In this document: one piece after another, positions 1 to 64,000 of the stretch | Position numbering within the stretch: position 1 is the stretch's first letter | How the letters are laid out: each line of letters begins with the position of its first letter | Notes under the pieces: model-generated | What the model was told of the DNA's origin: nothing | The model's database searches: none | The model's input: the letters and a program-made list of their open reading frames with translations, nothing else | From: Pseudohaliea rubra DSM 19751 | Lineage (GTDB): Bacteria > Pseudomonadota > Gammaproteobacteria > Pseudomonadales > Halieaceae | NCBI RefSeq assembly: GCF_000764025.1 | Contig: NZ_KN234752.1 | Span: 1-64,000, forward strand | DNA length: 64,000 nt | Direction: 5' to 3' | Program-made: the position numbers and the translations under genes

Positions 1-1
1 C

Positions 2-949
2 GACGACCTGCGCGCCGCGTCCTGCCCACGGGGCACCCCCTTCGCCCCGCTGCCGCCGATCCCTCTGGACAGCACGCCGGTGGAGCTCGCAGCCATCGAC
101 GCGGACGCCGACCTGCCCGGCGCAGCGTTCGCCGGCGGCTGGCACCTTGCCAGCACGGACCCGGCCTTCGGCGGCCTGTCCGGGCTGGCAGTCCGCGCCG
201 ACGGGGCACTGCTGGCGATCACCGATCGCGGCGCCTTCGTGGTCATCGAGCTCCGGGACGGCATCCCCGCCAGCGCGCGCCTCGCGCCCATGGGGCTCGA
301 GACGGCCGACGACAAGACGGCTCGCGACGCCGAGGGGCTGGCGCTTCACGAAGAGCTCGCCCTGGTCAGCTTCGAGCACCGGCACCGGGTCCTCGCCTTC
401 GCCCTGGGCCGCTGCGGCGCCGCAGCCCGAGGCGCACCGGTCGCGGCCTTCGGCGCTGCCGTCAGCGGCCTTTCACGCGCGCTGGCAGCCAACGGTGGCG
501 CCGAGGGACTGGCGGTCACGCCCGGCGGGGCTCTCCTTCTGGGGCTGGAAACGAACGACGACGGGCTGCCGCTGGCGCAGCTGACCGAAGCCGGCACCGC
601 CGCCGTCAGCACACGCATCGCGCCGAGAGGCCGGCCGGTGCTCACGGGCCTCGACGCGACCGCCACGACGCTCTACGCCGTGCTCCGGGACTACCTGCCG
701 GGTGTCGGCAACCACATCGAGGTGCTGGCCATGCCCCTCGGCCCCGGCGGGCCCGCAGCGAGCAAGGTGCGCCGGGTGCTGCGGCTGGCGCCGCGCCACG
801 GCACGGACAACTTCGAGGGGATCGCGCTAAGCCGCCGGGCCGACGGGAGCCTGCGCCTCTGGCTGGTTGCCGACGACAACTTCTCGCACCGGCAGCGGAC
901 CCTGCTCTACGCCTTCAACCTGGGGGATGATCCTCAGCCCTCGCCGTAG
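2..949 (+). CDS. Esterase-like activity of phytase family protein (5' end outside window)
   Basis: The frame is open from the window edge, and the first in-frame start inside the window (GTG at 80) lies within the conserved part, so the true start is probably upstream. The protein has the beta-propeller pattern of the phytase-like esterase family: a GLSGLAVR strand, a D-x-x-A-x-D-AEGLA segment near residue 90, a second GGAEGLAVTP near residue 138 and a DNFEGIALS strand near the end. Members are usually exported and of uncertain substrate; phosphate ester hydrolysis is only suggested by the family name. It converges with the adenosine-deaminase-family gene on the other strand and the two 3' ends overlap by 16 bp, so there is no room for a separate terminator. 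Family call is good, function is weak. Confidence 0.75.
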   Translation, partial: DDLRAASCPRGTPFAPLPPIPLDSTPVELAAIDADADLPGAAFAGGWHLASTDPAFGGLSGLAVRADGALLAITDRGAFVVIELRDGIPASARLAPMGLETADDKTARDAEGLALHEELALVSFEHRHRVLAFALGRCGAAARGAPVAAFGAAVSGLSRALAANGGAEGLAVTPGGALLLGLETNDDGLPLAQLTEAGTAAVSTRIAPRGRPVLTGLDATATTLYAVLRDYLPGVGNHIEVLAMPLGPGGPAASKVRRVLRLAPRHGTDNFEGIALSRRADGSLRLWLVADDNFSHRQRTLLYAFNLGDDPQPSP

Positions 950-1947
950 GCCGCCAGGTCCTCGCGCAGCCGTGCGCGCGCCGCCGACGACAGGAAACTC
1001 GCATCGATAGCGTTAGCGAGCAGGCGCCGGGCCGTGGGGATAGCGAGGCCGAGTTCCCGATGCAGGGCGAGGAAGTTCTCCGTGAGGTACCCGCCGAAGT
1101 AAGCCGGATCGTCGGAATTCACGGTCACCGCCACCCCCGCCTCGAGGAACTGCGGCAGGGTGTGGTCCGCGAGCCGGTCGAAGACACGCAGGCGCACGTT
1201 CGACAGCGGGCAGACCGTGAGCGGAATGCCCTCGCGGGCGAGACGCTCGACCAGCGCCGGGTCCTCCACCGCCCGCACGCCGTGATCGATGCGCTCGACA
1301 CCGAGCACGTCAAGGGCGTCGCGGACGAAGGCGGCAGGTCCCTCCTCGCCGGCATGGGCTGTAAGCCGGTAGCCGCGCTCCCGGGCGGCAGCGTAAAGCC
1401 GCACGAAGTCCGCTGGCGGATGGTCGCGCTCGGCGCTGGCAAGGCCGATCGCGACGAAATGCTCGCGCCAGGGCTCGGCAGCCTCGAGCTGCGCCAGGGC
1501 CTCGGCTACCGGCAAGTGGCGCAGGAAGCTTAGGATCAGCGCCACCGACTGCCCCCAGCCCCGGCTCGCATCGTCGATGGCGGCGCTGAAGCCGGCCATG
1601 ACCGTGTCGAGGGAAACGCCCTGCGGCGCATAGGTCTGCGGCTCGACCATGATCTCCGCGTGCACGATGCGCTCGCTGCGACACACGGCGAGGTAGTCGC
1701 CCATGAGGTGATAGAAGTCCTCCTCTGTACGCAGTACGGAGGCGCCGTGGTAATAGAGGTCGAGGAAACTCTGCAGGTCCGTGAAAGCGCAGGCCGCTTC
1801 CACGTCGGCCTCGCTCGCGTAGGGCAGCGCCACGCCGTTCTTCTTCGCGAGCTCAAGCAGGCGCCGGGGCTGCAGCGAGCCGTCGATGTGCAGGTGCAGC
1901 TCGCATTTCGGGGCGCCGCGGATCCAGCGTTCGAAGTCTTCACTCAC
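934..1947 (-). CDS. Adenosine/adenine deaminase family protein
   Basis: A 337-residue cytosolic metal-dependent deaminase, the usual length for the family. Visible motifs are the HLHIDGS zinc site (His18, His20), TAHAGEE (third His plus catalytic Glu), RIDHGVRA, VCPLSNVRL and the NSDDPAYF block with the metal-binding Asp. The SDDPAYFGGY form is common in bacterial adenine deaminases of the Add family, so adenine rather than adenosine may be the substrate. The start is GTG with a GAGGAG ribosome site upstream. It is divergent from the 8-oxoguanine deaminase gene, with about 104 bp between them, which suggests shared control. It is one of three proteins of this superfamily in the island; the others are at 13080-14660 (exported) and 22731-23744. 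Confidence 0.88.
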   Translation of the reverse strand: MSEDFERWIRGAPKCELHLHIDGSLQPRRLLELAKKNGVALPYASEADVEAACAFTDLQSFLDLYYHGASVLRTEEDFYHLMGDYLAVCRSERIVHAEIMVEPQTYAPQGVSLDTVMAGFSAAIDDASRGWGQSVALILSFLRHLPVAEALAQLEAAEPWREHFVAIGLASAERDHPPADFVRLYAAARERGYRLTAHAGEEGPAAFVRDALDVLGVERIDHGVRAVEDPALVERLAREGIPLTVCPLSNVRLRVFDRLADHTLPQFLEAGVAVTVNSDDPAYFGGYLTENFLALHRELGLAIPTARRLLANAIDASFLSSAARARLREDLAAYGEG

Positions 1948-2051
1948 GGGGGCTCTCCTCGCCGGTCATCAAGGCGCCCGATAATGGCCCCTGGCCCGCC
2001 GCGACGCAACGCGGCCGTGCTAACGTAGGCGTTTTTCTGCGGAGACTCACC

Positions 2052-3413
2052 GTGCAGGAACGCGAACCCGACCCCCTCTGGCTCGCCGAGCCGGCGGCCT
2101 GCTGGACCGGCGCCGATGCCGGCGGCGGCATCGTCATCAGCGGTAACCGCATCGTCGAGCTGGTTCCGGCGGGCGCTACGGCGCGCACCCCGGGGGCGCG
2201 GCGCGAGTCCGTGGCCGGCCTCGTGCTGCTACCCGGCCTCATCAACTGCCACCACCACTTCTACCAGACCCTGACCCGCGCCTTTCCCCCAGCGCAGGAA
2301 AAGGAACTTTTCGAGTGGCTGCAGGCGCTCTACCCGGTCTGGGCCGGGCTCGATGGCGAGGCCGTCACCGTCTCCACGACGCTGGCGCTCTGCGAGCTGC
2401 TGCTCTCGGGCTGTACCACGGCCGTGGACCACCACTACCTGTTTTCCGCGCGCACCGGCGATGCCATCGACCGGCAGGTCGAGGCCGCCGCCGAACTCGG
2501 CGCGCGGGTCGTGCTCACCCGCGGTTCCATGAGCCTCGGCACCTCCCGCGGCGGCCTGCCCCCGGACAGCGTCGTGCAGGACGAGGACGCCATCGTCGCC
2601 GACTGCGAGCGGCTGCTGGCGCGCTACCACGACCCGGCGGACGACGCGCTCTGCCAGGTCGCCCTCGCACCCTGCTCGCCTTTTTCCGTCTCCGGCGAGC
2701 TCATGGCCGCCGTCGCCGCGCTGGCGGCCGAACGCGGTGCACTTCTCCACACGCACCTCGGCGAAACCGAGGACGAGAACGCGTTCTGCCTCGCGCACTA
2801 CGGCAAGCGCCCGGTGGATTATCTTGAAGCCGCCGGCTGGCTGCGCCCGGGTACCTGGCTGGCCCACGGCATCCATTTCTCGGACGCGGAGATCGCCCGC
2901 CTGGGCGCCGCGCGCGTGGCCGTGAGCCACTGTCCCTCCTCCAACCTCTTCCTCGGCTCCGGCCTCTGCCCGGCGCTCGACCTCGAAGCCGCCGGCTGCC
3001 CCGTGGGGCTGGGCGTCGATGGCTCGGCCTCCAACGACCACTCCAATCTCATGGAGGAGGTCCGCCAGGCGCTGCTCGTACAGCGGCTGCGCTACGGCAG
3101 CGCGGCCGTCGGCGCCACCGACGCCCTGCGCTGGGCAACAGCAGGGGGCGCAACGCTGCTGCAGCGCCCGGCCCTGGGCCGGATCGCCGCGGGAGCCGTA
3201 GCCGATCTCGCCCTCTTCGACCCGATGGAGGACCTGCGTTTCTCCGGCGCCGGCGACCTGGTCACGGCGCTGGTCACCAGCGGCGCGCGACGCGCACGGC
3301 ACGTCATGGTCGACGGCCGCTGGCGGGTCCGCGACTACACGGTGGAGGGGGTGGACCTCGACGCCCTGCGCGCCCGCCATGCCGCCTGCGCACGGCGGCT
3401 GCAGGCGGGGTAA
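2052..3413 (+). CDS. 8-oxoguanine deaminase
   Basis: A 453-residue amidohydrolase with LPGLINCHHHFYQTLTR at residues 60-76 (metal site HHH, 67-69), then TTAVDHHYLF, HTHLGETEDEN, LAHGIHF and GVDGSASND. The NCHHHFYQ/LTRAFP and TTAVDHHY blocks are characteristic of the Pseudomonas-type 8-oxoguanine deaminase rather than of cytosine or guanine deaminase. The known reaction is 8-oxoguanine plus water to urate plus ammonia, which feeds oxidised guanine directly into urate catabolism. The start is a GTG after GGAGACTCACC. It lies divergent to an adenosine/adenine deaminase. Downstream is an inserted toxin-antitoxin/restriction remnant cluster that separates it from the rest of the purine genes. Confidence 0.88.
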   Translation: MQEREPDPLWLAEPAACWTGADAGGGIVISGNRIVELVPAGATARTPGARRESVAGLVLLPGLINCHHHFYQTLTRAFPPAQEKELFEWLQALYPVWAGLDGEAVTVSTTLALCELLLSGCTTAVDHHYLFSARTGDAIDRQVEAAAELGARVVLTRGSMSLGTSRGGLPPDSVVQDEDAIVADCERLLARYHDPADDALCQVALAPCSPFSVSGELMAAVAALAAERGALLHTHLGETEDENAFCLAHYGKRPVDYLEAAGWLRPGTWLAHGIHFSDAEIARLGAARVAVSHCPSSNLFLGSGLCPALDLEAAGCPVGLGVDGSASNDHSNLMEEVRQALLVQRLRYGSAAVGATDALRWATAGGATLLQRPALGRIAAGAVADLALFDPMEDLRFSGAGDLVTALVTSGARRARHVMVDGRWRVRDYTVEGVDLDALRARHAACARRLQAG

Positions 3414-3451
3414 TACCCGGACGCGCCGGGGCCCCGGCCTGACGCTGCTGA

Positions 3452-3480
3452 TTGCTACATGACTTTTTTCGGACTATATT
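3452..3480 (+). promoter_or_regulatory. Sigma-70-type promoter for the toxin-antitoxin pair
   Basis: TTGCTA (3452-3457) and TATATT (3475-3480) are separated by 17 bp, close to the TTGACA/TATAAT consensus, and lie 24 bp before the antitoxin ATG. The AT-rich patch stands out from the GC-rich surroundings. Confidence 0.6.
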
Positions 3481-3503
3481 TGGTCCTGCAAAGGAGCGTG
3501 GAC

Positions 3504-3779
3504 ATGAAACTATCGAAACAAATCAAGCCGATCAGTTACCTGAAGGCCCATGCCGCAGAAATCGTGCGCAACCTGTCGGGGCAAGGCGAACCTCTGGTTA
3601 TCACCCAGAACGGCGAAGCCAAGGTCGTGCTGCAGGGCATCGAAAGCTATGAGCAAACTCAGGAGACCATGGCCCTTCTGAAAATTCTCGCGCTCGGCTC
3701 CCGCCAGCTTGAGGACGGCAACGTCCAGCCCGCCGGCGATGTCATCGAGCGGCTTCGAGGCCGCAGCAAAAATCGCTGA
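3504..3779 (+). CDS. Phd/YefM-family antitoxin
   Basis: A 91-residue protein with the Phd/YefM fold signature: an N-terminal KPISYLKAHAAEIV helix, then a strand-turn EPLVITQNGEAKVVL, then a variable C-terminal toxin-binding tail. The chosen ATG at 3504 has AAGGAG eight bases upstream; the open frame extends further upstream but lacks conserved sequence. Its stop overlaps the toxin ATG (ATGA), the usual translational coupling in such pairs. Antitoxins of this family bind their own promoter and neutralise a RelE/ParE-type partner. It sits between purine genes and a decayed type I restriction locus, so it is probably part of a mobile or defence insertion. Confidence 0.9.
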   Translation: MKLSKQIKPISYLKAHAAEIVRNLSGQGEPLVITQNGEAKVVLQGIESYEQTQETMALLKILALGSRQLEDGNVQPAGDVIERLRGRSKNR

Positions 3780-4105
3780 TGACCTTTCAGGTATTTCTGA
3801 CCGACGATGCGTCGGCTGATCTGGAGGAGTTGTACGACTACGTTGCGTTCCACGATGCGCCGGAAAAAGCGGATTATCTTCTCGAGCAAATAGAGAAAGC
3901 TTTTTCGAGCCTCTCCGACAACCCTGAGCGAGGAGCCTATCCCAGGGAATTGCTGGCCATCGGGCTTCGCGAGTACCGTGAGATCTTTTGGGGGCCCTAC
4001 CGCATCATCTACCGAGTCATGACCGGAAATGTTTACATCATGGTGATTGCCGACGGCCAGCGCGACATGCAAACACTACTGCAGCGACGCTATTTACGGG
4101 CCTGA
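3779..4105 (+). CDS. RelE/ParE-family toxin
   Basis: A 108-residue protein with the ParE/RelE layout: an N-terminal strand FQVFLTDDASADLEELYDYV with the amphipathic helix, a central SLSDNPERGAYPREL loop, then the beta strands YREIFWGPYRIIYRV and VYIMVIADGQRDMQTLLQRR. The GPYRIIYRV strand and the basic C-terminal segment are typical of the ParE branch (gyrase poison) and also of RelE relatives, so the target is not decided. ATG overlaps the antitoxin stop. No frameshift is seen and the pair looks intact, unlike the restriction genes just downstream. Confidence 0.88.
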   Translation: MTFQVFLTDDASADLEELYDYVAFHDAPEKADYLLEQIEKAFSSLSDNPERGAYPRELLAIGLREYREIFWGPYRIIYRVMTGNVYIMVIADGQRDMQTLLQRRYLRA

Positions 4106-4316
4106 ACATCGCGGCACCACCCACGCACTCGCCGAATACATTCCCGCGCTTCGAACGCCATGATTGAAAAAATACAGTAAATTCAAGCGCTATCCGTGTC
4201 AGCTGATGCCAACCAGGCTCCCGAACAGCCTGGCTTCGACCACAGCGACCGCAAGCCGGTCGACGAAGAGCACGTGGTCGGCAGGCCCGATGTCTGTCTG
4301 GTACTCGCGCACGGCC

Positions 4317-4746
4317 ACGCCGGACAGCCGCACCTACGGGTTTTTCCAGAAGAACGTGGTCAGCGAGTACACGCACGAGAAGGCCGTCGCCGACAAGGGC
4401 CAAAGTCGTCAACCCCGATCAGATCCGCACTGTCATCCGCACCTTCCGCGACAAGTGGCCGGAGCTCTTTCCCGGCCGCAGGGAGCTGCCGAAGACCCTG
4501 ATCTTCGCCAAGACCGACAGCCACGCCGACGACATCATCCAGACCGTCCGCCAGGAGTTCGGCGAGGGCAACGATTTCTGCTGCAAGATCACCAACGGCG
4601 CCAGGAATCCCAAGTCCTCGCTCTCGGCCTTCCGCAACGACTACTACCCGCGCATCGCCGTGACCGTGAACATGATCGCCACCCGCGATGTTGCGCCGTT
4701 TCAAAACGCCGGTCTGACCGTGATCAACCCCTGGAGCACCGAATGA
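4317..4746 (+). pseudogene. hsdR: hsdR fragment (type I restriction helicase subunit)
   Basis: Two collinear pieces in different frames resemble HsdR. Positions 4317-4400 encode a YGFFQKNVVSEYTHEKAVAD-like block found before the helicase core. Positions 4402-4746 encode VNPDQIRTVIRTF, LPKTLIFAKTDSHADDI and LSAFRNDYYPRIAVTV, the second RecA-like helicase domain. A large deletion and frame change separate them, and the remainder of the protein after MIAT is missing. The second piece ends at a TGA overlapping the hsdM-like ATG. Nothing recognisable was found in 4106-4316, apart from a short AT-rich stretch near 4165. The gene cannot encode a working restriction subunit. Confidence 0.75.
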
Positions 4747-4885
4747 ACACCGCCCTCATCGTTTCCAAAGTCTGGAGCTTCTGCACCACACTGCGCGACG
4801 ACGGTGTCACGGCGACTACCTGGAGCAGCTGACCTACCTGATCTACCTCAAGATGGCGGACGAATATGCCCGGCCGGCGGCTGCG
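4743..4885 (+). pseudogene. hsdM: hsdM 5' fragment (type I methyltransferase subunit)
   Basis: The ATG at 4743 opens NTALIVSKVWSFCTTLRDDGV, which matches the HsdM N-terminus. A frameshift near 4806 moves DYLEQLTYLIYLKMADEYARP to another frame, after which similarity stops. The catalytic methyltransferase domain is absent. The 3' part (4848-4885) overlaps the end of the leftward NUP/hydrolase gene, so this is the insertion or deletion junction with the purine operon. Confidence 0.75.
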
Positions 4886-6962
4886 GCGTGGTCAGCGTAT
4901 CGATAAACAGGGAAAACGCCGCCTCGGCATCGGTCTCGAGGCATACCTTAGCCGGCGTGCGACCGCTGTCGGGGGCCGGCCGCATGACACCGGCGCTGGC
5001 GGCATCGAGGTGCCGCCGCGGCGAGCCGTCGGCGGCCTGGTCGGGCATGGACAGGTCTGACCCGGGCAGCCAGGGTTTATCGGTCCCTGCGGCGGCCACC
5101 GCGAGCGGCAGGGACTCTCCGCGGCAGAAGCGCGCGGGATCGACCACGGTCATCGCTGCAAGGACATCCCAGTAGTAGTACTCCCCGGAATCGATAAACC
5201 AGTCGTTGGCGTCGAGCACCCGGTCCCACCAGGCCGCCGCCGGGTTATCGGCCCGGGCCTTCAGCTCTGCGGCGACCGCCGGGGTCACGCGCACGTCGTT
5301 GGTCACATCCAGGCCCACGACCTCCACGGGGATAGGACCGGCGAAGACCCGGTCCGCCGCGACCGGATCCACATAGAGGTTCCACTCGGCACGGGTGTTC
5401 GGATGGTCGTCCGTAAAGCCGGGCACAATGATATTTCCCGCCTCGTTCAGGTTGCCGCCCATGACCACCAGCCGGTCGACCTTCGCCGCATCCTCCGGGT
5501 AGCGCTCGAGCCACTGGGCGATGTTCGTCAGCGGGCCCGTGGCCAGCAGCGTCACCGGCCGGTCGCTGTCCGCGATCGCCGCGTGGATGAGCGCTACCGC
5601 GTATCCGTCCCACGGTGCGCGCCCGCTCGGCGGCACGGCAACGCCCGACAGCTTGTCCATATCGTCCTGCCAGGGCTCCGGGAACACGAAGTAGCCGTCC
5701 AGGGGCACCGGATCGCCGCAGGCTGCGGGAATCGCCGCGCCCGCGGCAGCCAGGTCTGCCAGAGCGAGGGCGTTGGCCACCCCCGGCGCGCAGTGTGCCT
5801 CACCGCTGCCCGCCACAGTGATGGCGCGCAGGTCCACCCCCGGGTGTCGGGCCAGGAACAGCAGCGCCGCCCAGTCGTCGATGGCCATGTCCGTATCGAA
5901 AACCACCGGCGTCGGCCGCGGCGGCGCCTCGGCAAAGCGCTCCCAGTCGGCGAGCAGGGCCTTGAGGGCGGCGGCACCGACCCGGTAGGCGGCCTCCAGC
6001 GCCGGCCGGCCCTCGTCCGGGTACGGCGCCGTGGTGCTCCAGGCTGCCGTCTTCCCCGGCGGCGGTCGGGTGAAGTTACTCGCCGTGCGCAGCACCAGTA
6101 TCCGGTCCGTGTCTACAAGACCAAGGCGGGCGAGCCGGTGCAGGGCCGTGAGCGTACCGCTGTCCTCCATGTTCGAGGTCATGAATTCCCGGTCGGCGCC
6201 TGCGTAGAGCGGCACCCAGTCGTTGGCCCAGCGGTTCAGGAGCTCGCCGTGCCAGTAGGTGCTGGCCGAAAGGGTCTCACCGACGGTGACAAAAGGCGGC
6301 CGCTGGGCGTTCGGGAAACCGTCGTAGGCGGCGCGGAAGGCCTTCAATGCCGGCGTATCGGGCAGCGGCACATCCCGGGTCTGCTGAAAGGCCCAGTCCG
6401 CCAGCGCCGGGTTCAGGGCAAAGCTGATCGTGTCCAGGGTCCAGCCCGTGGACACGTCCTGGGGGCCCTGCGCGGGCTCTTCCGCGCCCAGGGGGATAAA
6501 ACCGTAGGGCCAGCTGTCTGGAATCTCCCGGCCATCGATCTCATAAACCAGGTCGCCATCGACCACGGCGCGGGCCCAGGCAGCGGAGCCCAGGGACAGG
6601 TCCTCCGGGTCGGCGCCGGCGATGCCGGCCACAAGCCAGTAGGCGCGGGAGAGGTCAAAGCGCTGGTCGAGGCCCAGGGCCATGATCGATGCAGTCGCGT
6701 TGGGGATACCACCCCCCACACAGAGCAGCAGCACCCCCTCCTCGGTCAGGAACAGCGGGTATTCGCCGAGGGGAAAGGGATAGCTTTCGGCGATGGCCGA
6801 CCGCTCGACCCAGTACTGCAGCTCCCCGGGACGGTCGCCGGTTGGCTCGCCGTACTCGAACATGGTGACCACCACGGCGCGCACGGGCACCGGCTCGGCC
6901 AGCGCCGCAGGCGCGAGCACGGCAGCGAATAGCGCACCGTACAGGGTCAGAACGAAACGCAT
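4848..6962 (-). CDS. Exported fusion: NUP-family protein + inosine-uridine-type nucleoside hydrolase
   Basis: A 704-residue two-domain protein with a signal peptide (residues 1-22, cut near ALAEP). Residues 24-345 form a NUP-family domain (annotated purine nucleoside permease) with VVTMFEYGE, YWLVAGIAGADPED and the MEDSGT block. Residues 350-690 form an inosine-uridine-preferring nucleoside hydrolase, shown by the calcium-binding FDTDMAIDD (Asp356, Asp358, Asp362, Asp363), the LATGPLTNIA segment and VMGGN. There are no membrane spans beyond the signal, so a periplasmic enzyme that splits nucleosides into base and ribose is more plausible than a permease. It is the last gene of the 14660-4848 operon; its ATG overlaps the upstream hydrolase stop. 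The last 10-15 codons run into the hsdM remnant, so the natural C-terminus may have been replaced. Confidence 0.85.
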   Translation of the reverse strand: MRFVLTLYGALFAAVLAPAALAEPVPVRAVVVTMFEYGEPTGDRPGELQYWVERSAIAESYPFPLGEYPLFLTEEGVLLLCVGGGIPNATASIMALGLDQRFDLSRAYWLVAGIAGADPEDLSLGSAAWARAVVDGDLVYEIDGREIPDSWPYGFIPLGAEEPAQGPQDVSTGWTLDTISFALNPALADWAFQQTRDVPLPDTPALKAFRAAYDGFPNAQRPPFVTVGETLSASTYWHGELLNRWANDWVPLYAGADREFMTSNMEDSGTLTALHRLARLGLVDTDRILVLRTASNFTRPPPGKTAAWSTTAPYPDEGRPALEAAYRVGAAALKALLADWERFAEAPPRPTPVVFDTDMAIDDWAALLFLARHPGVDLRAITVAGSGEAHCAPGVANALALADLAAAGAAIPAACGDPVPLDGYFVFPEPWQDDMDKLSGVAVPPSGRAPWDGYAVALIHAAIADSDRPVTLLATGPLTNIAQWLERYPEDAAKVDRLVVMGGNLNEAGNIIVPGFTDDHPNTRAEWNLYVDPVAADRVFAGPIPVEVVGLDVTNDVRVTPAVAAELKARADNPAAAWWDRVLDANDWFIDSGEYYYWDVLAAMTVVDPARFCRGESLPLAVAAAGTDKPWLPGSDLSMPDQAADGSPRRHLDAASAGVMRPAPDSGRTPAKVCLETDAEAAFSLFIDTLTTPQPPAGHIRPPS

Positions 6963-8251
6963 CAGGGGTTCTCCTCTCCTTCGCGGGCCGCCAGGGCCCG
7001 CAGGGTCAATTCCAGGGCGGCGAGGGCCGCGGCAACATCCTCCTCCGTCACCGCCTCCGCCGGATGATGGCTGATTCCGCCGGCGCAGCGGACGAAGAGC
7101 ATGCCGACGTCAGTGATCGGCGCCAGGCTCATGGCGTCGTGGCCGGCCCCGGAGACGATGGAGACGGGGCTCAGGCCCAGGGCCAGCACCGCATCCTCGA
7201 GCACGCGCTGCAGCCAGCTCGCGCACTCGACCGCTGTGGCCCGGTGCGTCTCCTCCCAGCTCACGCGCATGCCCCGGCTGGCAGTAAGCCGGCCGATCTC
7301 ATCCTGCAGCGCCTCCACCGCAAGATCCCGGGTGCGGTCACGGCCGGCGCGGATGTCCACGCTGAACTCGCAGTCTCCGGGGATCACGTTCGGCGCCCCA
7401 GGGTAGCAGCGCAGCTGGCCCACGGTGGCGACAATCTCGAAGCGTTCGGCGATACGCTCCACGAGGTGCACAGCGCCGGCGGCGGCCACCAGCGCATCCT
7501 GACGCATGTTCATGGGCACCGTGCCGGCGTGACCGGCGCGGCCGCTGACCCGCACGCGGAAACGCCGGGCACCGGCAATGCTCGGTACCACGCCGAGAGG
7601 CTGGTTGTTGTCCTCAAGCACCGGCCCCTGTTCGATATGGACCTCGAGATAACCCACAAGGTCCTCTCCCGCACGACTGGCACGGCCGATGTTGGCGGGA
7701 TCGCACCCGAAGGCCGCCAGGGCATCACCGAGGGTCGTGCCGTCACCATCGCGCAGGTCGAACCAGGCCGGCTCCCAGCTGCCGGCTACGGCACGGCTGC
7801 CGAGCAGCGTGGTGCCAAAGCGGGCGCCCTCCTCATCACCGAAGCCGAGGAGATCGACATGAAACGGTAGCGCCTCGCCCGCGGCACGCAACGCCGCCAT
7901 GGCCTCCAGGGCGAGAAGCACGCCAAGGATGCCGTCATACTTGCCGGCATTGCGCACCGTATCGAGGTGTGAGCCCAGGAGCAGGGTCCGGTGAGGCCCT
8001 GGCCCCGGGGCGGCAAGGCGGCCGCACAGATTGCCGGCGGCGTCCTGCCAGGCGGCGAGCCCCGCGTCCTCCAGCCAGCCGGAGACCCGGGCGTTGCAGC
8101 GCGCGTGCTCTTTTGTCAGGTAGCTGCGGTAAACACCGTCCGGCAGCGAGGAGAGCGCCGCCAGCTCGTCACAGCGCGCCATGATCCGGGCTGCCGCCGA
8201 GCGCTGGGCTGGGGTGGGCTCGAAGGCGGGCAACTCCGGCGGCGCGTCCAT
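6962..8251 (-). CDS. M20-family allantoate amidohydrolase / N-carbamoyl amino acid hydrolase type
   Basis: A 429-residue zinc amidase of the allantoate amidohydrolase and N-carbamoyl-L-amino-acid hydrolase group. Metal-site motifs are LLGSHLDTV, GKYDGILGV, GFGDEEGARFG, the HIEQGP segment and the late GAGHDAMSLA block. Allantoate amidohydrolase yields ureidoglycine plus carbon dioxide and ammonia, and the next gene upstream in the operon encodes a ureidoglycine-using aminotransferase, which favours allantoate as the substrate. The gap to that gene is 19 bp, and the stop overlaps the ATG of the downstream NUP/hydrolase fusion. Specificity inside this family cannot be settled by motif reading alone. 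Confidence 0.85.
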   Translation of the reverse strand: MDAPPELPAFEPTPAQRSAAARIMARCDELAALSSLPDGVYRSYLTKEHARCNARVSGWLEDAGLAAWQDAAGNLCGRLAAPGPGPHRTLLLGSHLDTVRNAGKYDGILGVLLALEAMAALRAAGEALPFHVDLLGFGDEEGARFGTTLLGSRAVAGSWEPAWFDLRDGDGTTLGDALAAFGCDPANIGRASRAGEDLVGYLEVHIEQGPVLEDNNQPLGVVPSIAGARRFRVRVSGRAGHAGTVPMNMRQDALVAAAGAVHLVERIAERFEIVATVGQLRCYPGAPNVIPGDCEFSVDIRAGRDRTRDLAVEALQDEIGRLTASRGMRVSWEETHRATAVECASWLQRVLEDAVLALGLSPVSIVSGAGHDAMSLAPITDVGMLFVRCAGGISHHPAEAVTEEDVAAALAALELTLRALAAREGEENP

Positions 8252-8270
8252 GGTCAGGCGTACCCCGGCG

Positions 8271-9512
8271 TCACGAGAACGCGCCGAGGGCGGCGGCTAC
8301 CGCCTCGCCGGGCGGTGCGGCGAAGCCCTCGCAGCGCAGGCACTGCTCGAGACAGGCCAGGGTAGTGAGCACTGTATCGCGGCGGGCGTTGTAGCCCATG
8401 GTGCCGATACGCCAGATCACTCCGTGCAGCGGACCGAAGGACGTGCCGATCTCGATGCCGAAGTCCGCCAGCATGCGGCCGCGAACCGCCTCACCGTCCA
8501 CGCCCTCGGGAATGTAGACCCCCACCACGTTGTGCATACGATGCGCCTGATCCCCGAAGAGGGCCAGGCCCAGGGCCGCAAGCCCTGCGGCGAGGGCATT
8601 ACCGGCGATGCGATGGCGCTCCACGACCTCGTCGATGCCTTCCTCGAGGGCAATGCGCGCGCACTCGCGGGCGCCGTAGAGCATGCTCGTGGCTTCCGTA
8701 TGATGGTTGAGCCGGGCCTCACTCCAGTAGTCCATGATCATGGCGAGGTCGAAGTAGTTCGAACGGATGCGCTCCCCGCCGGCGTCCTCATCATCGGCGG
8801 CCCGGATGCCCCGCTCGACGTGACGCCGCGCCTGGATCACCGCCGCCGCGCGGTCCGAGAGGGTCACCGGGGCAATGCCCGAGGGCCCGCCGAGGCATTT
8901 CTGCAGGCCGGCGGATACGGCATCAAGGCCCCAGGCGTCTGTCTCGAAGGCATTGCCGACAATGGAGGCGGTGCAGTCGCAGTAAAACAGCACATCGCGC
9001 TCGCGGCAGAGGCGCCCGAGCTCGTCCAGGGGCTGGCACATCGTTGTCGAGGTATCGCCCTGCACCGTGGCCAGGAGCTTCGGCCGCACGCGATCCAGGG
9101 CCTCGGCAACCTGAGCCGGGTCGCAGACCTCCCCCCAGGGTACGGCGATGGTGTGCACCTCGGCGCCGCAGCGCTCGGCGATCTCTGTGAGAAGCTGGCC
9201 GAAGCGGCCCATGATGGGCACAAGCACCCGGTCGCCGGGTTCGAGCAGCGACACGAGGCAGGCCTCGATACCACCCCGGGCCGTGCTGTCGACCATAAAG
9301 GTCCAGCGATTCTCTGTGCGGAAAACGCCGCGGTAAAGCGCCATCGTCTGGTTCATGCAGTCGGTCATGGCCGGATCGAATTGCCCCACGAGCTGGTAGG
9401 ACATAGCGCGGAGCACCCGCGGGTCGCAGGTAATCGGCCCCGGGCCCATGAGCAGGCGCGGCGGCGGCAGGAAGCTGGCGCGCAGCGCCGGCGGCAGGTC
9501 ATTGAAGTTCAT
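8271..9512 (-). CDS. (S)-ureidoglycine-glyoxylate aminotransferase (PucG/HpxJ type)
   Basis: A 413-residue fold-type I PLP enzyme of the alanine-glyoxylate aminotransferase group. LLMGPGP at 20-26, VDSTARGGIEA, the aspartate region FYCDCTASI and the Schiff-base lysine in SAGLQKCLGGPSG (Lys205) are visible. The lineage of Bacillus PucG and Klebsiella HpxJ transfers the amino group of ureidoglycine to glyoxylate, giving oxalurate and glycine. The operon setting, between an allantoate amidohydrolase and an oxamate-amidohydrolase-like gene, supports this assignment over serine-glyoxylate or alanine-glyoxylate activity. It is separated from the upstream TauE gene by only 3 bp. Confidence 0.85.
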   Translation of the reverse strand: MNFNDLPPALRASFLPPPRLLMGPGPITCDPRVLRAMSYQLVGQFDPAMTDCMNQTMALYRGVFRTENRWTFMVDSTARGGIEACLVSLLEPGDRVLVPIMGRFGQLLTEIAERCGAEVHTIAVPWGEVCDPAQVAEALDRVRPKLLATVQGDTSTTMCQPLDELGRLCRERDVLFYCDCTASIVGNAFETDAWGLDAVSAGLQKCLGGPSGIAPVTLSDRAAAVIQARRHVERGIRAADDEDAGGERIRSNYFDLAMIMDYWSEARLNHHTEATSMLYGARECARIALEEGIDEVVERHRIAGNALAAGLAALGLALFGDQAHRMHNVVGVYIPEGVDGEAVRGRMLADFGIEIGTSFGPLHGVIWRIGTMGYNARRDTVLTTLACLEQCLRCEGFAAPPGEAVAAALGAFS

Positions 9513-9515
9513 GGA

Positions 9516-10370
9516 TCACCCTCCTTGGCTGAGCAGGGGGCCGAGCACGGGCCCGGCCAGTTGCCACAACATGCGGCCTCCCACCACGAGGAGGAAAACC
9601 GAGAAAATACGCTTCAGGGCCACGCCCGACAGCCTGCCGCCGATCTTCACGCCCAGTGGCGCGAACAGCATGGTCATGGGCACGATGGCGAGGAAACCCG
9701 GCAGGTTCACCGCGCCGACGGTGCCGACGGGGGCATCCGCCGGCGTCTCCGGCAGCACCAGCATAAGCAACGCCCCGGGCAGGGCGATGACAAGCCCGAA
9801 CAGGGCCGAGGTGCCGACGGCCCGGTGGGCGACCACGTTGAAAGCCGTCATGGCGGTGACCCCGAGGGTACCACCACCGATGCCCATCATGACCGAAATC
9901 CCGCCGATCACCGCAGCGATCAGCCACTGCCAGGGCTGGGCCGGCAGGCCCTCCCGCAGCGGTGGCGCGTTCGGTCGGAACAGGTTGTTGAGGGCTATGG
10001 CCAGGGCCACCGCACCGAAGACACCGGTAAGCAGAAGCCCGTTGACCCGGGACGCCGTGATGCTGCCCAGCACCACGCCCGCGACCATGGGCGGCAGCCA
10101 GGCGCGGAACAGGTCGAGATCGATATTGCCCCGGGCGTGGTGGGCCCGCGCCGAGGCGATGCTGGTGGGCACGATCGTCAGCAGCGAGGTACTGGTGGCG
10201 ATGAGCATGGCCGATGACGGCGAGATGCCGAGGGACTGGAACACGAGGAACAGCACCGGAACGATGACAATGCCGCCGCCGACTCCGAGGAGGCCCGCGA
10301 GGATCCCGGCGAGGACACCGGCGCCAAGCAGCGCAGCCAGCACCGGCAGCCACTCGACCACAGCGCTCAC
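9516..10370 (-). CDS. TauE/SafE-family inner-membrane exporter
   Basis: A 284-residue protein with about eight hydrophobic segments and the two family repeats: GILAGLLGVGGGIVIVPVL near the N-terminus and the matching MMGIGGGTLGVTAM near residue 165. Members move small anions such as sulfite, sulfoacetate or other organic acids. Start is GTG and overlaps the stop of the HpxW-like gene (GTGA). Since the flanking enzymes make oxalurate, oxamate and oxalate, export of one of these anions is an attractive inference, but nothing in the sequence defines the substrate. Confidence 0.85.
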   Translation of the reverse strand: MSAVVEWLPVLAALLGAGVLAGILAGLLGVGGGIVIVPVLFLVFQSLGISPSSAMLIATSTSLLTIVPTSIASARAHHARGNIDLDLFRAWLPPMVAGVVLGSITASRVNGLLLTGVFGAVALAIALNNLFRPNAPPLREGLPAQPWQWLIAAVIGGISVMMGIGGGTLGVTAMTAFNVVAHRAVGTSALFGLVIALPGALLMLVLPETPADAPVGTVGAVNLPGFLAIVPMTMLFAPLGVKIGGRLSGVALKRIFSVFLLVVGGRMLWQLAGPVLGPLLSQGG

Positions 10371-11971
10371 AGCGCGGCACCGGCGGTGCCGACCGGGGCT
10401 GCACCATCACTGCGCGGATCTGTTGCCGCCGTCACGCTGCCGTCCGCGGCCTGGCAGACAGCCCCGGCGTGGCCCAGGAGCTCACTCCGCGCCGGCACCT
10501 CGCGCAGGGAATGGCCGAGGGCGCGCAGCCCCGGGGCGAGCCGCGGGAACAGATCCGCCTCCAGCTTGAGGTCCTGGCTGTCGTCGCCCCAGGTCCGGCC
10601 GAGGAGCCAGCGGCCGCGGGCAATCGCATCGGCGAGGGATTCACCGCCGTAGTGATAGCGCGTAAACAGCGCCGCCTGGGTCTGCGGCTGCCCTTCCCCC
10701 CCCATCGTGCCGTAGGCCAGGCGCCGCCCGTCGTCGAAAAGCGCCAGCGCCGGGTTAAGCGTGTGCCGCGGCTTGCGCCGCGGGCCCAGGGCATTGCGGT
10801 CATCGGGATTGCGGCTGAAACCGAGGCCGCGGTTGTTCCAGCTGAGGCCGTAGTCCGGGTGCACCAGGCCGGCACCGAATTCCCAGTAGACGCTCTGGAT
10901 AAAGCTGACCAGACAGCCGTTGCGATCCACGGCGCCCATCCAGACCGTATCGCCGCGCTCCGCGGACCGCGGCCAGGGGCTGGCGCTCGAGTCATCGATG
11001 GCGGCGGCGTGTGCGCGCAGTGCCGCTGGCTCGAGCAGCGTCGGCCAGCGCTCGGAGAGGCGGGACGGGTCCGCAACCTCCGCGTCACGAACCGTGAAGG
11101 CGCGCTTGGTGGCCTCCACCAGTGCGTGCACGGCTTCCAGCTCCGAGGGTGACGGGTGTGCCCGCCGCCAGACGTCGTGGATGGCAAGGATGAGCAACGA
11201 GGCAATGCCCTGGGTCGGCGCCGGCAGGTTGAACACGCGGGCCCCGGCGAGGCGCGCGGAAAGCGGCGTAACCCGCCGCGCCCGGTAGGCAGCAAAGTCG
11301 TCGCGGCGCAGGGGACTGCCCTCGGCTGCGAGCCAGTCGGCAAGCTCGGCAGCCAGTGCACCACGGTAGACCGACTCGGTGCCCTCGGCGGCAAGGCGCT
11401 CGAGAAAGACGGCCAGCCCCGGATTGGCGAGGGAGTCACCGGCGGCAAGGGGCCGGCCCTGCGGGCAGAAGACCGACTGGTAACCCGCCGCCGCCGCGAG
11501 TTCGGGCTGTACCTTTTCACTCGCCGCAGCAAGGCTGGCAGTAACCTCGATACCGTCACGGGCAAGGGCCGCCGCCGGCGCCAGAAGCTCACCGAGGGGC
11601 CGGGGCCGATAGCCGTACTCGGCCGCGCAGGCCCGGGCCTCGCGCCAGCCGTCGAGGGTGCCGCCAAGGCAAAGCGCCGCCGGACCACCGCGGGCCGGCA
11701 CGCCGTCGAGGCCCTGCCCGGCATACCACTCCGGCGTGGCCAGGGCCGCGCTGAAGCCGCAGGCGTCGATGGCCACGGGATTCTCCCCCGGCGCCTGCAA
11801 CAGCCAGAAGCCGTCGCCACCGAGGCTGTTCATGTGCGGATAGACCACGCTGATCGCCGCCGAGGCGGCGACCATGGCGTCGATGGCGGAGGCCCCATCC
11901 TCGAGCAGCGCCTGGCCCACCTGCGCCGCCGCCGCGTGCGGCGCGCTGAAAGCGACCTGTCGACGGCTCAC
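10367..11971 (-). CDS. hpxW: Oxamate amidohydrolase-like Ntn hydrolase (gamma-glutamyltransferase family)
   Basis: A 534-residue gamma-glutamyltransferase-family protein without a signal peptide, so cytosolic, unlike the exported GGT at 33718-35436. The N-terminal DAMVAASAAISVVYPHMNSLGGDGFW and the candidate autoprocessing nucleophile Thr342 in RGDTVWMGAVD are visible. Instead of the TTHxS motif of true GGT it has DTVW, a pattern I associate with HpxW oxamate amidohydrolase, which is of similar length. The known reaction is oxamate to oxalate plus ammonia at the end of the oxalurate branch. It overlaps both neighbours by GTG starts. HpxX- and HpxY-like genes are found at 21077-22674, which strengthens the call. 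Generic GGT is the alternative. Confidence 0.75.
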   Translation of the reverse strand: MSRRQVAFSAPHAAAAQVGQALLEDGASAIDAMVAASAAISVVYPHMNSLGGDGFWLLQAPGENPVAIDACGFSAALATPEWYAGQGLDGVPARGGPAALCLGGTLDGWREARACAAEYGYRPRPLGELLAPAAALARDGIEVTASLAAASEKVQPELAAAAGYQSVFCPQGRPLAAGDSLANPGLAVFLERLAAEGTESVYRGALAAELADWLAAEGSPLRRDDFAAYRARRVTPLSARLAGARVFNLPAPTQGIASLLILAIHDVWRRAHPSPSELEAVHALVEATKRAFTVRDAEVADPSRLSERWPTLLEPAALRAHAAAIDDSSASPWPRSAERGDTVWMGAVDRNGCLVSFIQSVYWEFGAGLVHPDYGLSWNNRGLGFSRNPDDRNALGPRRKPRHTLNPALALFDDGRRLAYGTMGGEGQPQTQAALFTRYHYGGESLADAIARGRWLLGRTWGDDSQDLKLEADLFPRLAPGLRALGHSLREVPARSELLGHAGAVCQAADGSVTAATDPRSDGAAPVGTAGAAL

Positions 11972-13083
11972 GGCGCGTCGAGGTCCGCCGGGGTCGGGGT
12001 GCGCTCGCTGTAGGTCTCCCAGTTATCGAGCAGCGTGTCGATCACCCGGGAGCCGACGAGGTAGGCCGACTCCAGGGACGCATCGAGCCCGGCATAGCCC
12101 TCGTTCTCGGCAAGCAGATTCTCCGCGGCGCTGACCCCGGGCGGCGGCATGGTGTAGTTGCTGGCCGTGCGCAGGACCATCACCCGGTCGCGATCCACGC
12201 GACCGGCACGGTCCAGCCAGATGATGGACTGCATGGTGCCCGTTTCCTCCATGGCGGAGGTAACGAACTCCCCTTCGCCATCGGTCCAGTAGTCCACCCA
12301 GTCGTTCGCCCAGTCGTTGAGGATCTCGCCGTGCCAGAAGGTGAGCGCCGCGAGATTGTCACCTTTGAGCACAAAAGGCGGCTTCTGCGCATTGGGGTGC
12401 TCGGTATACAGCGCACGCGTTTCAGCGAGGGACTCATAATCCGGCAGCTCGACATCCTTCGTCAGCTGGTAGGCCCACTCCGTGAGCGCGGGGTTGAGGC
12501 GGAACATTTCCCCGGTCGGTTCCGGCCGGTCCTCGTCAAACGGCTCATCGGTGTAGCGGGCGAGGTAGCCATACTTCCAGTCCTCCGGCATTTCGCGAGG
12601 ATCGATCTCGTGGGCGAGGTCACCGTCCACCAGATACTCGGCCCAGGCGGCGGAGCCGATGGAGGCATCCTCCGGATCGACGCCGGAGATGCCCGCTACC
12701 AGCCAGTAGGCGCGGGTCAGATCGAAGCGCTGGTCCATGCCGAGCATCATCACCGAGGCCGCGGCCTTGGCCGTGCCGATACCGGTCACCATGACCAGCA
12801 GCTTCGACGCCGGGTCGTAGTAGAGGTCGTGGTGCGCGGGGAAGTCGATGCGCTCGCTGAGGTCGCGGCGCTCCAGCCAGAGCTGGAACTCGCCGGCCTG
12901 GTCGTCCCGGTCCTCGCCGATCTCGAACATGGTCACGAGGACCGCGCGGACCTCCTTCGGCGCCGGAGTTGCAGGCGCCCCGGGCTCGGCGGGCGGTGGC
13001 GACGCAGGCTCGCAGGCGGCGAGGGCTAACAGGGCGCCGAGGCACAGGGCCAGGACGGAGGCCAGAGAGAGAGAGCGGATCAT
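11968..13083 (-). CDS. NUP-family lipoprotein (annotated purine nucleoside permease)
   Basis: A 371-residue protein with a lipoprotein signal (LALAAC lipobox, Cys near residue 24) followed by a proline/alanine-rich linker and one NUP domain paralogous to residues 24-345 of the fusion at 4848-6962. Shared blocks are VLVTMFEIGE, YWLVAGISGVDPED, TFWHGEILNDWANDW and the MEETGTM segment. No further membrane-spanning segment is present, so an anchored periplasmic protein is expected. NUP domains are related to nucleoside phosphorylases, and binding or cleavage of nucleosides at the membrane is more likely than transport. ATG overlaps the stop of the exported deaminase, and its own stop overlaps the HpxW-like GTG, so all are co-translated. 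Confidence 0.85.
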   Translation of the reverse strand: MIRSLSLASVLALCLGALLALAACEPASPPPAEPGAPATPAPKEVRAVLVTMFEIGEDRDDQAGEFQLWLERRDLSERIDFPAHHDLYYDPASKLLVMVTGIGTAKAAASVMMLGMDQRFDLTRAYWLVAGISGVDPEDASIGSAAWAEYLVDGDLAHEIDPREMPEDWKYGYLARYTDEPFDEDRPEPTGEMFRLNPALTEWAYQLTKDVELPDYESLAETRALYTEHPNAQKPPFVLKGDNLAALTFWHGEILNDWANDWVDYWTDGEGEFVTSAMEETGTMQSIIWLDRAGRVDRDRVMVLRTASNYTMPPPGVSAAENLLAENEGYAGLDASLESAYLVGSRVIDTLLDNWETYSERTPTPADLDAP

Positions 13084-14660
13084 GGGGACTCCTCGGTTTC
13101 AGGGGATGCGGGTTCAGGGGATGCGGGTTCAGGGGATGCGGGTTCAGGGGGTACAGGTTCAGCGGGTACGGGGGCGAGGTCACAGAGCGCGTAGCGGCGG
13201 CAGAGGAAGCCGTGGCTGCGCGCGTTATCGGCGAGCGCCGCCGCGGGATCGTCGGCCAGGCGCCGCTCGAAATCGGCGAGGTGCAGGGCAAAGCGGCTCA
13301 AGAGCTCTATTTTCAGGCGCTCCGGAGCAAAGCTATGGCTCAGGCTGTTGCGCGACAGCAGCACCAGCTCATCCCAGGACAGGTTGAACTCGCGCACCGC
13401 GACGAAGAACTCATCGGTAAGGTTCGAGTCCCACATGCCGCGGTCGTCGGTGGACAGCGCCACGGGAATGCCCGTGCGCAGGTACTCGGGAAAGGGGTGC
13501 TGCGCGTAGTCATCGACGTACTCGAGCAGCAGGTTAGAGATCAGGTTGATTTCCACCAGGTAGGGGCCGTGGCGCATGAGCCGCATGGTAGCCGGGTCGG
13601 TGATCAGATTGACCCCGTGGCCGATGCGGTCAGCCCCGAGGAGCAGCGTGTCGCGGACATGGTGGTTCGGCTCGTCCACCTCACCGGCGTGAATAGCCAG
13701 GCGCACGCCGTGATGTTCCCGGCGCAGTTCCCGGAGCGTGTCGAGAAAACGCAGCGGGTACCCCTTATCGTTGTCCTCGCGGCCGACCATGTTCACGGCG
13801 ACGAAGAGGTCCCGGTTGCGGGCGACGAAGGCGTACAGCGTACGCAGCATGTCCTCGGCGTTCGGTGCAAAACGCAGAAGCGCCACCTGCAGCTTGAGGG
13901 CGACGCCCGTGGCCACGGCGTCCGGCTCGCGCAGGCGCTGCCGGTAAACGTCCGCCATCTCGTCCGGCGTCAGTCGGCTCCCGTCGGGGCGCAGGAAACC
14001 AAGCACCCCGACCATGGTCTCGAGGTACAGCAGACCCTCCTGCCCGAAGGCCTGCATGTTGCGTACCAGCGCATCGGCGGTGAAGTACGGGTTCAGATAG
14101 AGATCGCCCATACGCTGCCAGTGGGTTTGAAAGAATTCGTCACGACCTTCGTGGGCCTTGTCGAGCACCATGCTGTTGAGCCAGGCCCGACGCTGCTCTG
14201 CATCGAGCTCCTCGAGGCGCACGAATTCGCCCTGCTCGCAGGGCGGCAGCTGCTCCCAGGTGCTCTCCTGCACCGTCAGAAACAGAAGCAGATAGGGGTC
14301 CTGGCCGAAGGCGTCGCCGCCGTAGGGCCGACAGTTGTCGATGCGAACGCGGGTGTAGAAATGATAACCGTGCTCCCGCTGGGCCAGGGCAAGGTCGTAA
14401 AGCCAGTCATCGAGTACAGAGCCGGAGAGGTGATTGTGCAGGTCACCACCCTTGGGCATGGCGTAGAGGAAGCGGTAGAGCTCCACGGCTGTGGCCTCGG
14501 CCTTGAAGCGCTCGAACCACGTTCCCGTGTCCGGCGCCGGCACCGCGGCCCCTACGCCCCCGGCGAAAGCCGCAAGCAGCGCGGCGGCTGCAAGGCACAG
14601 GCCACCAGCCCAGCCACGGCGCCGGCGCGGCGGCGTTGGCGAGGTGTGTCGTTCAGTCAC
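13080..14660 (-). CDS. Exported adenosine deaminase, ADGF/ADA2-like
   Basis: A 526-residue adenosine-deaminase-superfamily protein with an N-terminal basic stretch and hydrophobic signal (residues 16-39). Zinc-site residues are in MPKGGDLHNHLSGSV (His75, His77), followed by LAIHAGEV, DRIGHGVN, EINLISNLLL and LSTDDRGMWDSNL. Extra length and the MPKGGDLHNH form resemble secreted ADGF/ADA2 deaminases rather than cytosolic Add. It would deaminate adenosine outside the inner membrane, giving inosine for the NUP and hydrolase partners encoded behind it. GTG start at 14660 lies 43 bp downstream of a sigma-54-type promoter. The C-terminus ends in a PEPAS repeat tail coded by a 15-bp tandem repeat. 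Confidence 0.85.
   Translation of the reverse strand: MTERHTSPTPPRRRRGWAGGLCLAAAALLAAFAGGVGAAVPAPDTGTWFERFKAEATAVELYRFLYAMPKGGDLHNHLSGSVLDDWLYDLALAQREHGYHFYTRVRIDNCRPYGGDAFGQDPYLLLFLTVQESTWEQLPPCEQGEFVRLEELDAEQRRAWLNSMVLDKAHEGRDEFFQTHWQRMGDLYLNPYFTADALVRNMQAFGQEGLLYLETMVGVLGFLRPDGSRLTPDEMADVYRQRLREPDAVATGVALKLQVALLRFAPNAEDMLRTLYAFVARNRDLFVAVNMVGREDNDKGYPLRFLDTLRELRREHHGVRLAIHAGEVDEPNHHVRDTLLLGADRIGHGVNLITDPATMRLMRHGPYLVEINLISNLLLEYVDDYAQHPFPEYLRTGIPVALSTDDRGMWDSNLTDEFFVAVREFNLSWDELVLLSRNSLSHSFAPERLKIELLSRFALHLADFERRLADDPAAALADNARSHGFLCRRYALCDLAPVPAEPVPPEPASPEPASPEPASPETEESP
13095..13170. repeat. 15-bp tandem repeat in the deaminase C-terminus
   Basis: Five near-identical units of GGTTCAGGGGATGCG (plus strand) lie in tandem; the first three are almost perfect and the last two diverge. 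In frame on the minus strand they encode repeated Pro-Glu-Pro-Ala-Ser. Unit number changes keep the frame, so the tail length may vary between strains. Confidence 0.85.
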
Positions 14661-14702
14661 GGAAAATCTCCAACATGGACAGCGTCGAACAGCGGTTCCA
14701 GA

Positions 14703-14718
14703 GCAAGAAGAATGCCAC
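14703..14718 (-). promoter_or_regulatory. Sigma-54-type promoter of the exported deaminase operon
   Basis: On the minus strand the site reads TGGCATTCTTCTTGCT, with GG and GC of the -24 and -12 elements exactly 12 bases apart and a full TTGCT -12 block. The predicted transcript start is about 33 bp before the GTG at 14660. It drives the seven-gene operon down to 4848. Confidence 0.7.
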
Positions 14719-14854
14719 CGCCTCCCCCACGCATTACCTTGGTATTATGGCACGGCGGCGACACCGGTCGCACCAGTGCGGGGCATCCTGCGCCAGCGAA
14801 GTGCAATAACGGCTGCACACCCGAAGGCGGCCGGCGACCAGCGCGAGGCAGCGG

Positions 14855-14870
14855 TGGTATGGTACTTGCG
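14855..14870 (+). promoter_or_regulatory. Sigma-54-type promoter of puuE
   Basis: TGGTATGGTACTTGCG has correctly spaced GG and TTGC elements. The GTG of puuE is 35 bp downstream. The site is divergent from the promoter at 14703-14718, and the 136 bp between the two could hold a shared activator site; an imperfect GTGCA-N8-TGCAC inverted repeat lies there, but its orientation differs from the NtrC consensus. Confidence 0.6.
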
Positions 14871-14904
14871 TTGCCTGGGGCAGCCCCGAAGGAGAGCGCG
14901 ATCC

Positions 14905-15828
14905 GTGACCGACCCCTACCCCCGAGACCTGCGCGGCTACGGCCGGCAGCCGCCGCCTTTCCGCCTGCCCGGCCACGCGCGCATAGCCGTACAGTTCGTC
15001 ATCAACTACGAGGAAGGCGGAGAAAACTCCGTGCTCCACGGCGACCCCGCTTCGGAGACCTTCCTCTCCGACATTATCGGTGCCGAGGCCTACCCGGACC
15101 GGCACATGAGCATGGAGTCCCTCTACGAATACGGCAGCCGTGCAGGCTTCTGGCGCCTGCAGCGCCTGTTCACGCGCCAGCGGGTGCCGGTAACGGTGTT
15201 CGCAGTCACCAGTGCGATCGCGCGCAACCCGGAGGCCGTAGCCGCCATGCGTGAGGCGGACTGGGAGATCGCCTGCCACGGCCTGCGCTGGATCAGCTAC
15301 CAGCAGGTGCCGGAAACGATCGAGCGCGAGCACATGCAGCGCGCCATCGCCTGGCACGAAGAACTCACCGGCGCGCGACCCCTGGGCTGGTACACGGGTC
15401 GGGACAGCCCGAACACCCGGCGCCTGCTGCTCGAGGCCGGCGGCTTCCTCTATGATTCGGACTCCTACGCCGACGATCTGCCCTACTGGGTCGAGGGCCC
15501 CGACGGGCCCCACCTGGTCATTCCCTACACCCTGGACACGAACGACATGCGCTTCGCCACCGCACAGGGTTTCAACAGCGGTGACCAGTTTTTCAACTAC
15601 CTGCGCGACGCCTTTGATGTGCTCTATGCCGAAGGCGAACAGTGCCCGAAGCTGCTCAACATCGGCCTGCACTGCCGCATCGCCGGCCGCCCCGGTCGCT
15701 TCAGCGCCCTGCAGCGTTTCCTGGAATATATACAGACCCACGACCACGTCTGGCTCTGCCGCCGAGAGGACCTCGCCCGGCACTGGCATGAACACCATCA
15801 CCCCGGGAAAGGAGACCCCCATGACTGA
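14905..15828 (+). CDS. puuE: Allantoinase PuuE
   Basis: A 307-residue polysaccharide-deacetylase (NodB-like) family protein of the metal-independent allantoinase PuuE group. Diagnostic blocks are YPRDLRGYGRQPP, QFVINYEEGGENSVLHGD, EYGSRAGFWRL, ITC-like EIACHGLRWI, and GWYTGRDSPNTRRLL. It opens the hydantoin ring of allantoin to allantoate, the substrate of the M20 hydrolase encoded on the other strand. The GTG at 14905 was chosen because AAGGAG lies 11 bases upstream and the TDPYPRDL start matches the family; the open frame extends much farther upstream but that part is a shadow of intergenic DNA. Its 3' end overlaps the cupin gene by eight bases. Confidence 0.93.
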   Translation: MTDPYPRDLRGYGRQPPPFRLPGHARIAVQFVINYEEGGENSVLHGDPASETFLSDIIGAEAYPDRHMSMESLYEYGSRAGFWRLQRLFTRQRVPVTVFAVTSAIARNPEAVAAMREADWEIACHGLRWISYQQVPETIEREHMQRAIAWHEELTGARPLGWYTGRDSPNTRRLLLEAGGFLYDSDSYADDLPYWVEGPDGPHLVIPYTLDTNDMRFATAQGFNSGDQFFNYLRDAFDVLYAEGEQCPKLLNIGLHCRIAGRPGRFSALQRFLEYIQTHDHVWLCRREDLARHWHEHHHPGKGDPHD

Positions 15829-16426
15829 CAGCTCGCGCCGGCGCCGCGGCGCCTCCCTCCTCGCCGCCACGCTCAGCGCAGGCGCCGTCACGGCCGCACC
15901 CTCGGTGGACGAACTGGTGCGCGAACTCCGCCTCGAAGCCCACGTGGAGGGAGGCTACTACCGCCGGACCTATGCCGCGGAGGACCAGCCGCGGGTCGAG
16001 ACCGCCGCCGGCGAGCGCTACAGCATGTCCTCGATCTTCTACCTGCTCACCCGCGCATCACCCACCGGCCATTTCCACCGCAACCGCTCGGACATCGTCC
16101 ACTACTTTCACCTCGGCGATCCCATCACCTACTACCTGCTCCACCCGGACGGGCGGCTGGAAACCGTGGTCATGGGCCAGGATCTCGCGGCCGGCCAACG
16201 CCTGCAGCTCACGGTCCCCGGGGGTATCTGGAAGGCCTCCTCCCTTGGAGAGGGCGCCCTGGGTTACGGCCTGATCAGCGAGGCGGTCAGCCCGGGCTTT
16301 GACTATGCCGACATGACTCTCGGCGAGGCGGCCGCGCTGGCCAGGCAGTTCCCGGAGCACGCCGCCCTGGTGCGCCGGCTGACGCATAGCAGCGAAGATG
16401 GGAAAAGTACCCAAGGCGGGCGTTGA
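15821..16426 (+). CDS. Cupin (DUF985-type) protein with N-terminal signal
   Basis: A 201-residue protein whose residues 30-165 match the DUF985/cupin_5 family: the LRLEAHVEGGYYRRTY opening, a YSMSSIFYLL strand, the metal-type HFHRNRSDIVHYFHLGDP block, and GGIWKASSLGEGALGYGLIS. An Arg-rich N-terminus and alanine-rich hydrophobic stretch (residues 4-26) suggest export, possibly by the Tat route, although a twin-arginine consensus is not clear. It overlaps puuE and should be co-translated with it. The function in purine breakdown is not known; it is not the ureidoglycine aminohydrolase cupin, which has a different architecture. Confidence 0.8.
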   Translation: MTDSSRRRRGASLLAATLSAGAVTAAPSVDELVRELRLEAHVEGGYYRRTYAAEDQPRVETAAGERYSMSSIFYLLTRASPTGHFHRNRSDIVHYFHLGDPITYYLLHPDGRLETVVMGQDLAAGQRLQLTVPGGIWKASSLGEGALGYGLISEAVSPGFDYADMTLGEAAALARQFPEHAALVRRLTHSSEDGKSTQGGR

Positions 16427-16443
16427 CGCTCCCCCCCACCGAC

Positions 16444-16460
16444 CGCACCATTCCGGTGCG
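16444..16460. promoter_or_regulatory. NtrC-like enhancer site
   Basis: CGCACCATTCCGGTGCG is a perfect 6-5-6 inverted repeat that matches the NtrC consensus TGCACC-N5-GGTGCA except at the two outermost bases. It lies about 130 bp upstream of a sigma-54-type promoter, the usual enhancer distance. Confidence 0.6.
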
Positions 16461-16586
16461 TCTGCGCCAGCCTGAGGAGTTCGCCGGTTCCGCGCGCCCC
16501 CCGTCGCCATCACGCGCTGGCTCCGGGCGTCGCCAACCCCCTGTTTTTACGTGATAAACGTCCTGTCGCCGGGACACCGGATGCCT

Positions 16587-16602
16587 TGGCATCAATTCTG
16601 CT
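16587..16602 (+). promoter_or_regulatory. Sigma-54-type promoter of the TonB receptor gene
   Basis: TGGCATCAATTCTGCT has a full TGGCA -24 element and TGCT at -12 with exact spacing. The predicted start near 16612 leaves a leader of about 110 bases before the ATG at 16722; no riboswitch fold was recognised in this leader. Confidence 0.65.
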
Positions 16603-16721
16603 AAGGGTTTGCCGAACGAAGCGCTACCGCTGAATCCGTGACGTTATAAAAACGTGGTCAAGAGCGTCGCGAACGGGCCCCGGCCAAGCCGGCGGCCACT
16701 TGGATTTTTTGAGGAGGAATC

Positions 16722-19112
16722 ATGAACGTACCCGTGAAACGCCTGCCGCTGGCCGCGGCAGTTACCGCAACCCTGGTCGCCGGACAACCGCTGCTGGCCC
16801 TGGCGCAGGACAATCCGGCGCTGGAGGAGATTGTCGTCACCGGCTCCCTGCGCAGCCTGCCGGGGGAAGACGTCGACGTCTTCGGCTTCGGCAAGTCCCT
16901 GCTCGAGACGCCGCGCTCCGTGTCCACGATCAGCGCGGAGCAGATGGAGCGCTTCAACGTCAACGACATCGATGAGCTGGTTGCCTTTTCTCCGGGCACC
17001 TTCACACAATCCTTCTTCGGCGTTGCCGGCGCCCTGGACGTGCGCGGTACGCCCGGTGAAACCTACTTCCGCGGCATTCGCCGGGTCGACAACCCCGGCA
17101 ACTACGCTACACCGATCGCCGCCGCCGACCGCGTCGATATTGTCCGCGGCCCGGCCTCACCGATCTACGGCCCCTCAAAGATCGGCGGCTACCTGAACTT
17201 CAACCCGAAATCTGCCCGGGCAGGCTCCGGCGAGTACCTCGACAAAACCACCGGTGGCCTGTCCTACACCACCGGCAAGTGGGACCGCCAGGTGATCTCC
17301 GGTGACATCGGCGGCGCCATCTCCGACAACGCCGGCTACTATCTCTACGCCGAGTACGAGGACTCCGACAGCTTCTACGACAACACGGCCACGGAGAACA
17401 CCATCCTGCAGGCGGCCTTTGATGTCGACGTCACCGACAAGCTGCATATCCAGTTCGGTGCGATGTACCACGACTTCCTCGGCAACCAGGTAGCGGGCTG
17501 GAACCGCCTCAGCCAGGACCTCATCGACAACGGCACCTACGTCACCGGTACGGCGCAGTCGCTGGACGCCGACGGCAGCGGCAAGATCACCCACCAGGAG
17601 TACAACGCGGCGGGTATTTCCCAGTTCATTCTGTTCCCGAGCTTTGTGACCGAGGGCGACCTGAACCCGCTGAGCGCTCTTGAGAACCCGGGAACGACCA
17701 CCCTCAGCCCAAGCAACGTGCTGGTGGACCCGAACGACGAGCTGGATAATGAAACGATCACGCTCTACTTCGATGCGATCTACACCGCCGACAATGGCCT
17801 GGAAATCAAGAACCAGCTGTTTTACGAAAGCCTTGAGAACAACAACGAGAATGCCTACGGCTTCTCCCAGCAGGGTGAAACCTGGGTCTTCGAAGAGAAG
17901 CTGGTCTTCGGCTACACCCTGGAGGGCAACGGCGTCACCTCGCGGCTACAGTTCTCGCCATCGGTACGCTACACGGACTTCGAACGCGGCCAGGACTATA
18001 TCAACGAGTTCTTCGATCGCCGCGATCTGAGCCAGTCCGCTGCCGAGCGTGACCCGGCCCTGGACGCGCGCCTGCTGTCCACCCAGATCGATAACGACTA
18101 CAGCGAGTACCAGTACGGCGACTACACCATGTGGGGACTGGCCTTCCTTGGCGATTTCACCTGGGACAATGGCCTCAACATCACCCTCGGCCTGCGCCAG
18201 GACTGGATCGACATGGAGTCGAATACGCCGCTGGACAAGCTGCTGTTCCCGCCGGAAGATCTGGTGGCGAACTTCCCGGGCGGCGTCGCCAGCTACAGCG
18301 ACAGCAACGACATCTTCTCCTGGACGGCCAGCGTCAGCTGGGATTCACCGATCGGTCTGATTCCCTACGTGACGATGTCCGAGCAGTCGACGATCATCGC
18401 CGACCAGATGGGCGATCTGCCGCTGGAGCTGGTACGCACGGGTAACGCCACAGACGTGTCGGAGCTGTTCGAGGTCGGCATCAAGGGCAGCTACCTCGAT
18501 GACTCCCTGTTCTTCGCCCTCAGCTACTACGAGCAGGAGCGCACGGACTTCAGCGCCCAGGCCATCGTGACCAATGCGTCCACGAAGACCGAGGGTATCG
18601 AGGCTGAACTGCGCTGGGTGGTCACCCCGCAGCTGGTGGTCACCGCCGGCTGGACGAACCTGGAGATCACCATGGTCTCCGCGGTTGAGGAAGGGACGCT
18701 GTTCAGTTTCTTCGGCGCGGACGACATCCCGCAGATTGACCCCGCTCTGGTCTACGGCGGCCAGGTCATCGGCCTGATCCCGGCCGGCGACGGTCTCAAG
18801 CAGGGCATCCCGGAGAATATCTACACGGCCACGGCCACCTACGACTTCGAGAACGGCCTTGCGGTCAACGCCAGCGTCATCGACGTTGACTCGACCTTCT
18901 CGGGCTTTTCCCGGAGCGTGGAGCTTCCGGCCTACACGCTGGTCAACGCCGGCGTAAGCTATGAGACGGAAAACTGGAAGGTGAGCCTCACCGGCAAGAA
19001 CCTCACCGACGAGGAATACTTCCGCTCCAACTTCCCGAACCTCTTCGGCGGCCAGATTGTCCTGCCGGAGCTTCCGCGCCACTGGGTGGCCAAGCTGGAT
19101 TACCGCTTCTAG
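16722..19112 (+). CDS. TonB-dependent outer-membrane receptor with an EF-hand loop
   Basis: A 796-residue receptor with a signal peptide (residues 1-27, LALAQ end), a TonB-box-like EEIVVTGSL, a plug domain (about 45-165; VRGTPGETYFRGIRRVDNPGNY, DRVDIVRGPASPIYG) and a beta barrel ending in the outer-membrane terminal Phe (KLDYRF). An extracellular-loop segment at residues 282-293, DADGSGKITHQE, is a canonical calcium-binding EF-hand loop. The start follows GAGGAGG. Upstream are an NtrC-like site and a sigma-54-type promoter, and an intrinsic terminator follows, so it is a single-gene unit. The location suggests uptake of a purine or nucleoside compound; the ligand is not shown by the sequence. 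Confidence 0.92.
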   Translation: MNVPVKRLPLAAAVTATLVAGQPLLALAQDNPALEEIVVTGSLRSLPGEDVDVFGFGKSLLETPRSVSTISAEQMERFNVNDIDELVAFSPGTFTQSFFGVAGALDVRGTPGETYFRGIRRVDNPGNYATPIAAADRVDIVRGPASPIYGPSKIGGYLNFNPKSARAGSGEYLDKTTGGLSYTTGKWDRQVISGDIGGAISDNAGYYLYAEYEDSDSFYDNTATENTILQAAFDVDVTDKLHIQFGAMYHDFLGNQVAGWNRLSQDLIDNGTYVTGTAQSLDADGSGKITHQEYNAAGISQFILFPSFVTEGDLNPLSALENPGTTTLSPSNVLVDPNDELDNETITLYFDAIYTADNGLEIKNQLFYESLENNNENAYGFSQQGETWVFEEKLVFGYTLEGNGVTSRLQFSPSVRYTDFERGQDYINEFFDRRDLSQSAAERDPALDARLLSTQIDNDYSEYQYGDYTMWGLAFLGDFTWDNGLNITLGLRQDWIDMESNTPLDKLLFPPEDLVANFPGGVASYSDSNDIFSWTASVSWDSPIGLIPYVTMSEQSTIIADQMGDLPLELVRTGNATDVSELFEVGIKGSYLDDSLFFALSYYEQERTDFSAQAIVTNASTKTEGIEAELRWVVTPQLVVTAGWTNLEITMVSAVEEGTLFSFFGADDIPQIDPALVYGGQVIGLIPAGDGLKQGIPENIYTATATYDFENGLAVNASVIDVDSTFSGFSRSVELPAYTLVNAGVSYETENWKVSLTGKNLTDEEYFRSNFPNLFGGQIVLPELPRHWVAKLDYRF

Positions 19113-19148
19113 CGGAGAAAACGACTGCATCCAGTCCATGCAGCTTCC

Positions 19149-19175
19149 AAGCCCTCGCAAGAGGGCTTTTTTTTT
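19149..19175 (+). terminator. Intrinsic terminator after the TonB receptor gene
   Basis: AAGCCCTC-GCAA-GAGGGCTT forms an 8-bp stem with a GNRA-like tetraloop followed by a run of nine further Ts from the stem end, 37 bp after the stop codon. Confidence 0.9.
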
Positions 19176-19221
19176 GGTTCATCGTAGAGTTCCAGGACGG
19201 CTGCCGAGGTCGCACTGTTCC

Positions 19222-19296
19222 GGGGTGAGTGCGGGAGAGTTCTCTCAGTCGCTCCACGATATTCGCTTGGTGAGAGAACTCTCCCGCACTCACCCC
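19222..19296 (+). repeat. Type 1 hairpin A: perfect 25-bp stem, 25-nt conserved loop
   Basis: The left arm 19222-19246 (GGGGTGAGTGCGGGAGAG...) and the right arm 19272-19296 are perfectly complementary over 25 bases. The loop 19247-19271 starts AGTCGCTCC and ends CGCTTGGT. The loop sequence is identical in all four complete hairpins of the window. Confidence 0.9.
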
Positions 19297-19361
19297 TGAC
19301 GCCTACCGTACTCCCGGGGCATTCAACATCACCCCCGAAGTAGGGATGAGCACCGGAGGTA

Positions 19362-19436
19362 GGCGCGGCTACGGGAGGGTGCCCCCACCAAGCGAATATC
19401 GTGGAGCGACTGGGGCCACCCTCCCGTGGCCGCGCC
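19362..19436 (-). repeat. Type 2 hairpin B: same loop in reverse polarity
   Basis: The arms 19362-19386 and 19412-19436 pair at 23 of 25 positions plus one G-T wobble; the loop 19387-19411 is the exact reverse complement of the hairpin A loop. The arm sequence (GGCGCGGCTACGGGAGGG...) is unrelated to type 1 arms. Confidence 0.85.
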
Positions 19437-19568
19437 GGCAAGCTAAGACAAGCTCACATTATGGTGAGTACCGCCGGTCGGGTAAGGCTGGGGCATACCC
19501 CCCACCCGCCACGGAAACCCACGATGGACCAAAAAAAGTTCTTCGAAGGTTTCCGGGGGGAGCGCGGG

Positions 19569-20927
19569 TTATCCGGGATTACGATGTACCGAGCCGGCCA
19601 AGGCAGTCCGCGGGACCGCAAGCTCCAGCGCCATAGCGAGGAAAGCACCGTTAGACACCGGGAACTGCAGGAACAGCGCACCGGCGCCGCCGAACCCGGC
19701 CCGTGCCGTGACCTCGGCGAGCAGCCAGCCGCCAACAGCAGAAATCATCGCGATGGCCCAGCCCCGGCGACCGATCGCGCCTCCGGCAAGGAGCCCCCAG
19801 CCGGCCCGTGCCACCATCAGGAACAGCAGCAGCGTGCAGCCATAAAGTACCGCCGCTGGCAGCGACTGCAGGAGTGCGGCAACCGCCGGCAGGAGGCCGA
19901 GAGCCACGAGGAAGGCCGCCACCACATAGCCGACGCGGCGGCTGGCGATGCCGGTCAGGCGGATTACGCCGTTGTTCTGGCTGAAGGTCGTGTTGGGAAA
20001 GGTGCCGGCCAGGGCCGCAAGGAGCGAATTCAAGGCATCGCCCAGGATACCGCCGCGCACCCGTAGCCAGTAGCCATCCCCCCGGGTGGACAGGCCGCTC
20101 AGAGCCGCTGTCGCGGTAAGATCACCGACAGATTCCGTGGCCGACACCAGGAATACCGGCAGCAGGAGCAGGAAGACGCCTACGTCAAAGCCGACACCGT
20201 AGGGGAGGAGCCGGGGCAGAAAAGGACCGCCCGGGCTCGCCGCAAAGTCGCCAAAGAGCCCGAGGGCAGCGGCGGCAGCAGCCCCGACGACCAGACCCCC
20301 GAGCACGCTGCACAGGCGATACCAGGGTGAGCGCCGGGTCGCCAGCCACAGGGTGAGCGCGAACACGCCCGTCGCCAGCAGGACGAGGGCGGCGGTCGGG
20401 GCCTCCGGCGCGGTGCAGGCGCGCACCAGGTTCCCGAGGGTCGACAGGACCAGCGTGAAACCGATGAGCAGCACCGTGGTGCCGGTCACTGTCGGCGTGA
20501 GCAGCCGCTGCAGGCGGCGGACCCCGAGGGCCAGCACGCCGGTAACAACGGCGGCGAGGGCGCAGCAGCCGAAGATCACGGCGAGGCGCTCCCGCGCCGG
20601 CATAGCCTCCGGAAGGCCATGGAAAGCGAACAGCACGGGCCCGATAAAGGTAAAGCTCGTGCCCTGGATGGCCAGCAATCCGGAGCCGATGCCGTGACGT
20701 CCGGCGACCTGGATCGCCGTAGCGATCCCCGAGACAAACAGGGAAGCGGCGAGGATGGCCTGGGTCTCGGCCGCCGGCAGCCCCATGCCCACGGCCATGA
20801 TAAGCGGCGCCGTGACGATACCGCCAAAGACCGCCAGCAGGTGCTGCAGGCCCGCAAGGAGCGCCCGCGGCAGAGGCAGGCGCGCCTCGTGACCATAGAG
20901 CAGGGGGGCGGCGGCGAGTACAGACAT
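19569..20927 (-). CDS. NCS2-family purine (urate/xanthine type) permease
   Basis: A 452-residue membrane protein with 12-14 hydrophobic segments. Family signatures are LAVFGGIVTAPLIMA near residue 30, IQGTSFTFIGP, the VSATESVGDL helix with the conserved Glu, and the SQNNGVIRLTGIASRRVG motif (QNxGxxxxTxxxSR), typical of the urate/xanthine/uracil permease branch. The ATG at 20927 was chosen because GGAGAACC lies upstream and the reading frame before it has no conserved residues. It lies divergent to the HpxX/HpxY-like operon, and back-to-back sigma-54-type promoters lie between them. The cargo is most probably urate or xanthine. Confidence 0.9.
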   Translation of the reverse strand: MSVLAAAPLLYGHEARLPLPRALLAGLQHLLAVFGGIVTAPLIMAVGMGLPAAETQAILAASLFVSGIATAIQVAGRHGIGSGLLAIQGTSFTFIGPVLFAFHGLPEAMPARERLAVIFGCCALAAVVTGVLALGVRRLQRLLTPTVTGTTVLLIGFTLVLSTLGNLVRACTAPEAPTAALVLLATGVFALTLWLATRRSPWYRLCSVLGGLVVGAAAAAALGLFGDFAASPGGPFLPRLLPYGVGFDVGVFLLLLPVFLVSATESVGDLTATAALSGLSTRGDGYWLRVRGGILGDALNSLLAALAGTFPNTTFSQNNGVIRLTGIASRRVGYVVAAFLVALGLLPAVAALLQSLPAAVLYGCTLLLFLMVARAGWGLLAGGAIGRRGWAIAMISAVGGWLLAEVTARAGFGGAGALFLQFPVSNGAFLAMALELAVPRTALAGSVHRNPG

Positions 20928-20974
20928 GGCGGGGTTCTCCAGGGCAGGCCAGGACTTTTGCTGTGCCCCGGACC

Positions 20975-20990
20975 TGCAAGTTCGGTGCCG
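20975..20990 (-). promoter_or_regulatory. Sigma-54-type promoter of the purine permease gene
   Basis: On the minus strand CGGCACCGAACTTGCA carries a perfect GGCAC -24 and TTGCA -12 with consensus spacing; predicted leader to the ATG at 20927 is about 37 bases. Confidence 0.7.
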
Positions 20991-21009
20991 CCCGGGAAGC
21001 AGGGGCCGC

Positions 21010-21025
21010 TGGCATACTGTTTGCT
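21010..21025 (+). promoter_or_regulatory. Sigma-54-type promoter of the HpxX/HpxY-like operon
   Basis: TGGCATACTGTTTGCT matches TGGCAY-N6-TTGCT with consensus spacing. It is back to back with the promoter at 20975-20990; only 19 bp separate their -24 ends, so a shared activator site is likely elsewhere. Confidence 0.7.
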
Positions 21026-21076
21026 GGCTATTTGGGCCGGAGCACGGCACTTGCGATGACAGGAGGACACGACGCC

Positions 21077-21295
21077 ATGGATGACACCGCCATTACCGAC
21101 GCCGAGCTGGACGGGCTGGCCGCCCTGGCGGGCCTGACGCTGGCTCCCGACTGTCGCGAAGGGGTCCGCCTGCACCTGGCTACCGCCCGACGCATGCTGA
21201 CGCTGCTGGCGCCTCCGGGGAGCGGAGCAGACGAACTGGCCCTGGCGCCCGTCTTCGACCCAGCCCCGGCCGGGGACGGGGGCGACGCAGGGTGA
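21077..21295 (+). CDS. hpxX: AtzG/HpxX-like small subunit (DUF4089)
   Basis: A 72-residue acidic protein whose ITDAELDGLAALAGLTL and CREGVRLHLATARRML helices match the DUF4089/AtzG family. AtzG-like proteins form complexes with AtzE-type amidases and are needed for their stability. The ATG at 21077 is chosen because AGGAGG precedes it by ten bases; an in-frame ATG at 21056 lies before that ribosome site. Its stop overlaps the GTG of the amidase gene. In Klebsiella the HpxX gene is paired with HpxY and with the oxamate amidohydrolase HpxW, and both partners have counterparts in this window. Confidence 0.78.
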   Translation: MDDTAITDAELDGLAALAGLTLAPDCREGVRLHLATARRMLTLLAPPGSGADELALAPVFDPAPAGDGGDAG

Positions 21296-22674
21296 CTAGC
21301 GCCACAGCCATCGCCGGTGCCGTGCGCCGCGGTGAGGTGACAGCCGGCGAGGTGCTGGCCCGGACCCTCGCCCGCATCGCGGCGGGCAACGACACACTGA
21401 ACGCCTTCACGGCGGTGACTGCGGCCCGGGCCCGGGCGCAGGCCGGGGCCATCGACCGCCGCATCGCCGCGGGGGACGACCCCGGGCCGCTCGCCGGCGT
21501 GCCCTTCGCGGTGAAGAACCTCTTCGACGTCGCCGGCCTGGTGACCACTGCCGGCAGCCTGATCAACCGCGACAACAACCCCGCCGCAGGTGATGCCGTG
21601 CTGGTGCGGCGCCTGGAGGCCGCGGGCGCCGTGCTGGTGGGCAGCCTGCATATGGGCGAGTACGCCTACGACTTCACCGGCGAGAACGTCCACGACGGAC
21701 CGTGCCGCAACCCCCGGGACCCGACACGCATGACCGGTGGCTCCTCCTCCGGTGCCGGCGCTGCGGTCGGCGGCGGCCTGGTGCCCATCGCTCTGGGCTC
21801 CGATACAAACGGTTCGATCCGCGTGCCCGCCTCGCTCTGCGGTGTCTTCGGCCTCAAGCCCACCTACGGCCGCCTGCCACGCACGGGCACCTATCCCTTC
21901 TGCGACAGCCTCGACCACGTCGGCCCCCTCGCCGCCACGGTAGAGGACCTGGCGCGGACCTACGACACGCTGCAGGGCTTCGACAGCGGCGACCCGGCCT
22001 GCGCACGACGCGGGCTCGCGCCGACACTGCCGACGCTGGCCGACGGTCTCCATGGTCTCCGCGTCGCCCGCGCCGGCGGCTTCTTCGGCGCAGAAGACTA
22101 TCCGCTCGCGCGGGCGGCCGTGGAACGTGTCTGCGTCGCCCTCGGGGCAGCGCGGGAAGAGCCCCTCCCGGGGGCCGCCGCCGGCCGCGCCGCAGCCTAC
22201 CTGGTGACCAACGCCGAGGGCGCCGCCCTGCACCACATTCATCTGCGCCAGCGTGCGAAGGACTTTGACCCGGACACGCGCGACCGCTTCCTCGCCGGGG
22301 CCCTGCTCCCGGCCGACTGGTACCTGCGCGCCCAGGCCGCCCGGCGCGCCTGGCGGGCCGAGATGGCCGCGGTCTTCCGACATACGGACCTCCTCGTAGC
22401 ACCCTGCACGCCGTGCGCGGCGCCGCCCCTGGGCACCCGCTACCTCGACCTTGCCGGTCGCCGGGAACTGCTGCGACCGAATCTCGGTCTGTTTACCCAA
22501 CCCTTCTCCTGCATTGGCCTGCCGGCACTCTCCGTGCCGCTCTGGCTGCCGGGGGAGACCCTGCCCATCGGGGTACAGCTTGTCGCCGCGCCCTGGCGCG
22601 AAGACCTCTGCCTGCGCGCCGGCGAGGTCCTCGCTCGCAGCGGCGTTGCCGAAGCGCGACCGGGGGTGGTGTAA
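21292..22674 (+). CDS. hpxY: AtzE/HpxY-like amidase
   Basis: A 460-residue amidase-signature enzyme. The catalytic triad is visible: Lys75 in PFAVKNLFDVAG, cis-Ser151 in TGGSSSGAG and nucleophile Ser175 in SDTNGSIRVPAS. It belongs to the AtzE branch (AtzE is 1-carboxybiuret hydrolase) and is coupled to the AtzG-like gene by a GTGA overlap. The purine setting favours the HpxY role, which is linked genetically to oxalurate/oxamate use but whose chemistry is not firmly established. The stop overlaps an upstream ATG option of the deaminase, consistent with one operon. Confidence 0.82.
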   Translation: MTSATAIAGAVRRGEVTAGEVLARTLARIAAGNDTLNAFTAVTAARARAQAGAIDRRIAAGDDPGPLAGVPFAVKNLFDVAGLVTTAGSLINRDNNPAAGDAVLVRRLEAAGAVLVGSLHMGEYAYDFTGENVHDGPCRNPRDPTRMTGGSSSGAGAAVGGGLVPIALGSDTNGSIRVPASLCGVFGLKPTYGRLPRTGTYPFCDSLDHVGPLAATVEDLARTYDTLQGFDSGDPACARRGLAPTLPTLADGLHGLRVARAGGFFGAEDYPLARAAVERVCVALGAAREEPLPGAAAGRAAAYLVTNAEGAALHHIHLRQRAKDFDPDTRDRFLAGALLPADWYLRAQAARRAWRAEMAAVFRHTDLLVAPCTPCAAPPLGTRYLDLAGRRELLRPNLGLFTQPFSCIGLPALSVPLWLPGETLPIGVQLVAAPWREDLCLRAGEVLARSGVAEARPGVV

Positions 22675-22730
22675 TGCCGAACCCCGATCAGCGGCCCCCT
22701 CACCGACCTGCCAACCGCGGAGACACCGTC

Positions 22731-23744
22731 ATGCGAGACTTCATCCAGGCCCTGCCCAAAGCCGAGCTGCACGTTCACCTCGAGGGCACGCTGGAACCGG
22801 AACACATCTTTGCCCTCGCCCAGCGCAACGGCATCAATCTGGAATACAAGCGCCCGGAGGATGTGGTCGCCGCCTACGACTTCCACGACCTGCCCTCCTT
22901 CCTGAAGATCTACTATGCGGCCATGGATGTGCTGCGCGAGGAAGAAGACTTCTATGAGCTGGCCTGGCACTACTTCCAGCGCGCGGCAGCGCAGAACATC
23001 GTCTATGTCGAACCCTTCTTCGATCCCCAGGCGCACACGGTACGCGGGGTGTCCTTCGAAACGGTGATCAATGGCATCAGCCGCGCCCAGCGAGACGCGG
23101 CGGAGAAGCTCGGCGTGACGAGCAACCTTATCCTCTGCTTCCTGCGGGATATGAGCGCCGAATCCGCTGCGGAAACCCTCGCCGCGGTGGAACCCTTCCT
23201 CGACCGCATCATCGGCGTCGGTCTCGACTCGGACGAAAAAGACAATCCACCGGCGAAGTTCGCCGAGGTCTTCGCCCGGGCCCGCTCCCTCGGCCTCAAG
23301 CTGACCATGCACTGCGACGTGAACCAGAAGGACATCCTCGACCACCTCCGCGAGTGCCTGGATCTCATCGCCGTCGACCGCATCGACCACGGCATCAATG
23401 CGCTGGAAGACCCGACGCTCTGTGACGCCATCGTCGAGCGCGGCCTCGGGCTGACGATCTGCCCCGTATCGAACCGCTTCGTGGTGCAGAACCTCACCGG
23501 CGACGAGATCCGGCAGATGCTCGCCAAGGGCATGCGCGCCACCATCAACTCCGACGACCCGGCCTATTTCCGCGCCTACCTCAACGAAAACTTCGAGGCG
23601 CTGGTGGACGAGGCGGCTTTCACCGAGGCGGAGATTCTCCAGCTCGTGCGCAACGCTTTCACAGTCAGCTGGCTCCCGGAGGCAGCGAAGACGGCCTACC
23701 TGGCCCGCGTGGACGAAGCGCAGCGCGCCGCGGCAGCGCACTGA
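22731..23744 (+). CDS. Adenosine/adenine deaminase family protein (second cytosolic paralogue)
   Basis: A 337-residue deaminase with ELHVHLEGTLEPEHIF (His14, His16), MHCDVNQ in place of the usual HAGE, DRIDHGINALED, ICPVSNRFVV and INSDDPAYFRAYL. The EGTLEPE opening resembles adenine deaminases. The HAGE motif reads HCDV, so the residue normally used as general acid (Glu) is changed; a different substrate or geometry is possible, and loss of activity cannot be excluded. The ATG at 22731 is preferred; ATG at 22674 would add 19 unconserved residues. It is encoded directly upstream of an AzgA-type permease with a one-base gap, which points to an adenine-like base. Confidence 0.82.
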   Translation: MRDFIQALPKAELHVHLEGTLEPEHIFALAQRNGINLEYKRPEDVVAAYDFHDLPSFLKIYYAAMDVLREEEDFYELAWHYFQRAAAQNIVYVEPFFDPQAHTVRGVSFETVINGISRAQRDAAEKLGVTSNLILCFLRDMSAESAAETLAAVEPFLDRIIGVGLDSDEKDNPPAKFAEVFARARSLGLKLTMHCDVNQKDILDHLRECLDLIAVDRIDHGINALEDPTLCDAIVERGLGLTICPVSNRFVVQNLTGDEIRQMLAKGMRATINSDDPAYFRAYLNENFEALVDEAAFTEAEILQLVRNAFTVSWLPEAAKTAYLARVDEAQRAAAAH

Positions 23745-23745
23745 C

Positions 23746-25044
23746 GTGCCGGGACGGCTGGAAACACGCTTCGGCATCGAGGCGCAGGGCAGCACCGTCC
23801 GTCGGGAGATCATGGCGGGTGTTACCACCTTCCTGGCCATGGCCTACATCACCGTGGTCAATCCGGCGATCCTCTCCGAGGCGGGCATGGACTTCGGCGC
23901 CGTGTTCGTGGCCACCTGCCTCGCCGCCGCCATCGGCACGGCGATCATGGGCCTCTATGCCAACTACCCGGTGGCGCAGGCGCCGGGCATGGGCCAGAAC
24001 GCCTTCTTCACCTACGGCATCGTGCTCGGCATGGGCTATGCCTGGCAGACGGCCCTGGGGGCGGTACTCATCTCGGGGATCATCTTCATCGTTCTCTCCG
24101 TGCTGCCGGTGCGCGAGTGGCTGATCAATGCGATCCCCCGCTCCCTGAAGCTCGGCATCTCCGCGGGCATCGGCCTGTTCCTCGGTATCATCGCCCTCAC
24201 CGGCAGCGACATCATTGTCCGTGACCCGGCGACGCTGGTCTCCCTCGGTGACCTGGCCGCCCTGCCGGCAACGCTGCTCCTGGTGGGCTTCGTGGTGATT
24301 GCCGCCCTCTCGGCCCGCCGGGTAACCGGCGCTGTGGTGATCGGTATGCTGCTGGTCACGGTACTCGGCTGGTCTACCGGGGCCGCCGAGTTCCAGGGCG
24401 TGGTATCGAAGCCACCTTCGCTGACGACCTTTCTCTCGCTGGACCTCGCCGGCGCCTTCGACCTGTCCATGGTGACAGTGGTGCTGACATTGCTGCTGGT
24501 CGACGTTTTCGATACCGCCGGCACCCTGGTCGGCGTCGCCAACCGCGCCGGCATGCTCGATGAAAACGGCCACCTGCCGCGCCTGCGCAAGGCCCTGCTG
24601 GCGGACTCGAGCGCCACTGCCATCGGTGCACTCCTCGGCACCTCGTCCACCACCAGCTATATCGAGAGCGCCGCCGGCGTCGAGGCCGGCGGGCGCACCG
24701 GCCTTGCCTCGGTGACTACCGCGCTCCTGTTCCTGCTTTGTCTGTTCATTGCGCCGCTGGCCCAGAGCATTCCGTCCTTTGCCACCGGCGCGGCGCTGCT
24801 GTTCGTGGCCTGCATCATGGCCCGCGCGCTGGAGGATCTGGAATGGGCCAACGTCACCGAAGCGACGCCGGCGGTGGTAACGGCCCTCGCCGTGCCCCTG
24901 ACCTATTCCATCGCCGATGGCATCGGCCTGGGCTTCATCACCTACGCGGCGATCAAGCTCGTGGCCGGCCACGGCCGCGAGTGCCCCGCCGCAGTGTATG
25001 TGGTGGCGACGATCTTCGTGCTAAAGTTCGCCTTTCTTGGCTAG
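23746..25044 (+). CDS. AzgA-type adenine/guanine/hypoxanthine permease
   Basis: A 432-residue NCS2/AzgA membrane protein with about 12-14 hydrophobic segments. The opening LETRFGIEAQGSTVRREIMAGVTTFLAMAYI and the APGMGQNAFFTY block are hallmarks of the AzgA branch, together with VDVFDTAGTLVGVANRAG and LGTSSTTSYIESAAGVEAGGRTGL. It brings in purine bases by proton symport. The GTG start lies one base after the deaminase stop, so the two are translationally linked. A phosphoribosyltransferase gene follows after 15 bp, giving an import, deamination and salvage module. Confidence 0.92.
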   Translation: MPGRLETRFGIEAQGSTVRREIMAGVTTFLAMAYITVVNPAILSEAGMDFGAVFVATCLAAAIGTAIMGLYANYPVAQAPGMGQNAFFTYGIVLGMGYAWQTALGAVLISGIIFIVLSVLPVREWLINAIPRSLKLGISAGIGLFLGIIALTGSDIIVRDPATLVSLGDLAALPATLLLVGFVVIAALSARRVTGAVVIGMLLVTVLGWSTGAAEFQGVVSKPPSLTTFLSLDLAGAFDLSMVTVVLTLLLVDVFDTAGTLVGVANRAGMLDENGHLPRLRKALLADSSATAIGALLGTSSTTSYIESAAGVEAGGRTGLASVTTALLFLLCLFIAPLAQSIPSFATGAALLFVACIMARALEDLEWANVTEATPAVVTALAVPLTYSIADGIGLGFITYAAIKLVAGHGRECPAAVYVVATIFVLKFAFLG

Positions 25045-25059
25045 GGTAACGGCGGCTCC

Positions 25060-25659
25060 ATGGAAGGCGGTTTGATGGAAGAACAGGTCATGGACGACAA
25101 GGTCTATATCTCCGCGAACGACCTTCTGGTGGACTCCTTCCGCCTCGCCCAGAAGATCTACGACAGCGATTTCCGTCCCGATTTCATCATCGGCGTCTGG
25201 CGCGGTGGCGCGCCGGTGGGCATCGCGATCCAGGAGTACCTCGAGTACGTGGGTATCCACACGGACCACATCGCGATCCGTACTTCGTCCTACTACGGCA
25301 TCAACAAGCAGGATAAGACGGTGCGCGTGCACGGCCTCGACTACATCATCGACAACGTCAATGCCGAGCACCGGGTGTTGCTCGTGGACGACGTGTTCGA
25401 CTCGGGCCGCAGCATTCGCGCCATCTTCGACAAGCTACGCGCCAGAGCCCGGCGCAATATGCCGGAGACCATGCGCGTGGCCACCCCCTGGTACAAGCCG
25501 GCCAGGAACGTCACTGACATCACCCCGGACTACTACGTCCACGAGACCGACGCCTGGCTGGTCTTCCCCCACGAGCTGGTCGGCCTGACGCCCGAGGAAA
25601 TTCTCGCCAACAAGGGCGACCTCGCAAGCACCATCAGTCCGGGGCTGCACCAGCCCTGA
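25060..25659 (+). CDS. Purine phosphoribosyltransferase (hypoxanthine/guanine type)
   Basis: A 199-residue PRTase with an N-terminal GVWRGGAPVGIAIQEYL segment and the PRPP-binding motif VLLVDDVFDSGRSI (near residues 108-121). The family converts a purine base plus PRPP into a nucleotide; the neighbours suggest hypoxanthine, guanine or xanthine. Three in-frame ATGs (25060, 25075, 25090) are possible and none has a strong ribosome site; translational coupling to the permease is likely. This is the last gene of the HpxX-led operon, since a 65-bp gap follows. Confidence 0.85.
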   Translation: MEGGLMEEQVMDDKVYISANDLLVDSFRLAQKIYDSDFRPDFIIGVWRGGAPVGIAIQEYLEYVGIHTDHIAIRTSSYYGINKQDKTVRVHGLDYIIDNVNAEHRVLLVDDVFDSGRSIRAIFDKLRARARRNMPETMRVATPWYKPARNVTDITPDYYVHETDAWLVFPHELVGLTPEEILANKGDLASTISPGLHQP

Positions 25660-25724
25660 AGGCGCAGGAAAAAAGCTACAGGCTCACTACAATAGTCGGC
25701 TGACGCCCCTCACCGGAGCCCGGC

Positions 25725-26657
25725 ATGTCGTTTCTATCCCCGCCTTTCCCGCCGCTTTGGCGCCTCTTCCTCGTTGCCATCACCGGCCTTTTCGTTGCCT
25801 GCAGCACAGCGCCGGGGGATCTTAGCGCGCCGACGCAGTACTGGTCTGTAGAGCGCGGCGAGTGGCTGACGCCGGCTGCCGTCGCCGCAGCTGTGACGGA
25901 GGCCGACTACCTGCTGCTCGGAGAAATCCACGACAATGCGTCGCACCATCGGGGCCAGGCGGACCTTTTGCGGCGCTTTCCGGGGGACGACGTGGCGGTG
26001 GGTTTCGAGCAGCTGGACAGCACCCAGGCGCCGGGCCTGGAGCGGGCGCAGGCGAGCGACGAGCCGCTTGCCGTCATGCCGGAGGCGGTGGCCTGGGCGG
26101 ATGCCGGCTGGCCGCCGTGGACGCTCTACGAACCGGTGTTTGCCGCGGCCCTGGAGGCCGGTCATGACCTCGTCGCCCTGTCCTTTCCCCGGCGCGAGGC
26201 CTTCGCCGTAGCCGGGAACGGCTTCCCCGCGGTGCTGCCTGACGAAGCGCTCGCTGTCCTCGCACCCGACACACTTCTCGATACGGCAGCGCAGGCAACA
26301 CTGGAACAGGAACTGGCTGACGCACACTGCGGCAAGCTGCCGGCAGCCATGCTGCCGGCCATGGCGACCGTGCAGGTGGCGAGGGATGCGCACATGGCCT
26401 GGCGCCAGGTCAACGCCGGAGAGCGCGGCGTGCTGGTGCTCGGTGCTGGCCACGCGCGCCGGGACCGTGCCGTGCCGCGCTTTCTCGAGCGGCTCCGGCC
26501 GGAAGCAAAGATCGCCGTGGTCGTATTCGTGGAACGGCGACCGGACGCCATCTTTCCGGCAGACTACCCGGAGGCACAGCCCGGCTTCGCAGATTTCGTC
26601 GCCGTGACAGACGCAGCAGAACGGCCGGACCCCTGCGCGGGCATCGCTGAATCGTGA
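25725..26657 (+). CDS. ChaN-family lipoprotein
   Basis: A 310-residue protein with a lipoprotein signal (LFVACS, Cys near residue 26) and the ChaN/DUF399 domain: YLLLGEIHDNASHH (the conserved His-containing GExHD motif), VGFEQLDS, a WPPWTLYEPVF segment and VLVLGAGHARRDRAVP. Known relatives are haem-binding lipoproteins linked to iron uptake. It is transcribed together with the MocA-like gene; the 3' end overlaps that start by four bases. No iron-responsive site was recognised upstream. Confidence 0.88.
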   Translation: MSFLSPPFPPLWRLFLVAITGLFVACSTAPGDLSAPTQYWSVERGEWLTPAAVAAAVTEADYLLLGEIHDNASHHRGQADLLRRFPGDDVAVGFEQLDSTQAPGLERAQASDEPLAVMPEAVAWADAGWPPWTLYEPVFAAALEAGHDLVALSFPRREAFAVAGNGFPAVLPDEALAVLAPDTLLDTAAQATLEQELADAHCGKLPAAMLPAMATVQVARDAHMAWRQVNAGERGVLVLGAGHARRDRAVPRFLERLRPEAKIAVVVFVERRPDAIFPADYPEAQPGFADFVAVTDAAERPDPCAGIAES

Positions 26658-27238
26658 GCGGTACCGTCGGCGTCCTGCTCCTCGCCGCCGGCCGCGGGAC
26701 CCGCTTCGGCAGCGACAAGCGGCTGGCCCGGCTCCCCGGGGGCGAGCGCCTGCTGGACTGCAGCATTGCAACGGTACATGCGGCCGATCTGCCGCTATGC
26801 GTGGCCCTCGGACCCGGCGATGAAACCCTGGCAATGGAGCTTGAGGCTCGCGCCATCGCGGCGTTCCGCTGCGCCGATGCGCCCCGGGGCATGGGGGCAA
26901 CCCTTGCCGAGGCCACCGGTCGGCTCCCCCCCTGGGAGGCGGTGCTGATCGCCCTGGCCGACATGCCTTACCTGCGCTCAGGCAGCCTTCGTGCCGTTGC
27001 AGCTGCCGCGACTGCTGCTCGCATCTGCGTGCCAGCCTATAAAGGATGTCGGGGGCACCCGGTTGCCTTCGGCAGACATTTCAGGAAAGAGCTGCAGCGC
27101 CTTGGCGGCGACCACGGCGCCCGGGGCCTTATCGAGCGCTTCCCGCAGTCAGTGAGCGACATCGTCCTCGACGACCCGGGTATTCTTCGCGATATAGACC
27201 GTCCCGAGGACCTTGCCAGTAGCGTTGCACCGACATGA
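26654..27238 (+). CDS. mocA: MocA-like molybdenum cofactor cytidylyltransferase
   Basis: A 194-residue nucleotidyltransferase with the VGVLLLAAGRGTRFGSDKRLA nucleotide-binding loop at 4-24, GMGATLAEA, the catalytic LADMPYL segment (Asp near 96) and the RGHP-type GCRGHPVAF motif near 133. MocA and its relatives make the molybdopterin cytosine dinucleotide used by xanthine dehydrogenase-family enzymes. No such dehydrogenase is encoded in the window, so one should exist elsewhere if this gene serves the purine pathway. GTG start overlaps the ChaN stop. Confidence 0.85.
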   Translation: MSGTVGVLLLAAGRGTRFGSDKRLARLPGGERLLDCSIATVHAADLPLCVALGPGDETLAMELEARAIAAFRCADAPRGMGATLAEATGRLPPWEAVLIALADMPYLRSGSLRAVAAAATAARICVPAYKGCRGHPVAFGRHFRKELQRLGGDHGARGLIERFPQSVSDIVLDDPGILRDIDRPEDLASSVAPT

Positions 27239-27276
27239 GGCTGGGGCACCCCACTGCGCAGGCAGCCGGGTGACAA

Positions 27277-27320
27277 CGACAGCAGATTTTTTGGGAAGCT
27301 TGCCCCAAAACCTGCTGTCG
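27277..27320. terminator. Inverted repeat, possible terminator
   Basis: CGACAGCAG (27277-27285) pairs with CTGCTGTCG (27312-27320), and the inner ATTTTTTGGG/CCCAAAAC extends the stem with a bulge. It lies 39 bp after the mocA-like stop and about 50 bp before the diguanylate cyclase. No T-run follows, so an operator is also possible. Confidence 0.5.
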
Positions 27321-27372
27321 CCCCCCCTGTACTGGCGCTAAACTGACGCATAACGACAATGAGGGACGTCGC

Positions 27373-29001
27373 TTGCCCCTGTTTCCACCTGATGCCAATC
27401 CGCCGCTGTCGCGCTGGCGCCTTGCCGTGGTGGTCGCCATCGTCGCCTGGCAATCGCTGAATACGGCAGCGCTGCACGCGGGCTTGTTCGGGAACACCCT
27501 CACCCCCTTCTTTCCCACCCCCTGGGCCCACGTTCTGCTCAAGACGCTCGCTGCGGTGGCGCTGGGCTATGCCGCCATCCGCGGGCGCAACTCGCCAACG
27601 CTGCCGTCGCTCACGCTTCTCTGCGGCGCCCTCGCCCTCGGCGCCTGGTCGAGCCTGCTCTTCCAGTTCGACATGGACTTCTACCGCGCCCCCGGCGCAC
27701 CCTGGGCAGACGTCCTGAGCCTGGTCAGCTACGCGCTGATCTGCCTGGCCATCCTCTGGCTGCCGACGCACGGCGCTGTCTTTACCTCCCAGCGCATGCT
27801 GCTGACCGACCTGCTCATTGCCCTCGGCGCCTTCGCACTGCTGGTCTGGGAATTCGTGCTGCTGCCGAGCCGCAATGCAGAAGCGGCGCCAGCGATCCTT
27901 TCGGTGCTCGTGGAAGTGGGCTACCCGGTGCTCAATGCCGCCCTGCTGTCCGCGCTGCTGCTGAAATTTCCTATTTCCCGCCTCGGCCCGAACCGCGTGG
28001 CCTTCCGGCTGCTGGCCACGGCGGTGCTGCTCCTGTTCCTCGCCGACACGGCCTTCGGCACCCACCTTTACCTGCAGCGCAGCGAAACGCTGCTGCTTGC
28101 GGCCGAGCTGCTCTACAGCTTCGCGGCCATTGGCATGCTGGCCGCAGGACTGCGCTATGCGCGAGCGACAAGCCTGCACCCGGCGCCCATGGCCAGGGAG
28201 AAGAGCCAGATCGATCTGTCGCCGGTGAGCGTGGCCATGATGGTCGCGGTGCTGAGTGCACTGTTCTTCGAAGTGCTGCTCAAGGACGAGCCCAGCAAGC
28301 GTATCCTTCTCGGCACCGGCGCGCTCATGATGCTGCTGCTCTATCGGCAGATGCTCACCCACGCACTGCGCAAGGCCTGGATGGAGGTTCAGGAACAGCG
28401 CCTGCAGGCTACCGTGGACGAGCGCACCCGGGAGCTCGCGGAGGCAAACCGCAAGCTGGAACAGCTCGCGGAGCTCGACGCGCTTACGGGGCTGCCGAAC
28501 CGGCGGGCCCTGGAGCGCAAGCTCAACGAAAGCTGGCAGTTATGCGCGCGCCTGGGCGAACCGCTGACCGTGGCCCTCATTGATATCGACTTCTTCAAGC
28601 CCTACAACGACAACTACGGGCACCCGGAGGGCGACAAGTGCCTGCGCGCCGTGGCCCAGGCCCTGGCGATGCATCTGCGCCGCAGTACCGACATGGTGGC
28701 GCGTTACGGCGGCGAGGAATTCGCGGTCGTCATGCCACTTACGGCAGCGAAGGCGGCTGCGGGATTCATGGAGGACCTGCGTGCGGGTGTTGCCGCCCGC
28801 CACCTCATCCACGAGCACTCGACCGTAGCGGACCGCGTTACTGTCAGCATAGGCCTCGCCGATGCCCAGCCGAAAGCGGGCACCAGCTGGCAGTCACTGC
28901 TTGATGCGGCAGACAAGGCGCTCTACGCGGCGAAGGATGCCGGACGTAACCGGGTACAGCTGACCACAGGGGCCTCCGCCTCGCTGCACGAAGTCAGCTA
29001 A
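27373..29001 (+). CDS. Diguanylate cyclase with N-terminal membrane domain
   Basis: A 542-residue protein with about eight hydrophobic segments in residues 10-315, a helical linker (about 330-370) and a C-terminal GGDEF domain. The active site reads YGGEEF (residues 445-450), a functional variant, and the allosteric RxxD I-site is intact as RSTD (437-440), so cyclic-di-GMP synthesis with product inhibition is expected. The start is a TTG with GAGGGAC nine bases upstream; the nearby ATG at 27359 is out of frame. The 3' end overlaps the convergent Sel1/SPOR gene by four bases. The membrane part may be a sensor of unknown signal. Confidence 0.9.
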   Translation: MPLFPPDANPPLSRWRLAVVVAIVAWQSLNTAALHAGLFGNTLTPFFPTPWAHVLLKTLAAVALGYAAIRGRNSPTLPSLTLLCGALALGAWSSLLFQFDMDFYRAPGAPWADVLSLVSYALICLAILWLPTHGAVFTSQRMLLTDLLIALGAFALLVWEFVLLPSRNAEAAPAILSVLVEVGYPVLNAALLSALLLKFPISRLGPNRVAFRLLATAVLLLFLADTAFGTHLYLQRSETLLLAAELLYSFAAIGMLAAGLRYARATSLHPAPMAREKSQIDLSPVSVAMMVAVLSALFFEVLLKDEPSKRILLGTGALMMLLLYRQMLTHALRKAWMEVQEQRLQATVDERTRELAEANRKLEQLAELDALTGLPNRRALERKLNESWQLCARLGEPLTVALIDIDFFKPYNDNYGHPEGDKCLRAVAQALAMHLRRSTDMVARYGGEEFAVVMPLTAAKAAAGFMEDLRAGVAARHLIHEHSTVADRVTVSIGLADAQPKAGTSWQSLLDAADKALYAAKDAGRNRVQLTTGASASLHEVS

Positions 29002-30038
29002 CGTCCTTTCCCGGGACCGGTCGGCGGCGGACCGCCGGGGGCGATTGCCAGACAGTCGTCGCCGCCGGCGCGAATCGCGGCGCAGGCGGCCCGGGCCTCC
29101 GCCAGGCTGGCGAAGGGCCCCGCCTCCAGGCGCAAAAAGCTGCCGCGCTCACCGAGCTCCACCGGCATCAGCTCATGGCGCAGGCCCCCGAGCACGTCCT
29201 CGTGGCGGGCCAGCAGCGTGCGCCAACCACGCTCCGCGTTGGCCGCCTCACGGTAGGCGGCAAGGCGCAGGCGCGGTAGACCCTGGAGACTGCCTTCAGC
29301 GACGACCACGGCCGACGCGGCGGCGACGGGCTCGGGCGCTGACCCGTTGTCGGCAGGCGGCGAGGAGCTCGCTGACGCATCGGTCTCGGCGCCAGCCCGG
29401 CCGATCGGGACCGGCCCCTGCTCCGATCCCTGCTCAACTCCCTGCTCCGACGCCATCCCCCCCGGTTCCCCCACCTCAGCGGGCAGCGCCGGCAGCACAG
29501 CCGGGCGGATCCCCGCTTCCCGCAGCTCCGTGAAGCGGCTCCACGCCTCGCGGTTGCCCGCCATGGCGGCGCGGGCGTACCAGGCAGCGGCCACGGCACG
29601 GTCCTGTTCGACGCCGCTACCCTGTTCGTAGGAATAGGCGAGGTTCACCTGCGCCGGTAGGTGCCCGCGCTCTGCCGCAGCGCTGAACAGGCTGACGGTC
29701 TCCGCAAGATCCCGCTCCACGCCGCGCCCGTCGAGGTACAGCAGAGCCAGGTTGTATTCGGCGTCTGCCAGCCCCTGAGCCGCGGCCCGGCGATACCAGC
29801 GGGCCGCCGTCGCGGCGCTCTGCTTCACACCCTGGCCGCGCTCGTAGGCAAGGCCCACAGCGAACTGGGCGCGGGCGTGGCCGTCCTCGGCAAGGGGGAG
29901 CCACTGCGCAAGCGCCGCCCCGTGCTCGCCCCGGCGCCAGGCGTCCTCCCCGGCCGCGTAGTCATCGGCCAGCGCAGGGGATGCCAGCGCTGCCATCAGC
30001 AGTGCCGCAAGCCAGCGGCCGCTACCCCATCGATTCAC
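28998..30038 (-). CDS. Sel1-repeat protein with C-terminal SPOR-like domain
   Basis: A 346-residue exported protein. A signal peptide (LLMAALASPALA) precedes four Sel1-type helical repeats (about residues 25-165, pattern A-x-Y-x-x-G-x-G-V-x-x-D), a low-complexity Glu/Gly/Ser linker and a SPOR-like C-terminal domain (about 265-340, ending with RLEAGPFASLAEARAACAAI). SPOR domains bind denuded peptidoglycan at division sites. The GTG at 30038 was chosen because GGAAGAAAC lies upstream and the signal peptide begins there; an ATG at 30107 would overlap the kinase gene. It is the last gene of the two-component operon. Confidence 0.8.
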   Translation of the reverse strand: MNRWGSGRWLAALLMAALASPALADDYAAGEDAWRRGEHGAALAQWLPLAEDGHARAQFAVGLAYERGQGVKQSAATAARWYRRAAAQGLADAEYNLALLYLDGRGVERDLAETVSLFSAAAERGHLPAQVNLAYSYEQGSGVEQDRAVAAAWYARAAMAGNREAWSRFTELREAGIRPAVLPALPAEVGEPGGMASEQGVEQGSEQGPVPIGRAGAETDASASSSPPADNGSAPEPVAAASAVVVAEGSLQGLPRLRLAAYREAANAERGWRTLLARHEDVLGGLRHELMPVELGERGSFLRLEAGPFASLAEARAACAAIRAGGDDCLAIAPGGPPPTGPGKGR

Positions 30039-30088
30039 GGCGTTTCTTCCTTCAGCCAATCGCGTTGCTTGCAGTGTAGCGCAAGGCC

Positions 30089-31429
30089 TCAGGGCAGGCG
30101 GATACACACCCGTGCGCCGCCCAGCTCGCTGTCCTCAAGAACCAGCTCGCCGCGCTGGGCATGGACAATTTCCAGCACCACCGCCAGACCGATGCCCTGT
30201 CCCTCCCGGCGACTGTCCGCCCGCGCCCCCCGGTGCAGGAGGAGATCCCTGAGCTCCGGCGAAATGCCGGCCCCGTCATCTTCCACCGTGAGCAACAGGC
30301 CCTCGCCGGCGCTGCCTCCTGCCACGGTGACGCGAACCCGGGCGGCGGCATACTTGCAGGCGTTGTCGAGCAGGTTGCCGAGCAGTTCCAGCAGATCGCG
30401 CTCATCGCCGCGGAAGCGGGAGGCCGCCGGGCAGTGCGTTTCCAGCGCGAGCTGCCGGTCGGCATAGACCTTGAGCAGCGTGGCCCGGAGCCGCTCGAGG
30501 ACCGGAGCCACCGCCACACGCTGCAGGAGCCCGCTGCTGCCCCCCGCGGCCCGCTGCAGGTGCCAGCCGATCACCTGCTCCATACGCTCGAGCTGCTCGT
30601 CGAGCAGCGCCGGGTAGGCGGCGTCCCCGGGCTCGGCGTTGCGCAGCACCGCAAGCGGTGTCTTCAGGCTGTGAGCGAGATCGGCAAGGGTGTTACGCAT
30701 GCGCTCCCGCCGCTGCTGCTCGCCATTGAGGAGGAGCTGCAGATTCTCTGTGACCGGACGCACCTCCCGTGGCCAGGGCCCGTCCAGGCGCGCAGCTTCT
30801 CCCGCCTCAATACGAGCGATAGCCTCCGCCAGCCGGGCCAGGGGCCGCAGGCCCCAGGCCAGGATCAGCCCCTGCATGGCCAGCAGCACGACGATCGTGG
30901 CGCCGAGCCAGAACCACAGGCTGCGCCGATAGGCAGCCACATCCGCATCCCGGGGCGCCGTGCTCTCGGCGACCAGGAAGCGCAGCGGCACTGCGTCGCC
31001 CGCCTCCGTCTCCCAGAGCACCTGGTAGCTGTGGCGGAGCAGGCCGGCGCGCTCCGAGCGGTGCCGCTGTCCCGGGGCGAGGTCCGGAGTACCGCCGGCG
31101 AGGGTGGCGATCGGCTGCGGCAGCAGCGCCGCCGAGGGCGACAGCCAGAGCGGCTCACCGCTGCCACCTGTAACGAGGGCATAGAGCCCGGAATTCGGTT
31201 GCGCCAGACGGGGTTCCAGGGGAACCAGGGGCAGCGTGAGACCGCCGTTGTAGTCGGCCTGCGCGAGCAGCGCCAGCACCTGCAGCTGCAGCCGCTCGCC
31301 GGCCGCCGCGTCGAGGGCGAGCCGGTGCGCGCGCTCGAGGTACCAGCCGGTGGCGCCCAGGGCCACGGGCAGAAGCAGCGCCGAGGCGAGAAACAGCCGG
31401 GCAGCCAGCGACAGGGGTCGCCGGCTCAT
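30089..31429 (-). CDS. PhoQ-like sensor histidine kinase
   Basis: A 446-residue kinase with two membrane spans (about 10-29 and 170-192) flanking a periplasmic sensor, a HAMP linker, the phosphoacceptor His253 in LADLAHSLKTPLAVLR (the PhoQ-type SLKTPLA form) and an HATPase domain with N box GNLLDNACKYA, DDGAGI and GQGIGLAVV. Its start overlaps the stop of the response-regulator gene by four bases. PhoQ relatives sense divalent cations or envelope stress, but the sensor here has no obvious acidic patch, so the signal is unknown. Confidence 0.92.
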   Translation of the reverse strand: MSRRPLSLAARLFLASALLLPVALGATGWYLERAHRLALDAAAGERLQLQVLALLAQADYNGGLTLPLVPLEPRLAQPNSGLYALVTGGSGEPLWLSPSAALLPQPIATLAGGTPDLAPGQRHRSERAGLLRHSYQVLWETEAGDAVPLRFLVAESTAPRDADVAAYRRSLWFWLGATIVVLLAMQGLILAWGLRPLARLAEAIARIEAGEAARLDGPWPREVRPVTENLQLLLNGEQQRRERMRNTLADLAHSLKTPLAVLRNAEPGDAAYPALLDEQLERMEQVIGWHLQRAAGGSSGLLQRVAVAPVLERLRATLLKVYADRQLALETHCPAASRFRGDERDLLELLGNLLDNACKYAAARVRVTVAGGSAGEGLLLTVEDDGAGISPELRDLLLHRGARADSRREGQGIGLAVVLEIVHAQRGELVLEDSELGGARVCIRLP

Positions 31430-32109
31430 GCGCTCGCCCGGTCCAGGGTGAAGCGATAACCGGCGCCGCGCACGGTCTCGATCGGGGTCAGGCTGCCGTC
31501 CGGGTCGAGCTTGCGCCGCAGCCGGGCGACAAACTGCTCGATGACGTTACCGTCGCGGTCGCTGTCGTGGTCATAGAGGTGGTCCAGCAGCTCGCTGCGG
31601 GAAATGACCTCCCCGGCCCGGTGGGCGAGGTAGGCCAGCGTATTGTATTCGTAGGCCGTGAGCGTCAGCTCCTCTTGGCCGCGGCAAACCCGGCGGGCGC
31701 TGAAGTCGATGCGCAGCGGCCCGTAGTCGGCCACGGCGGAGCGACGCCCCTCGACCCGGCGCAGCAGGGCGCGTACCCGCGCCTCGACCTCCTCCAGGTA
31801 GAAGGGCTTGGTCACATAGTCGTCGGCGCCGGCCTCGAGGCCGCCAACCTTGTCCTGCCAGTCGGCGCGGGCGGTGAGGATGAGAATGGGCATGGCCAGG
31901 CCATCGTTGCGCCAGCGGGCAATGAGATCGATGCCGGCAACATCCGGCAGACCCAGGTCGACAATGGCGATATCACAGGGGTATTCGCTGGCGAGCCAGG
32001 CCGCCTCGCGTCCGTCGGGGGCCTCGTCGACCACGAAACCCGCCGCCCGGAAATGACCGGCGAGGCGCTCATGAAGCCGCGCATCGTCCTCGACCACGAG
32101 CAGGCGCAT
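31426..32109 (-). CDS. OmpR/PhoP-family response regulator
   Basis: A 227-residue regulator with a receiver domain (acidic pocket Glu7-Asp8-Asp9, phosphoacceptor Asp51 in VDLGLPDVAG, Lys in VTKPFY) and a winged-helix domain (ARRVCRGQEELTLTAYEYNTLAYLA; RDGNVIEQFVARLRRKL; RGAGYRF). It is encoded with its kinase. Candidate binding sites with 11-bp-spaced direct repeats, the form bound by this family, occur 1 kb upstream between two envelope genes. It sits two bases downstream of the PepSY-like gene, so all three are one transcript. Confidence 0.93.
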   Translation of the reverse strand: MRLLVVEDDARLHERLAGHFRAAGFVVDEAPDGREAAWLASEYPCDIAIVDLGLPDVAGIDLIARWRNDGLAMPILILTARADWQDKVGGLEAGADDYVTKPFYLEEVEARVRALLRRVEGRRSAVADYGPLRIDFSARRVCRGQEELTLTAYEYNTLAYLAHRAGEVISRSELLDHLYDHDSDRDGNVIEQFVARLRRKLDPDGSLTPIETVRGAGYRFTLDRASA

Positions 32110-32111
32110 GG

Positions 32112-32468
32112 TCAGTCCTCAATGGTCACGGTGGTCACGCGCCCGTCTTCGCGCAGGAGCCGCACGCGGTAACCGTCGCGGGAGCGACCCACGGCGAGCG
32201 CACGGCCGCCGTGGCGGCGCTGTGCTTCCGCTGCCGCCGCCCGCGCCCCGGGGTCACCGCCCGCCGGGGCCACCAGGGACTGCCGCGACGACGGGCCCCG
32301 GTCCCGGTCCTGATCCCGGTCATCACCGCGTTCCTCGCGTCCCCGCTCGAGAGCCCGCAGGATCCGCTCCTGCCAGGCCTCGAGGCCGTCATCGTCGGCG
32401 CGCAGACCGGCACTGCCGACGAGCAGCGCGACGGTAAGCAGGGGCAGGCATAGCCAGCGAACGGGCAT
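32112..32468 (-). CDS. Small exported PepSY-like protein
   Basis: A 118-residue protein with a signal peptide (LTVALLVGSAGLRA), a charged Asp/Arg-rich middle (about 40-58) and a C-terminal stretch AAAEAQRRHGGRALAVGRSRDGYRVRLLREDGRVTTVTIED that resembles the short PepSY-like proteins found next to PhoP/PhoQ genes. Such proteins may dampen or tune the kinase. It is the first gene of the regulator operon. Confidence 0.65.
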   Translation of the reverse strand: MPVRWLCLPLLTVALLVGSAGLRADDDGLEAWQERILRALERGREERGDDRDQDRDRGPSSRQSLVAPAGGDPGARAAAAEAQRRHGGRALAVGRSRDGYRVRLLREDGRVTTVTIED

Positions 32469-32508
32469 GGGCGCGGTCCAGCGGCAGGCGGCCCCGGGCG
32501 CAACGGGC

Positions 32509-33024
32509 TCAGGGCAGCGGGTTCAGCTCCACACGGACCGGGATTGTGGCACCGGGATCACGGGCCGTGCGCGTTTCGTAGATGGTATCGCCATAGCGGT
32601 AGCTGACGCGATAGCCGCCGACACGCTCCCGCTCCCGCAACTCGTACTCCACGGTGCAGACGTCCTCGGTGACGTAGTAACCGTCATCGCGCGGCTGTCG
32701 CCGGCCGATGTCGTTGCCCACGGAGGCGCCGAGCACCGCACCGGCGCCGGCGATGACTCCCTGGTGGCCGGTGTCATCGCCGATGGCGCCGCCGAGGGTG
32801 CCGCCGAGCACCGCACCGAGGATCGCCGGTGTGGCGGAGCGATTGCGGCCGCGCTCGACCACGCGCACCCGTTCCTGTCGACAGGTCTCGTGGGGTATAC
32901 GCTCCGAGACGACTTCGACGATCGGCTGCACGGACACCACCTGAGCGTCGATGACGGTGCTGTGGGACTGCCCCAGGGCAAGGGCCGGGGCGCTGAGTGC
33001 AAGGGCGAGTAGGGTCTTCTTCAC
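32509..33024 (-). CDS. Glycine-zipper 2TM outer-membrane-type protein
   Basis: A 171-residue exported protein with signal peptide (MKKTLLALALSAPALALGQ) and a glycine zipper, AILGAVLGGTLGGAIGDD...VIAGAGAVLGASVGNDIG, at about residues 66-108, followed by a C-terminal beta-rich part. This is the SlyB/17-kDa surface antigen-like group. The GTG at 33024 follows AGGAGG. It is divergent from a second small exported protein, and two PhoP-type direct-repeat boxes lie between them; regulation by the adjacent two-component system is therefore likely. SlyB of enterobacteria is a known PhoP target. Confidence 0.85.
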   Translation of the reverse strand: MKKTLLALALSAPALALGQSHSTVIDAQVVSVQPIVEVVSERIPHETCRQERVRVVERGRNRSATPAILGAVLGGTLGGAIGDDTGHQGVIAGAGAVLGASVGNDIGRRQPRDDGYYVTEDVCTVEYELRERERVGGYRVSYRYGDTIYETRTARDPGATIPVRVELNPLP

Positions 33025-33069
33025 GGTTGCGTCCTCCTGTTCAACCTGCCTGCCATGGTGCAGGCGGCT

Positions 33070-33132
33070 TCCTGAACGGGCGCTGAACAACCCCTCAACA
33101 TCCTCGCCGGCCTGTTCAGCGGGCGTTCAGGA
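33070..33132. promoter_or_regulatory. Two divergent PhoP-type boxes
   Basis: CTGAAC-GGGCG-CTGAAC (33072-33088) and GTTCAG-CGGGC-GTTCAG (33114-33130) are direct repeats with 11-bp spacing, the layout bound by PhoP/OmpR-type dimers. They mirror each other as 20-bp inverted arms (18 of 20 matched; 33070-33089 and 33113-33132), one facing each divergent gene. Confidence 0.7.
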
Positions 33133-33190
33133 AGCACACGGCAGGATGAGGTCGTGCACGTAGCCGGTGTGCGCGACAAGGAGGCATACC

Positions 33191-33673
33191 ATGAGACGCA
33201 GACTCACTACCCTGACCCTCGCGGCGGCGCTCAGCGCCATCGCCCCGGGACTGGCTATCGCCGACCGGGATGACCGCTGGGATAACGACGACCGCTGGGA
33301 CAGGCAGGGCCACTGGGAACAGCGCGGCGGCGGAGACCGCTGGCGCCGGAACCACTGGCGCTACCGTTGGCACTGGTCCGGCTACCGGGCTCTGCCCCGG
33401 CAGCGCTGGGGTGGCAGTTGGTACACCGTCCCGCGGCATCCCTGGTACCCGCAGTACCGGCACGGCTGGCACCGGGGCACGAGCCTTCTCGGCGGCGCCA
33501 TCATCGGGTCGGCAATCACCGGCTCGCTCTTCGACCGCAACGACTGCCGGGACTGCGTGCGCTACCGCGATCCGCGGCCGACGCGGGAGATCACCGGCTG
33601 CTACCGCATCGAACGCACGCGGGATGGCTACGAACGGCGTATCGAACTGCCCGCCGGCGCGTGCCGACGCTAA
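33191..33673 (+). CDS. Exported Arg/Trp/Asp-rich small protein
   Basis: A 160-residue protein with a signal peptide (TLTLAAALSAIAPGLAIA) and a mature part very rich in Asp, Arg and Trp (DDRWDNDDRWDRQ..., RNHWRYRWHWSG). A short glycine-containing hydrophobic stretch (SLLGGAIIGSAITGSLF, about 108-124) and four cysteines late in the protein follow. AAGGAG precedes the ATG at 33191. I do not recognise a named family. Its promoter region is shared with the glycine-zipper gene and carries a PhoP-type box. Confidence 0.75.
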   Translation: MRRRLTTLTLAAALSAIAPGLAIADRDDRWDNDDRWDRQGHWEQRGGGDRWRRNHWRYRWHWSGYRALPRQRWGGSWYTVPRHPWYPQYRHGWHRGTSLLGGAIIGSAITGSLFDRNDCRDCVRYRDPRPTREITGCYRIERTRDGYERRIELPAGACRR

Positions 33674-33717
33674 GAAGCTGCGACCGGAGCTCCGGGCAGG
33701 CACTCAGCCCCTCAAGC

Positions 33718-35436
33718 TCAGGGCGCAACGCGGCGCACCGTGCCCTCCCGCCGCGGGTCCGCGGCACCCACGAGCCCCGCGGGGGTGACGCGGATAATGT
33801 GCAGGCCCGAGTTTTCACCCTCGCGCTCCTGCACCGGGTAGCCGCGCTCCGCGAGCGCATCAGCGAGCTGGTTTCCGGTATCAGAGCCCACCTCCACCCG
33901 GACGGACCGGCCCCGGGCGATAATGTTCGGGAAGGCCACAGCCTCGTCCACCGACAGGTCCCAGTCAAAGACGCCGAGCACCGTCTTGGCGACGTAGGCG
34001 GGAATGGAGTTGCCCCCGGGAGATCCGGTGACCATCACCAGAGCGCCGCTGGCGTCGTCGAAGATCAGCGTCGGCGACATGGAAGACCGCGGGCGCTTGC
34101 CGGGGCCCACGGCGTTGGCCGGGTGCGGCCCGGTCGCCGGCACCTCCCGGGCGAAGTCCGTCAGTTCGTTGTTGAGAAGGAAACCCGCAGCCCAGCGTGA
34201 GCTGCCGAAGGGCGCCTCGACGGTGGCCGTGAATGACACGGCGTTGCCGTACCCGTCGACGATGGACAGGTGCGTAGTGCCGCCGATCTCCCGCGTCGTG
34301 TCGGCGCCGTGCAGCGCGGCCCGCGGCTCCGCGAGCAGCACCGCCCGCGGGTCGCCATGAGTGGCCTCGGCGTCCGGCGCCGCCCGGTCACCGGCGCGCG
34401 CGGCAAAGTAGCGCGGGTCCAGCAGGTGTTCGAGCGAGAGGGTCATGGCGCGCGGGTCACCGAAATAATGATCCCGGTCCGCGTAGGCCAGGCGCTGTGC
34501 ATCGACGAAACTGGCAATACGGTCTTCCTGGTCCGGGTCATCGGGCAGCAGGGCGTCATAGAGGTTGGCGATCAGTATCTCCATGGCGCCGGAGGATGGC
34601 GGCGAGGCGCTGCAGATGCGCAGGGAGCGCCAGGGGCCGCAGACCGCATCGCGCTCGGCGGGTCGGTAGGCGGCGATATCCGCCAGGCTGAGCGCGCCGG
34701 GGTTGGGCTCCGCGGCGACCGCAGCGACGATCTCGGCGGCAACGGGACCGCCATAGAAAGCCCCGATGCCCTCTTCAGCGAGCGCCTTCAGCGTCTCTGC
34801 GTAATCCGGGTTCGTGCGCAGGTCGCCGGCCTTGAGCGCCTCGCCGCCCGGATAGAAATACGCCGCCGTGGCCGGGTTATCGTTGAGGCGCGTATACTTT
34901 CTCATACGCTCGAGAAGCCCGGCCAGCCGCGGCGACACCTCGAACCCCGCCTCCGCAAGGCGGATCGCCGGCAGGAACAGCTCTGCCCAGGGCAGCTTGC
35001 CGTGCCGGTCGTGGGCCTGCTTGTACATGGCCACCACACCGGGCACGCCGACGGCGAGACCACTCTGCCAGGCATCCAGGAAGCCCATGACCTCGCCATC
35101 GCGCATGAACATGTCGGCCCGGGCCCCGGCGGGCGCCGTCTCGCGCCCGTCGTGGAAAACGATGCGGTCCTCACCCCGGTCGTAGGCCAGCATGAAGCCA
35201 CCGCCGCCAAGACCGGAACTCTGTGGTTCCACCAGGCCCAGCACCGCGTGGGCGGCGATGGCCGCATCGACGGCACTGCCGCCACGCTCGAGCATTGCCA
35301 CGGCGGCATCGGTGGCATAGGGGTTGGCGACGGCCGCCATAGCGCCGTGGGGCCAGTCGTCACTGGCGGCCGCTGTCCGCAGCGGCAGGGCGACGACGAA
35401 GAAAACGATCAGCAGCAGGTTTTTCACGGGATTCAT
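33718..35436 (-). CDS. ggt: Gamma-glutamyltransferase (exported)
   Basis: A 572-residue proenzyme with signal peptide (LLLIVFFVVALPLRTAAA). The large-subunit motif SSGLGGGGFMLAYD and the self-cleavage nucleophile in GGTTHLSIVDGYGNAVSFT are intact, as are the late GSPGGNSIP substrate-loop residues. It cleaves gamma-glutamyl peptides such as glutathione in the periplasm. The ATG at 35436 is preferred since AGGAAG lies upstream; the frame extends 33 codons further without conserved sequence. It is divergent from the astC-type gene. Unlike the HpxW-like protein at 10367-11971 it keeps the classic TTH nucleophile motif. Confidence 0.93.
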   Translation of the reverse strand: MNPVKNLLLIVFFVVALPLRTAAASDDWPHGAMAAVANPYATDAAVAMLERGGSAVDAAIAAHAVLGLVEPQSSGLGGGGFMLAYDRGEDRIVFHDGRETAPAGARADMFMRDGEVMGFLDAWQSGLAVGVPGVVAMYKQAHDRHGKLPWAELFLPAIRLAEAGFEVSPRLAGLLERMRKYTRLNDNPATAAYFYPGGEALKAGDLRTNPDYAETLKALAEEGIGAFYGGPVAAEIVAAVAAEPNPGALSLADIAAYRPAERDAVCGPWRSLRICSASPPSSGAMEILIANLYDALLPDDPDQEDRIASFVDAQRLAYADRDHYFGDPRAMTLSLEHLLDPRYFAARAGDRAAPDAEATHGDPRAVLLAEPRAALHGADTTREIGGTTHLSIVDGYGNAVSFTATVEAPFGSSRWAAGFLLNNELTDFAREVPATGPHPANAVGPGKRPRSSMSPTLIFDDASGALVMVTGSPGGNSIPAYVAKTVLGVFDWDLSVDEAVAFPNIIARGRSVRVEVGSDTGNQLADALAERGYPVQEREGENSGLHIIRVTPAGLVGAADPRREGTVRRVAP

Positions 35437-35569
35437 GGGCGCTTCCTGTCGAGACAGAAGGCGCATGGTACCGAAAGCAGGCGCAGAGGGCATAACCCCT
35501 GGCTGCTGGCGCCCGGGGGTTCCCTTTCCGCGCACCGCGCCGGAGGCGTAGACTGGACGCCGTGGCTAA

Positions 35570-38416
<2,847 letters not shown>

Positions 38417-38421
38417 CTGCC

Positions 38422-38520
38422 GTGGAGCCAAACAACCCCTTCGACCGGCTCTGGGACGATTACCTGACCCATGCGTCCAGCGCCGACAGGATCTTCGAAA
38501 ACACGGACCAACGCACATGA
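38422..38520 (+). pseudogene. DUF1338-type remnant minigene (32 codons)
   Basis: The GTG at 38422 opens EPNNPFDRLWDDYLTHASSADRIF, which resembles the N-terminus of DUF1338 proteins (2-oxoadipate dioxygenase family), genes that can accompany ast operons. After about 25 residues the match stops and a TGA overlaps the ATG of the next gene (ATGA). This is the same pattern as the astA remnant. The match is short, so the family call is tentative. Confidence 0.5.
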
Positions 38521-39746
38521 GCAACCTCGACAGCACCATTCGCGATGCCGCCCTCGCCTTCGTCGCCGAGGGTGCCGACACCATGCGCGCCGAGACCATC
38601 GCCCTGGCCGGGATCAACTCCGGCAGCTACCACGCGGCGGGGGTCAACCGGGTGCGCGAGGCGCTGGCGACGCTGTTCGGGGACCTCGACGCCGAGGCCG
38701 AGGTACTGCCCTCACCGCCGCTGGAGGTACTCGACGACGACGGTCGCCTCCGCGAGCGTGCCCTCGGCGACGGTCTGCGGCTGCGCAAGCGACCCGCTGC
38801 GCCCTTCCAGGTGTTTCTCTGCGGTCATATGGACACGGTGTTTGCCGCGGACCACCCCTTTCAGACGGTAACGGCGCTTGATGACGACACCCTCGGCGGG
38901 CCCGGTGTCGCCGATCTCAAGGGTGGCCTCGTGCTTATGCACCGCGCGCTGCTGGCCCTGGAGCGCAGCCCCCTGGCGGAGAAGATCGGCTGGGAGGTGC
39001 TGCTGAACCCGGACGAGGAAATCGGTTCGCCGCTGTCGGCGCCCTGGATCGTCGAGGCAGCACGCCGCGCCGATGTCGGCCTGATTTACGAGCCCAGCTT
39101 CCCCGACGGCAGCCTCGCCGGCCGGCGCAAGGGTTCCGGCAACTTTTCTCTCCTCGCAAGGGGCCGCGCCGCCCACGCAGGCCGGGAGCACCACCTCGGC
39201 CGCAACGCCATCCGCCTGCTCAGCGAGGCGCTGGTCGCCATAGACGATCTCAATGGCCGGCGCGAGGGCGTGACCTTCAACCCGGGCTTCGTGCATGGCG
39301 GCGGCGCCGTGAACATCGTGCCGGATACGGCCGTGGGCCGTTTCAATATCCGCGTGGAGCAGCCGGAAGACACGGCCTGGTGCGAGCGGGAGCTCGCGGC
39401 GATCATCGACGGGCTGAACGAGCGGGACGGGCTGTCTCTGGCACTGCACGGCGGTTTCACCCGCCCGCCTAAGGTCCCGGGGCCCGCCAACGAGCGCCTC
39501 TTCGACCTGGCCCGGGACTGCGGCGCCAGCCTCGGCGTAGAACTCGCCGTGAAGCCCACGGGCGGCTGCTGCGACGGTAACAACCTGGCTGCTGCGGGCG
39601 TGCCCAATATCGACACGCTCGGAGTCCACGGCGGCGCGATCCACTCCAGCGATGAGTGGATGCGGGTCTCGAGTCTGGTGGAGCGCGGCCAGCTGAGTGC
39701 GCTACTGTTGCTGCGTCTGGCGGCGGGGGACTGGCGGGGCGATTGA
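38517..39746 (+). CDS. M20-family metallohydrolase
   Basis: A 409-residue M20 (carboxypeptidase G2-like) hydrolase. Zinc-site motifs: CGHMDTVFA (His, Asp), GGPGVADLKGGL (bridging Asp), LNPDEEIGS (Glu pair), the IYEPSFPDG segment and a late VHGGAIHSSDEW His. The ATG at 38517 overlaps the minigene stop; the long frame upstream is a shadow of astD. In ast-type operons lacking astE such a hydrolase could remove succinate from succinylglutamate; this is inference. The downstream region contains the composite hairpin repeat, and no terminator of normal form was recognised. Confidence 0.88.
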   Translation: MSNLDSTIRDAALAFVAEGADTMRAETIALAGINSGSYHAAGVNRVREALATLFGDLDAEAEVLPSPPLEVLDDDGRLRERALGDGLRLRKRPAAPFQVFLCGHMDTVFAADHPFQTVTALDDDTLGGPGVADLKGGLVLMHRALLALERSPLAEKIGWEVLLNPDEEIGSPLSAPWIVEAARRADVGLIYEPSFPDGSLAGRRKGSGNFSLLARGRAAHAGREHHLGRNAIRLLSEALVAIDDLNGRREGVTFNPGFVHGGGAVNIVPDTAVGRFNIRVEQPEDTAWCERELAAIIDGLNERDGLSLALHGGFTRPPKVPGPANERLFDLARDCGASLGVELAVKPTGGCCDGNNLAAAGVPNIDTLGVHGGAIHSSDEWMRVSSLVERGQLSALLLLRLAAGDWRGD

Positions 39747-39787
39747 GGGATTCGACAGCGGCTGTTTTTTCGGTTGGGCAAACTTGG

Positions 39788-39824
39788 TCGCGTATTTCAG
39801 GGGTGAGTGCGGAATTCTTTTCTC
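39788..39824 (+). repeat. Half copy of the type 1 hairpin arm with flank
   Basis: TCGCGTATTTCA followed by GGGGTGAGTGCGG and AATTCTTTTCTC corresponds to flank plus left arm of type 1 hairpins; only the first two bases of the conserved loop (AG) follow, and no right arm is found. Its first 25 bases match the inverted flank at 40047-40071 at 23 positions. Confidence 0.75.
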
Positions 39825-39875
39825 AGCTTTACCCAGCCGGGTCGCAGCTTCGCTATTCGTTCACCGCAGTTTCCC

Positions 39876-39950
39876 GGACCGGCGGCGGGAGGATGCCCCC
39901 AGTCGCTCCACGATATTCGCTTGGTGGGGGCATCCTCCCGCCGCCGGCCC
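39876..39950 (+). repeat. Type 2 hairpin C
   Basis: The arms 39876-39900 and 39926-39950 pair at 24 of 25 positions; the loop 39901-39925 is identical to the hairpin A loop. The arm sequence (GGCGGCGGGAGGATGCCCCC) is a variant of hairpin B, so it is type 2. Confidence 0.88.
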
Positions 39951-39984
39951 TACCGTTTGAGCTTCAGAAGTACGCGAGGCGCAA

Positions 39985-40059
39985 GGGGTGAGTGCGGGGT
40001 CCTTCTCTCACCAAGCGAATATCGTGGAGCGACTGAGAGAAGGACCCCGCACTCACCCC
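39985..40059 (-). repeat. Type 1 hairpin D: perfect 25-bp stem
   Basis: The arms 39985-40009 and 40035-40059 are perfectly complementary (25 of 25); the loop 40010-40034 is the reverse complement of the hairpin A loop. The outer arm GGGGTGAGTGCGGG equals hairpin A, while the inner arm differs (GTCCTTCTCTC against AGAGTTCTCTC). Confidence 0.9.
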
Positions 40060-40090
40060 GGAAATATGCGAAGAACTCAGAAAAAGACAA

Positions 40091-40118
40091 AAAAAAGGCC
40101 CGCTTGCGCGGGCCTTTT
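40091..40118 (-). terminator. Intrinsic terminator of the cold-shock gene
   Basis: On the minus strand AAAAGGCCCGC-GCAA-GCGGGCC is followed by a T-run, 17 bp after the cold-shock stop codon. Confidence 0.9.
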
Positions 40119-40134
40119 CGTCAGCGTCTTTCGA

Positions 40135-40344
40135 TCAGACGATGACTTCGATGTCCGAAGCCTGCGGACCTTTCTGGCCCTGGCTCACGGTGAACTGGAC
40201 TTTTTGGCCCTCGAGGAGGGTCTTGAAGCCGCTGCCGTTGATGGCGCTGAAGTGTGCAAACACGTCCGGGCCGTTGTCCTGCTCGATGAAGCCGAAGCCC
40301 TTGGTTTCGTTGAACCACTTAACCGTGCCGGTTGAAGTTGCCAT
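40135..40344 (-). CDS. Cold-shock domain protein (CspA family)
   Basis: A 69-residue single cold-shock domain with [20 protein letters not shown] (RNP1) and DVFAHFSAI (RNP2), the full family length. It binds single-stranded RNA/DNA and acts as an RNA chaperone. The start ATG has AAGGATTG upstream on the minus strand. A long AT-richer leader follows upstream (40345 to about 40520), and a strong terminator is found downstream. Confidence 0.96.
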
Positions 40345-40699
40345 GATGTCAATCCTTTCTATCCAATAAGGTGTGCTCCCTGGGAGCGGTCGTGCTTGAA
40401 GTCATGCTGTGCCTTATGGACAAATCGGACGTGAGCCGCTTGGGGCTGGGACGAACTCAGAGGACATAGTGCTGCAATACTCAAACATCCCCAGCATAGC
40501 ACCGTTTTAAAGAAAAAGATTGCACTATTTCACAGTTGTTTTTCCGCCTGCCGCGGCGGCCACCGCATTATCCCCCGGGCGGCCGTGGCATAATGGTGCG
40601 TAGCGGCGGTGGAGAGCCGACAGACGGCCCGCTGCGTAACCGCCTGCAGGCGACCCTGGAACGCGCCGAGCACGTAAAGCTGCCACAGCGAACGGAACC
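40345..40699. other. Non-coding region: csp leader and efflux promoter region
   Basis: No protein is supported. The minus-strand side (about 40345-40520) is a likely long 5' leader of the cold-shock mRNA, a common feature of csp genes; a TATGCT on the minus strand at about 40491-40496 is a possible -10. The short hairpin CTCCC-TGG-GAGC lies near 40377. The right side precedes the efflux genes and shows no clear promoter. Confidence 0.4.
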
Positions 40700-41770
40700 T
40701 TGCCCTTGCTATCACGACTTCCAGGCCTTGTGAGGCCCCTTGCCATCCTCGCCGTCGCGGCTGCCGTGGCCGCGGTGATGATCAAGAGCCGGCCCGAACT
40801 CGAGGCCCGCAATGTTGCCACCCCGCCCCCACTGGTCGCCGTACAGCCCGTCACTCTGGCTACGGTCCCGGTCACGGTGATCGCGCACGGCAACGTTACC
40901 GCCTGGCGCGAACTCACGCTTACCGCCCAGGTTGCCGGGCGCATCCTCTGGAAGGCGCCGACCTTCGAGCCCGGCGTCGTGGTCGAGGCCGGCGAGCCGC
41001 TGCTGCGGATTGACCGCACCGACTACGAGCTGGCTCTGGCCGAGGCGCGGCGGGATCTTGCCAGCGCCGAGCTTGCGCTTGCCGACGCGAAAGCGCTGCG
41101 CCAGTCAGCGCGGATCGACGAAGCGGAGGCTACCGTTGCCGCCGCCCGGGCACGGATCGCCCGGGCAGAGCGGGATCTCGTCAACACGGAGCTCAGTGCC
41201 CCCTACCGCGCGGTAATCGACGAACAGGCAGTCGAGCTCGGGCAGTTCATCAGCGCGGGCACCAACGTGGGCCGCATTCTCGGCGCAGACCGGGCGGAAA
41301 TCCGCCTGCCTGTTCCCCCGCAGGATGTCGCCTTCATCAACGGCGGCGAGGAGACAGCGGTAATGCTCTTCGCCGAAGGCGCCACCGATGAGGCGCGCTG
41401 GACCGGGCGGCTCAAGCGGATTGAGGCACGGGTCGATAGAGATACCCGAGTCATCCCGGTTGTGGTCGAGGTCGCCGATCCCCTCGACCGCAGCCGTCAC
41501 CGGCAGCCCCTGCCCTTCGGCCTTTTCGTTCGTGCCGAAATCCCGGGACGGGCCGTGCAGGGCGCAGTGGAACTGCCTCAGGCTGCCCTGCACGGCGACG
41601 ACGTCTTCCTCTTTGCCGACGGTGCCCTCGAGCGGCGCGCGATCACCGTGGCGCGCCTCAGCAACGGCAGGGCCCTGGTCACCGACGGCCTCGCCACCGG
41701 CGACAGGGTGGTCACCACGCGCCTGGAGCTCATGTTCGACGGCATGGCGGTCGCCCCCCTCGATGACTGA
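40700..41770 (+). CDS. RND efflux periplasmic adaptor (membrane fusion protein)
   Basis: A 356-residue adaptor: an N-terminal membrane anchor (residues 10-26), a barrel-sandwich segment (AHGNVTAWRELTLTAQVAGRILWKAPTFEPGVVVEAGEPLLRID), an alpha-helical hairpin (about 100-155, Ala/Arg/Glu rich), and the ELSAPYRAVIDEQAVELGQFISAGTNVGRI lipoyl half, then beta-barrel domains. The start is TTG with a weak ribosome site; no better in-frame start lies nearby. It overlaps the pump gene by eight bases, so the two are made together. Confidence 0.88.
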   Translation: MPLLSRLPGLVRPLAILAVAAAVAAVMIKSRPELEARNVATPPPLVAVQPVTLATVPVTVIAHGNVTAWRELTLTAQVAGRILWKAPTFEPGVVVEAGEPLLRIDRTDYELALAEARRDLASAELALADAKALRQSARIDEAEATVAAARARIARAERDLVNTELSAPYRAVIDEQAVELGQFISAGTNVGRILGADRAEIRLPVPPQDVAFINGGEETAVMLFAEGATDEARWTGRLKRIEARVDRDTRVIPVVVEVADPLDRSRHRQPLPFGLFVRAEIPGRAVQGAVELPQAALHGDDVFLFADGALERRAITVARLSNGRALVTDGLATGDRVVTTRLELMFDGMAVAPLDD

Positions 41771-44700
41771 ATACACCCCCCCGGACCGCCAGCGCGGGGC
41801 CGTCGCGTGGATGGCGCGCAACCCCGTGGCCGCCAACCTGCTTCTGCTCATCGTCATCATTGGCGGCCTCTACGCCATGCAGGCCCTCGACAAGGAAGTG
41901 TTTCCCTCCTTCCCCACGGAAACCTTCACGGTCACGGTGCCCTACCCCGGCAGCTCACCGGAGGAAGTGGAGCGCGGGATCATTCTGCGCATCGAGGAAG
42001 CCGTGCGCGACATCGTCGGCATCGAGGAGATCCGCAGCGAAGCGCGGGAGAGCGTCGGCGTCGTCACTGTCAGCATGGAGCCAGGGAGCGACATGGCCCG
42101 GGCCGTGAACCTGGCCAAGGTCCGCGTCGACGGTATCTCCTCCTTCCCTGCCGACGCCGAGAAACCGATCGTCGAGGAGATCGAGGCGGCCACCGGCGCT
42201 ATCCGTGTCAGTCTCTTCGGCGATATCGAAGCGCAACAGCTCAAGGAACTGTCCGAGGAGATCCGCGAAGAGATTCTTGCCCTCGGCAACATCAGTGAGC
42301 TTACCGTACTCGGCGAGCGCGCTTACGAAATCTCCATCGAACTCTCCGACGAGCGCATGCGCCGCTACGGCCTCACCGTCGACGCTGTGGTCACCGCCAT
42401 CCAGCAGCGCTCCCGGGACCTGCCGGGGGGCCTTTTGCGCACGGACGCCGGCGCGATCACTCTCCGCTCCACGTCCCAGGCCTACCGCGGCCGGGAATTC
42501 GAACAGCTCACGCTCATCAGCGGCGACGACGGCACCCGCATCCGCGTCGGCGACATCGCCACAGTGCGCGACGGTTTCGCGGAGCAACCGGTGCTCTCCC
42601 GCGTCAATGGCAAGCCGGCCCTGACCTTCGATATCGACCGCGTGGGCGCCCAGAACGTTCTCGAGATCACCACGCTCATCCGCGACTACGTGGCAGAAAA
42701 ACAGGCTGAGCTGCCGCCGGGCCTCGGCCTGCAGGCCTGGGCCGACCAGAGCCGGATCCTCCGGGGCCGTATCGAGCTGATGCTGCGCAACGCCGCCTCC
42801 GGCGCCATCCTGGTGATCATCGCCCTGGCCCTGTTCCTCGATCTGGCCCTCGCTTTCTGGGTCGTGGTGGGGCTGCCCTTTGCGGTACTCGGTTCGCTGG
42901 CCGCGATCGGCTTTCTGGGCCTGCCCGTGTCGATCAATGTGCTGTCGGTGTTCGGCTTCATCCTTGTGCTCGGCCTCCTCGTGGACGATGCCATTGTCAC
43001 CGCCGAGAGCGCTTACACGCGCCTTGAGCAGGAGGGCAAGGGCGTCGACAGCGTGATCGGCGGCGTACAGCGGGTGACCACCGCCACGGTCTTCGGTGCC
43101 CTTACCACCGTTGTGGCCTTCGGGCCGAGTCTGTTCCTTACGGAGGGCTTCGCGCGGATTCTGTCGCACATCGGCTACGTGGTCGTCTTCTGCGTCATCT
43201 TCTCGCTCATCGAGACCAAGCTGGTGCTGCCGGCGCACCTGCGCCACATCCGTGTGCCGCAGCCCGGAGATCGCCTCGGCCCGGTGCGACGGCTGCAGCA
43301 GCGTGTGTCCGGTGGCATGATCGCCTTTGCCCGGGGCCCCTATCGGCGCATGCTCGCCCGGGCTGTGCACTACCGCTACACGACCCTGGCGCTGTTCCTC
43401 GCCGGCCTCATGATCTGCCTGGCGCTGGTACCCTCGGGTATTCTGCGGGTGGTGTTCTTCCCTTCCGTGCCGTCAGACTCCATTCAGATCAATCTCGACA
43501 TGCCCCAGGGCACCCCCTGGCAGCGAACCCACGACTACGCCAGGCGCATCGAGGACTCAGCCTGGGCCATGAACGAACGCTTCAAGGCACAGGACCCGGC
43601 CGGCCGCGACGTTATACGTACCCTGCAGCTTCTCTCGGAAACCGACACGTCGGCGCGGCTGATCATCGAACTTATCGTGAGCGAGGAGCGTGAGATCGAC
43701 TCGGTGGTCCTCGGCGGCTGGCTGCGCGAGGAGCTCGGCCCCCTCCACGGCGTGCGCTCCTTCCGCCTCGATGCCGCCGCAGGCCCCGGGGGCTCGCCGA
43801 TTGACGTGCAGCTGCGTGGGCGCGACCTCGAGCAACTGCGGCAGGCGGCGAGCGAACTCAAGGTGCAGCTGGCGCAGGTCGACGGCGTGCGCGATATCCG
43901 CGACAGCTTCAACGCCGGCGGCCGGGAGCTGGATATCCGGGTGACCCCGGAAGGCGAAGCCCTGGGCCTTACCGATGTGGAACTGGCGCGCCAGGTGCGC
44001 CAGGCGTTCTTCGGCGCCGAGGTGCAGCGGGTGCAGCGCGGCCGCGACGAGGTCCGGGTGTACGTGCGACTGCCGGAGGAGGACCGCTCGCGCCTCGACA
44101 CGCTCCAGGAGCTCTGGATCAGCTTGCCGAGCGGCAACCGGGCTCCCTTCTCGGTGGTGGGCCAGGCCCGGGAGCAGGCGGGCCTCAGCGTGATCAACCG
44201 CATCGATCTGTCCCGCGTCGTCGATGTGCAGGCCGATATCGACAAGGCGGTCATTTCCTCGGCAGAAGTCATGGACCTTATCGAGGCCGCCATGCTGCCG
44301 GACATCCTCGCCCGGCATCCATCGGTGCGCTACAGCGTCGCCGGCGAAGTCGAAGAGCAACGCGATACGTCCCAGGCCCTGCTCTATGGCGGTGTGCTGG
44401 TGCTCCTGCTCATCTACGCGGCCCTGGCCATCCCCCTGAAGAGCTACCTCGAGCCGCTGCTGATCATGTCCGTGATCCCCTTCGGCGTGACCGGCGCCTT
44501 CCTCGGCCACCTGATCCTCGGCATGGACGTGAGTATTCTCTCCGCCATCGGCATCATCGGCCTCATCGGCGTTGTCGTGAACGACAGCCTGGTGCTCGTG
44601 GACTTCATCAACCACTTCATCGATGAGGGTCACGACTGGAAAGAGGCGGTGCTCGAGGCGGGGCCGATGCGTTTCCGCGCCGTGATTCTGACCTCCCTCA

Positions 44701-44897
44701 CCACCTTTCTCGGCTTGCTGCCGATCCAGCTCGAAACGTCCATCCAGGCGCAATTCGTCAAGCCCATGGCCACCTCCGTGGCCTTCGGTGTGTTCTTCTC
44801 CACGGTGGTGACGCTGTTCCTGGTGCCGACGCTCTACTACGTGTCCCAGGACGTCCGCCGGGGCTTCCGGCGGCCGCGCTCTACCCACAGCAACTGA
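41763..44897 (+). CDS. RND-family efflux pump, inner-membrane subunit
   Basis: A 1044-residue protein with the RND topology: one span near residue 25 (NPVAANLLLLIVIIGGLYAM), a large periplasmic porter loop, a cluster of five spans after residue 340, a second periplasmic loop, and a final cluster after residue 860. Length and the FPTETFTVTVPYPGSSPEEVE opening fit the HAE1/acriflavine group. Conserved VDDAIV in transmembrane segment 4 carries the proton-relay Asp residues. The ATG at 41763 overlaps the adaptor stop; the frame upstream is a shadow. No outer-membrane channel gene is adjacent, so the pump may use a shared TolC-like protein. Confidence 0.93.
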   Translation: MTEYTPPDRQRGAVAWMARNPVAANLLLLIVIIGGLYAMQALDKEVFPSFPTETFTVTVPYPGSSPEEVERGIILRIEEAVRDIVGIEEIRSEARESVGVVTVSMEPGSDMARAVNLAKVRVDGISSFPADAEKPIVEEIEAATGAIRVSLFGDIEAQQLKELSEEIREEILALGNISELTVLGERAYEISIELSDERMRRYGLTVDAVVTAIQQRSRDLPGGLLRTDAGAITLRSTSQAYRGREFEQLTLISGDDGTRIRVGDIATVRDGFAEQPVLSRVNGKPALTFDIDRVGAQNVLEITTLIRDYVAEKQAELPPGLGLQAWADQSRILRGRIELMLRNAASGAILVIIALALFLDLALAFWVVVGLPFAVLGSLAAIGFLGLPVSINVLSVFGFILVLGLLVDDAIVTAESAYTRLEQEGKGVDSVIGGVQRVTTATVFGALTTVVAFGPSLFLTEGFARILSHIGYVVVFCVIFSLIETKLVLPAHLRHIRVPQPGDRLGPVRRLQQRVSGGMIAFARGPYRRMLARAVHYRYTTLALFLAGLMICLALVPSGILRVVFFPSVPSDSIQINLDMPQGTPWQRTHDYARRIEDSAWAMNERFKAQDPAGRDVIRTLQLLSETDTSARLIIELIVSEEREIDSVVLGGWLREELGPLHGVRSFRLDAAAGPGGSPIDVQLRGRDLEQLRQAASELKVQLAQVDGVRDIRDSFNAGGRELDIRVTPEGEALGLTDVELARQVRQAFFGAEVQRVQRGRDEVRVYVRLPEEDRSRLDTLQELWISLPSGNRAPFSVVGQAREQAGLSVINRIDLSRVVDVQADIDKAVISSAEVMDLIEAAMLPDILARHPSVRYSVAGEVEEQRDTSQALLYGGVLVLLLIYAALAIPLKSYLEPLLIMSVIPFGVTGAFLGHLILGMDVSILSAIGIIGLIGVVVNDSLVLVDFINHFIDEGHDWKEAVLEAGPMRFRAVILTSLTTFLGLLPIQLETSIQAQFVKPMATSVAFGVFFSTVVTLFLVPTLYYVSQDVRRGFRRPRSTHSN

Positions 44898-44905
44898 ACG
44901 GGCGA

Positions 44906-44945
44906 GCGTCATCACCCTGTCACCGTTTCTTAACGCCGCAGTCAT
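44906..44945 (+). promoter_or_regulatory. Possible Pho box
   Basis: GCGTCAT (44906-44912), CTGTCAC (44917-44923) and CAGTCAT (44939-44945) resemble the CTGTCAT half-site and fall on an 11-bp register (11 and 22 bp apart). The intervening bases are less AT-rich than in the consensus. A PhoD-like phosphatase is encoded in the unit downstream, which fits. Confidence 0.45.
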
Positions 44946-45036
44946 TCCCCGGTAATACCTCACACGTACCCTACAGTCCGTTTCGCTACGGGACGCGTTG
45001 TATCCCCCCGCATCAAAGCCGATCACGAGGACTGTC

Positions 45037-47433
45037 ATGCCGCGCCAGAGCCACACCACTACCAACACCGGTCACAAGACCGCTATCCGTCAGTACTGCG
45101 CCGTAGCGGTGGCGCTGGCCAGTACCATGCCCGGCCTTGCGCTGGCGCAGGGCCCCATCGAAGAGATCACGGTCTATGCCCAGAAGCGCGAGCAGGGCCT
45201 CCAGGACGTGGCGCTGGCGGTATCTACCCTCGATGGCGACGATCTCGATGTCCTCAATATAGACGACCCCTTCGACTTCAGTGACCGGATTCCGGGTTTG
45301 GTCGCCACAGAGGTGCAAGGCTACCGGCGGACCTTTGCCATCCGCGGCATCGGCAATGAAGTGCCGGATAACGCGGCAACGAAGCCGGGCGTCGCCTACC
45401 ATATTGACGGCGTTTTCATGTCGAACGACTTCGCCCTGTTCCAGGACCTTGTGGATGTGGAACGCGTGGAAGTCATCCGCGGCCCCGACGGCACCATCTA
45501 TGGCAACAGCTCGTCCGGCGGCGCGGTGAACGTGATTACCCGGCGCCCGGAGACAGAGCAGGCATCCGGTTACCTCTCCGGCGAAATCGGCAGCTACAAC
45601 ACGCAGAACCTGCGCGGCGCCTTCAATCTTCCCCTGGGAGAGACGGTTGCAGCCCGCTTCAGCGCCTCGCAGCGCACCCGGGACGGCTTTACCCGGAATA
45701 TCCCGAACCCGGAAGCCAGCGCGCTCAACGTAACCGGCGCCTTCGACGACCTCGATGATGAGAACAACACCTCTTTAGGGCTCCAGCTGCTGTGGCAACC
45801 GGTCGACCGTCTGTCAGCGCAGCTGAACCTCTACAGCTTCGACATGGATGTCAACGGGCCTGCGCTCAAAGGCGGTTTTGATACCGTGTCCAGTGATCGC
45901 CGCGTGGTCTCCCACGACACCACAGAGTTCTTCCAGGTTGAGAATGAAATGGCCAGCCTGATCCTCGACTGGTCCACGGACGTCGCCGAGATCCGCGGGC
46001 TGTTCAGCCATCAGCGCTACCGCATGAGTCGACAGCTTGACGCGGACCGCTCATCGCTGACGGCCAACGACCCGGCGCCGCTGACCCTGCCGGACTCCGG
46101 CGAGATCACGCTCCTGGGCCAGCTGCCCATCCGGCAGCATGTGGGCGGTCTCACCCAGCGGGACGAAACCTCCACGGCGGAAATCAATATCGTCTCAAAC
46201 ACCGGTGGCCCCCTGGAATGGCAAGGCGGTGCTTTTTACCTGACCACCGACGTCGAGAGCGACACGCGCAACTACGTCGACAATGACCGCGACGGACTGC
46301 CCGTGAATACGCGCATTATCGGCTTCGGCAATCCTGATCGCGATTTCCAGAATTCTGATACACGCTCTTTCGAATCGACCGCCGTCTTTGGTCAGGTACG
46401 TTTCGCCCTCAGCGACACCGTGGGACTCACCGCCGGAGCGAGGTGGACACGCAACGAGTTCGAGGACCAGCGCTGCAACATCTTCAGCGGCTGCCTGACC
46501 AATGAGGGACGCACGGGAACACCGGCGACCCCCAACGAAAGCAATGATAACGTCACCTACAAGGTGGCACTCGACTGGAACTGGGCCGACGACCGGCTGC
46601 TTTATGCCTCCATCGCCACCGGCATCAAGCCCGCCGCATCCAACAACGGCTTTGTCGAAGACGCAACCGGCGCCGGCTTCTTCCCGGAAGTGTTCGACGA
46701 AGAAGAGGTCACCGCCTGGGAAGTGGGCAGCAAGAACCAGTTCTTTGACCAGCGCCTGCAGGTGAACGTGTCAGCCTACTACTACGATATCGAGAATTAC
46801 CTGTTCAACTCGGCTGGCCTCAATCTGACCGGCAACGGCGTGAGCGGTGGCTCCAACCTGCCCGAGTCCGAGGTTTACGGTATCGAGCTCGAGTCCATCG
46901 CCTCACTCGGTGAGCGCTGGCGCCTTGACCTTTCCCTCGCAATGGCCGACTCCGAAATAAAAGAGGGGCGACCGGCGATCGACCGGGCGGAGCAGGTCAA
47001 CCGCACTGCAGGGCTCAGTGACCCGGCGTTGATCGAAGAGACGATCCGCTCCCTGGCTCAGGACCTGGACGGCAACGAGTTGCCGAAGATCCCCGACCTC
47101 GTCGCCAATGCCCGCCTGTCCTATCGCTACCCGGTCGCCCTCCTCGGTCGCTCTGGCGATCTCCTCAGCACCCTCAGCTACACTTACCGGGGGGATTACT
47201 ACAACCGGGTGTTCAATTCCGTGCGCGATGAGGTACCGTCCTATCATCTGGCGCACCTGAACTTCCGCTACCTGCCGACAGACGCCCCCTGGGAGCTGGC
47301 ACTGAACATTCAGAACCTCTTCGACGAAGACGAGATTGCCTCGGTACATACGGACGATTTCTTCCAGGGCGTAACCAGCTTCCAGCTGCTTCCGCCGCGT
47401 ATCGTCACACTCTCGGCAAGCTACCGGTTCTGA
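45037..47433 (+). CDS. TonB-dependent outer-membrane receptor
   Basis: A 798-residue receptor with a signal peptide ending LALAQ, the TonB-box region GPIEEITVYAQKREQGLQDV, a plug (FAIRGIGNEVPDNAATKPGVAYHIDGVFM; VERVEVIRGPDGTIYGNSSSGGAVNVITRRP) and a beta barrel ending in ASYRF. It belongs to the large group of receptors related to iron-complex or oligosaccharide receptors. The ATG at 45037 has CACGAGG upstream. It is separated by two bases from the PhoD-like phosphatase start, suggesting that the ligand is a phosphate ester. Nothing in the sequence identifies the ligand. Confidence 0.92.
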   Translation: MPRQSHTTTNTGHKTAIRQYCAVAVALASTMPGLALAQGPIEEITVYAQKREQGLQDVALAVSTLDGDDLDVLNIDDPFDFSDRIPGLVATEVQGYRRTFAIRGIGNEVPDNAATKPGVAYHIDGVFMSNDFALFQDLVDVERVEVIRGPDGTIYGNSSSGGAVNVITRRPETEQASGYLSGEIGSYNTQNLRGAFNLPLGETVAARFSASQRTRDGFTRNIPNPEASALNVTGAFDDLDDENNTSLGLQLLWQPVDRLSAQLNLYSFDMDVNGPALKGGFDTVSSDRRVVSHDTTEFFQVENEMASLILDWSTDVAEIRGLFSHQRYRMSRQLDADRSSLTANDPAPLTLPDSGEITLLGQLPIRQHVGGLTQRDETSTAEINIVSNTGGPLEWQGGAFYLTTDVESDTRNYVDNDRDGLPVNTRIIGFGNPDRDFQNSDTRSFESTAVFGQVRFALSDTVGLTAGARWTRNEFEDQRCNIFSGCLTNEGRTGTPATPNESNDNVTYKVALDWNWADDRLLYASIATGIKPAASNNGFVEDATGAGFFPEVFDEEEVTAWEVGSKNQFFDQRLQVNVSAYYYDIENYLFNSAGLNLTGNGVSGGSNLPESEVYGIELESIASLGERWRLDLSLAMADSEIKEGRPAIDRAEQVNRTAGLSDPALIEETIRSLAQDLDGNELPKIPDLVANARLSYRYPVALLGRSGDLLSTLSYTYRGDYYNRVFNSVRDEVPSYHLAHLNFRYLPTDAPWELALNIQNLFDEDEIASVHTDDFFQGVTSFQLLPPRIVTLSASYRF

Positions 47434-47435
47434 GC

Positions 47436-49019
47436 GTGGACAAGCCGTGCCATGAAGGAACGGGCCTCCGGCGGCGCGGCTTGCTCCGCCTGGGGCTTAC
47501 CGGTTCGCTGGCTGCGGGCGCCGGGCCCGCCTTCGTGCGAGCGCGCGAGGGTGGGCCCGGCAGACCCCTTGCGGCGGAAGGCGTTCAGGTGGGCGATATG
47601 CGCGCAGACTCGGCGATCATCTGGTCACGCTGCGACCGGCCCGCGCGCATGGAGGTCCGCGTCTCGACGCGCCCGGATCTGAAAGAGCTGCTTGGTCGCT
47701 ACAGCGTCGATGTGCTTGACGCCAGCGACTACACGGGCCAGGTACTGGTTGCAGGGCTCCCGGCCGGCAGTGAGATCCACTATCAGGTAAGTTTCCTCGA
47801 CCTCGCGGACTACCGGACCCGCAGCGCAACGCTGACCGGGCGTTTCCGAACGCCGCCGGCGGCACACAGGCCGCTGCGCTTTCTATGGTCCGGCGATACC
47901 GTCGGCCAGGGTTTCGGCATCAACCCCGACCTCGGCGGTATGCAGATCTATGAAACCATGCGTCGCCTCCGGCCTGACTTTTTTATCCACTGCGGTGACA
48001 TGGTCTACGCAGACGGTCCCCTGGAAGAATGGAAACAACTGCCCGACGGGCGCCAGTGGCGAAACCTGACCAGCGAAGCGAAAGCAAAGGTCGCGGAAAC
48101 ACTGGACGAATTTCGCGGCCAGTATCGCTACAACCTCCTCGACAGCAAGCTGCGCCGCTTCAACAGCGAAGTGCCCATGTACGCGCAATGGGATGACCAT
48201 GAGGTAACCAACAACTGGTTCTGGGAACGACGGCTGAACGACGATCCGCGCTACCGGGAGCACTCCGTTGCCCTCCTCGCCGCTCGTGCCATGCGGGCTT
48301 TCCGCGACTATGTGCCGGTGCGTCAGCACCCCCTGGACGCCGGCCGCCTCTACGACAGCTTCCGCTACGGGCCTCAGCTCGAAGTCTTTCGCATAGACCT
48401 GCGCAGCTACCGCGGACCGAACAGCGACGCGCAGCCCCGGGAGCTTTCCCCGGAGCTGCGCATTCTCGGCAGCCGACAGTTCGCCTGGCTCGAGCGCGCG
48501 CTGCGTGAATCCACCGCCACCTGGAAAGTGATCGCGTCCGATATGCCCCTCGGGCTGGTGGCCCACCACGACTGGAAGACGGAGCGCGGCGCCGAGGCCG
48601 TAGCCCTGCGCGACGGAACGCCGGCGGGACGAGAGGTCGAGATCGCGCTGTTACTCAAAAGCCTTCGCGATCACGAGGTCCGGAATGTGCTGTGGCTCAC
48701 TGCTGATGTGCACTACACGGCAGCCCACTACTACGACCCGGCGCAGGCGCAATTCAGGGATTTCCTGCCCTTCTGGGAGTTTGTCAGCGGCCCGCTGAAC
48801 GCGGGGACCTTCGGACCCAATCGCCTGGACAATACCTTTGGCCCACAGCTCGTCTATCAGAAAGTGCCGCCGGCGGGAGCGCAACCGCTGTCACCGCTCG
48901 ATGGCATGCAGTTTTTCGGCCAGGTCGATATCGACCCGGAGAGCGAGGTGCTCACGGTGCGCCTGAAGGACCTCGCGGGCGAGACGCTGTATACACAGGA
49001 ACTGACGCCCGCCGGCTGA
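47436..49019 (+). CDS. PhoD-like alkaline phosphatase, Tat-exported
   Basis: A 527-residue PhoD-family phosphodiesterase/phosphatase. The N-terminus has a Tat-type signal (RRRGLLRLGLTGSLAAGAG). Metal-site motifs are LWSGDTVGQ, FIHCGDMVYADG, QWDDHEVTNNW, and LWLTADVHYTAAHYYDP. PhoD enzymes are calcium/iron dependent and release phosphate from phospho-di- and monoesters. The GTG start is two bases after the TonB receptor stop; co-expression suggests that it hydrolyses the imported ligand in the periplasm. No terminator was recognised after the stop. Confidence 0.92.
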   Translation: MDKPCHEGTGLRRRGLLRLGLTGSLAAGAGPAFVRAREGGPGRPLAAEGVQVGDMRADSAIIWSRCDRPARMEVRVSTRPDLKELLGRYSVDVLDASDYTGQVLVAGLPAGSEIHYQVSFLDLADYRTRSATLTGRFRTPPAAHRPLRFLWSGDTVGQGFGINPDLGGMQIYETMRRLRPDFFIHCGDMVYADGPLEEWKQLPDGRQWRNLTSEAKAKVAETLDEFRGQYRYNLLDSKLRRFNSEVPMYAQWDDHEVTNNWFWERRLNDDPRYREHSVALLAARAMRAFRDYVPVRQHPLDAGRLYDSFRYGPQLEVFRIDLRSYRGPNSDAQPRELSPELRILGSRQFAWLERALRESTATWKVIASDMPLGLVAHHDWKTERGAEAVALRDGTPAGREVEIALLLKSLRDHEVRNVLWLTADVHYTAAHYYDPAQAQFRDFLPFWEFVSGPLNAGTFGPNRLDNTFGPQLVYQKVPPAGAQPLSPLDGMQFFGQVDIDPESEVLTVRLKDLAGETLYTQELTPAG

Positions 49020-49341
49020 CAGCTCTCGACGTCCCTTCCCTCCAAGCTGCTGGCCAGGCGCTACTCCGACGCCGGCCCCCGCCAGTGCGCCATCCGCACC
49101 AACGCGCCGGTCGCTCCCAGCTCTGGCAGCTGGTGCTGTCGCGCGCCGGCGAACGGCCGGGCTACTGCTCCTGGCGTCCCGAGACGAGCTCGCCGGAATG
49201 GACCGCCGGCACGTGAGTATCCTCGCCTTCGAGGGACGCCCTTTACATCCCCAGACACCACCGGAAAGCCTGCCTCCAGCGAGGCCTCCTCCTGCGCAAC
49301 CGTCTGCACCAGCGCCGTGACGGGCAACGCTCGCCGGCGCC
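49020..49341. other. No supported gene
   Basis: Between two convergent genes. Weak protein-like stretches are present on both strands (a leftward piece starting TALVQTVAQEEASLEAGF near 49320), but no family, ribosome site or complete frame could be supported. It may be a decayed gene. Confidence 0.35.
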
Positions 49342-50487
49342 TCAGGCCACGCCCGCGGCCCGAAGCGCAGCCAGCGCCGTGTCGATATCGGCCTCATCGT
49401 TGTAGATGTGCGGCGACAGGCGAAAGCCCGAGGCGCGGCGATCCGCCTGCACGCCGGCCTTGGCCAGCGCAGCGGCCACGGCGTCGTTGGCACGGCCGAA
49501 ATCGAGGATAACCGTTCCGCTGCGCTCACACGCAGCGGCGGGGGAACTGAGGCTCTCGCCGGGCACCGCAGCACGCAGCCGGTCACCGAGCATGAGGTTG
49601 TGCCGGCGGATGCGCGGAACGCCCACCTCCAGAAGCACCTCAAGGCTATGCGCCGCAAGCGCATAGGGCGCGATCGACGGCGTGCCGCCCCAGAAGCGCA
49701 GCGCCCCCGGGTGATAGCGGAAATCGTGGATGTCGAACGCGAAAGGGTCGGCGTGGGAGAACCAGCCGATCGCGTCGGGCTCGCAGCGCTGCACCAGCGC
49801 CCGGTCCACCCAGAGGAAGCCCGCGCCCGGGCCACCGCAGAGCCACTTGACGCAGGACCCCAGCAGGAAATCAGCGCCCAGCCCGCTCACGTCGACAGGC
49901 AGAATCCCCACGGCCTGAGCTGCATCGACGACGCTGAGGGCGCCCCGTTCCCGGGCAATGTCACACACCGCCGCCACGGGCACCTGAACACCGGTGTTCG
50001 ATTGCACCTGAGTCACCAGCACAAGGGCGATGTCGTCGGTGATCCAGGGTCGCCAGGCGGCGGGGTCCCGTTCGTCAACGCCGGCCGGGAGAAAGCAAGG
50101 CTCCAGGCCCAGGTTCCGGGCCCGCTCCACCACGAACCCCAGGGAGGGGAACGCCCGCTCGCTGAGAAGGATTTTCCGCCGCGACGTAAGCCCGGGCACA
50201 CACTGAAGGACGCGGGCAAAACCCATGGAGACGTCAGGCTGCGGGCAGAGGTCGTCGCTGCGCGCGCCGAGGAGCTTCCCGAGGGCCGACCGGAAGCGCT
50301 CCACGGCCGCCAGCCACGCCGGCCAGGGTTCGCCGACGCCGCTTAGCCAGGGTTCGTAAAAGGCGGCCGTGAACGCCTCCCGGCTGCCCACGGGCGGGCG
50401 ACCAACGGAGTGATTGAGCAGATAGCAGCCGGGACCGCGGTCAAAGCGGTTGCGCAGTGCTCCGCCCTCGCCACCCTGCGCACTCAC
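49342..50487 (-). CDS. Kynureninase-like class V aminotransferase family protein
   Basis: A 381-residue fold-type I PLP protein. NHSVGRPP, the aspartate segment SVVDAAQAVG (Asp188) and the Schiff-base lysine in GSCVKWLCGGPGAGFLWV (Lys214) follow the kynureninase/class V plan, as does the DFLLGSCVKWLCGGPG context. Kynureninase cleaves kynurenine to anthranilate and alanine, but several residues differ and other cysteine- or amino-acid-processing activities remain possible. Its start overlaps the stop of the PrnB-like gene by four bases, so the two are co-translated and probably act on one pathway. Confidence 0.78.
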   Translation of the reverse strand: MSAQGGEGGALRNRFDRGPGCYLLNHSVGRPPVGSREAFTAAFYEPWLSGVGEPWPAWLAAVERFRSALGKLLGARSDDLCPQPDVSMGFARVLQCVPGLTSRRKILLSERAFPSLGFVVERARNLGLEPCFLPAGVDERDPAAWRPWITDDIALVLVTQVQSNTGVQVPVAAVCDIARERGALSVVDAAQAVGILPVDVSGLGADFLLGSCVKWLCGGPGAGFLWVDRALVQRCEPDAIGWFSHADPFAFDIHDFRYHPGALRFWGGTPSIAPYALAAHSLEVLLEVGVPRIRRHNLMLGDRLRAAVPGESLSSPAAACERSGTVILDFGRANDAVAAALAKAGVQADRRASGFRLSPHIYNDEADIDTALAALRAAGVA

Positions 50488-51653
50488 CGAAGGCTCTCCC
50501 GGAGCTTCCGGATGTCGGCATAGCGCGAGGGAATGTCGTCGCGGTCGGCAGCCTGGCGGAGGTCCCGCAGCCGTGCAAGTGCCCGCAGAAGCACCGGCAG
50601 CGGGGGCCCGCTCGCGGTGAGCTTATCGTGGTGCTCCTGATCCATGTGCTGTGCGGGCTCCTCGATAAACTTCGCCACCAGCTGATCGTGGTGCTGCGCC
50701 GCCGTCTGCCCGTGCAGCTCGCACAGCTCGAGAAACAGCGCCAGATTTTCCCGACAGGGCTCCCGGCGGCGCTCATCCTCGTCGAGCGCGAGGAAGTCAT
50801 CCATGAGGCTGCGCCGACGCATGCAGTCGCGGAGGATCACCTGGTCCTCGGGCATCATGTACAGGAATTTGTCGACCAATAGCTGTGAGTAATAGGCGTG
50901 GTCCGCCCGGCACAGGCCCAGGAGCATATCGATGACGTTGATACCGGCGAAGTCGCCGGCGTTGGCACCACGGTAGACGTGCTGCCCCACCCGGTGCGGC
51001 TTGAAGTAGGGGCGCACGCTGTAAAAGAAGCGGTCCATATCGAGTTCAGCGAAAAGGCGCTCGTTGGAAACAACAACGGCACCGAGCGCGTCCCGCGCCG
51101 CGCGCAGAAGGTCGGCCGCCACCGGGTGTGACACGCCGAGCGGCAAGACACGCAGCAGGGCGTCGCCGGCCCGCTTGTAGCTGAGGATGCCGCGGGTGTT
51201 GTAGTCCGTGAACAGGTACTCGTCGCGGAGTGTGGTGAAGCTCTTGTAGCGTCCCTCCACGGCGCGGTTGTGGGTGGTGAGATGGCTGGTCGCAAAGCGC
51301 GGCGTGACGCCCAGGCTCGCCCCGAGCTGCAGGGCAAGGGCCGAGGCCTCGGGCAGGCCACCGTCCTTCGCATGCTGATCGGCCGCGCCGTGGCGGGCGC
51401 AGGCGGCCATGAACAGGCCGACGTTGCCGAGCAGGTCAAAGCCCGCATCGAAGCCCTCGTCGGTATTGCCTTCGGCAAGCAGGCGGGCGATATGCTCATT
51501 GCCCTCGGCTTTCAGCCGGGCCTTGAGATCCTCCCCCACCCCGGCAACCCGCGCACGGTCATCCTGCGCGAAGTAGTGCTCCTCAAGCTGTGTGTTGAGT
51601 TCCGCAAAGGTGCTGCGGACCCAGTGGTCAAAGTGTTCTACGTTGGTGCTCAT
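50484..51653 (-). CDS. PrnB-like (DUF1864) haem dioxygenase-superfamily protein
   Basis: A 389-residue, mostly helical protein that resembles the monodechloroaminopyrrolnitrin synthase PrnB family, a relative of indoleamine/tryptophan 2,3-dioxygenase. Conserved-looking blocks are TTHNRAVEGRYKSFTTL, FYSVRPYFKPHRVGQHVYRG, NAGDFAGINVIDMLLGLCRAD and KFLYMMPEDQ. Possible haem-ligand histidines are in the PHRVGQH and LTTHN blocks. PrnB rearranges 7-chlorotryptophan in pyrrolnitrin synthesis; no halogenase is encoded here. The coupled kynureninase-like gene suggests that the product resembles a kynurenine or an indole-ring-opened amine. Confidence 0.72.
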   Translation of the reverse strand: MSTNVEHFDHWVRSTFAELNTQLEEHYFAQDDRARVAGVGEDLKARLKAEGNEHIARLLAEGNTDEGFDAGFDLLGNVGLFMAACARHGAADQHAKDGGLPEASALALQLGASLGVTPRFATSHLTTHNRAVEGRYKSFTTLRDEYLFTDYNTRGILSYKRAGDALLRVLPLGVSHPVAADLLRAARDALGAVVVSNERLFAELDMDRFFYSVRPYFKPHRVGQHVYRGANAGDFAGINVIDMLLGLCRADHAYYSQLLVDKFLYMMPEDQVILRDCMRRRSLMDDFLALDEDERRREPCRENLALFLELCELHGQTAAQHHDQLVAKFIEEPAQHMDQEHHDKLTASGPPLPVLLRALARLRDLRQAADRDDIPSRYADIRKLRESLR

Positions 51654-51694
51654 GGAGCGAAAGTATACGCCTTCGCGCCCGCCCCGGGGCGCCG

Positions 51695-53926
51695 CTAGAG
51701 ATGCTCACGGAAGTAGCGCGTCATGGTGGTAAAAACGTGCAGCCGGTGATCGGCGATGCCGTGACGCTGGTTCGGGTAAACCAGCATGTCGAACTGCCTG
51801 TTCGCACGAATGAGCGCATCGGCGAACTGTAGCGTGAAGGAAAACTTCACGTTCTCGTCGCCGGTGCCGTGCATCAGTAACAGCTTGCCCTGCAGCCGAT
51901 CGGCGTAGTTCATCAGATTGACCCGCGCGTAGCCGTCCGGGTTCTCCTCCGGCGTGCCCATCCAGCGCTCCACACCCACGGCCTGGTAGCGGGTCAGATC
52001 GATCACCGGCGCCACACTGACCGCGACTTTGAACAGCGGCGCGGCCTTGGTCATGAGCGCCGCGGCCAGGTAACCGCCGCCGCTCCAGCCCCAGAAGCCG
52101 ATACGATCGCCGTCGACCCAGGGCAGGGATTTCAGGTAGTCCACCCCCTCGATATAGTCGAGCACCGCCCATTTACCGTACTCGCCATAGGTCAGGTTCT
52201 TGGCCACCTTGCCGCGGCCGGCGGTGGTGCGGTTGTCCATGGCGAACACCACGTAGCCTTCCTGGGCCAGGTAGCGATGCCAGAGATCCTGGGTAGGCCC
52301 GCGCTGCGTGCCCCAACGGTTCACAACCACCTGCGAGCCGGCATTGCCGTAGCCATAGGCGATGACCGGGTATTTTTTCGAGGGGTTGAAGTCTGCCGGC
52401 TTGATGAAGAAACCATTGAGCTCGATGCCATCATCCGTCCGGAAGGTGACAAATTCCGTGTGCGCCATGGCGTAGGCGCCAAAACGCGGCACCGCGTCGT
52501 CGACCAGCATCGTCAGCGTCTCGCCGTCTGCGGCACGCAGAGCGAGCGTGGGCGGCGTACGCGCATCGGAGTGGGTGGCGAGGGCGTAAAGGCCGTCCGG
52601 CGACAGCTGCCAGCGATGCCAGCCCGCTTCGGTCGTGAGCCGCTCCACCGGACCGCCGCTCAGGGGCACACGGTAAACATGTTGATCGATCAGCGACTCA
52701 CGCTTCGCGTAGAAGTAGGCCCAGCCACCGACTTCATCAACGCCGATCACGTTGCCCACGGTCCATTCGCCGCGCGTGAGGGGGCGGGCCTTGCCATCGA
52801 CGTTGATACGGTAGAGATGGCGCCAGCCGCTGGCCTCGCTGGTCCATAGCACGGAGCCATCGGCGAGGGGTCTCAAGTCGTCTGTGATATCGAGCCAGGC
52901 GGGATCGGTATCCGTGTGCAGGAGCTCGATACCCTCCCCGTCAGCACCAGCCCGCCATAGGCGAAGGGTCTTGTGGTCTCGGGTGAGGTGCTGCACGTAC
53001 AGGTGCTCCCCCGTCGAGTCCCAGTGCAGCTGTGGCAGGTAGTCATCTGGATCGTGCCCGATGTCGATAGCAGTGGTCTCCGCCGTGCGCAGGTCAAAGA
53101 CATGCACGGTATTCACCGCGTGCACCTCGCCGGTATTCGGGTAGTGAAAATCGCGCACCCTGCTATAGCTGTGCAGCTCATCGATAAGCGGGTAGCGCGG
53201 CACCGCCGTTGCGTCCATGCGCCAGAAGGCAAGGCGCTTCGAGTCCGGCGACCAGCGCCAGCCGTCCACCCAGCCGAACTCGGTGCTGCCGTAATCGAAG
53301 ATGCCGTTGAAAATGTCCTGATTGCCGTCCCGGGTCACCCGCCGCCGCTCGCCGCTCGCCAGCTCGACAACCAGCAGGTTGTTGGCGAACACGAAGCCCG
53401 CGTGCCGCCCGTCCGGTGACAGCTTCACCAGCTGCAGCGCCTGCCCGGGCTCACCGAGGAGCCGCAGGCGCTCGTCGGCCACCTGGTAGACGTACCACAG
53501 GGCGCTCTCATAGCCCTGCCAGTCTGTGCTCGCGGGACCTTTCAGAAGCAGGAAGCCGCTGCCCGGGTGCCACTGGAAATCGCTCACGCGGAAGTCGGCG
53601 GGCAGGCCGGGAATGTCGCCGAGGGGCAGTATGGACTCTTCCCCCGTGACCGGATCGCGACGGACGATGACCTGGCCGCCCCCCGTTTCCCCGAGCCGGG
53701 CGTAGCCGCCACCCGCAGGCAGCCACTGCAGGGCCGCCGGAAGCCGGGCGGTAAAGGTATCGCTGGCGAAAATCGTTTCGAGGTTCAGGGGCTTCCCCGC
53801 CCCGTCCCCGGCACGGGCCAGGCCCGGCAGCAGGCACAGCGCCAGGAGCAGCATCGGCCAGCGGGCCGGCCGGGGCGCGGGGAAACGGCGGTAACGGGCC
53901 GGCAACCCGGGTGTGATCGTTGACAT
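51695..53926 (-). CDS. Dipeptidyl-peptidase IV-like S9 serine peptidase
   Basis: A 743-residue exported peptidase with a signal region (MLLLALCLLPGLARA), an N-terminal beta-propeller (residues about 60-480) and a C-terminal alpha/beta-hydrolase domain. The nucleophile Ser615 sits in FWGWSGGGYLAAAL, with the acid in HGTGDENV and the His in NQRHGIADHRLHVF. An S9B opening on DPP4-type enzymes removes N-terminal X-Pro dipeptides. Two candidate starts exist (53926 and an internal ATG at the signal core); the outer one is given. It is 41 bp from the PrnB-like gene and may or may not share its transcript. Confidence 0.92.
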   Translation of the reverse strand: MSTITPGLPARYRRFPAPRPARWPMLLLALCLLPGLARAGDGAGKPLNLETIFASDTFTARLPAALQWLPAGGGYARLGETGGGQVIVRRDPVTGEESILPLGDIPGLPADFRVSDFQWHPGSGFLLLKGPASTDWQGYESALWYVYQVADERLRLLGEPGQALQLVKLSPDGRHAGFVFANNLLVVELASGERRRVTRDGNQDIFNGIFDYGSTEFGWVDGWRWSPDSKRLAFWRMDATAVPRYPLIDELHSYSRVRDFHYPNTGEVHAVNTVHVFDLRTAETTAIDIGHDPDDYLPQLHWDSTGEHLYVQHLTRDHKTLRLWRAGADGEGIELLHTDTDPAWLDITDDLRPLADGSVLWTSEASGWRHLYRINVDGKARPLTRGEWTVGNVIGVDEVGGWAYFYAKRESLIDQHVYRVPLSGGPVERLTTEAGWHRWQLSPDGLYALATHSDARTPPTLALRAADGETLTMLVDDAVPRFGAYAMAHTEFVTFRTDDGIELNGFFIKPADFNPSKKYPVIAYGYGNAGSQVVVNRWGTQRGPTQDLWHRYLAQEGYVVFAMDNRTTAGRGKVAKNLTYGEYGKWAVLDYIEGVDYLKSLPWVDGDRIGFWGWSGGGYLAAALMTKAAPLFKVAVSVAPVIDLTRYQAVGVERWMGTPEENPDGYARVNLMNYADRLQGKLLLMHGTGDENVKFSFTLQFADALIRANRQFDMLVYPNQRHGIADHRLHVFTTMTRYFREHL

Positions 53927-54156
53927 AAGTGCGTCGCCTAGAGAGCCGCGGGGAGGCCCGGCGTGCCGGGCCCTCTGAGCATAGCAGCAGCGCGGGCGAC
54001 CGGGACAGGCTGGTGAGCGCGATAGCTCCTCAGCGGTCGCCGGTGGCCCTCGATCACAACCACCCGCTGCCGGCCCGCAGACTTGGCAGACTGAGTTGCG
54101 TCATCGGCGCGGCCCGGACGAAACTCACGGCCACTTCTTGACCCATATCAATTGCA

Positions 54157-54175
54157 AATGCGACTTATTCGCATT
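54157..54175. promoter_or_regulatory. Fur-box-like palindrome
   Basis: AATGCGA-CTTAT-TCGCATT is a perfect 7-5-7 inverted repeat in a locally AT-rich patch, resembling the 19-bp Fur box of gammaproteobacteria (AATGaGAATnATTCtCATT). The ATG of the small gene at 54230 lies 54 bp downstream. Confidence 0.5.
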
Positions 54176-54229
54176 ATTGTGTTTCCCAGGGTCCCCCATC
54201 GGGGCCTTGAACAGGAAACGGGGGCACCC

Positions 54230-54697
54230 ATGCGATTGAAATTTCTCTGCAAGACTCATCGCCAGTCACTCCTTGGCGATACGGACGCGGCACGCTCACT
54301 CTGGCTGGGCTTGCAGGATAGCTTGAAAGAAGAAGCCGCGGTCGCTACACCACGGCGCGTGCAGCAGGCCGGTACCGCCCTTGAGGCGGCCGGCATTTAC
54401 CTTCTGGCCAATCCGGCGGCAGATGCCGCCCTGCTGCAGCGCTACGTCGACTCGGCGCAACAGTTGATCGAGCTGTTGGTTCAGCTCAGGCAGACCCACC
54501 TCGCCATCATCGTCATCTCCGGCACCAATGCCCTCGTGGAGCACCTCGCCCGGAGCGGCGCCGATCGGGACGCGGCCCTGGCGGCCTGTCGACGGCTGAC
54601 GCGCCAGGGCATGGGGCATATCGAAGGTGGTCATCGAGGCTGCAGGCCAGGGCACCCGGTGCCCCAGCCCCGGGCGCAGACTGCAACGCTGCACTGA
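54230..54697 (+). CDS. Small protein of unknown function, probably iron-regulated
   Basis: A 155-residue soluble protein (MRLKFLCKTHRQSLLGD opening), rich in alanine and leucine helices, with two Cys (residues 7 and near 118) and no signal peptide. The ATG at 54230 follows AGGAAACGGGGG. I do not recognise the family with certainty; short proteins with an LKFLCK-H opening occur beside Fur-regulated genes in other gammaproteobacteria, and the palindrome upstream resembles a Fur box. The C-terminal 20 residues look poorly conserved and may be a readthrough into the convergent region. It faces the RhlA-like operon tail to tail. Confidence 0.6.
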   Translation: MRLKFLCKTHRQSLLGDTDAARSLWLGLQDSLKEEAAVATPRRVQQAGTALEAAGIYLLANPAADAALLQRYVDSAQQLIELLVQLRQTHLAIIVISGTNALVEHLARSGADRDAALAACRRLTRQGMGHIEGGHRGCRPGHPVPQPRAQTATLH

Positions 54698-54772
54698 GCC
54701 GGAGCCGCTGCAGGCCCGGGCGACCCCTGAGGCCCTGGTCGCCGACCGCGGCAGTTACGGCCTCTGCGTTCT

Positions 54773-55615
54773 TCAGCCGACCTGCTCCGCCACCGGTTGC
54801 GCTGTGTGGCCCAGCATGAACGTTTCGTAATCGTCGAGAAGCTCGGGCCGTTCGAAGTGCAGGAAGTGGCCCACCCCATCCACGAGCAGGCATTCGCAGC
54901 GCGGGATCATGCGCTCGGCTATCCACATGTCGTCGAGATCAATAATGCGATCCTCGGCACCATTGACGATAAGCGTCCTCGCGCGAATACGGGAAAGATC
55001 CACCGTGTCCTGCAGCTGGCCGAGCGTTAGGATATTCCGGCAGTGCTGGTAAAACACATCGGCGCTGTCGTCGCTCAGATTGGCAAACTGCGCGGTTATC
55101 TGGCGCTTGTAGCTGGGACCGATCTGCTGCCCGAACATATCGATAATCAGGTCCGCCCCCGCCGCGTAGTCGCGGGTCTCGTAAAGCTGCTGCGCGTGCG
55201 CAACGATATGTTCCATGACGGCATTCGGCTTCATGCCGAAACTGCTCAGCACCAGCTGCTGCACCGCGTCGGGCTCCCGCGCCGCGTAGCCGGCTGCGAT
55301 CGCCGTGCCCCAGCTGCTGCCCGCCAGCGTCAGCTCACCGTAGGGCGCCGCGTTCTTCAGAAGGGCATCCACCACCTCGAGCTGCTCTTCAACGGTGACG
55401 TGCGCGTCTCCCGACAGAATGCGGGAACGACCGACACCGGGCATATCGAACACGATGACCCGAAAGTGCGGCGCGAAACGCCGGGTAATCGAACGCCAGA
55501 CCGCCATGGTCTGGAGGACGCCGCTCACGCAGAGCAGCACGTTGGGATGATCGCCGTAGACCCGGAAGGGGATCTCGAAACGACCGTGCTGGAGCACTTG
55601 CTTTCCGGTTTTCAT
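54773..55615 (-). CDS. RhlA/PhaG-like alpha/beta hydrolase
   Basis: A 280-residue alpha/beta hydrolase. VSGVLQTMAVWRSI, VIVFDMPGVGRSR and the nucleophile segment LAGSSWGTAIAAGYA (Ser101, GxSxG) plus VNGAEDRI and GVGHFLHFE complete the Ser-Asp-His plan. The overall layout follows RhlA/PhaG 3-hydroxyacyl-ACP-processing enzymes rather than simple esterases: the truncated cap region, the FDMP motif and the GHFLxFE end. It may join or transfer hydroxyacyl groups; substrate is inferred. Its start overlaps the JmjC-protein stop by four bases, and it is the last gene of a three-gene operon. Confidence 0.72.
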   Translation of the reverse strand: MKTGKQVLQHGRFEIPFRVYGDHPNVLLCVSGVLQTMAVWRSITRRFAPHFRVIVFDMPGVGRSRILSGDAHVTVEEQLEVVDALLKNAAPYGELTLAGSSWGTAIAAGYAAREPDAVQQLVLSSFGMKPNAVMEHIVAHAQQLYETRDYAAGADLIIDMFGQQIGPSYKRQITAQFANLSDDSADVFYQHCRNILTLGQLQDTVDLSRIRARTLIVNGAEDRIIDLDDMWIAERMIPRCECLLVDGVGHFLHFERPELLDDYETFMLGHTAQPVAEQVG

Positions 55616-56568
55616 AGCTTCGGTTCCACATCTTCCGTCCCGGACGAGAGGAGCGCCTTGGCGCGCTGTTCAGCGCGGAGGCACTTCCAACGATACCACC
55701 TGGCCGGGGCAAGGCGATTCGCAAAACGGTCCCAGGGCGAGGTCACCAGGAGGCACAGCGCCGCGCGGGCCCGATCGCCCCAGTGCACCGGGGCGGCACG
55801 CAGGGAGACACTCATGCCCGCCTCGAGGTAATGAAACTCGTGCCACCAGCCCGCCGGCATGTACAGCGTCTCGCCCGGCTCAAGCACCAGCTCCAGGCCA
55901 GGAGCGCGGGCAAGGGCGGGAAAACGCGCCAAATCCGGGGCATCGAGATCGACGTAGCTGCGCACTGTGCACGGATGGCGATAAAGCGCAGCCGAGGCAG
56001 CTGGCGGAAACAGGCGGACCCTGCGGCGACCACGGATGACCGTGTGCAGTACGTCCGCCCTGTCGATGTCGTAGTGCAGCGGCGTGGTGCTGCCGCCGCA
56101 GCCGAAGAAACTGAACACAAAGCGACGGGACAGGCGCAGGCCGACATCGGGCAGGCGCACATCGTCCAGCAGCTCGGGGAGCTGTCGCGACAGGTTGTAG
56201 AGAAACATGCGCAGATCGCGCCCACGGTACTGCGTCGCCTCGAGGAAATCCGCAAAGCGCATAGTGTCGATACTGCCCATGTAATTGGACCCCGGGCTGC
56301 CGAAACTCGCATCATAGACCCGCACCATGTGCTCCCCGAAGCGCCTGCTCAGGCCCTCCGGGGTCCACCGCCGGAGGGCCGGCCAATCGACCGCCAGGTC
56401 GCTGATGACGGCGGGGCGACGCGCGGAAATCGCCTCCCGCAGAGCGCCACCGTCGCCAAAGGCTACCCGGGGCAGCGCCTGCCAGCCCGGGCGCAACCCG
56501 GCCTCTGCCGACCCTGCCGTCGCGCAGTCCATGGCGGGGACGGTGAACGCTGCCCCCTCGCCCCTCAT
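55612..56568 (-). CDS. JmjC/cupin_8-family Fe(II)/2-oxoglutarate oxygenase-like protein
   Basis: A 318-residue protein with the cupin_8/JmjC signature: residues 50-100 (RPAVISDLAVDWPALRRW), then the iron-site HxD at His165 and Asp167 (TTPLHYDIDRADV) and the distal His243 (MPAGWWHEFHYLE). The GCGGSTTPLHYD and YMPAGWWH segments are conserved in this group, so it is likely an iron/2-oxoglutarate-dependent hydroxylase of protein or small-molecule targets. It sits between a chalcone-isomerase-like gene and an RhlA-like gene, with overlaps on both sides. The combination suggests a lipid or small secondary metabolite pathway. Confidence 0.8.
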   Translation of the reverse strand: MRGEGAAFTVPAMDCATAGSAEAGLRPGWQALPRVAFGDGGALREAISARRPAVISDLAVDWPALRRWTPEGLSRRFGEHMVRVYDASFGSPGSNYMGSIDTMRFADFLEATQYRGRDLRMFLYNLSRQLPELLDDVRLPDVGLRLSRRFVFSFFGCGGSTTPLHYDIDRADVLHTVIRGRRRVRLFPPAASAALYRHPCTVRSYVDLDAPDLARFPALARAPGLELVLEPGETLYMPAGWWHEFHYLEAGMSVSLRAAPVHWGDRARAALCLLVTSPWDRFANRLAPARWYRWKCLRAEQRAKALLSSGTEDVEPKL

Positions 56569-57197
56569 AGCGCCGCCCCGGGGGCCACCAGCGCGAGCAG
56601 ATCCTCCCGGTCGCAGACGGGATCGGCACCAAACCAGATCGACCAGATCAGCTTGGCAAAAGCAAGGTCGCTTGCGGCAAAGACCCGCTCACCGTTGAAG
56701 TTCACGAACAGCCTCCCGCCGTCCAGCCAGAAAAACTGCAGCTGATCGCCAGCCCGGGCGCCGCGGTCAATCGCGGCAAGAAAGCTCGCAATGGTATCGC
56801 GGGCCTCCTGCAGCCACTCAGGCTGCGCATTGCGCCGCAGGCTCCGATCGAATTCCTCGCGAATCTGTTCAACGCCAAGGTCCCGCTGGAAGTGAATCAT
56901 CAGCGCCTTGCCGCGACCGTCCGTTACAACCTCTCCCGGGTCGAGGGGCGATCCGCCGGCGAGCTCGGCGTAGTGGGCGATTTCGTAGACGCGAAAAATG
57001 AAAAAGACACGCTCGGTCCTGCCGGTGAGAAGCAGTCGGTGGCGCTCGCCTGCCTCCTCGATACTGACGACGGGCGGGAAGGCAGGTTTTGCGCCAGCCA
57101 GGAGGACTGGCGATAGAATCAACGCGGCCACGAACAACACAAGGCTGACATAGCGCTGAGACCCGGACGGGTCATGCGCGGAAAACGTATGCGACAT
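56565..57197 (-). CDS. Chalcone-isomerase-like exported protein
   Basis: A 210-residue protein with an N-terminal hydrophobic segment (residues 17-36) and a chalcone-isomerase-like domain: ERHRLLLTGRTERVFFIFRVYEIAHY, ALMIHFQRDL, WLQEARDTIASFL, GDQLQFFWLDGGRLFVNFNGERV and the DLAFAKLIWSIWFGADPV end. Bacterial members of this group are periplasmic and are not known to make flavonoids; a lipid or haem-binding role has been discussed. It opens the operon that continues into the JmjC and RhlA-like genes. Confidence 0.82.
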   Translation of the reverse strand: MSHTFSAHDPSGSQRYVSLVLFVAALILSPVLLAGAKPAFPPVVSIEEAGERHRLLLTGRTERVFFIFRVYEIAHYAELAGGSPLDPGEVVTDGRGKALMIHFQRDLGVEQIREEFDRSLRRNAQPEWLQEARDTIASFLAAIDRGARAGDQLQFFWLDGGRLFVNFNGERVFAASDLAFAKLIWSIWFGADPVCDREDLLALVAPGAAL

Positions 57198-57250
57198 GGA
57201 ACTACCCCTGACGATGCGCGACCAGTGTAGCTCAGGTCGGGCGCCTTGAC

Positions 57251-57322
57251 TGCCTCGCCGCTGCCGTCCCAGCGGGCAATGAAACTGTCGATAGCGAACA
57301 AGGTGCTGGCGTTATGCGGCAT
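57251..57322 (-). pseudogene. 5' remnant of a DNA methyltransferase gene
   Basis: The minus-strand frame opens MPHNASTLFAIDSFIARWDG, which resembles the N-terminus of MmeI-like DNA methyltransferases (FIARW-x-SG), and loses similarity after about 24 codons. The rest (57323-57496) shows no gene. This is a second trace of a lost restriction-modification system in the window. Confidence 0.4.
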
Positions 57323-57496
57323 CTGGGTGCGGGCGGGCTACTTCTTTCCTTCGGAGGTATCGTATCAAACCGAATGGACGACCAAGCCACACATCTGCCA
57401 GCGCTTCCACTAACCGCGCGAATTTCTGGACTTCGCGCTAGGCATGCCAACCGGGGCATCCAGGGCTGATCTGAACAAAAACCAGGCACGCCAAAG

Positions 57497-57697
57497 TTAG
57501 AACGCCTTTGGCAAGCCAGCTTGTTTCAAGACTTCGTTTGCCGTGTGTCGGGATTTTATTTTGTTGTCGACCGGGAAGGATCTGTTTGTCACCGGGCTAT
57601 GCCAAAACTCATGGTCGCCCTTGCCCTGGCGCTTGAAGTAGCACCCTGCCTCAGAGAGTAGGGCTTTAACCTCTGGCGTAAAAGACTGCGGCGCCAC
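57497..57697 (-). CDS. hicA: HicA-type mRNA interferase toxin
   Basis: A 66-residue HicA-like protein (SFTPEVKALLSEAGCYFKRQGKGDHEFWHSPVTN) with the double-stranded RNA-binding-like fold and the catalytic His in GKGDHEFWH; SFPVDNKIKSRHTANEVLKQAGL completes the family pattern. GTG start, three bases after the HicB stop. The antitoxin gene comes first, so this is an hicBA-order pair. It lies next to an integrative element and decayed restriction DNA, an usual location. Confidence 0.9.
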   Translation of the reverse strand: MAPQSFTPEVKALLSEAGCYFKRQGKGDHEFWHSPVTNRSFPVDNKIKSRHTANEVLKQAGLPKAF

Positions 57698-57700
57698 CTT

Positions 57701-57976
57701 TTAGCAGCCGATAGACACTCTGCGCTCACTGTGAATCAGCAGGTCGAGCGGCGCGGTCCCATCGTCCTCCGGGACGGCCATCCCATTGAGTTCGAGCAAG
57801 TCGGGGACGATTTCAAGAAGTTTCTGGGTAACCCCCTCAATCGTCTCTGCTTCCGTGACAAGGCCCGGAATATCGTCACTGGAGACCAACCATACGCCGG
57901 CCTCATCATCCCACTCTGCTTGGATTTGGAACGTGCGTCTTGACTCTGGCTGTGCGGCGAGAGATTTGCTGTCCAT
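57701..57976 (-). CDS. hicB: HicB-type antitoxin
   Basis: A 91-residue DUF1902/HicB-like protein: FQIQAEWDDEAGVWLVSSDDIPGLVTEAETIEGVTQKLLEIVPDLLE is the partial RNase-H-fold seen in HicB. The ATG at 57976 has AAAGGAG upstream; an ATG at 58007-58009 lacks a ribosome site at the right distance. No C-terminal DNA-binding helix is evident, so repression might need the HicA-HicB complex. An inverted repeat in the promoter (58011-58035) is a candidate operator. Confidence 0.9.
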   Translation of the reverse strand: MDSKSLAAQPESRRTFQIQAEWDDEAGVWLVSSDDIPGLVTEAETIEGVTQKLLEIVPDLLELNGMAVPEDDGTAPLDLLIHSERRVSIGC

Positions 57977-58010
57977 AAGGGAGGCTCCTTTGCGCCCGAT
58001 CGGACACATC

Positions 58011-58035
58011 CCGGTATTTTGCTATATTTTACCGG
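58011..58035 (-). promoter_or_regulatory. hicBA promoter/operator palindrome
   Basis: CCGGTA (58011-58016) and TACCGG (58030-58035) flank an AT-rich core that contains TATAGC on the minus strand, a likely -10. A TTGGAT 16 bp before it could be the -35. The overlap of the palindrome with the -10 fits autorepression. Confidence 0.5.
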
Positions 58036-58206
58036 TTTTTGAATCCAAAGTTTAAAGCAATCTTGTAGAAAAAGCCGCCCGGTCGCTTATGTAGCGCATG
58101 GCTACATATCCGGACGGACGAAACTTTGGCGCATGCGCCCAGGGTTAATGGGGTAGAGCCTTTTACTGAGTAGATGGCGGAGGGGGTGTCTGCTTGCATC
58201 TTGTGC

Positions 58207-58324
58207 CATCCAGTATCATCCGGTGTCACCGAGTCGATTTTATTCGTTATTTATCAAATCTTTACAATCATAACCCACTAACACCCGATGCCAATTAGTG
58301 CTATCCTCTCTCATCCAATGCCAA
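58207..58324. repeat. Imperfect short repeats before the integrase
   Basis: Four related units follow CAyCCrrTGyCAA: CATCCAGTATC (58207), CATCCGGTGTCA (58217), CACCCGATGCCAA (58282) and CATCCAATGCCAA (58312). They precede an integrase gene and may be arm-type binding sites or part of the attachment site. No tRNA gene was recognised in 58010-58357. Confidence 0.45.
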
Positions 58325-58357
58325 CTTTAATGGCGGGATGGATGTGGGGAGCTTGTC

Positions 58358-59668
58358 ATGCCAAAGGTGGCGAAGGAGTTGAAAGCTCTTGAGGTGTCGC
58401 GCCTCAACGAACCGGGTATGCACGCCGTCGGTGGCGTCGCTGGACTGCATTTGAACGTCGCTCCGTCAGGTGCGCGCAGCTGGATTCTGCGCGTGATGGT
58501 GGGCGCAAAGCGGCGCGAGGTGGGATTGGGAGGCTACCCCACGGTCACGCTAGCAACCGCCAGAGAAGCAGCCAGAGCAATGCGTCAGCAGATCGCCGAG
58601 GGTGAAGACCCAGTCCTTGTTAAGACGCTGGCGCGGCAACGACTCATAGACCAGCAGAACCGCAGCATCACCTTTGAAGAAGCCGCCAGGCGCTTCCTCG
58701 CCGCCAAACAGGGGGAATGGCGCAACGCCAAGCACGCCGCGCAGTGGGGCTCCACGCTGAAGACCTACGCCCACCCGATCCTCGGTAAAAAGCACGTATC
58801 TACCATTGAGCTAACGGATGTGCTGCAGGTACTTGAGCCGATCTGGCAGGAGAAAAACGAAACAGCCTCCCGCCTGCGTGGCCGCATAGAGTCCGTGCTC
58901 GACTGGGCGAAGGTGCACGGCTACGCCGAGGGTGAAAACGCCGCTCGCTGGAAAGGCAATCTGGACAAAGTGTTACCACGCCCCAGCAAGGTCAAGCGGG
59001 TGAAGCATCACGAAGCACTCCCCTACGCGCAGATCGGAGACTTCCTATCGAAGCTGGCGAAACGCAGTGGGTCGGCGGCAGCGGCACTGGAGTTCCTGAT
59101 CCTCACAGCAGCGCGATCCGGCGAGGTTAGGCGCATGACCTGGGGGGAACTGGCGTCGGATGACAACTTGTGGATTGTGCCTTCAGAACGCATGAAGGCG
59201 GGTAAGGAGCACCGAGTACCGCTTTCGGAGGGAGTTCTTGCGGTTCTAGAGCGACAGCGCAAGCTGACCGACTCCGATGATCCGGCAGCGCTGGTATTCC
59301 CATCCCCCAATGCAAAGAAACACCTGAGCGATGTGGCATTCAAGCAATTGCTCAAGCGCCTCGGATACGGACATGTCACCGCGCACGGCTTCCGATCCAC
59401 GTTCAGAGACTGGGCCGGCGAGCAAACACAACACCCGCGGGAAGTCATGGAGCACGCACTGGCGCACCAACTCAAGGATAAAGCTGAAGCTGCCTACGCG
59501 CGTGGCACGCTGCTGCAGAAGCGCCGCAAGCTGATGAACGACTGGGCGGCATACTGCAGCGGGACGACTGAGAGAGAGGAGCAGACAAATGACTCTACAG
59601 GAACGCCAGAACCGACTGCGCAAAATAGCGGAGGACCTTCGAGACTGCGTATTGTCTCAGGAGGATGA
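58358..59668 (+). CDS. int: P4-type tyrosine integrase
   Basis: A 436-residue integrase with an N-terminal DUF4102-like arm-binding domain (GGVAGLHLNVAPSGARSWILRVMVGAKRREVGLGGYPTVTLATAREAA), a core-binding domain and the catalytic domain. Catalytic residues are Arg253 (ARSGEVRRMTW), His343 and Arg346 (HGFRSTFRDW) and the Tyr in EAAYARGTLLQKR. Such enzymes usually integrate at tRNA or ssrA 3' ends. GC content is lower than the flanking purine genes. The gene's 3' end overlaps the next small gene by 80 bp. It marks the left end of the accessory island that runs past the window edge. Confidence 0.94.
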   Translation: MPKVAKELKALEVSRLNEPGMHAVGGVAGLHLNVAPSGARSWILRVMVGAKRREVGLGGYPTVTLATAREAARAMRQQIAEGEDPVLVKTLARQRLIDQQNRSITFEEAARRFLAAKQGEWRNAKHAAQWGSTLKTYAHPILGKKHVSTIELTDVLQVLEPIWQEKNETASRLRGRIESVLDWAKVHGYAEGENAARWKGNLDKVLPRPSKVKRVKHHEALPYAQIGDFLSKLAKRSGSAAAALEFLILTAARSGEVRRMTWGELASDDNLWIVPSERMKAGKEHRVPLSEGVLAVLERQRKLTDSDDPAALVFPSPNAKKHLSDVAFKQLLKRLGYGHVTAHGFRSTFRDWAGEQTQHPREVMEHALAHQLKDKAEAAYARGTLLQKRRKLMNDWAAYCSGTTEREEQTNDSTGTPEPTAQNSGGPSRLRIVSGG

Positions 59669-59987
59669 GCAGTTCCTTGCAGACGCGCTGGAGAAAATCG
59701 CCGACGGCGAAAGCGCCGAGGAAGTACTGGACGTTAAGGCCAGGCGAGGCGAACGGAAAAGCGCGGCCATCCAGAAGGCAAACAAGAAATCAAGCCTTCG
59801 AAGACAGCATGCACTTGCCTGGATGCAAGCGGCCAAAACTCCAGAGGATGAAGGTGGGTTGGGCATGGCTTTAGAAGAGGCTGCCCACGAGGTATCAAAG
59901 TACTTCCCATTTTCTGCGGAAACTTTGCTCCAGTACTTCAGAGTCAAGCATCGCGTAGAAGCGGTCAACCCGTACCGCCTGAACTGA
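59589..59987 (+). CDS. Small protein of unknown function in the integrative element
   Basis: A 132-residue, helix-rich, charged protein with a LQERQNRLRKIAEDLRDCVLSQEDEQFLADAL opening and a basic centre. No family recognised. ATG has AGAGAGGAGCAG upstream. It overlaps the integrase 3' end by 80 bp in another frame, an arrangement seen in compact phage and satellite genomes. Confidence 0.6.
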   Translation: MTLQERQNRLRKIAEDLRDCVLSQEDEQFLADALEKIADGESAEEVLDVKARRGERKSAAIQKANKKSSLRRQHALAWMQAAKTPEDEGGLGMALEEAAHEVSKYFPFSAETLLQYFRVKHRVEAVNPYRLN

Positions 59988-60066
59988 AATCACGATTTGA
60001 GTTACTGGCGCGCTGAGACGTGGAGACTCATGCTGGACTCGCGTAAAGCAAATGAGGACTCCAGAC

Positions 60067-60321
60067 ATGGCCGTAACTCGCCTACTCGAACTGAAAGAAA
60101 TTCTCGGTGATCCGAGATCAAACCCACCAGCGCCCCCAATCCTTCCTGTTTCGCGCTCCACCTTCTATCGAGAGATACGCGCGGGCCGGTTCCCGCGCGG
60201 TGTGGAGGTTTCACCGGGGCGCGTCGCCTGGCGTGAGGACGACATTCAGCGATTGATTGCAAGACTGTCGAACACTGGAAGAAAGTCGGAACACGAGGAA
60301 AACACGCGGAGGGCAGATTAA
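60067..60321 (+). CDS. AlpA-family regulatory protein
   Basis: An 84-residue AlpA-like DNA-binding protein. LPVSRSTFYREIRAGRFPRGVEVSPGRVAWREDDIQRLIARL is the typical winged/helix-turn-helix pattern. AlpA-type proteins activate excision or integrase expression in satellite elements. The ATG at 60067 is preferred, with AGGACT upstream; the alternative at 60052 is five codons earlier. The stop overlaps the next ATG (TAATG). Confidence 0.85.
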   Translation: MAVTRLLELKEILGDPRSNPPAPPILPVSRSTFYREIRAGRFPRGVEVSPGRVAWREDDIQRLIARLSNTGRKSEHEENTRRAD

Positions 60322-60560
60322 TGAGCAGATACAACAGAAAACCCAATATACCAGCAGACATCGAGGCCATTATTGAAATACTGCCGCCGGGTGCAATCGA
60401 GGAAGCGCAATTCGAGTTTTTATTTGGTTTGGGCGACGAGATAGAACTTCTCACAAAAGACCACTCGCAGGATGCCATGCGCGGATATTTAGTGAGAAGC
60501 GCAGAAAAATTCGCAGAGATCATCTGCAGAAAAGAGCGAAAGTTGCGTGAAAGTGAGTAG
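60321..60560 (+). CDS. Small protein upstream of the primase-helicase
   Basis: A 79-residue acidic protein (IEEAQFEFLFGLGDEIELLTKDHSQDA) with no recognised family. It is coupled upstream to the AlpA-like gene and its end overlaps the primase-helicase start by 14 bases. Presumably a replication accessory or regulator; unproven. Confidence 0.6.
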   Translation: MSRYNRKPNIPADIEAIIEILPPGAIEEAQFEFLFGLGDEIELLTKDHSQDAMRGYLVRSAEKFAEIICRKERKLRESE

Positions 60561-62580
60561 CAATAAGTCAAATTATCAACAGTACCTGCGCCACGGTATA
60601 CAACGAGAAAATATTCCGCTCATCCTGCAGCGTATCAATCGATGGGTCGTCTGGAAGGCACTCACATTCAAGCCCTGCGGCAAATTCGACAAGGTTCCGG
60701 TAAACACCTACAACGGTAGAAAAATTAACTCTCTAGACCCTGATAACTGGTTGAGTTTTGAGGAGGCGTACGAGGCATACGCTAAAAATTTATGCGATGG
60801 TATAGGGTTGGTGCTATCCGGCGATCCGGTAACGACTGATGAGCACGGTCGCCCCCTACACCTCGTCGGAGTAGATCTGGACCAAATAGATAGGAATATG
60901 TCGGAGGCCAAGGCTATCAGGGACTCGATCGGTTCCTATAGCGAACTCAGCCCCAGCTTAAAGGGCGCCCGAGTTTTTGCTCTAACTCGAGAGCATATCC
61001 GTGGCGGCAACGCAGGCGATGGACGTGAACTCTATGGCAGCAAGCGGTTTTTGACGGTAACTGGCATCAGAGGCAAGGGTAAAATCATAGATGCGACCGA
61101 AATTTTGGTTCAGCTTGAAAAAGAGTGGTTTCACGGTAAGCATCACGAGTCTAACGTTGTGAGCCTCAAACCCAGCTTGATGGATCGTTGTGCAGCCAAG
61201 CATGGTGGAACCGTCAATAACCGGCTGATGGGACGAGACTGGAGCGAGACAAAGGAGAACATCGCACGAATTAAGCAGGCGCTTGCGGTAGTGCCACCTG
61301 ACCTGCCCTATGACGGTTGGCGAGATATCCTCTGGTCAGTCTCATCCTTAGACTGGGAATGTGGAAGGAAACTGCTTCTAGACTGGAGCAAGGGAAGCGA
61401 CAAGCACTGGGAGAGTGAGGGGGGTGCCGAAGAAGCAGAGACAGCACTACAGCACGTCCTCTCCAGCTTCGACCCGAGCCGCGGAATCTCCATAGGCACA
61501 CTGTTTCACCATGCCAGAGAGAACGGCTGGCAGCCACCTGGCTCAGCTGAATCACAACCCATGCTGGCAACCCAAACGCAGAGAGAAGAAAAACCGTCGG
61601 AGCGCTTCCAGCTCCTGACTCCGGAGCAGCTCAGGGCGCTGCCGCCCATGGACTGGCTCGTGAAGGGCCTGCTGCCCTCTCAGGGCGTTGCGGCGATTTA
61701 CGGAGCCCCCGGGTCGGGTAAGACGTTTGTCGCGCTGGACCTAGCTCTCACGCTGTCTGAGGGGGTAGGTAACTGGTTTGAGCTGAAGTGCAAGCAGGCC
61801 TTTGTCACCTACATTGCTTTGGAAGGGCATGCCGGTATTGCCAAGCGCGTGGCTGCTTGGGCCTCGCATAATAACAATGCGCCAGTCGAGGCTCGGTTTG
61901 TGCTCTCCGCTCTTGATCTACGTCGCCCAGAGCATGTTTCCGCATTGGTTGACGCGATTCCTCAAAGCGAAGGCGTGCCCGCAGCCATCTTCATCGACAC
62001 GCTGAATCAAGCGGCACCCGGCGCTGACGAAAACTCGTCATCAGATATGGGGCTTTTGATGGCAGCGGCTAACCGCATTAGCCGTGACATAGGTGCGCTG
62101 GTGATATTAGTACATCACACCGGCAAGGATGCGGATAGGGGGTTGAGGGGGCATTCGTCGATGAACGCCGCGGTAGATACGGCCATTCTTGTGGAGAAGA
62201 AGAATGCCGTTCGCAGGTGGCGTGTCACGAAATCGAAAGACGGCGATGGCGATATTGAGCACTGGTTCGACCTGAAAGTCTGTAGCGTAGGCTCCGATAG
62301 CGACGGCCTGCCCGAAACTAGCTGCGTCGTGCAGTCGATTTCGGCGGCGGAGACTGTCAAAAAGCCAAAGGGGACAAATCAGCTGAAAATATGGGAGGCG
62401 ATCAAGGCCGAACTCGTGTTGGTTGACCGACTGCCCTGCGACCGGGCGCTTGAGATAGCTAAATGTTCGCTTCATAACATCGAGTCCCGGCAGCGAAGCG
62501 GTCGGGCGAAGCAGACACTCGACGGGCTTGTTGCTGGGGGGCACCTGAAGAGGAATGACGGGCGTGTCTATTTGCCATGA
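60547..62580 (+). CDS. Phage/satellite-type primase-helicase with RepA-like ATPase
   Basis: A 677-residue protein. The N-terminal third contains a primase-like region (GVDLDQID acidic site, LYGSKRFLTVTG), followed by a PriCT-2-like domain (about 235-330: IKQALAVVPPDLPYDGWRDILWSVSSLDW). A RecA/RepA-type ATPase follows: Walker A at 386-393 (GAPGSGKT), Walker B FIDTLNQ near 483 and the VHHTGKD sensor. This is the arrangement of plasmid/satellite replication initiators. The start is GTG at 60547. Candidate iteron repeats follow immediately after the stop, so an autonomous replication module is likely. Confidence 0.87.
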   Translation: MKVSSNKSNYQQYLRHGIQRENIPLILQRINRWVVWKALTFKPCGKFDKVPVNTYNGRKINSLDPDNWLSFEEAYEAYAKNLCDGIGLVLSGDPVTTDEHGRPLHLVGVDLDQIDRNMSEAKAIRDSIGSYSELSPSLKGARVFALTREHIRGGNAGDGRELYGSKRFLTVTGIRGKGKIIDATEILVQLEKEWFHGKHHESNVVSLKPSLMDRCAAKHGGTVNNRLMGRDWSETKENIARIKQALAVVPPDLPYDGWRDILWSVSSLDWECGRKLLLDWSKGSDKHWESEGGAEEAETALQHVLSSFDPSRGISIGTLFHHARENGWQPPGSAESQPMLATQTQREEKPSERFQLLTPEQLRALPPMDWLVKGLLPSQGVAAIYGAPGSGKTFVALDLALTLSEGVGNWFELKCKQAFVTYIALEGHAGIAKRVAAWASHNNNAPVEARFVLSALDLRRPEHVSALVDAIPQSEGVPAAIFIDTLNQAAPGADENSSSDMGLLMAAANRISRDIGALVILVHHTGKDADRGLRGHSSMNAAVDTAILVEKKNAVRRWRVTKSKDGDGDIEHWFDLKVCSVGSDSDGLPETSCVVQSISAAETVKKPKGTNQLKIWEAIKAELVLVDRLPCDRALEIAKCSLHNIESRQRSGRAKQTLDGLVAGGHLKRNDGRVYLP

Positions 62581-62782
62581 GCATTGAATCATCATTGAAC
62601 ATCGACCCCTATAGGGGGATCGATGTTTTCAATGCAGTGTGATTGGCCCCCTTACATTGATTAAATGCTTTTCAATGCTCTCGATACTGCGAGCCATTTG
62701 CATCGTTTCAATGCAGTTCGATGATTTCAATGCTGCCTACCCAACCCGTCAACCTGGCTGCTTGGAAAGGTGATTCCTGAAA
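62581..62782. repeat. Candidate replication origin with TTCAATGC iterons
   Basis: The intergenic stretch holds TTCAATGC on the plus strand at 62628, 62671, 62707 and 62726, and GCATTGAA at 62581, plus shorter CATTGA copies at 62593 and 62655. Three copies have extended matches (CGATGTTTTCAATGCAGTG; CATCGTTTCAATGCAGTTCG; CGATGATTTCAATGCTG). A CCCCTATAGGGG palindrome lies at about 62607-62618. AT-rich; no gene. Confidence 0.65.
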
Positions 62783-63085
62783 ATGCCGCTCCCCACCATC
62801 AAGAAACGCTGCACTGCCATCTCAAGGCGCACTGGCTACAGATGCCAAAATCCCGCCGCCTGGGGATGCAAAACCTGCCGCTATCATGGGGCGCGACGCC
62901 CGGAGAGCATCAAGTCCGGAGATGCCCATCCGAGGTACCGCTCCGGCAGATACACCAAAGCGGCGAAGCGCGAGTATCGAAAGGCCGCCAACCGTCTGCT
63001 AGAGTTGGAGCAACTGGCAGCTGACACAGGCATCCTGACAGGCCCACGCAGCAAGGGACGCAAGCCGCGGGCCGAAACCGAATAA
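62783..63085 (+). CDS. Cys-rich small phage-like protein
   Basis: A 100-residue basic protein with CTAISRRTGYRCQNPAAWGCKTCRYHGARRP, a compact Cys/His motif of possible zinc-binding type that is common in phage and satellite genomes, often near packaging genes, with no settled function. The ATG at 62783 lies behind GGTGATTCC, a modest ribosome site. A longer alternative frame at 62770 is out of frame. Confidence 0.7.
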   Translation: MPLPTIKKRCTAISRRTGYRCQNPAAWGCKTCRYHGARRPESIKSGDAHPRYRSGRYTKAAKREYRKAANRLLELEQLAADTGILTGPRSKGRKPRAETE

Positions 63086-63089
63086 GATC

Positions 63090-63473
63090 ATGTGGACCCG
63101 CTTCATCAGAAAACTCAGGCAGTTTCGGGGATCGCAGGACGCACCGTCTCAGCGTAAGCCGCTAATCCTTGATGATCTGCCGGGTGTCGGTGACCTTATC
63201 TGCGAAGACTGCGAACACGTTCAGCGCATACATTGCTTCATGCATGGCATCGGCCCAACAAACGATTGCAGCATAGGCGCACAGTGCCAAGACTGCGGTG
63301 GCCTTCAAACCTTCGAGAGCCGAGGGACAGGACAACGCGGCATGCAGATCATTGCACAAAAGATCAATGAAGAAAGGTGCTCTTGTGGCGGCAAGCTATC
63401 AAATACAGAGCCTCTTTTCTGTAAGCGCTGCCGGTCACGCAACTGCAGCTACTATTGCGTTCTAATAACCTAG
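63090..63473 (+). CDS. Zinc-ribbon-like protein of unknown function
   Basis: A 127-residue protein with several CxxC pairs: ICEDCEH, AQCQDCG, RCSCGG and FCKRCRSRNC, so two zinc ribbons are likely. It starts four bases after the previous stop and is coupled to it. No specific family recognised. Confidence 0.6.
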   Translation: MWTRFIRKLRQFRGSQDAPSQRKPLILDDLPGVGDLICEDCEHVQRIHCFMHGIGPTNDCSIGAQCQDCGGLQTFESRGTGQRGMQIIAQKINEERCSCGGKLSNTEPLFCKRCRSRNCSYYCVLIT

Positions 63474-63494
63474 TCGAACCAAGGGGTAAGAGAC

Positions 63495-64000
63495 TTGAAA
63501 AAAAACACCATATTACAAGCGCAGTATCCAACAACATGGGCAGGCATAACCGTTATTGCCGCTTGCCTTCTATTTCAAACACCCTCACATGCATCGAACG
63601 ACGAAACACAGACTCAGCCCTACACCTATCAGCCTGACGGCTGCGCTTTTTCAATAACGTTCCCTTCGATGCCAGAGTTCCAAACAATAACGTCGCCCAA
63701 CAAGAAATATGAACGAGAGCAAGCCGTGTACTTCGATACAGAAGTTGGAGCAATCGCACAAGCAGGATGCGCAAATTATGAAAGCCCAATTGAAGACACA
63801 GCAAAACACGCTAAGCGGAACTTTTGGCTCGGAGACGAATACCCTCCCAAACCGCATAAGCTTGCATGCTCCAATCTACCCCAGACAGTAGATATTTATG
63901 TGGCGAGTAAGAATAGAGTGATCGAGGACGGACTAACAGAGAGAACGTTGTATCGGTTTTATACCAACGAAAGCATGCTAGAGATTGCGGTAGGGGAATT
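63495..64000 (+). CDS. Exported protein, cargo gene of the element (3' end outside window)
   Basis: A TTG start at 63495 (AAGGGG eight bases upstream) opens a frame that stays open to the window edge (168 codons). It encodes a signal peptide (about residues 14-34, AGITVIAACLLFQTPSHA) followed by a polar mature part with Cys near residues 51, 94 and 128. No ATG exists near the 5' end, so it is easily missed. No family recognised. Codon use is AT-richer than in the purine region. Confidence 0.6.
   Translation, partial: MKKNTILQAQYPTTWAGITVIAACLLFQTPSHASNDETQTQPYTYQPDGCAFSITFPSMPEFQTITSPNKKYEREQAVYFDTEVGAIAQAGCANYESPIEDTAKHAKRNFWLGDEYPPKPHKLACSNLPQTVDIYVASKNRVIEDGLTERTLYRFYTNESMLEIAVGE

Follow-up and report, generated by a model that had tools for sequence, protein, structure and literature searches.

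The regulatory logic of NtrC and sigma-54 is textbook knowledge, and NtrC/sigma-54 control of purine breakdown is already known elsewhere. For Escherichia coli, the excerpts available from PMC8743547 give the NtrC consensus as TGGCACnnTTnTTGC and (T)GCA(CC)AnnnT(GG)TGC(A). In Burkholderia cenocepacia, the available sections of PMC5491218 place xanthine dehydrogenase and a urate oxidase cluster among the common NtrC/sigma-54 targets; allantoin use was impaired in the ntrC mutant, and uric acid stood in the group of nitrogen sources contrasted with the impaired ones. In Klebsiella oxytoca, HpxAB-HpxO-HpxWXYZ were induced, and involvement of NtrC and sigma-54 was suggested from promoter sequences, with data not shown there (PMC8381380, available sections). 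Within these sections, neither paper names a TonB receptor or an exported deaminase. In the open-licence literature, as far as its texts were accessible, no report was found of a purine TonB receptor controlled by NtrC or sigma-54, and the words TonB, purine, xanthine and allantoin were all absent from a Caulobacter NtrC paper.

Here, we analysed a 64,000-nucleotide stretch of Pseudohaliea rubra DSM 19751 (contig NZ_KN234752.1, positions 1 to 64,000; the window), which contains an island of purine genes. Like E. coli NtrC/sigma-54 promoters of the glnA/glnK type, those of the island have -24/-12 elements and, in 3/5 cases, upstream 17-bp NtrC-box-like palindromes, a layout shared with this genome's own glnA and glnK. 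Unlike that type, a TonB-dependent receptor and an exported deaminase are among the putative targets, and 2/5 promoters were without a recognisable box. As judged from sequence, the siderophore-receptor-like receptor and the exported ADGF-like deaminase would be the new members here.

Genes of the purine island

The island comprised the following genes and operons.

13080..14660, minus strand: exported adenosine-deaminase-like protein (ADGF/ADA2-like; PF00962), first gene of a seven-gene operon
4848..13083, minus strand: remainder of the deaminase operon (NUP, GGT-family, TauE, class-V aminotransferase, allantoate amidohydrolase, NUP-nucleoside hydrolase fusion)
14905..15828, plus strand: allantoinase PuuE (TIGR03212, 522.3 bits, cut-off 424.6)
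15821..16426, plus strand: cupin DUF985 protein (PF06172), overlapping puuE
16722..19112, plus strand: TonB-dependent receptor, siderophore-receptor-like by sequence (PF00593 and PF07715; plug and barrel domains present)
19569..20927, minus strand: NCS2 (xanthine/uracil family) permease (PF00860; NCBIfam ncs2 and pbuX matches below cut-off)
21077..25659, plus strand: HpxX/HpxY operon (HpxX-like small protein, AtzE-family amidohydrolase [HpxY-like], adenosine deaminase, second permease, phosphoribosyltransferase)

Export of the deaminase is predicted from its N-terminus, judged by eye. The protein contains an A_deaminase domain and its nearest solved chains were of the ADGF type; against TIGR01431 (adenosine deaminase-related growth factor) it reached 106 bits, below the cut-off of 315. 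Its operon neighbours overlapped or lay 3-19 bp apart, and context suggests that the GGT-family protein among them is HpxW-like. The receptor scored 118.1 bits against TIGR01783 (TonB-dependent siderophore receptor), below the cut-off of 223.5. An Rfam search of positions 12000-26000 for riboswitches in the leaders gave no match.

Five sigma-54-type promoters

The first-pass annotation had placed five sigma-54-type promoters in this island, each in the correct direction near a start codon. Direct reading and a scan with an approximate scoring matrix confirmed all five at the claimed places, strands and spacing, with scores of 13.1-18.2 bits.

14702..14717, minus strand: promoter of the exported-deaminase operon, TGGCATTCTTCTTGCT, 18.2 bits, exact TGGCA-N6-TTGC
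14855..14870, plus strand: promoter of puuE, TGGTATGGTACTTGCG, 13.1 bits
16587..16602, plus strand: promoter of the TonB-dependent receptor, TGGCATCAATTCTGCT, 13.4 bits
20975..20990, minus strand: promoter of the permease, CGGCACCGAACTTGCA, 14.6 bits
21010..21025, plus strand: promoter of the HpxX/HpxY operon, TGGCATACTGTTTGCT, 18.2 bits, exact TGGCA-N6-TTGC

The GG-10 bp-GC spacing was present in 5/5 promoters. All were intergenic and directed at a start codon 34-119 bases further on, measured to the start codons chosen in this analysis. Two sites (14702 and 21010) had perfect TGGCA/TTGC elements, and three were imperfect (TGGTA; CTGC at -12; CGGCA). No sigma-54 site was found in the window scans for two other purine genes of the window (934-1947 and 2052-3413).

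Genome background

The seven highest-scoring matches of the window in an initial scan all fell within 14053-21025: the five promoters and two sites, at 14053 and 14589 (both minus strand), that lie within the deaminase gene. Above 13 bits, 7 matches were observed in the window versus 1.75 simulated; above 10 bits there was no excess (13 versus 11.9). As background, 14 stretches of the same genome (279,999 bp) were scanned on both strands. At the correct spacing, 9 sites reached at least 13 bits, 1 at least 14 and 0 at least 15. With four wrong spacings, the counts at these thresholds were 3-9, 1-4 and 0-2, and one of them reached 16. Since wrong spacings gave comparable scores, a single 13-16 bit site is by itself not significant. 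Among gene-upstream regions, 0/85 in the background reached 13 bits (best single region, 12.9), compared with 5/5 in the island. Site density in the island was thus above, and not comparable to, that of the background. The chance figures for the island sites (2.3e-8 and 2.8e-6) are descriptive only, because the island was chosen post hoc and the matrix was approximate.

Genome-wide, exact TGGCA-N6-TTGC occurred 30 times versus 12 for the reversed pattern, with 2/30 in this island. Inspection of all 30 places revealed 6 in front of genes: the two island sites and those preceding glnA, xdhA, a second adenosine deaminase and a racemase outside the island, the last counted after its start had been moved downstream of the called open reading frame. 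A further 23, L145 included, lay inside called genes or long open frames, and L133 was ambiguous. At so high a GC content, the length of an open frame says little about whether it is coding.

The presence of the same promoter class at xdhA and the second adenosine deaminase indicates a regulon wider than the island. Both sites recurred in a same-genus genome (L167 and L113, respectively). The xdhA site was clear there only; among 17 other xdhA-like loci, L184 had 13.9 bits, L183 had 12.0 and 15 were under 12.

Recurrence in related loci

Upstream of the TonB receptor, a sigma-54 site was found at the true spacing in 25/39 related loci, compared with 0-2/39 at six wrong spacings. The corresponding counts were 18/78 for the exported deaminase and 11/30 for puuE, with 0-1 at wrong spacings in either case. 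Most deaminase upstream regions of relatives (60/78) were without a site, and in a sample assembled from the receptor, a site of 12 bits preceded it in just 3/8 genomes, two of them of one genus. The recurrence of these three sites at the sigma-54 spacing only makes a chance origin unlikely, as had been argued from the window.

The sites were also conserved as blocks. The deaminase-operon site was present in the related loci L016 and L017 (the latter from the cultured Chromatocurvus halotolerans), and the HpxX/HpxY promoter was identical in L016, where the permease promoter was among the longest conserved blocks. At puuE, the 14855 register was kept in L016, in which the overlapping 14860 register had no -12 element. 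The receptor promoter block was common to the window, L016, L018 and L019. The permease in L236 and L237 was likewise preceded by a similar sigma-54 site.

NtrC-box-like sites and candidate activators

Palindromes resembling NtrC boxes, each with 2/12 mismatches, were found at 3/5 promoters (deaminase, puuE and receptor).

14769..14785, no strand assigned: NtrC-box-like site, CGCACCAGTGCGGGGCA, 2 mismatches to TGCACCN5GGTGCA, aligned with L016
14789..14805, no strand assigned: NtrC-box-like site, TGCGCCAGCGAAGTGCA, 2 mismatches, between the divergent deaminase and puuE promoters; counterpart in L016, TGCGCCAGCCGGGTGCA
16444..16460, no strand assigned: NtrC-box-like site, CGCACCATTCCGGTGCG, 143 bp upstream of the receptor -24 element

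At the receptor site, GCACCATNNCGGNGC was common to the window, L016, L017, L018 and L019. In quality of match, the island boxes equalled the glnA and glnK boxes of this genome. The deaminase/puuE pair was 20 bp apart and the two glnA boxes (at -108 and -87) 21 bp; glnK had a 13.3-bit sigma-54 site with a box at -104, and TGCACCATACTGGTGCA lay upstream of ntrB. With a 5-bp spacer, an NtrC box of at most 2 mismatches stood upstream of 21/64 sigma-54 sites, compared with 0-7/64 for eleven other spacers and 0.75 on average after shuffling.

Around the permease/HpxX promoters (20500-21500), no palindrome within 3 mismatches was found; two 3-mismatch palindromes lay inside the permease gene (20401 and 20467). 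None was found upstream of xdhA either. The second adenosine deaminase and the racemase had only 4-bp-spacer palindromes (3 and 2 mismatches, respectively), and none of the four sigma-54 sites in each of L236 and L237 had a good box.

GCACC-N5-GGTGC was rejected as a stand-alone predictor of NtrC sites, since the palindrome alone is unspecific. It occurred at 27 genome places, two of which were the receptor and ntrB sites. Among 20 examined of the remaining 25, 19 were coding and 1 separated two convergent genes; a 12.0-bit sigma-54 match lay 144 bp from one of these 20. For the reversed pattern, 4 matches were found on the forward and 4 on the reverse strand.

The genome encodes NtrC (NF008176, 754.9 bits, cut-off 620; TIGR01818, 753.5 bits, cut-off 558.6) and RpoN (one PF00309 match, E 9.6e-16). 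It has nine strong enhancer-binding domains, 7 of which reached no NCBIfam equivalog cut-off among the 25 matches listed for each, and no enhancer-binding-protein gene was found among the 39 window proteins scanned.

Discussion

That the five matches arose by chance in a GC-rich genome, with transcription starting elsewhere, is highly improbable. Isolated matches of 13-14 bits are indeed seen (9 at 13 bits in 280 kb), two more lie inside the deaminase gene and 3/5 sites are imperfect, but this is countered by the 85 background upstream regions without a 13-bit site, the spacing-specific recurrence in relatives, the conserved blocks and the NtrC boxes that accompany the sites. An unlikely alternative of greater weight is that the promoters are genuine but respond, in part or throughout, to another enhancer-binding protein, perhaps a purine-responsive one; the permease/HpxX pair and xdhA would be the most plausible cases. 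The missing boxes at these promoters and at the L236/L237 sites would fit this, as would the seven domains below every equivalog cut-off among the matches listed; however, no gene for such a protein was seen among the scanned window proteins, and the 5-bp-spacer box recurs upstream of sigma-54 sites of island genes in relatives.

The receptor might also import a non-purine substrate, for example iron or a metal destined for xanthine dehydrogenase, and share nitrogen control only because this import supports purine use. Both the family model and the solved structures closest to it are of siderophore receptors, and genome G214 has two receptor copies with no island gene in the stretches examined. 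We nevertheless hold this to be rather improbable, although less so than a different activator: an island gene was nearby in 8/9 other receptor-bearing genomes, the siderophore-receptor match is below its cut-off and the best upstream match to a Fur consensus had 9/19 mismatches, on which a Fur-like box was rejected.

We return to NtrC/sigma-54 and consider it likely that the island is a nitrogen-controlled regulon for purine scavenging. The rarity of such sites in the background, the spacing-specific recurrence and the glnA/glnK-like palindromes argue for the purine-nitrogen regulon of the first-pass annotation. Its definition by five promoters is supported with qualifications: 3/5 have box-like palindromes, the permease/HpxX pair has no recognisable box, two purine genes of the window have no site, most deaminase loci of relatives have none either and the promoter class extends beyond the island. 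We infer NtrC binding, activation, the nitrogen response and the receptor substrate from the arrangement of sites and genes. Under nitrogen shortage, NtrB would phosphorylate NtrC, which would bind the box pair between the divergent deaminase/puuE promoters and the single box upstream of the receptor and, by looping, drive sigma-54 RNA polymerase to form open complexes at the -24/-12 elements. This would switch on import across the outer membrane through the receptor, extracytoplasmic deamination, the nucleosidases, both permeases and the steps from allantoin to oxamate; xdhA (xanthine dehydrogenase) and the other adenosine deaminase, which carry the same promoter class elsewhere in the genome, may belong to the same response. 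That NtrC activates the permease/HpxX pair via weaker sites is a guess. Since promoters of the nitrogen-shortage type stand before genes of purine uptake and breakdown, the bacterium probably scavenges purines to obtain nitrogen in an emergency.

More tentatively, and with slightly less than even confidence, we suggest that a receptor of the siderophore type became an outer-membrane importer of purine nucleosides and, together with the exported ADGF/ADA2-like deaminase, forms an NtrC/sigma-54 nitrogen-starvation system that recurs in several gammaproteobacterial lineages, including many marine ones. The majority of TonB receptors have no assigned substrate, and the one described here resembles iron importers by sequence. 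Nitrogen-type promoters before the receptor, together with its repeated placement beside purine genes, yield a prediction of its substrate that can be tested, and a regulatory signature by which others may be found. If true, the outer-membrane and exported steps of purine use would be tied directly to the nitrogen alarm.

Putative sigma-54 promoters in the purine island

Profile matches in the Pseudohaliea rubra genome (3,212,303 bases, 86 contigs) delimited a purine island at window positions ~4848-25659 on both strands. Its candidate sigma-54 sites precede the following genes:

14702-14717, minus strand: seven-gene operon, the first gene encoding an exported adenosine-deaminase-like protein
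14855-14870, plus strand: puuE and a cupin gene, which are followed by the receptor gene
16587-16602, plus strand: TonB-dependent receptor
20975-20990, minus strand: permease
21010-21025, plus strand: operon for HpxX-like and HpxY-like proteins, a deaminase, a second permease and a phosphoribosyltransferase

The models for allantoinase PuuE (522.3 bits), allantoate amidohydrolase (554.4 bits) and AtzE-family amidohydrolase (640.5 bits) exceeded their cut-offs. The HpxX-like protein fell short of the AtzG-like model (21.1 bits, cut-off 24), and the labels HpxX, HpxY and HpxW-like are our assumption from gene context. At 4848-6962, a NUP domain and a nucleoside hydrolase domain are fused in a single 704-aa protein. 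At its 3' end, the gene for the exported deaminase contains short tandem repeats (GGGTTCAGGGGATGC-like, 13096-13170); they lie in a tail absent in many relatives, and matches often stop near residue 493/526.

The five -24/-12 matches described in the first-pass annotation were all present in the window sequence, with a GG-GC spacing of 10 bp and the correct direction, and their claimed closeness to start codons held for all five (34 to 119 bases from site to start codon). Using a general sigma-54 matrix of 11 positions, they scored 18.2, 18.2, 14.6, 13.4 and 13.1 bits. On both strands of 14 background stretches (279,999 bp in all), the correct spacing gave nine matches of at least 13 bits, one of at least 14 and none of at least 15, and four wrong spacings gave 3 to 9 at 13 bits, 1 to 4 at 14 and 0 to 2 at 15, one reaching 16. 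Since wrong spacings score alike, this background represents the chance level, and a lone site of 13 to 16 bits proves little. A background as dense as the island, which would have spoken against the annotation, was not found: none of the upstream regions of 85 background genes (each with a gap of 40 bp or longer upstream) reached 13 bits (best, 12.9), whereas all five island promoters did. A first scan showed no surplus above 10 bits (13 matches versus 11.9 simulated); the surplus was confined to top scores (above 13 bits, 7 versus 1.75). Two of these seven sit inside the deaminase gene. The intragenic sigma-54-like matches at 14053-14068 and 14589-14604 (minus strand) are directed along the deaminase operon and may be either chance occurrences or internal promoters. 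At the divergent permease/HpxX promoters (20975-21025), the -24 ends are ~20 bp apart, and therefore simultaneous binding of two polymerases may be impossible.

The exact pattern TGGCA-N6-TTGC occurred 30 times in the genome, versus 12 times for the reversed pattern. Inspection of all 30 places revealed correctly oriented sites before two island genes, glnA, a racemase gene of the Asp/Glu/hydantoin family, a second adenosine deaminase gene and xdhA, for the small subunit of xanthine dehydrogenase (466.2 bits with TIGR02963, slightly below the cut-off of 467). A further 23 of the 30 fell within called genes or long open frames, and one locus, L133, was put in neither group. Thus, a pattern search blind to purine genes yields glutamine synthetase plus, for the most part, purine genes. 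The sites of the second deaminase and of xdhA also occurred in the same-genus genome (loci L113 and L167, respectively). Among 17 other xdhA-like loci, 15 stayed below 12 bits (L184, 13.9; L183, 12.0).

Conservation in relatives

Among loci found with the deaminase, the nearest were those of Chromatocurvus halotolerans (76% identity) and, closer still, of an uncultured Halieaceae contig (86%). In a comparison with L016, a relative's locus, the longest stretches conserved between the permease and HpxX genes were the two sigma-54 sites, and at puuE register 14855 was retained, the overlapping register 14860 being without its -12 element. The receptor -24/-12 block was common to the window, L016 and two further relatives' loci, L018 and L019; GCACCATNNCGGNGC before the receptor was shared by these and L017 (C. 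halotolerans).

A deaminase search yielded 222 relatives, of which the best 80 loci were retained.

Upstream regions (250 bp each, threshold 12 bits) with a sigma-54 site, best 80 loci from 222 relatives; short names are island genes
receptor: 25/39
deaminase: 18/78
puuE: 11/30
nupnh: 5/31
ada2: 4/22
perm1: 3/15
NUP: 1/50
perm2: 1/14
amh: 0/28
ada1: 0/17
hprt: 0/11
cup5: 0/11
hpxY: 0/9

In these loci, six wrong spacings gave 0 to 2/39 for the receptor, 0 to 1/78 for the deaminase and 0 to 1/30 for puuE. Wrong spacings matched comparably for nupnh (3/31 at one spacing) and NUP (up to 3/50), and these counts were therefore discarded as evidence. Antisense sites at the deaminase (10) and puuE (7) are probably due to the divergent partner. 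Receptor-site loci included Cellvibrio, Neiella, Colwellia, Marinimicrobium, Vreelandella, Thalassolituus and Alteromonas. No site was found in 60 of the 78 deaminase regions at this length and threshold, and sigma-54 control is therefore not universal.

So that loci were not selected through the deaminase, a receptor-led search was run on 293 genomes of the order (E up to 1e-80): the receptor occurred in 10, the deaminase in 8 and both in 7. Besides the P. rubra genome itself, an island gene lay close to the receptor in 8 of 9 receptor genomes (seven from fetched stretches, G013 from positions); the fetched stretches of G214, with two receptor copies, held none. A site of at least 12 bits preceded the receptor in 3 of 8 genomes fetched (G178 and, from one genus, G341 and G416) and was not found in G011, G214, G269, G272 and G408, a rate lower than the 25/39 obtained when loci were chosen by the deaminase. 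The receptor sequence was closest to those of siderophore receptors, below the family cut-off; no Fur-like box was seen before it.

NtrC as candidate activator

The genome encodes RpoN and nine strong enhancer-binding domains. One of these nine proteins is NtrC (exceeding both cut-offs) and one PspF (exceeding one of two); the remaining seven reached no cut-off among the matches listed. The ntrC gene adjoins glnA and a histidine kinase gene, named ntrB by position, with TGCACCATACTGGTGCA upstream of it.

NtrC-like boxes (TGCACCN5GGTGCA, 12 scored positions) were found before the receptor (CGCACCATTCCGGTGCG, 143 bp upstream of the -24 element, 2/12 mismatches) and in the deaminase/puuE region (two boxes 20 bp apart, each 2/12 mismatches). 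In the same genome, the two boxes of glnA (2 and 3 mismatches) are separated by 21 bp, and a putative glnK, assigned by its position upstream of amtB and by reading only, has a 13.3-bit promoter with a 2-mismatch box at -104. Of 64 sigma-54 sites in relatives, 21 had a box with the 5-bp spacer (at most 2 mismatches), against 0 to 7 with other spacers (0-4, 6-11) and a mean of 0.75 after shuffling; the 64 are non-independent, as boxes are common to both members of divergent pairs and some of the strains are closely related. No box was found upstream of xdhA and no good one at the sites of two loci (L236 and L237); the second deaminase and the racemase had only palindromes with a 4-bp spacer.

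The sequence thus supports the annotated sigma-54 reading at all five places. The NtrC part of the proposed nitrogen regulon is supported at three of the five; the permease/HpxX pair had no box within 3 mismatches nearby.

Other features of the window

An inverted-repeat element lies between genes at 19219-19436 and 39900-40035; the genome contains 29 copies of its 25-base core (at most 1 mismatch), several of them as inverted pairs 105 to 203 bp apart. We take it to resemble a REP/BIME- or MITE-like family. At 49342-51653, a PrnB-family protein (PF08933, 9.5e-172) adjoins a class-V aminotransferase whose kynureninase-like match is weak.

Relation to known systems

The Escherichia coli RpoN and NtrC consensus sequences match those used here (PMC8743547). 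In Burkholderia cenocepacia, xanthine dehydrogenase and a urate oxidase cluster are among the NtrC/sigma-54 targets (PMC5491218), and NtrC/sigma-54 control is suggested for the Hpx operons of Klebsiella oxytoca, with data not shown there (PMC8381380). An ntrC mutant of Pseudomonas stutzeri showed impairment on uric acid (PMC8443478), whereas in B. cenocepacia uric acid falls among the nitrogen sources contrasted with impaired ones (PMC5491218). No report of a TonB receptor for purines under NtrC/sigma-54 control was found among the open-licence articles listed. The class of mechanism is already known; of interest is that its putative members include the receptor and the exported deaminase.
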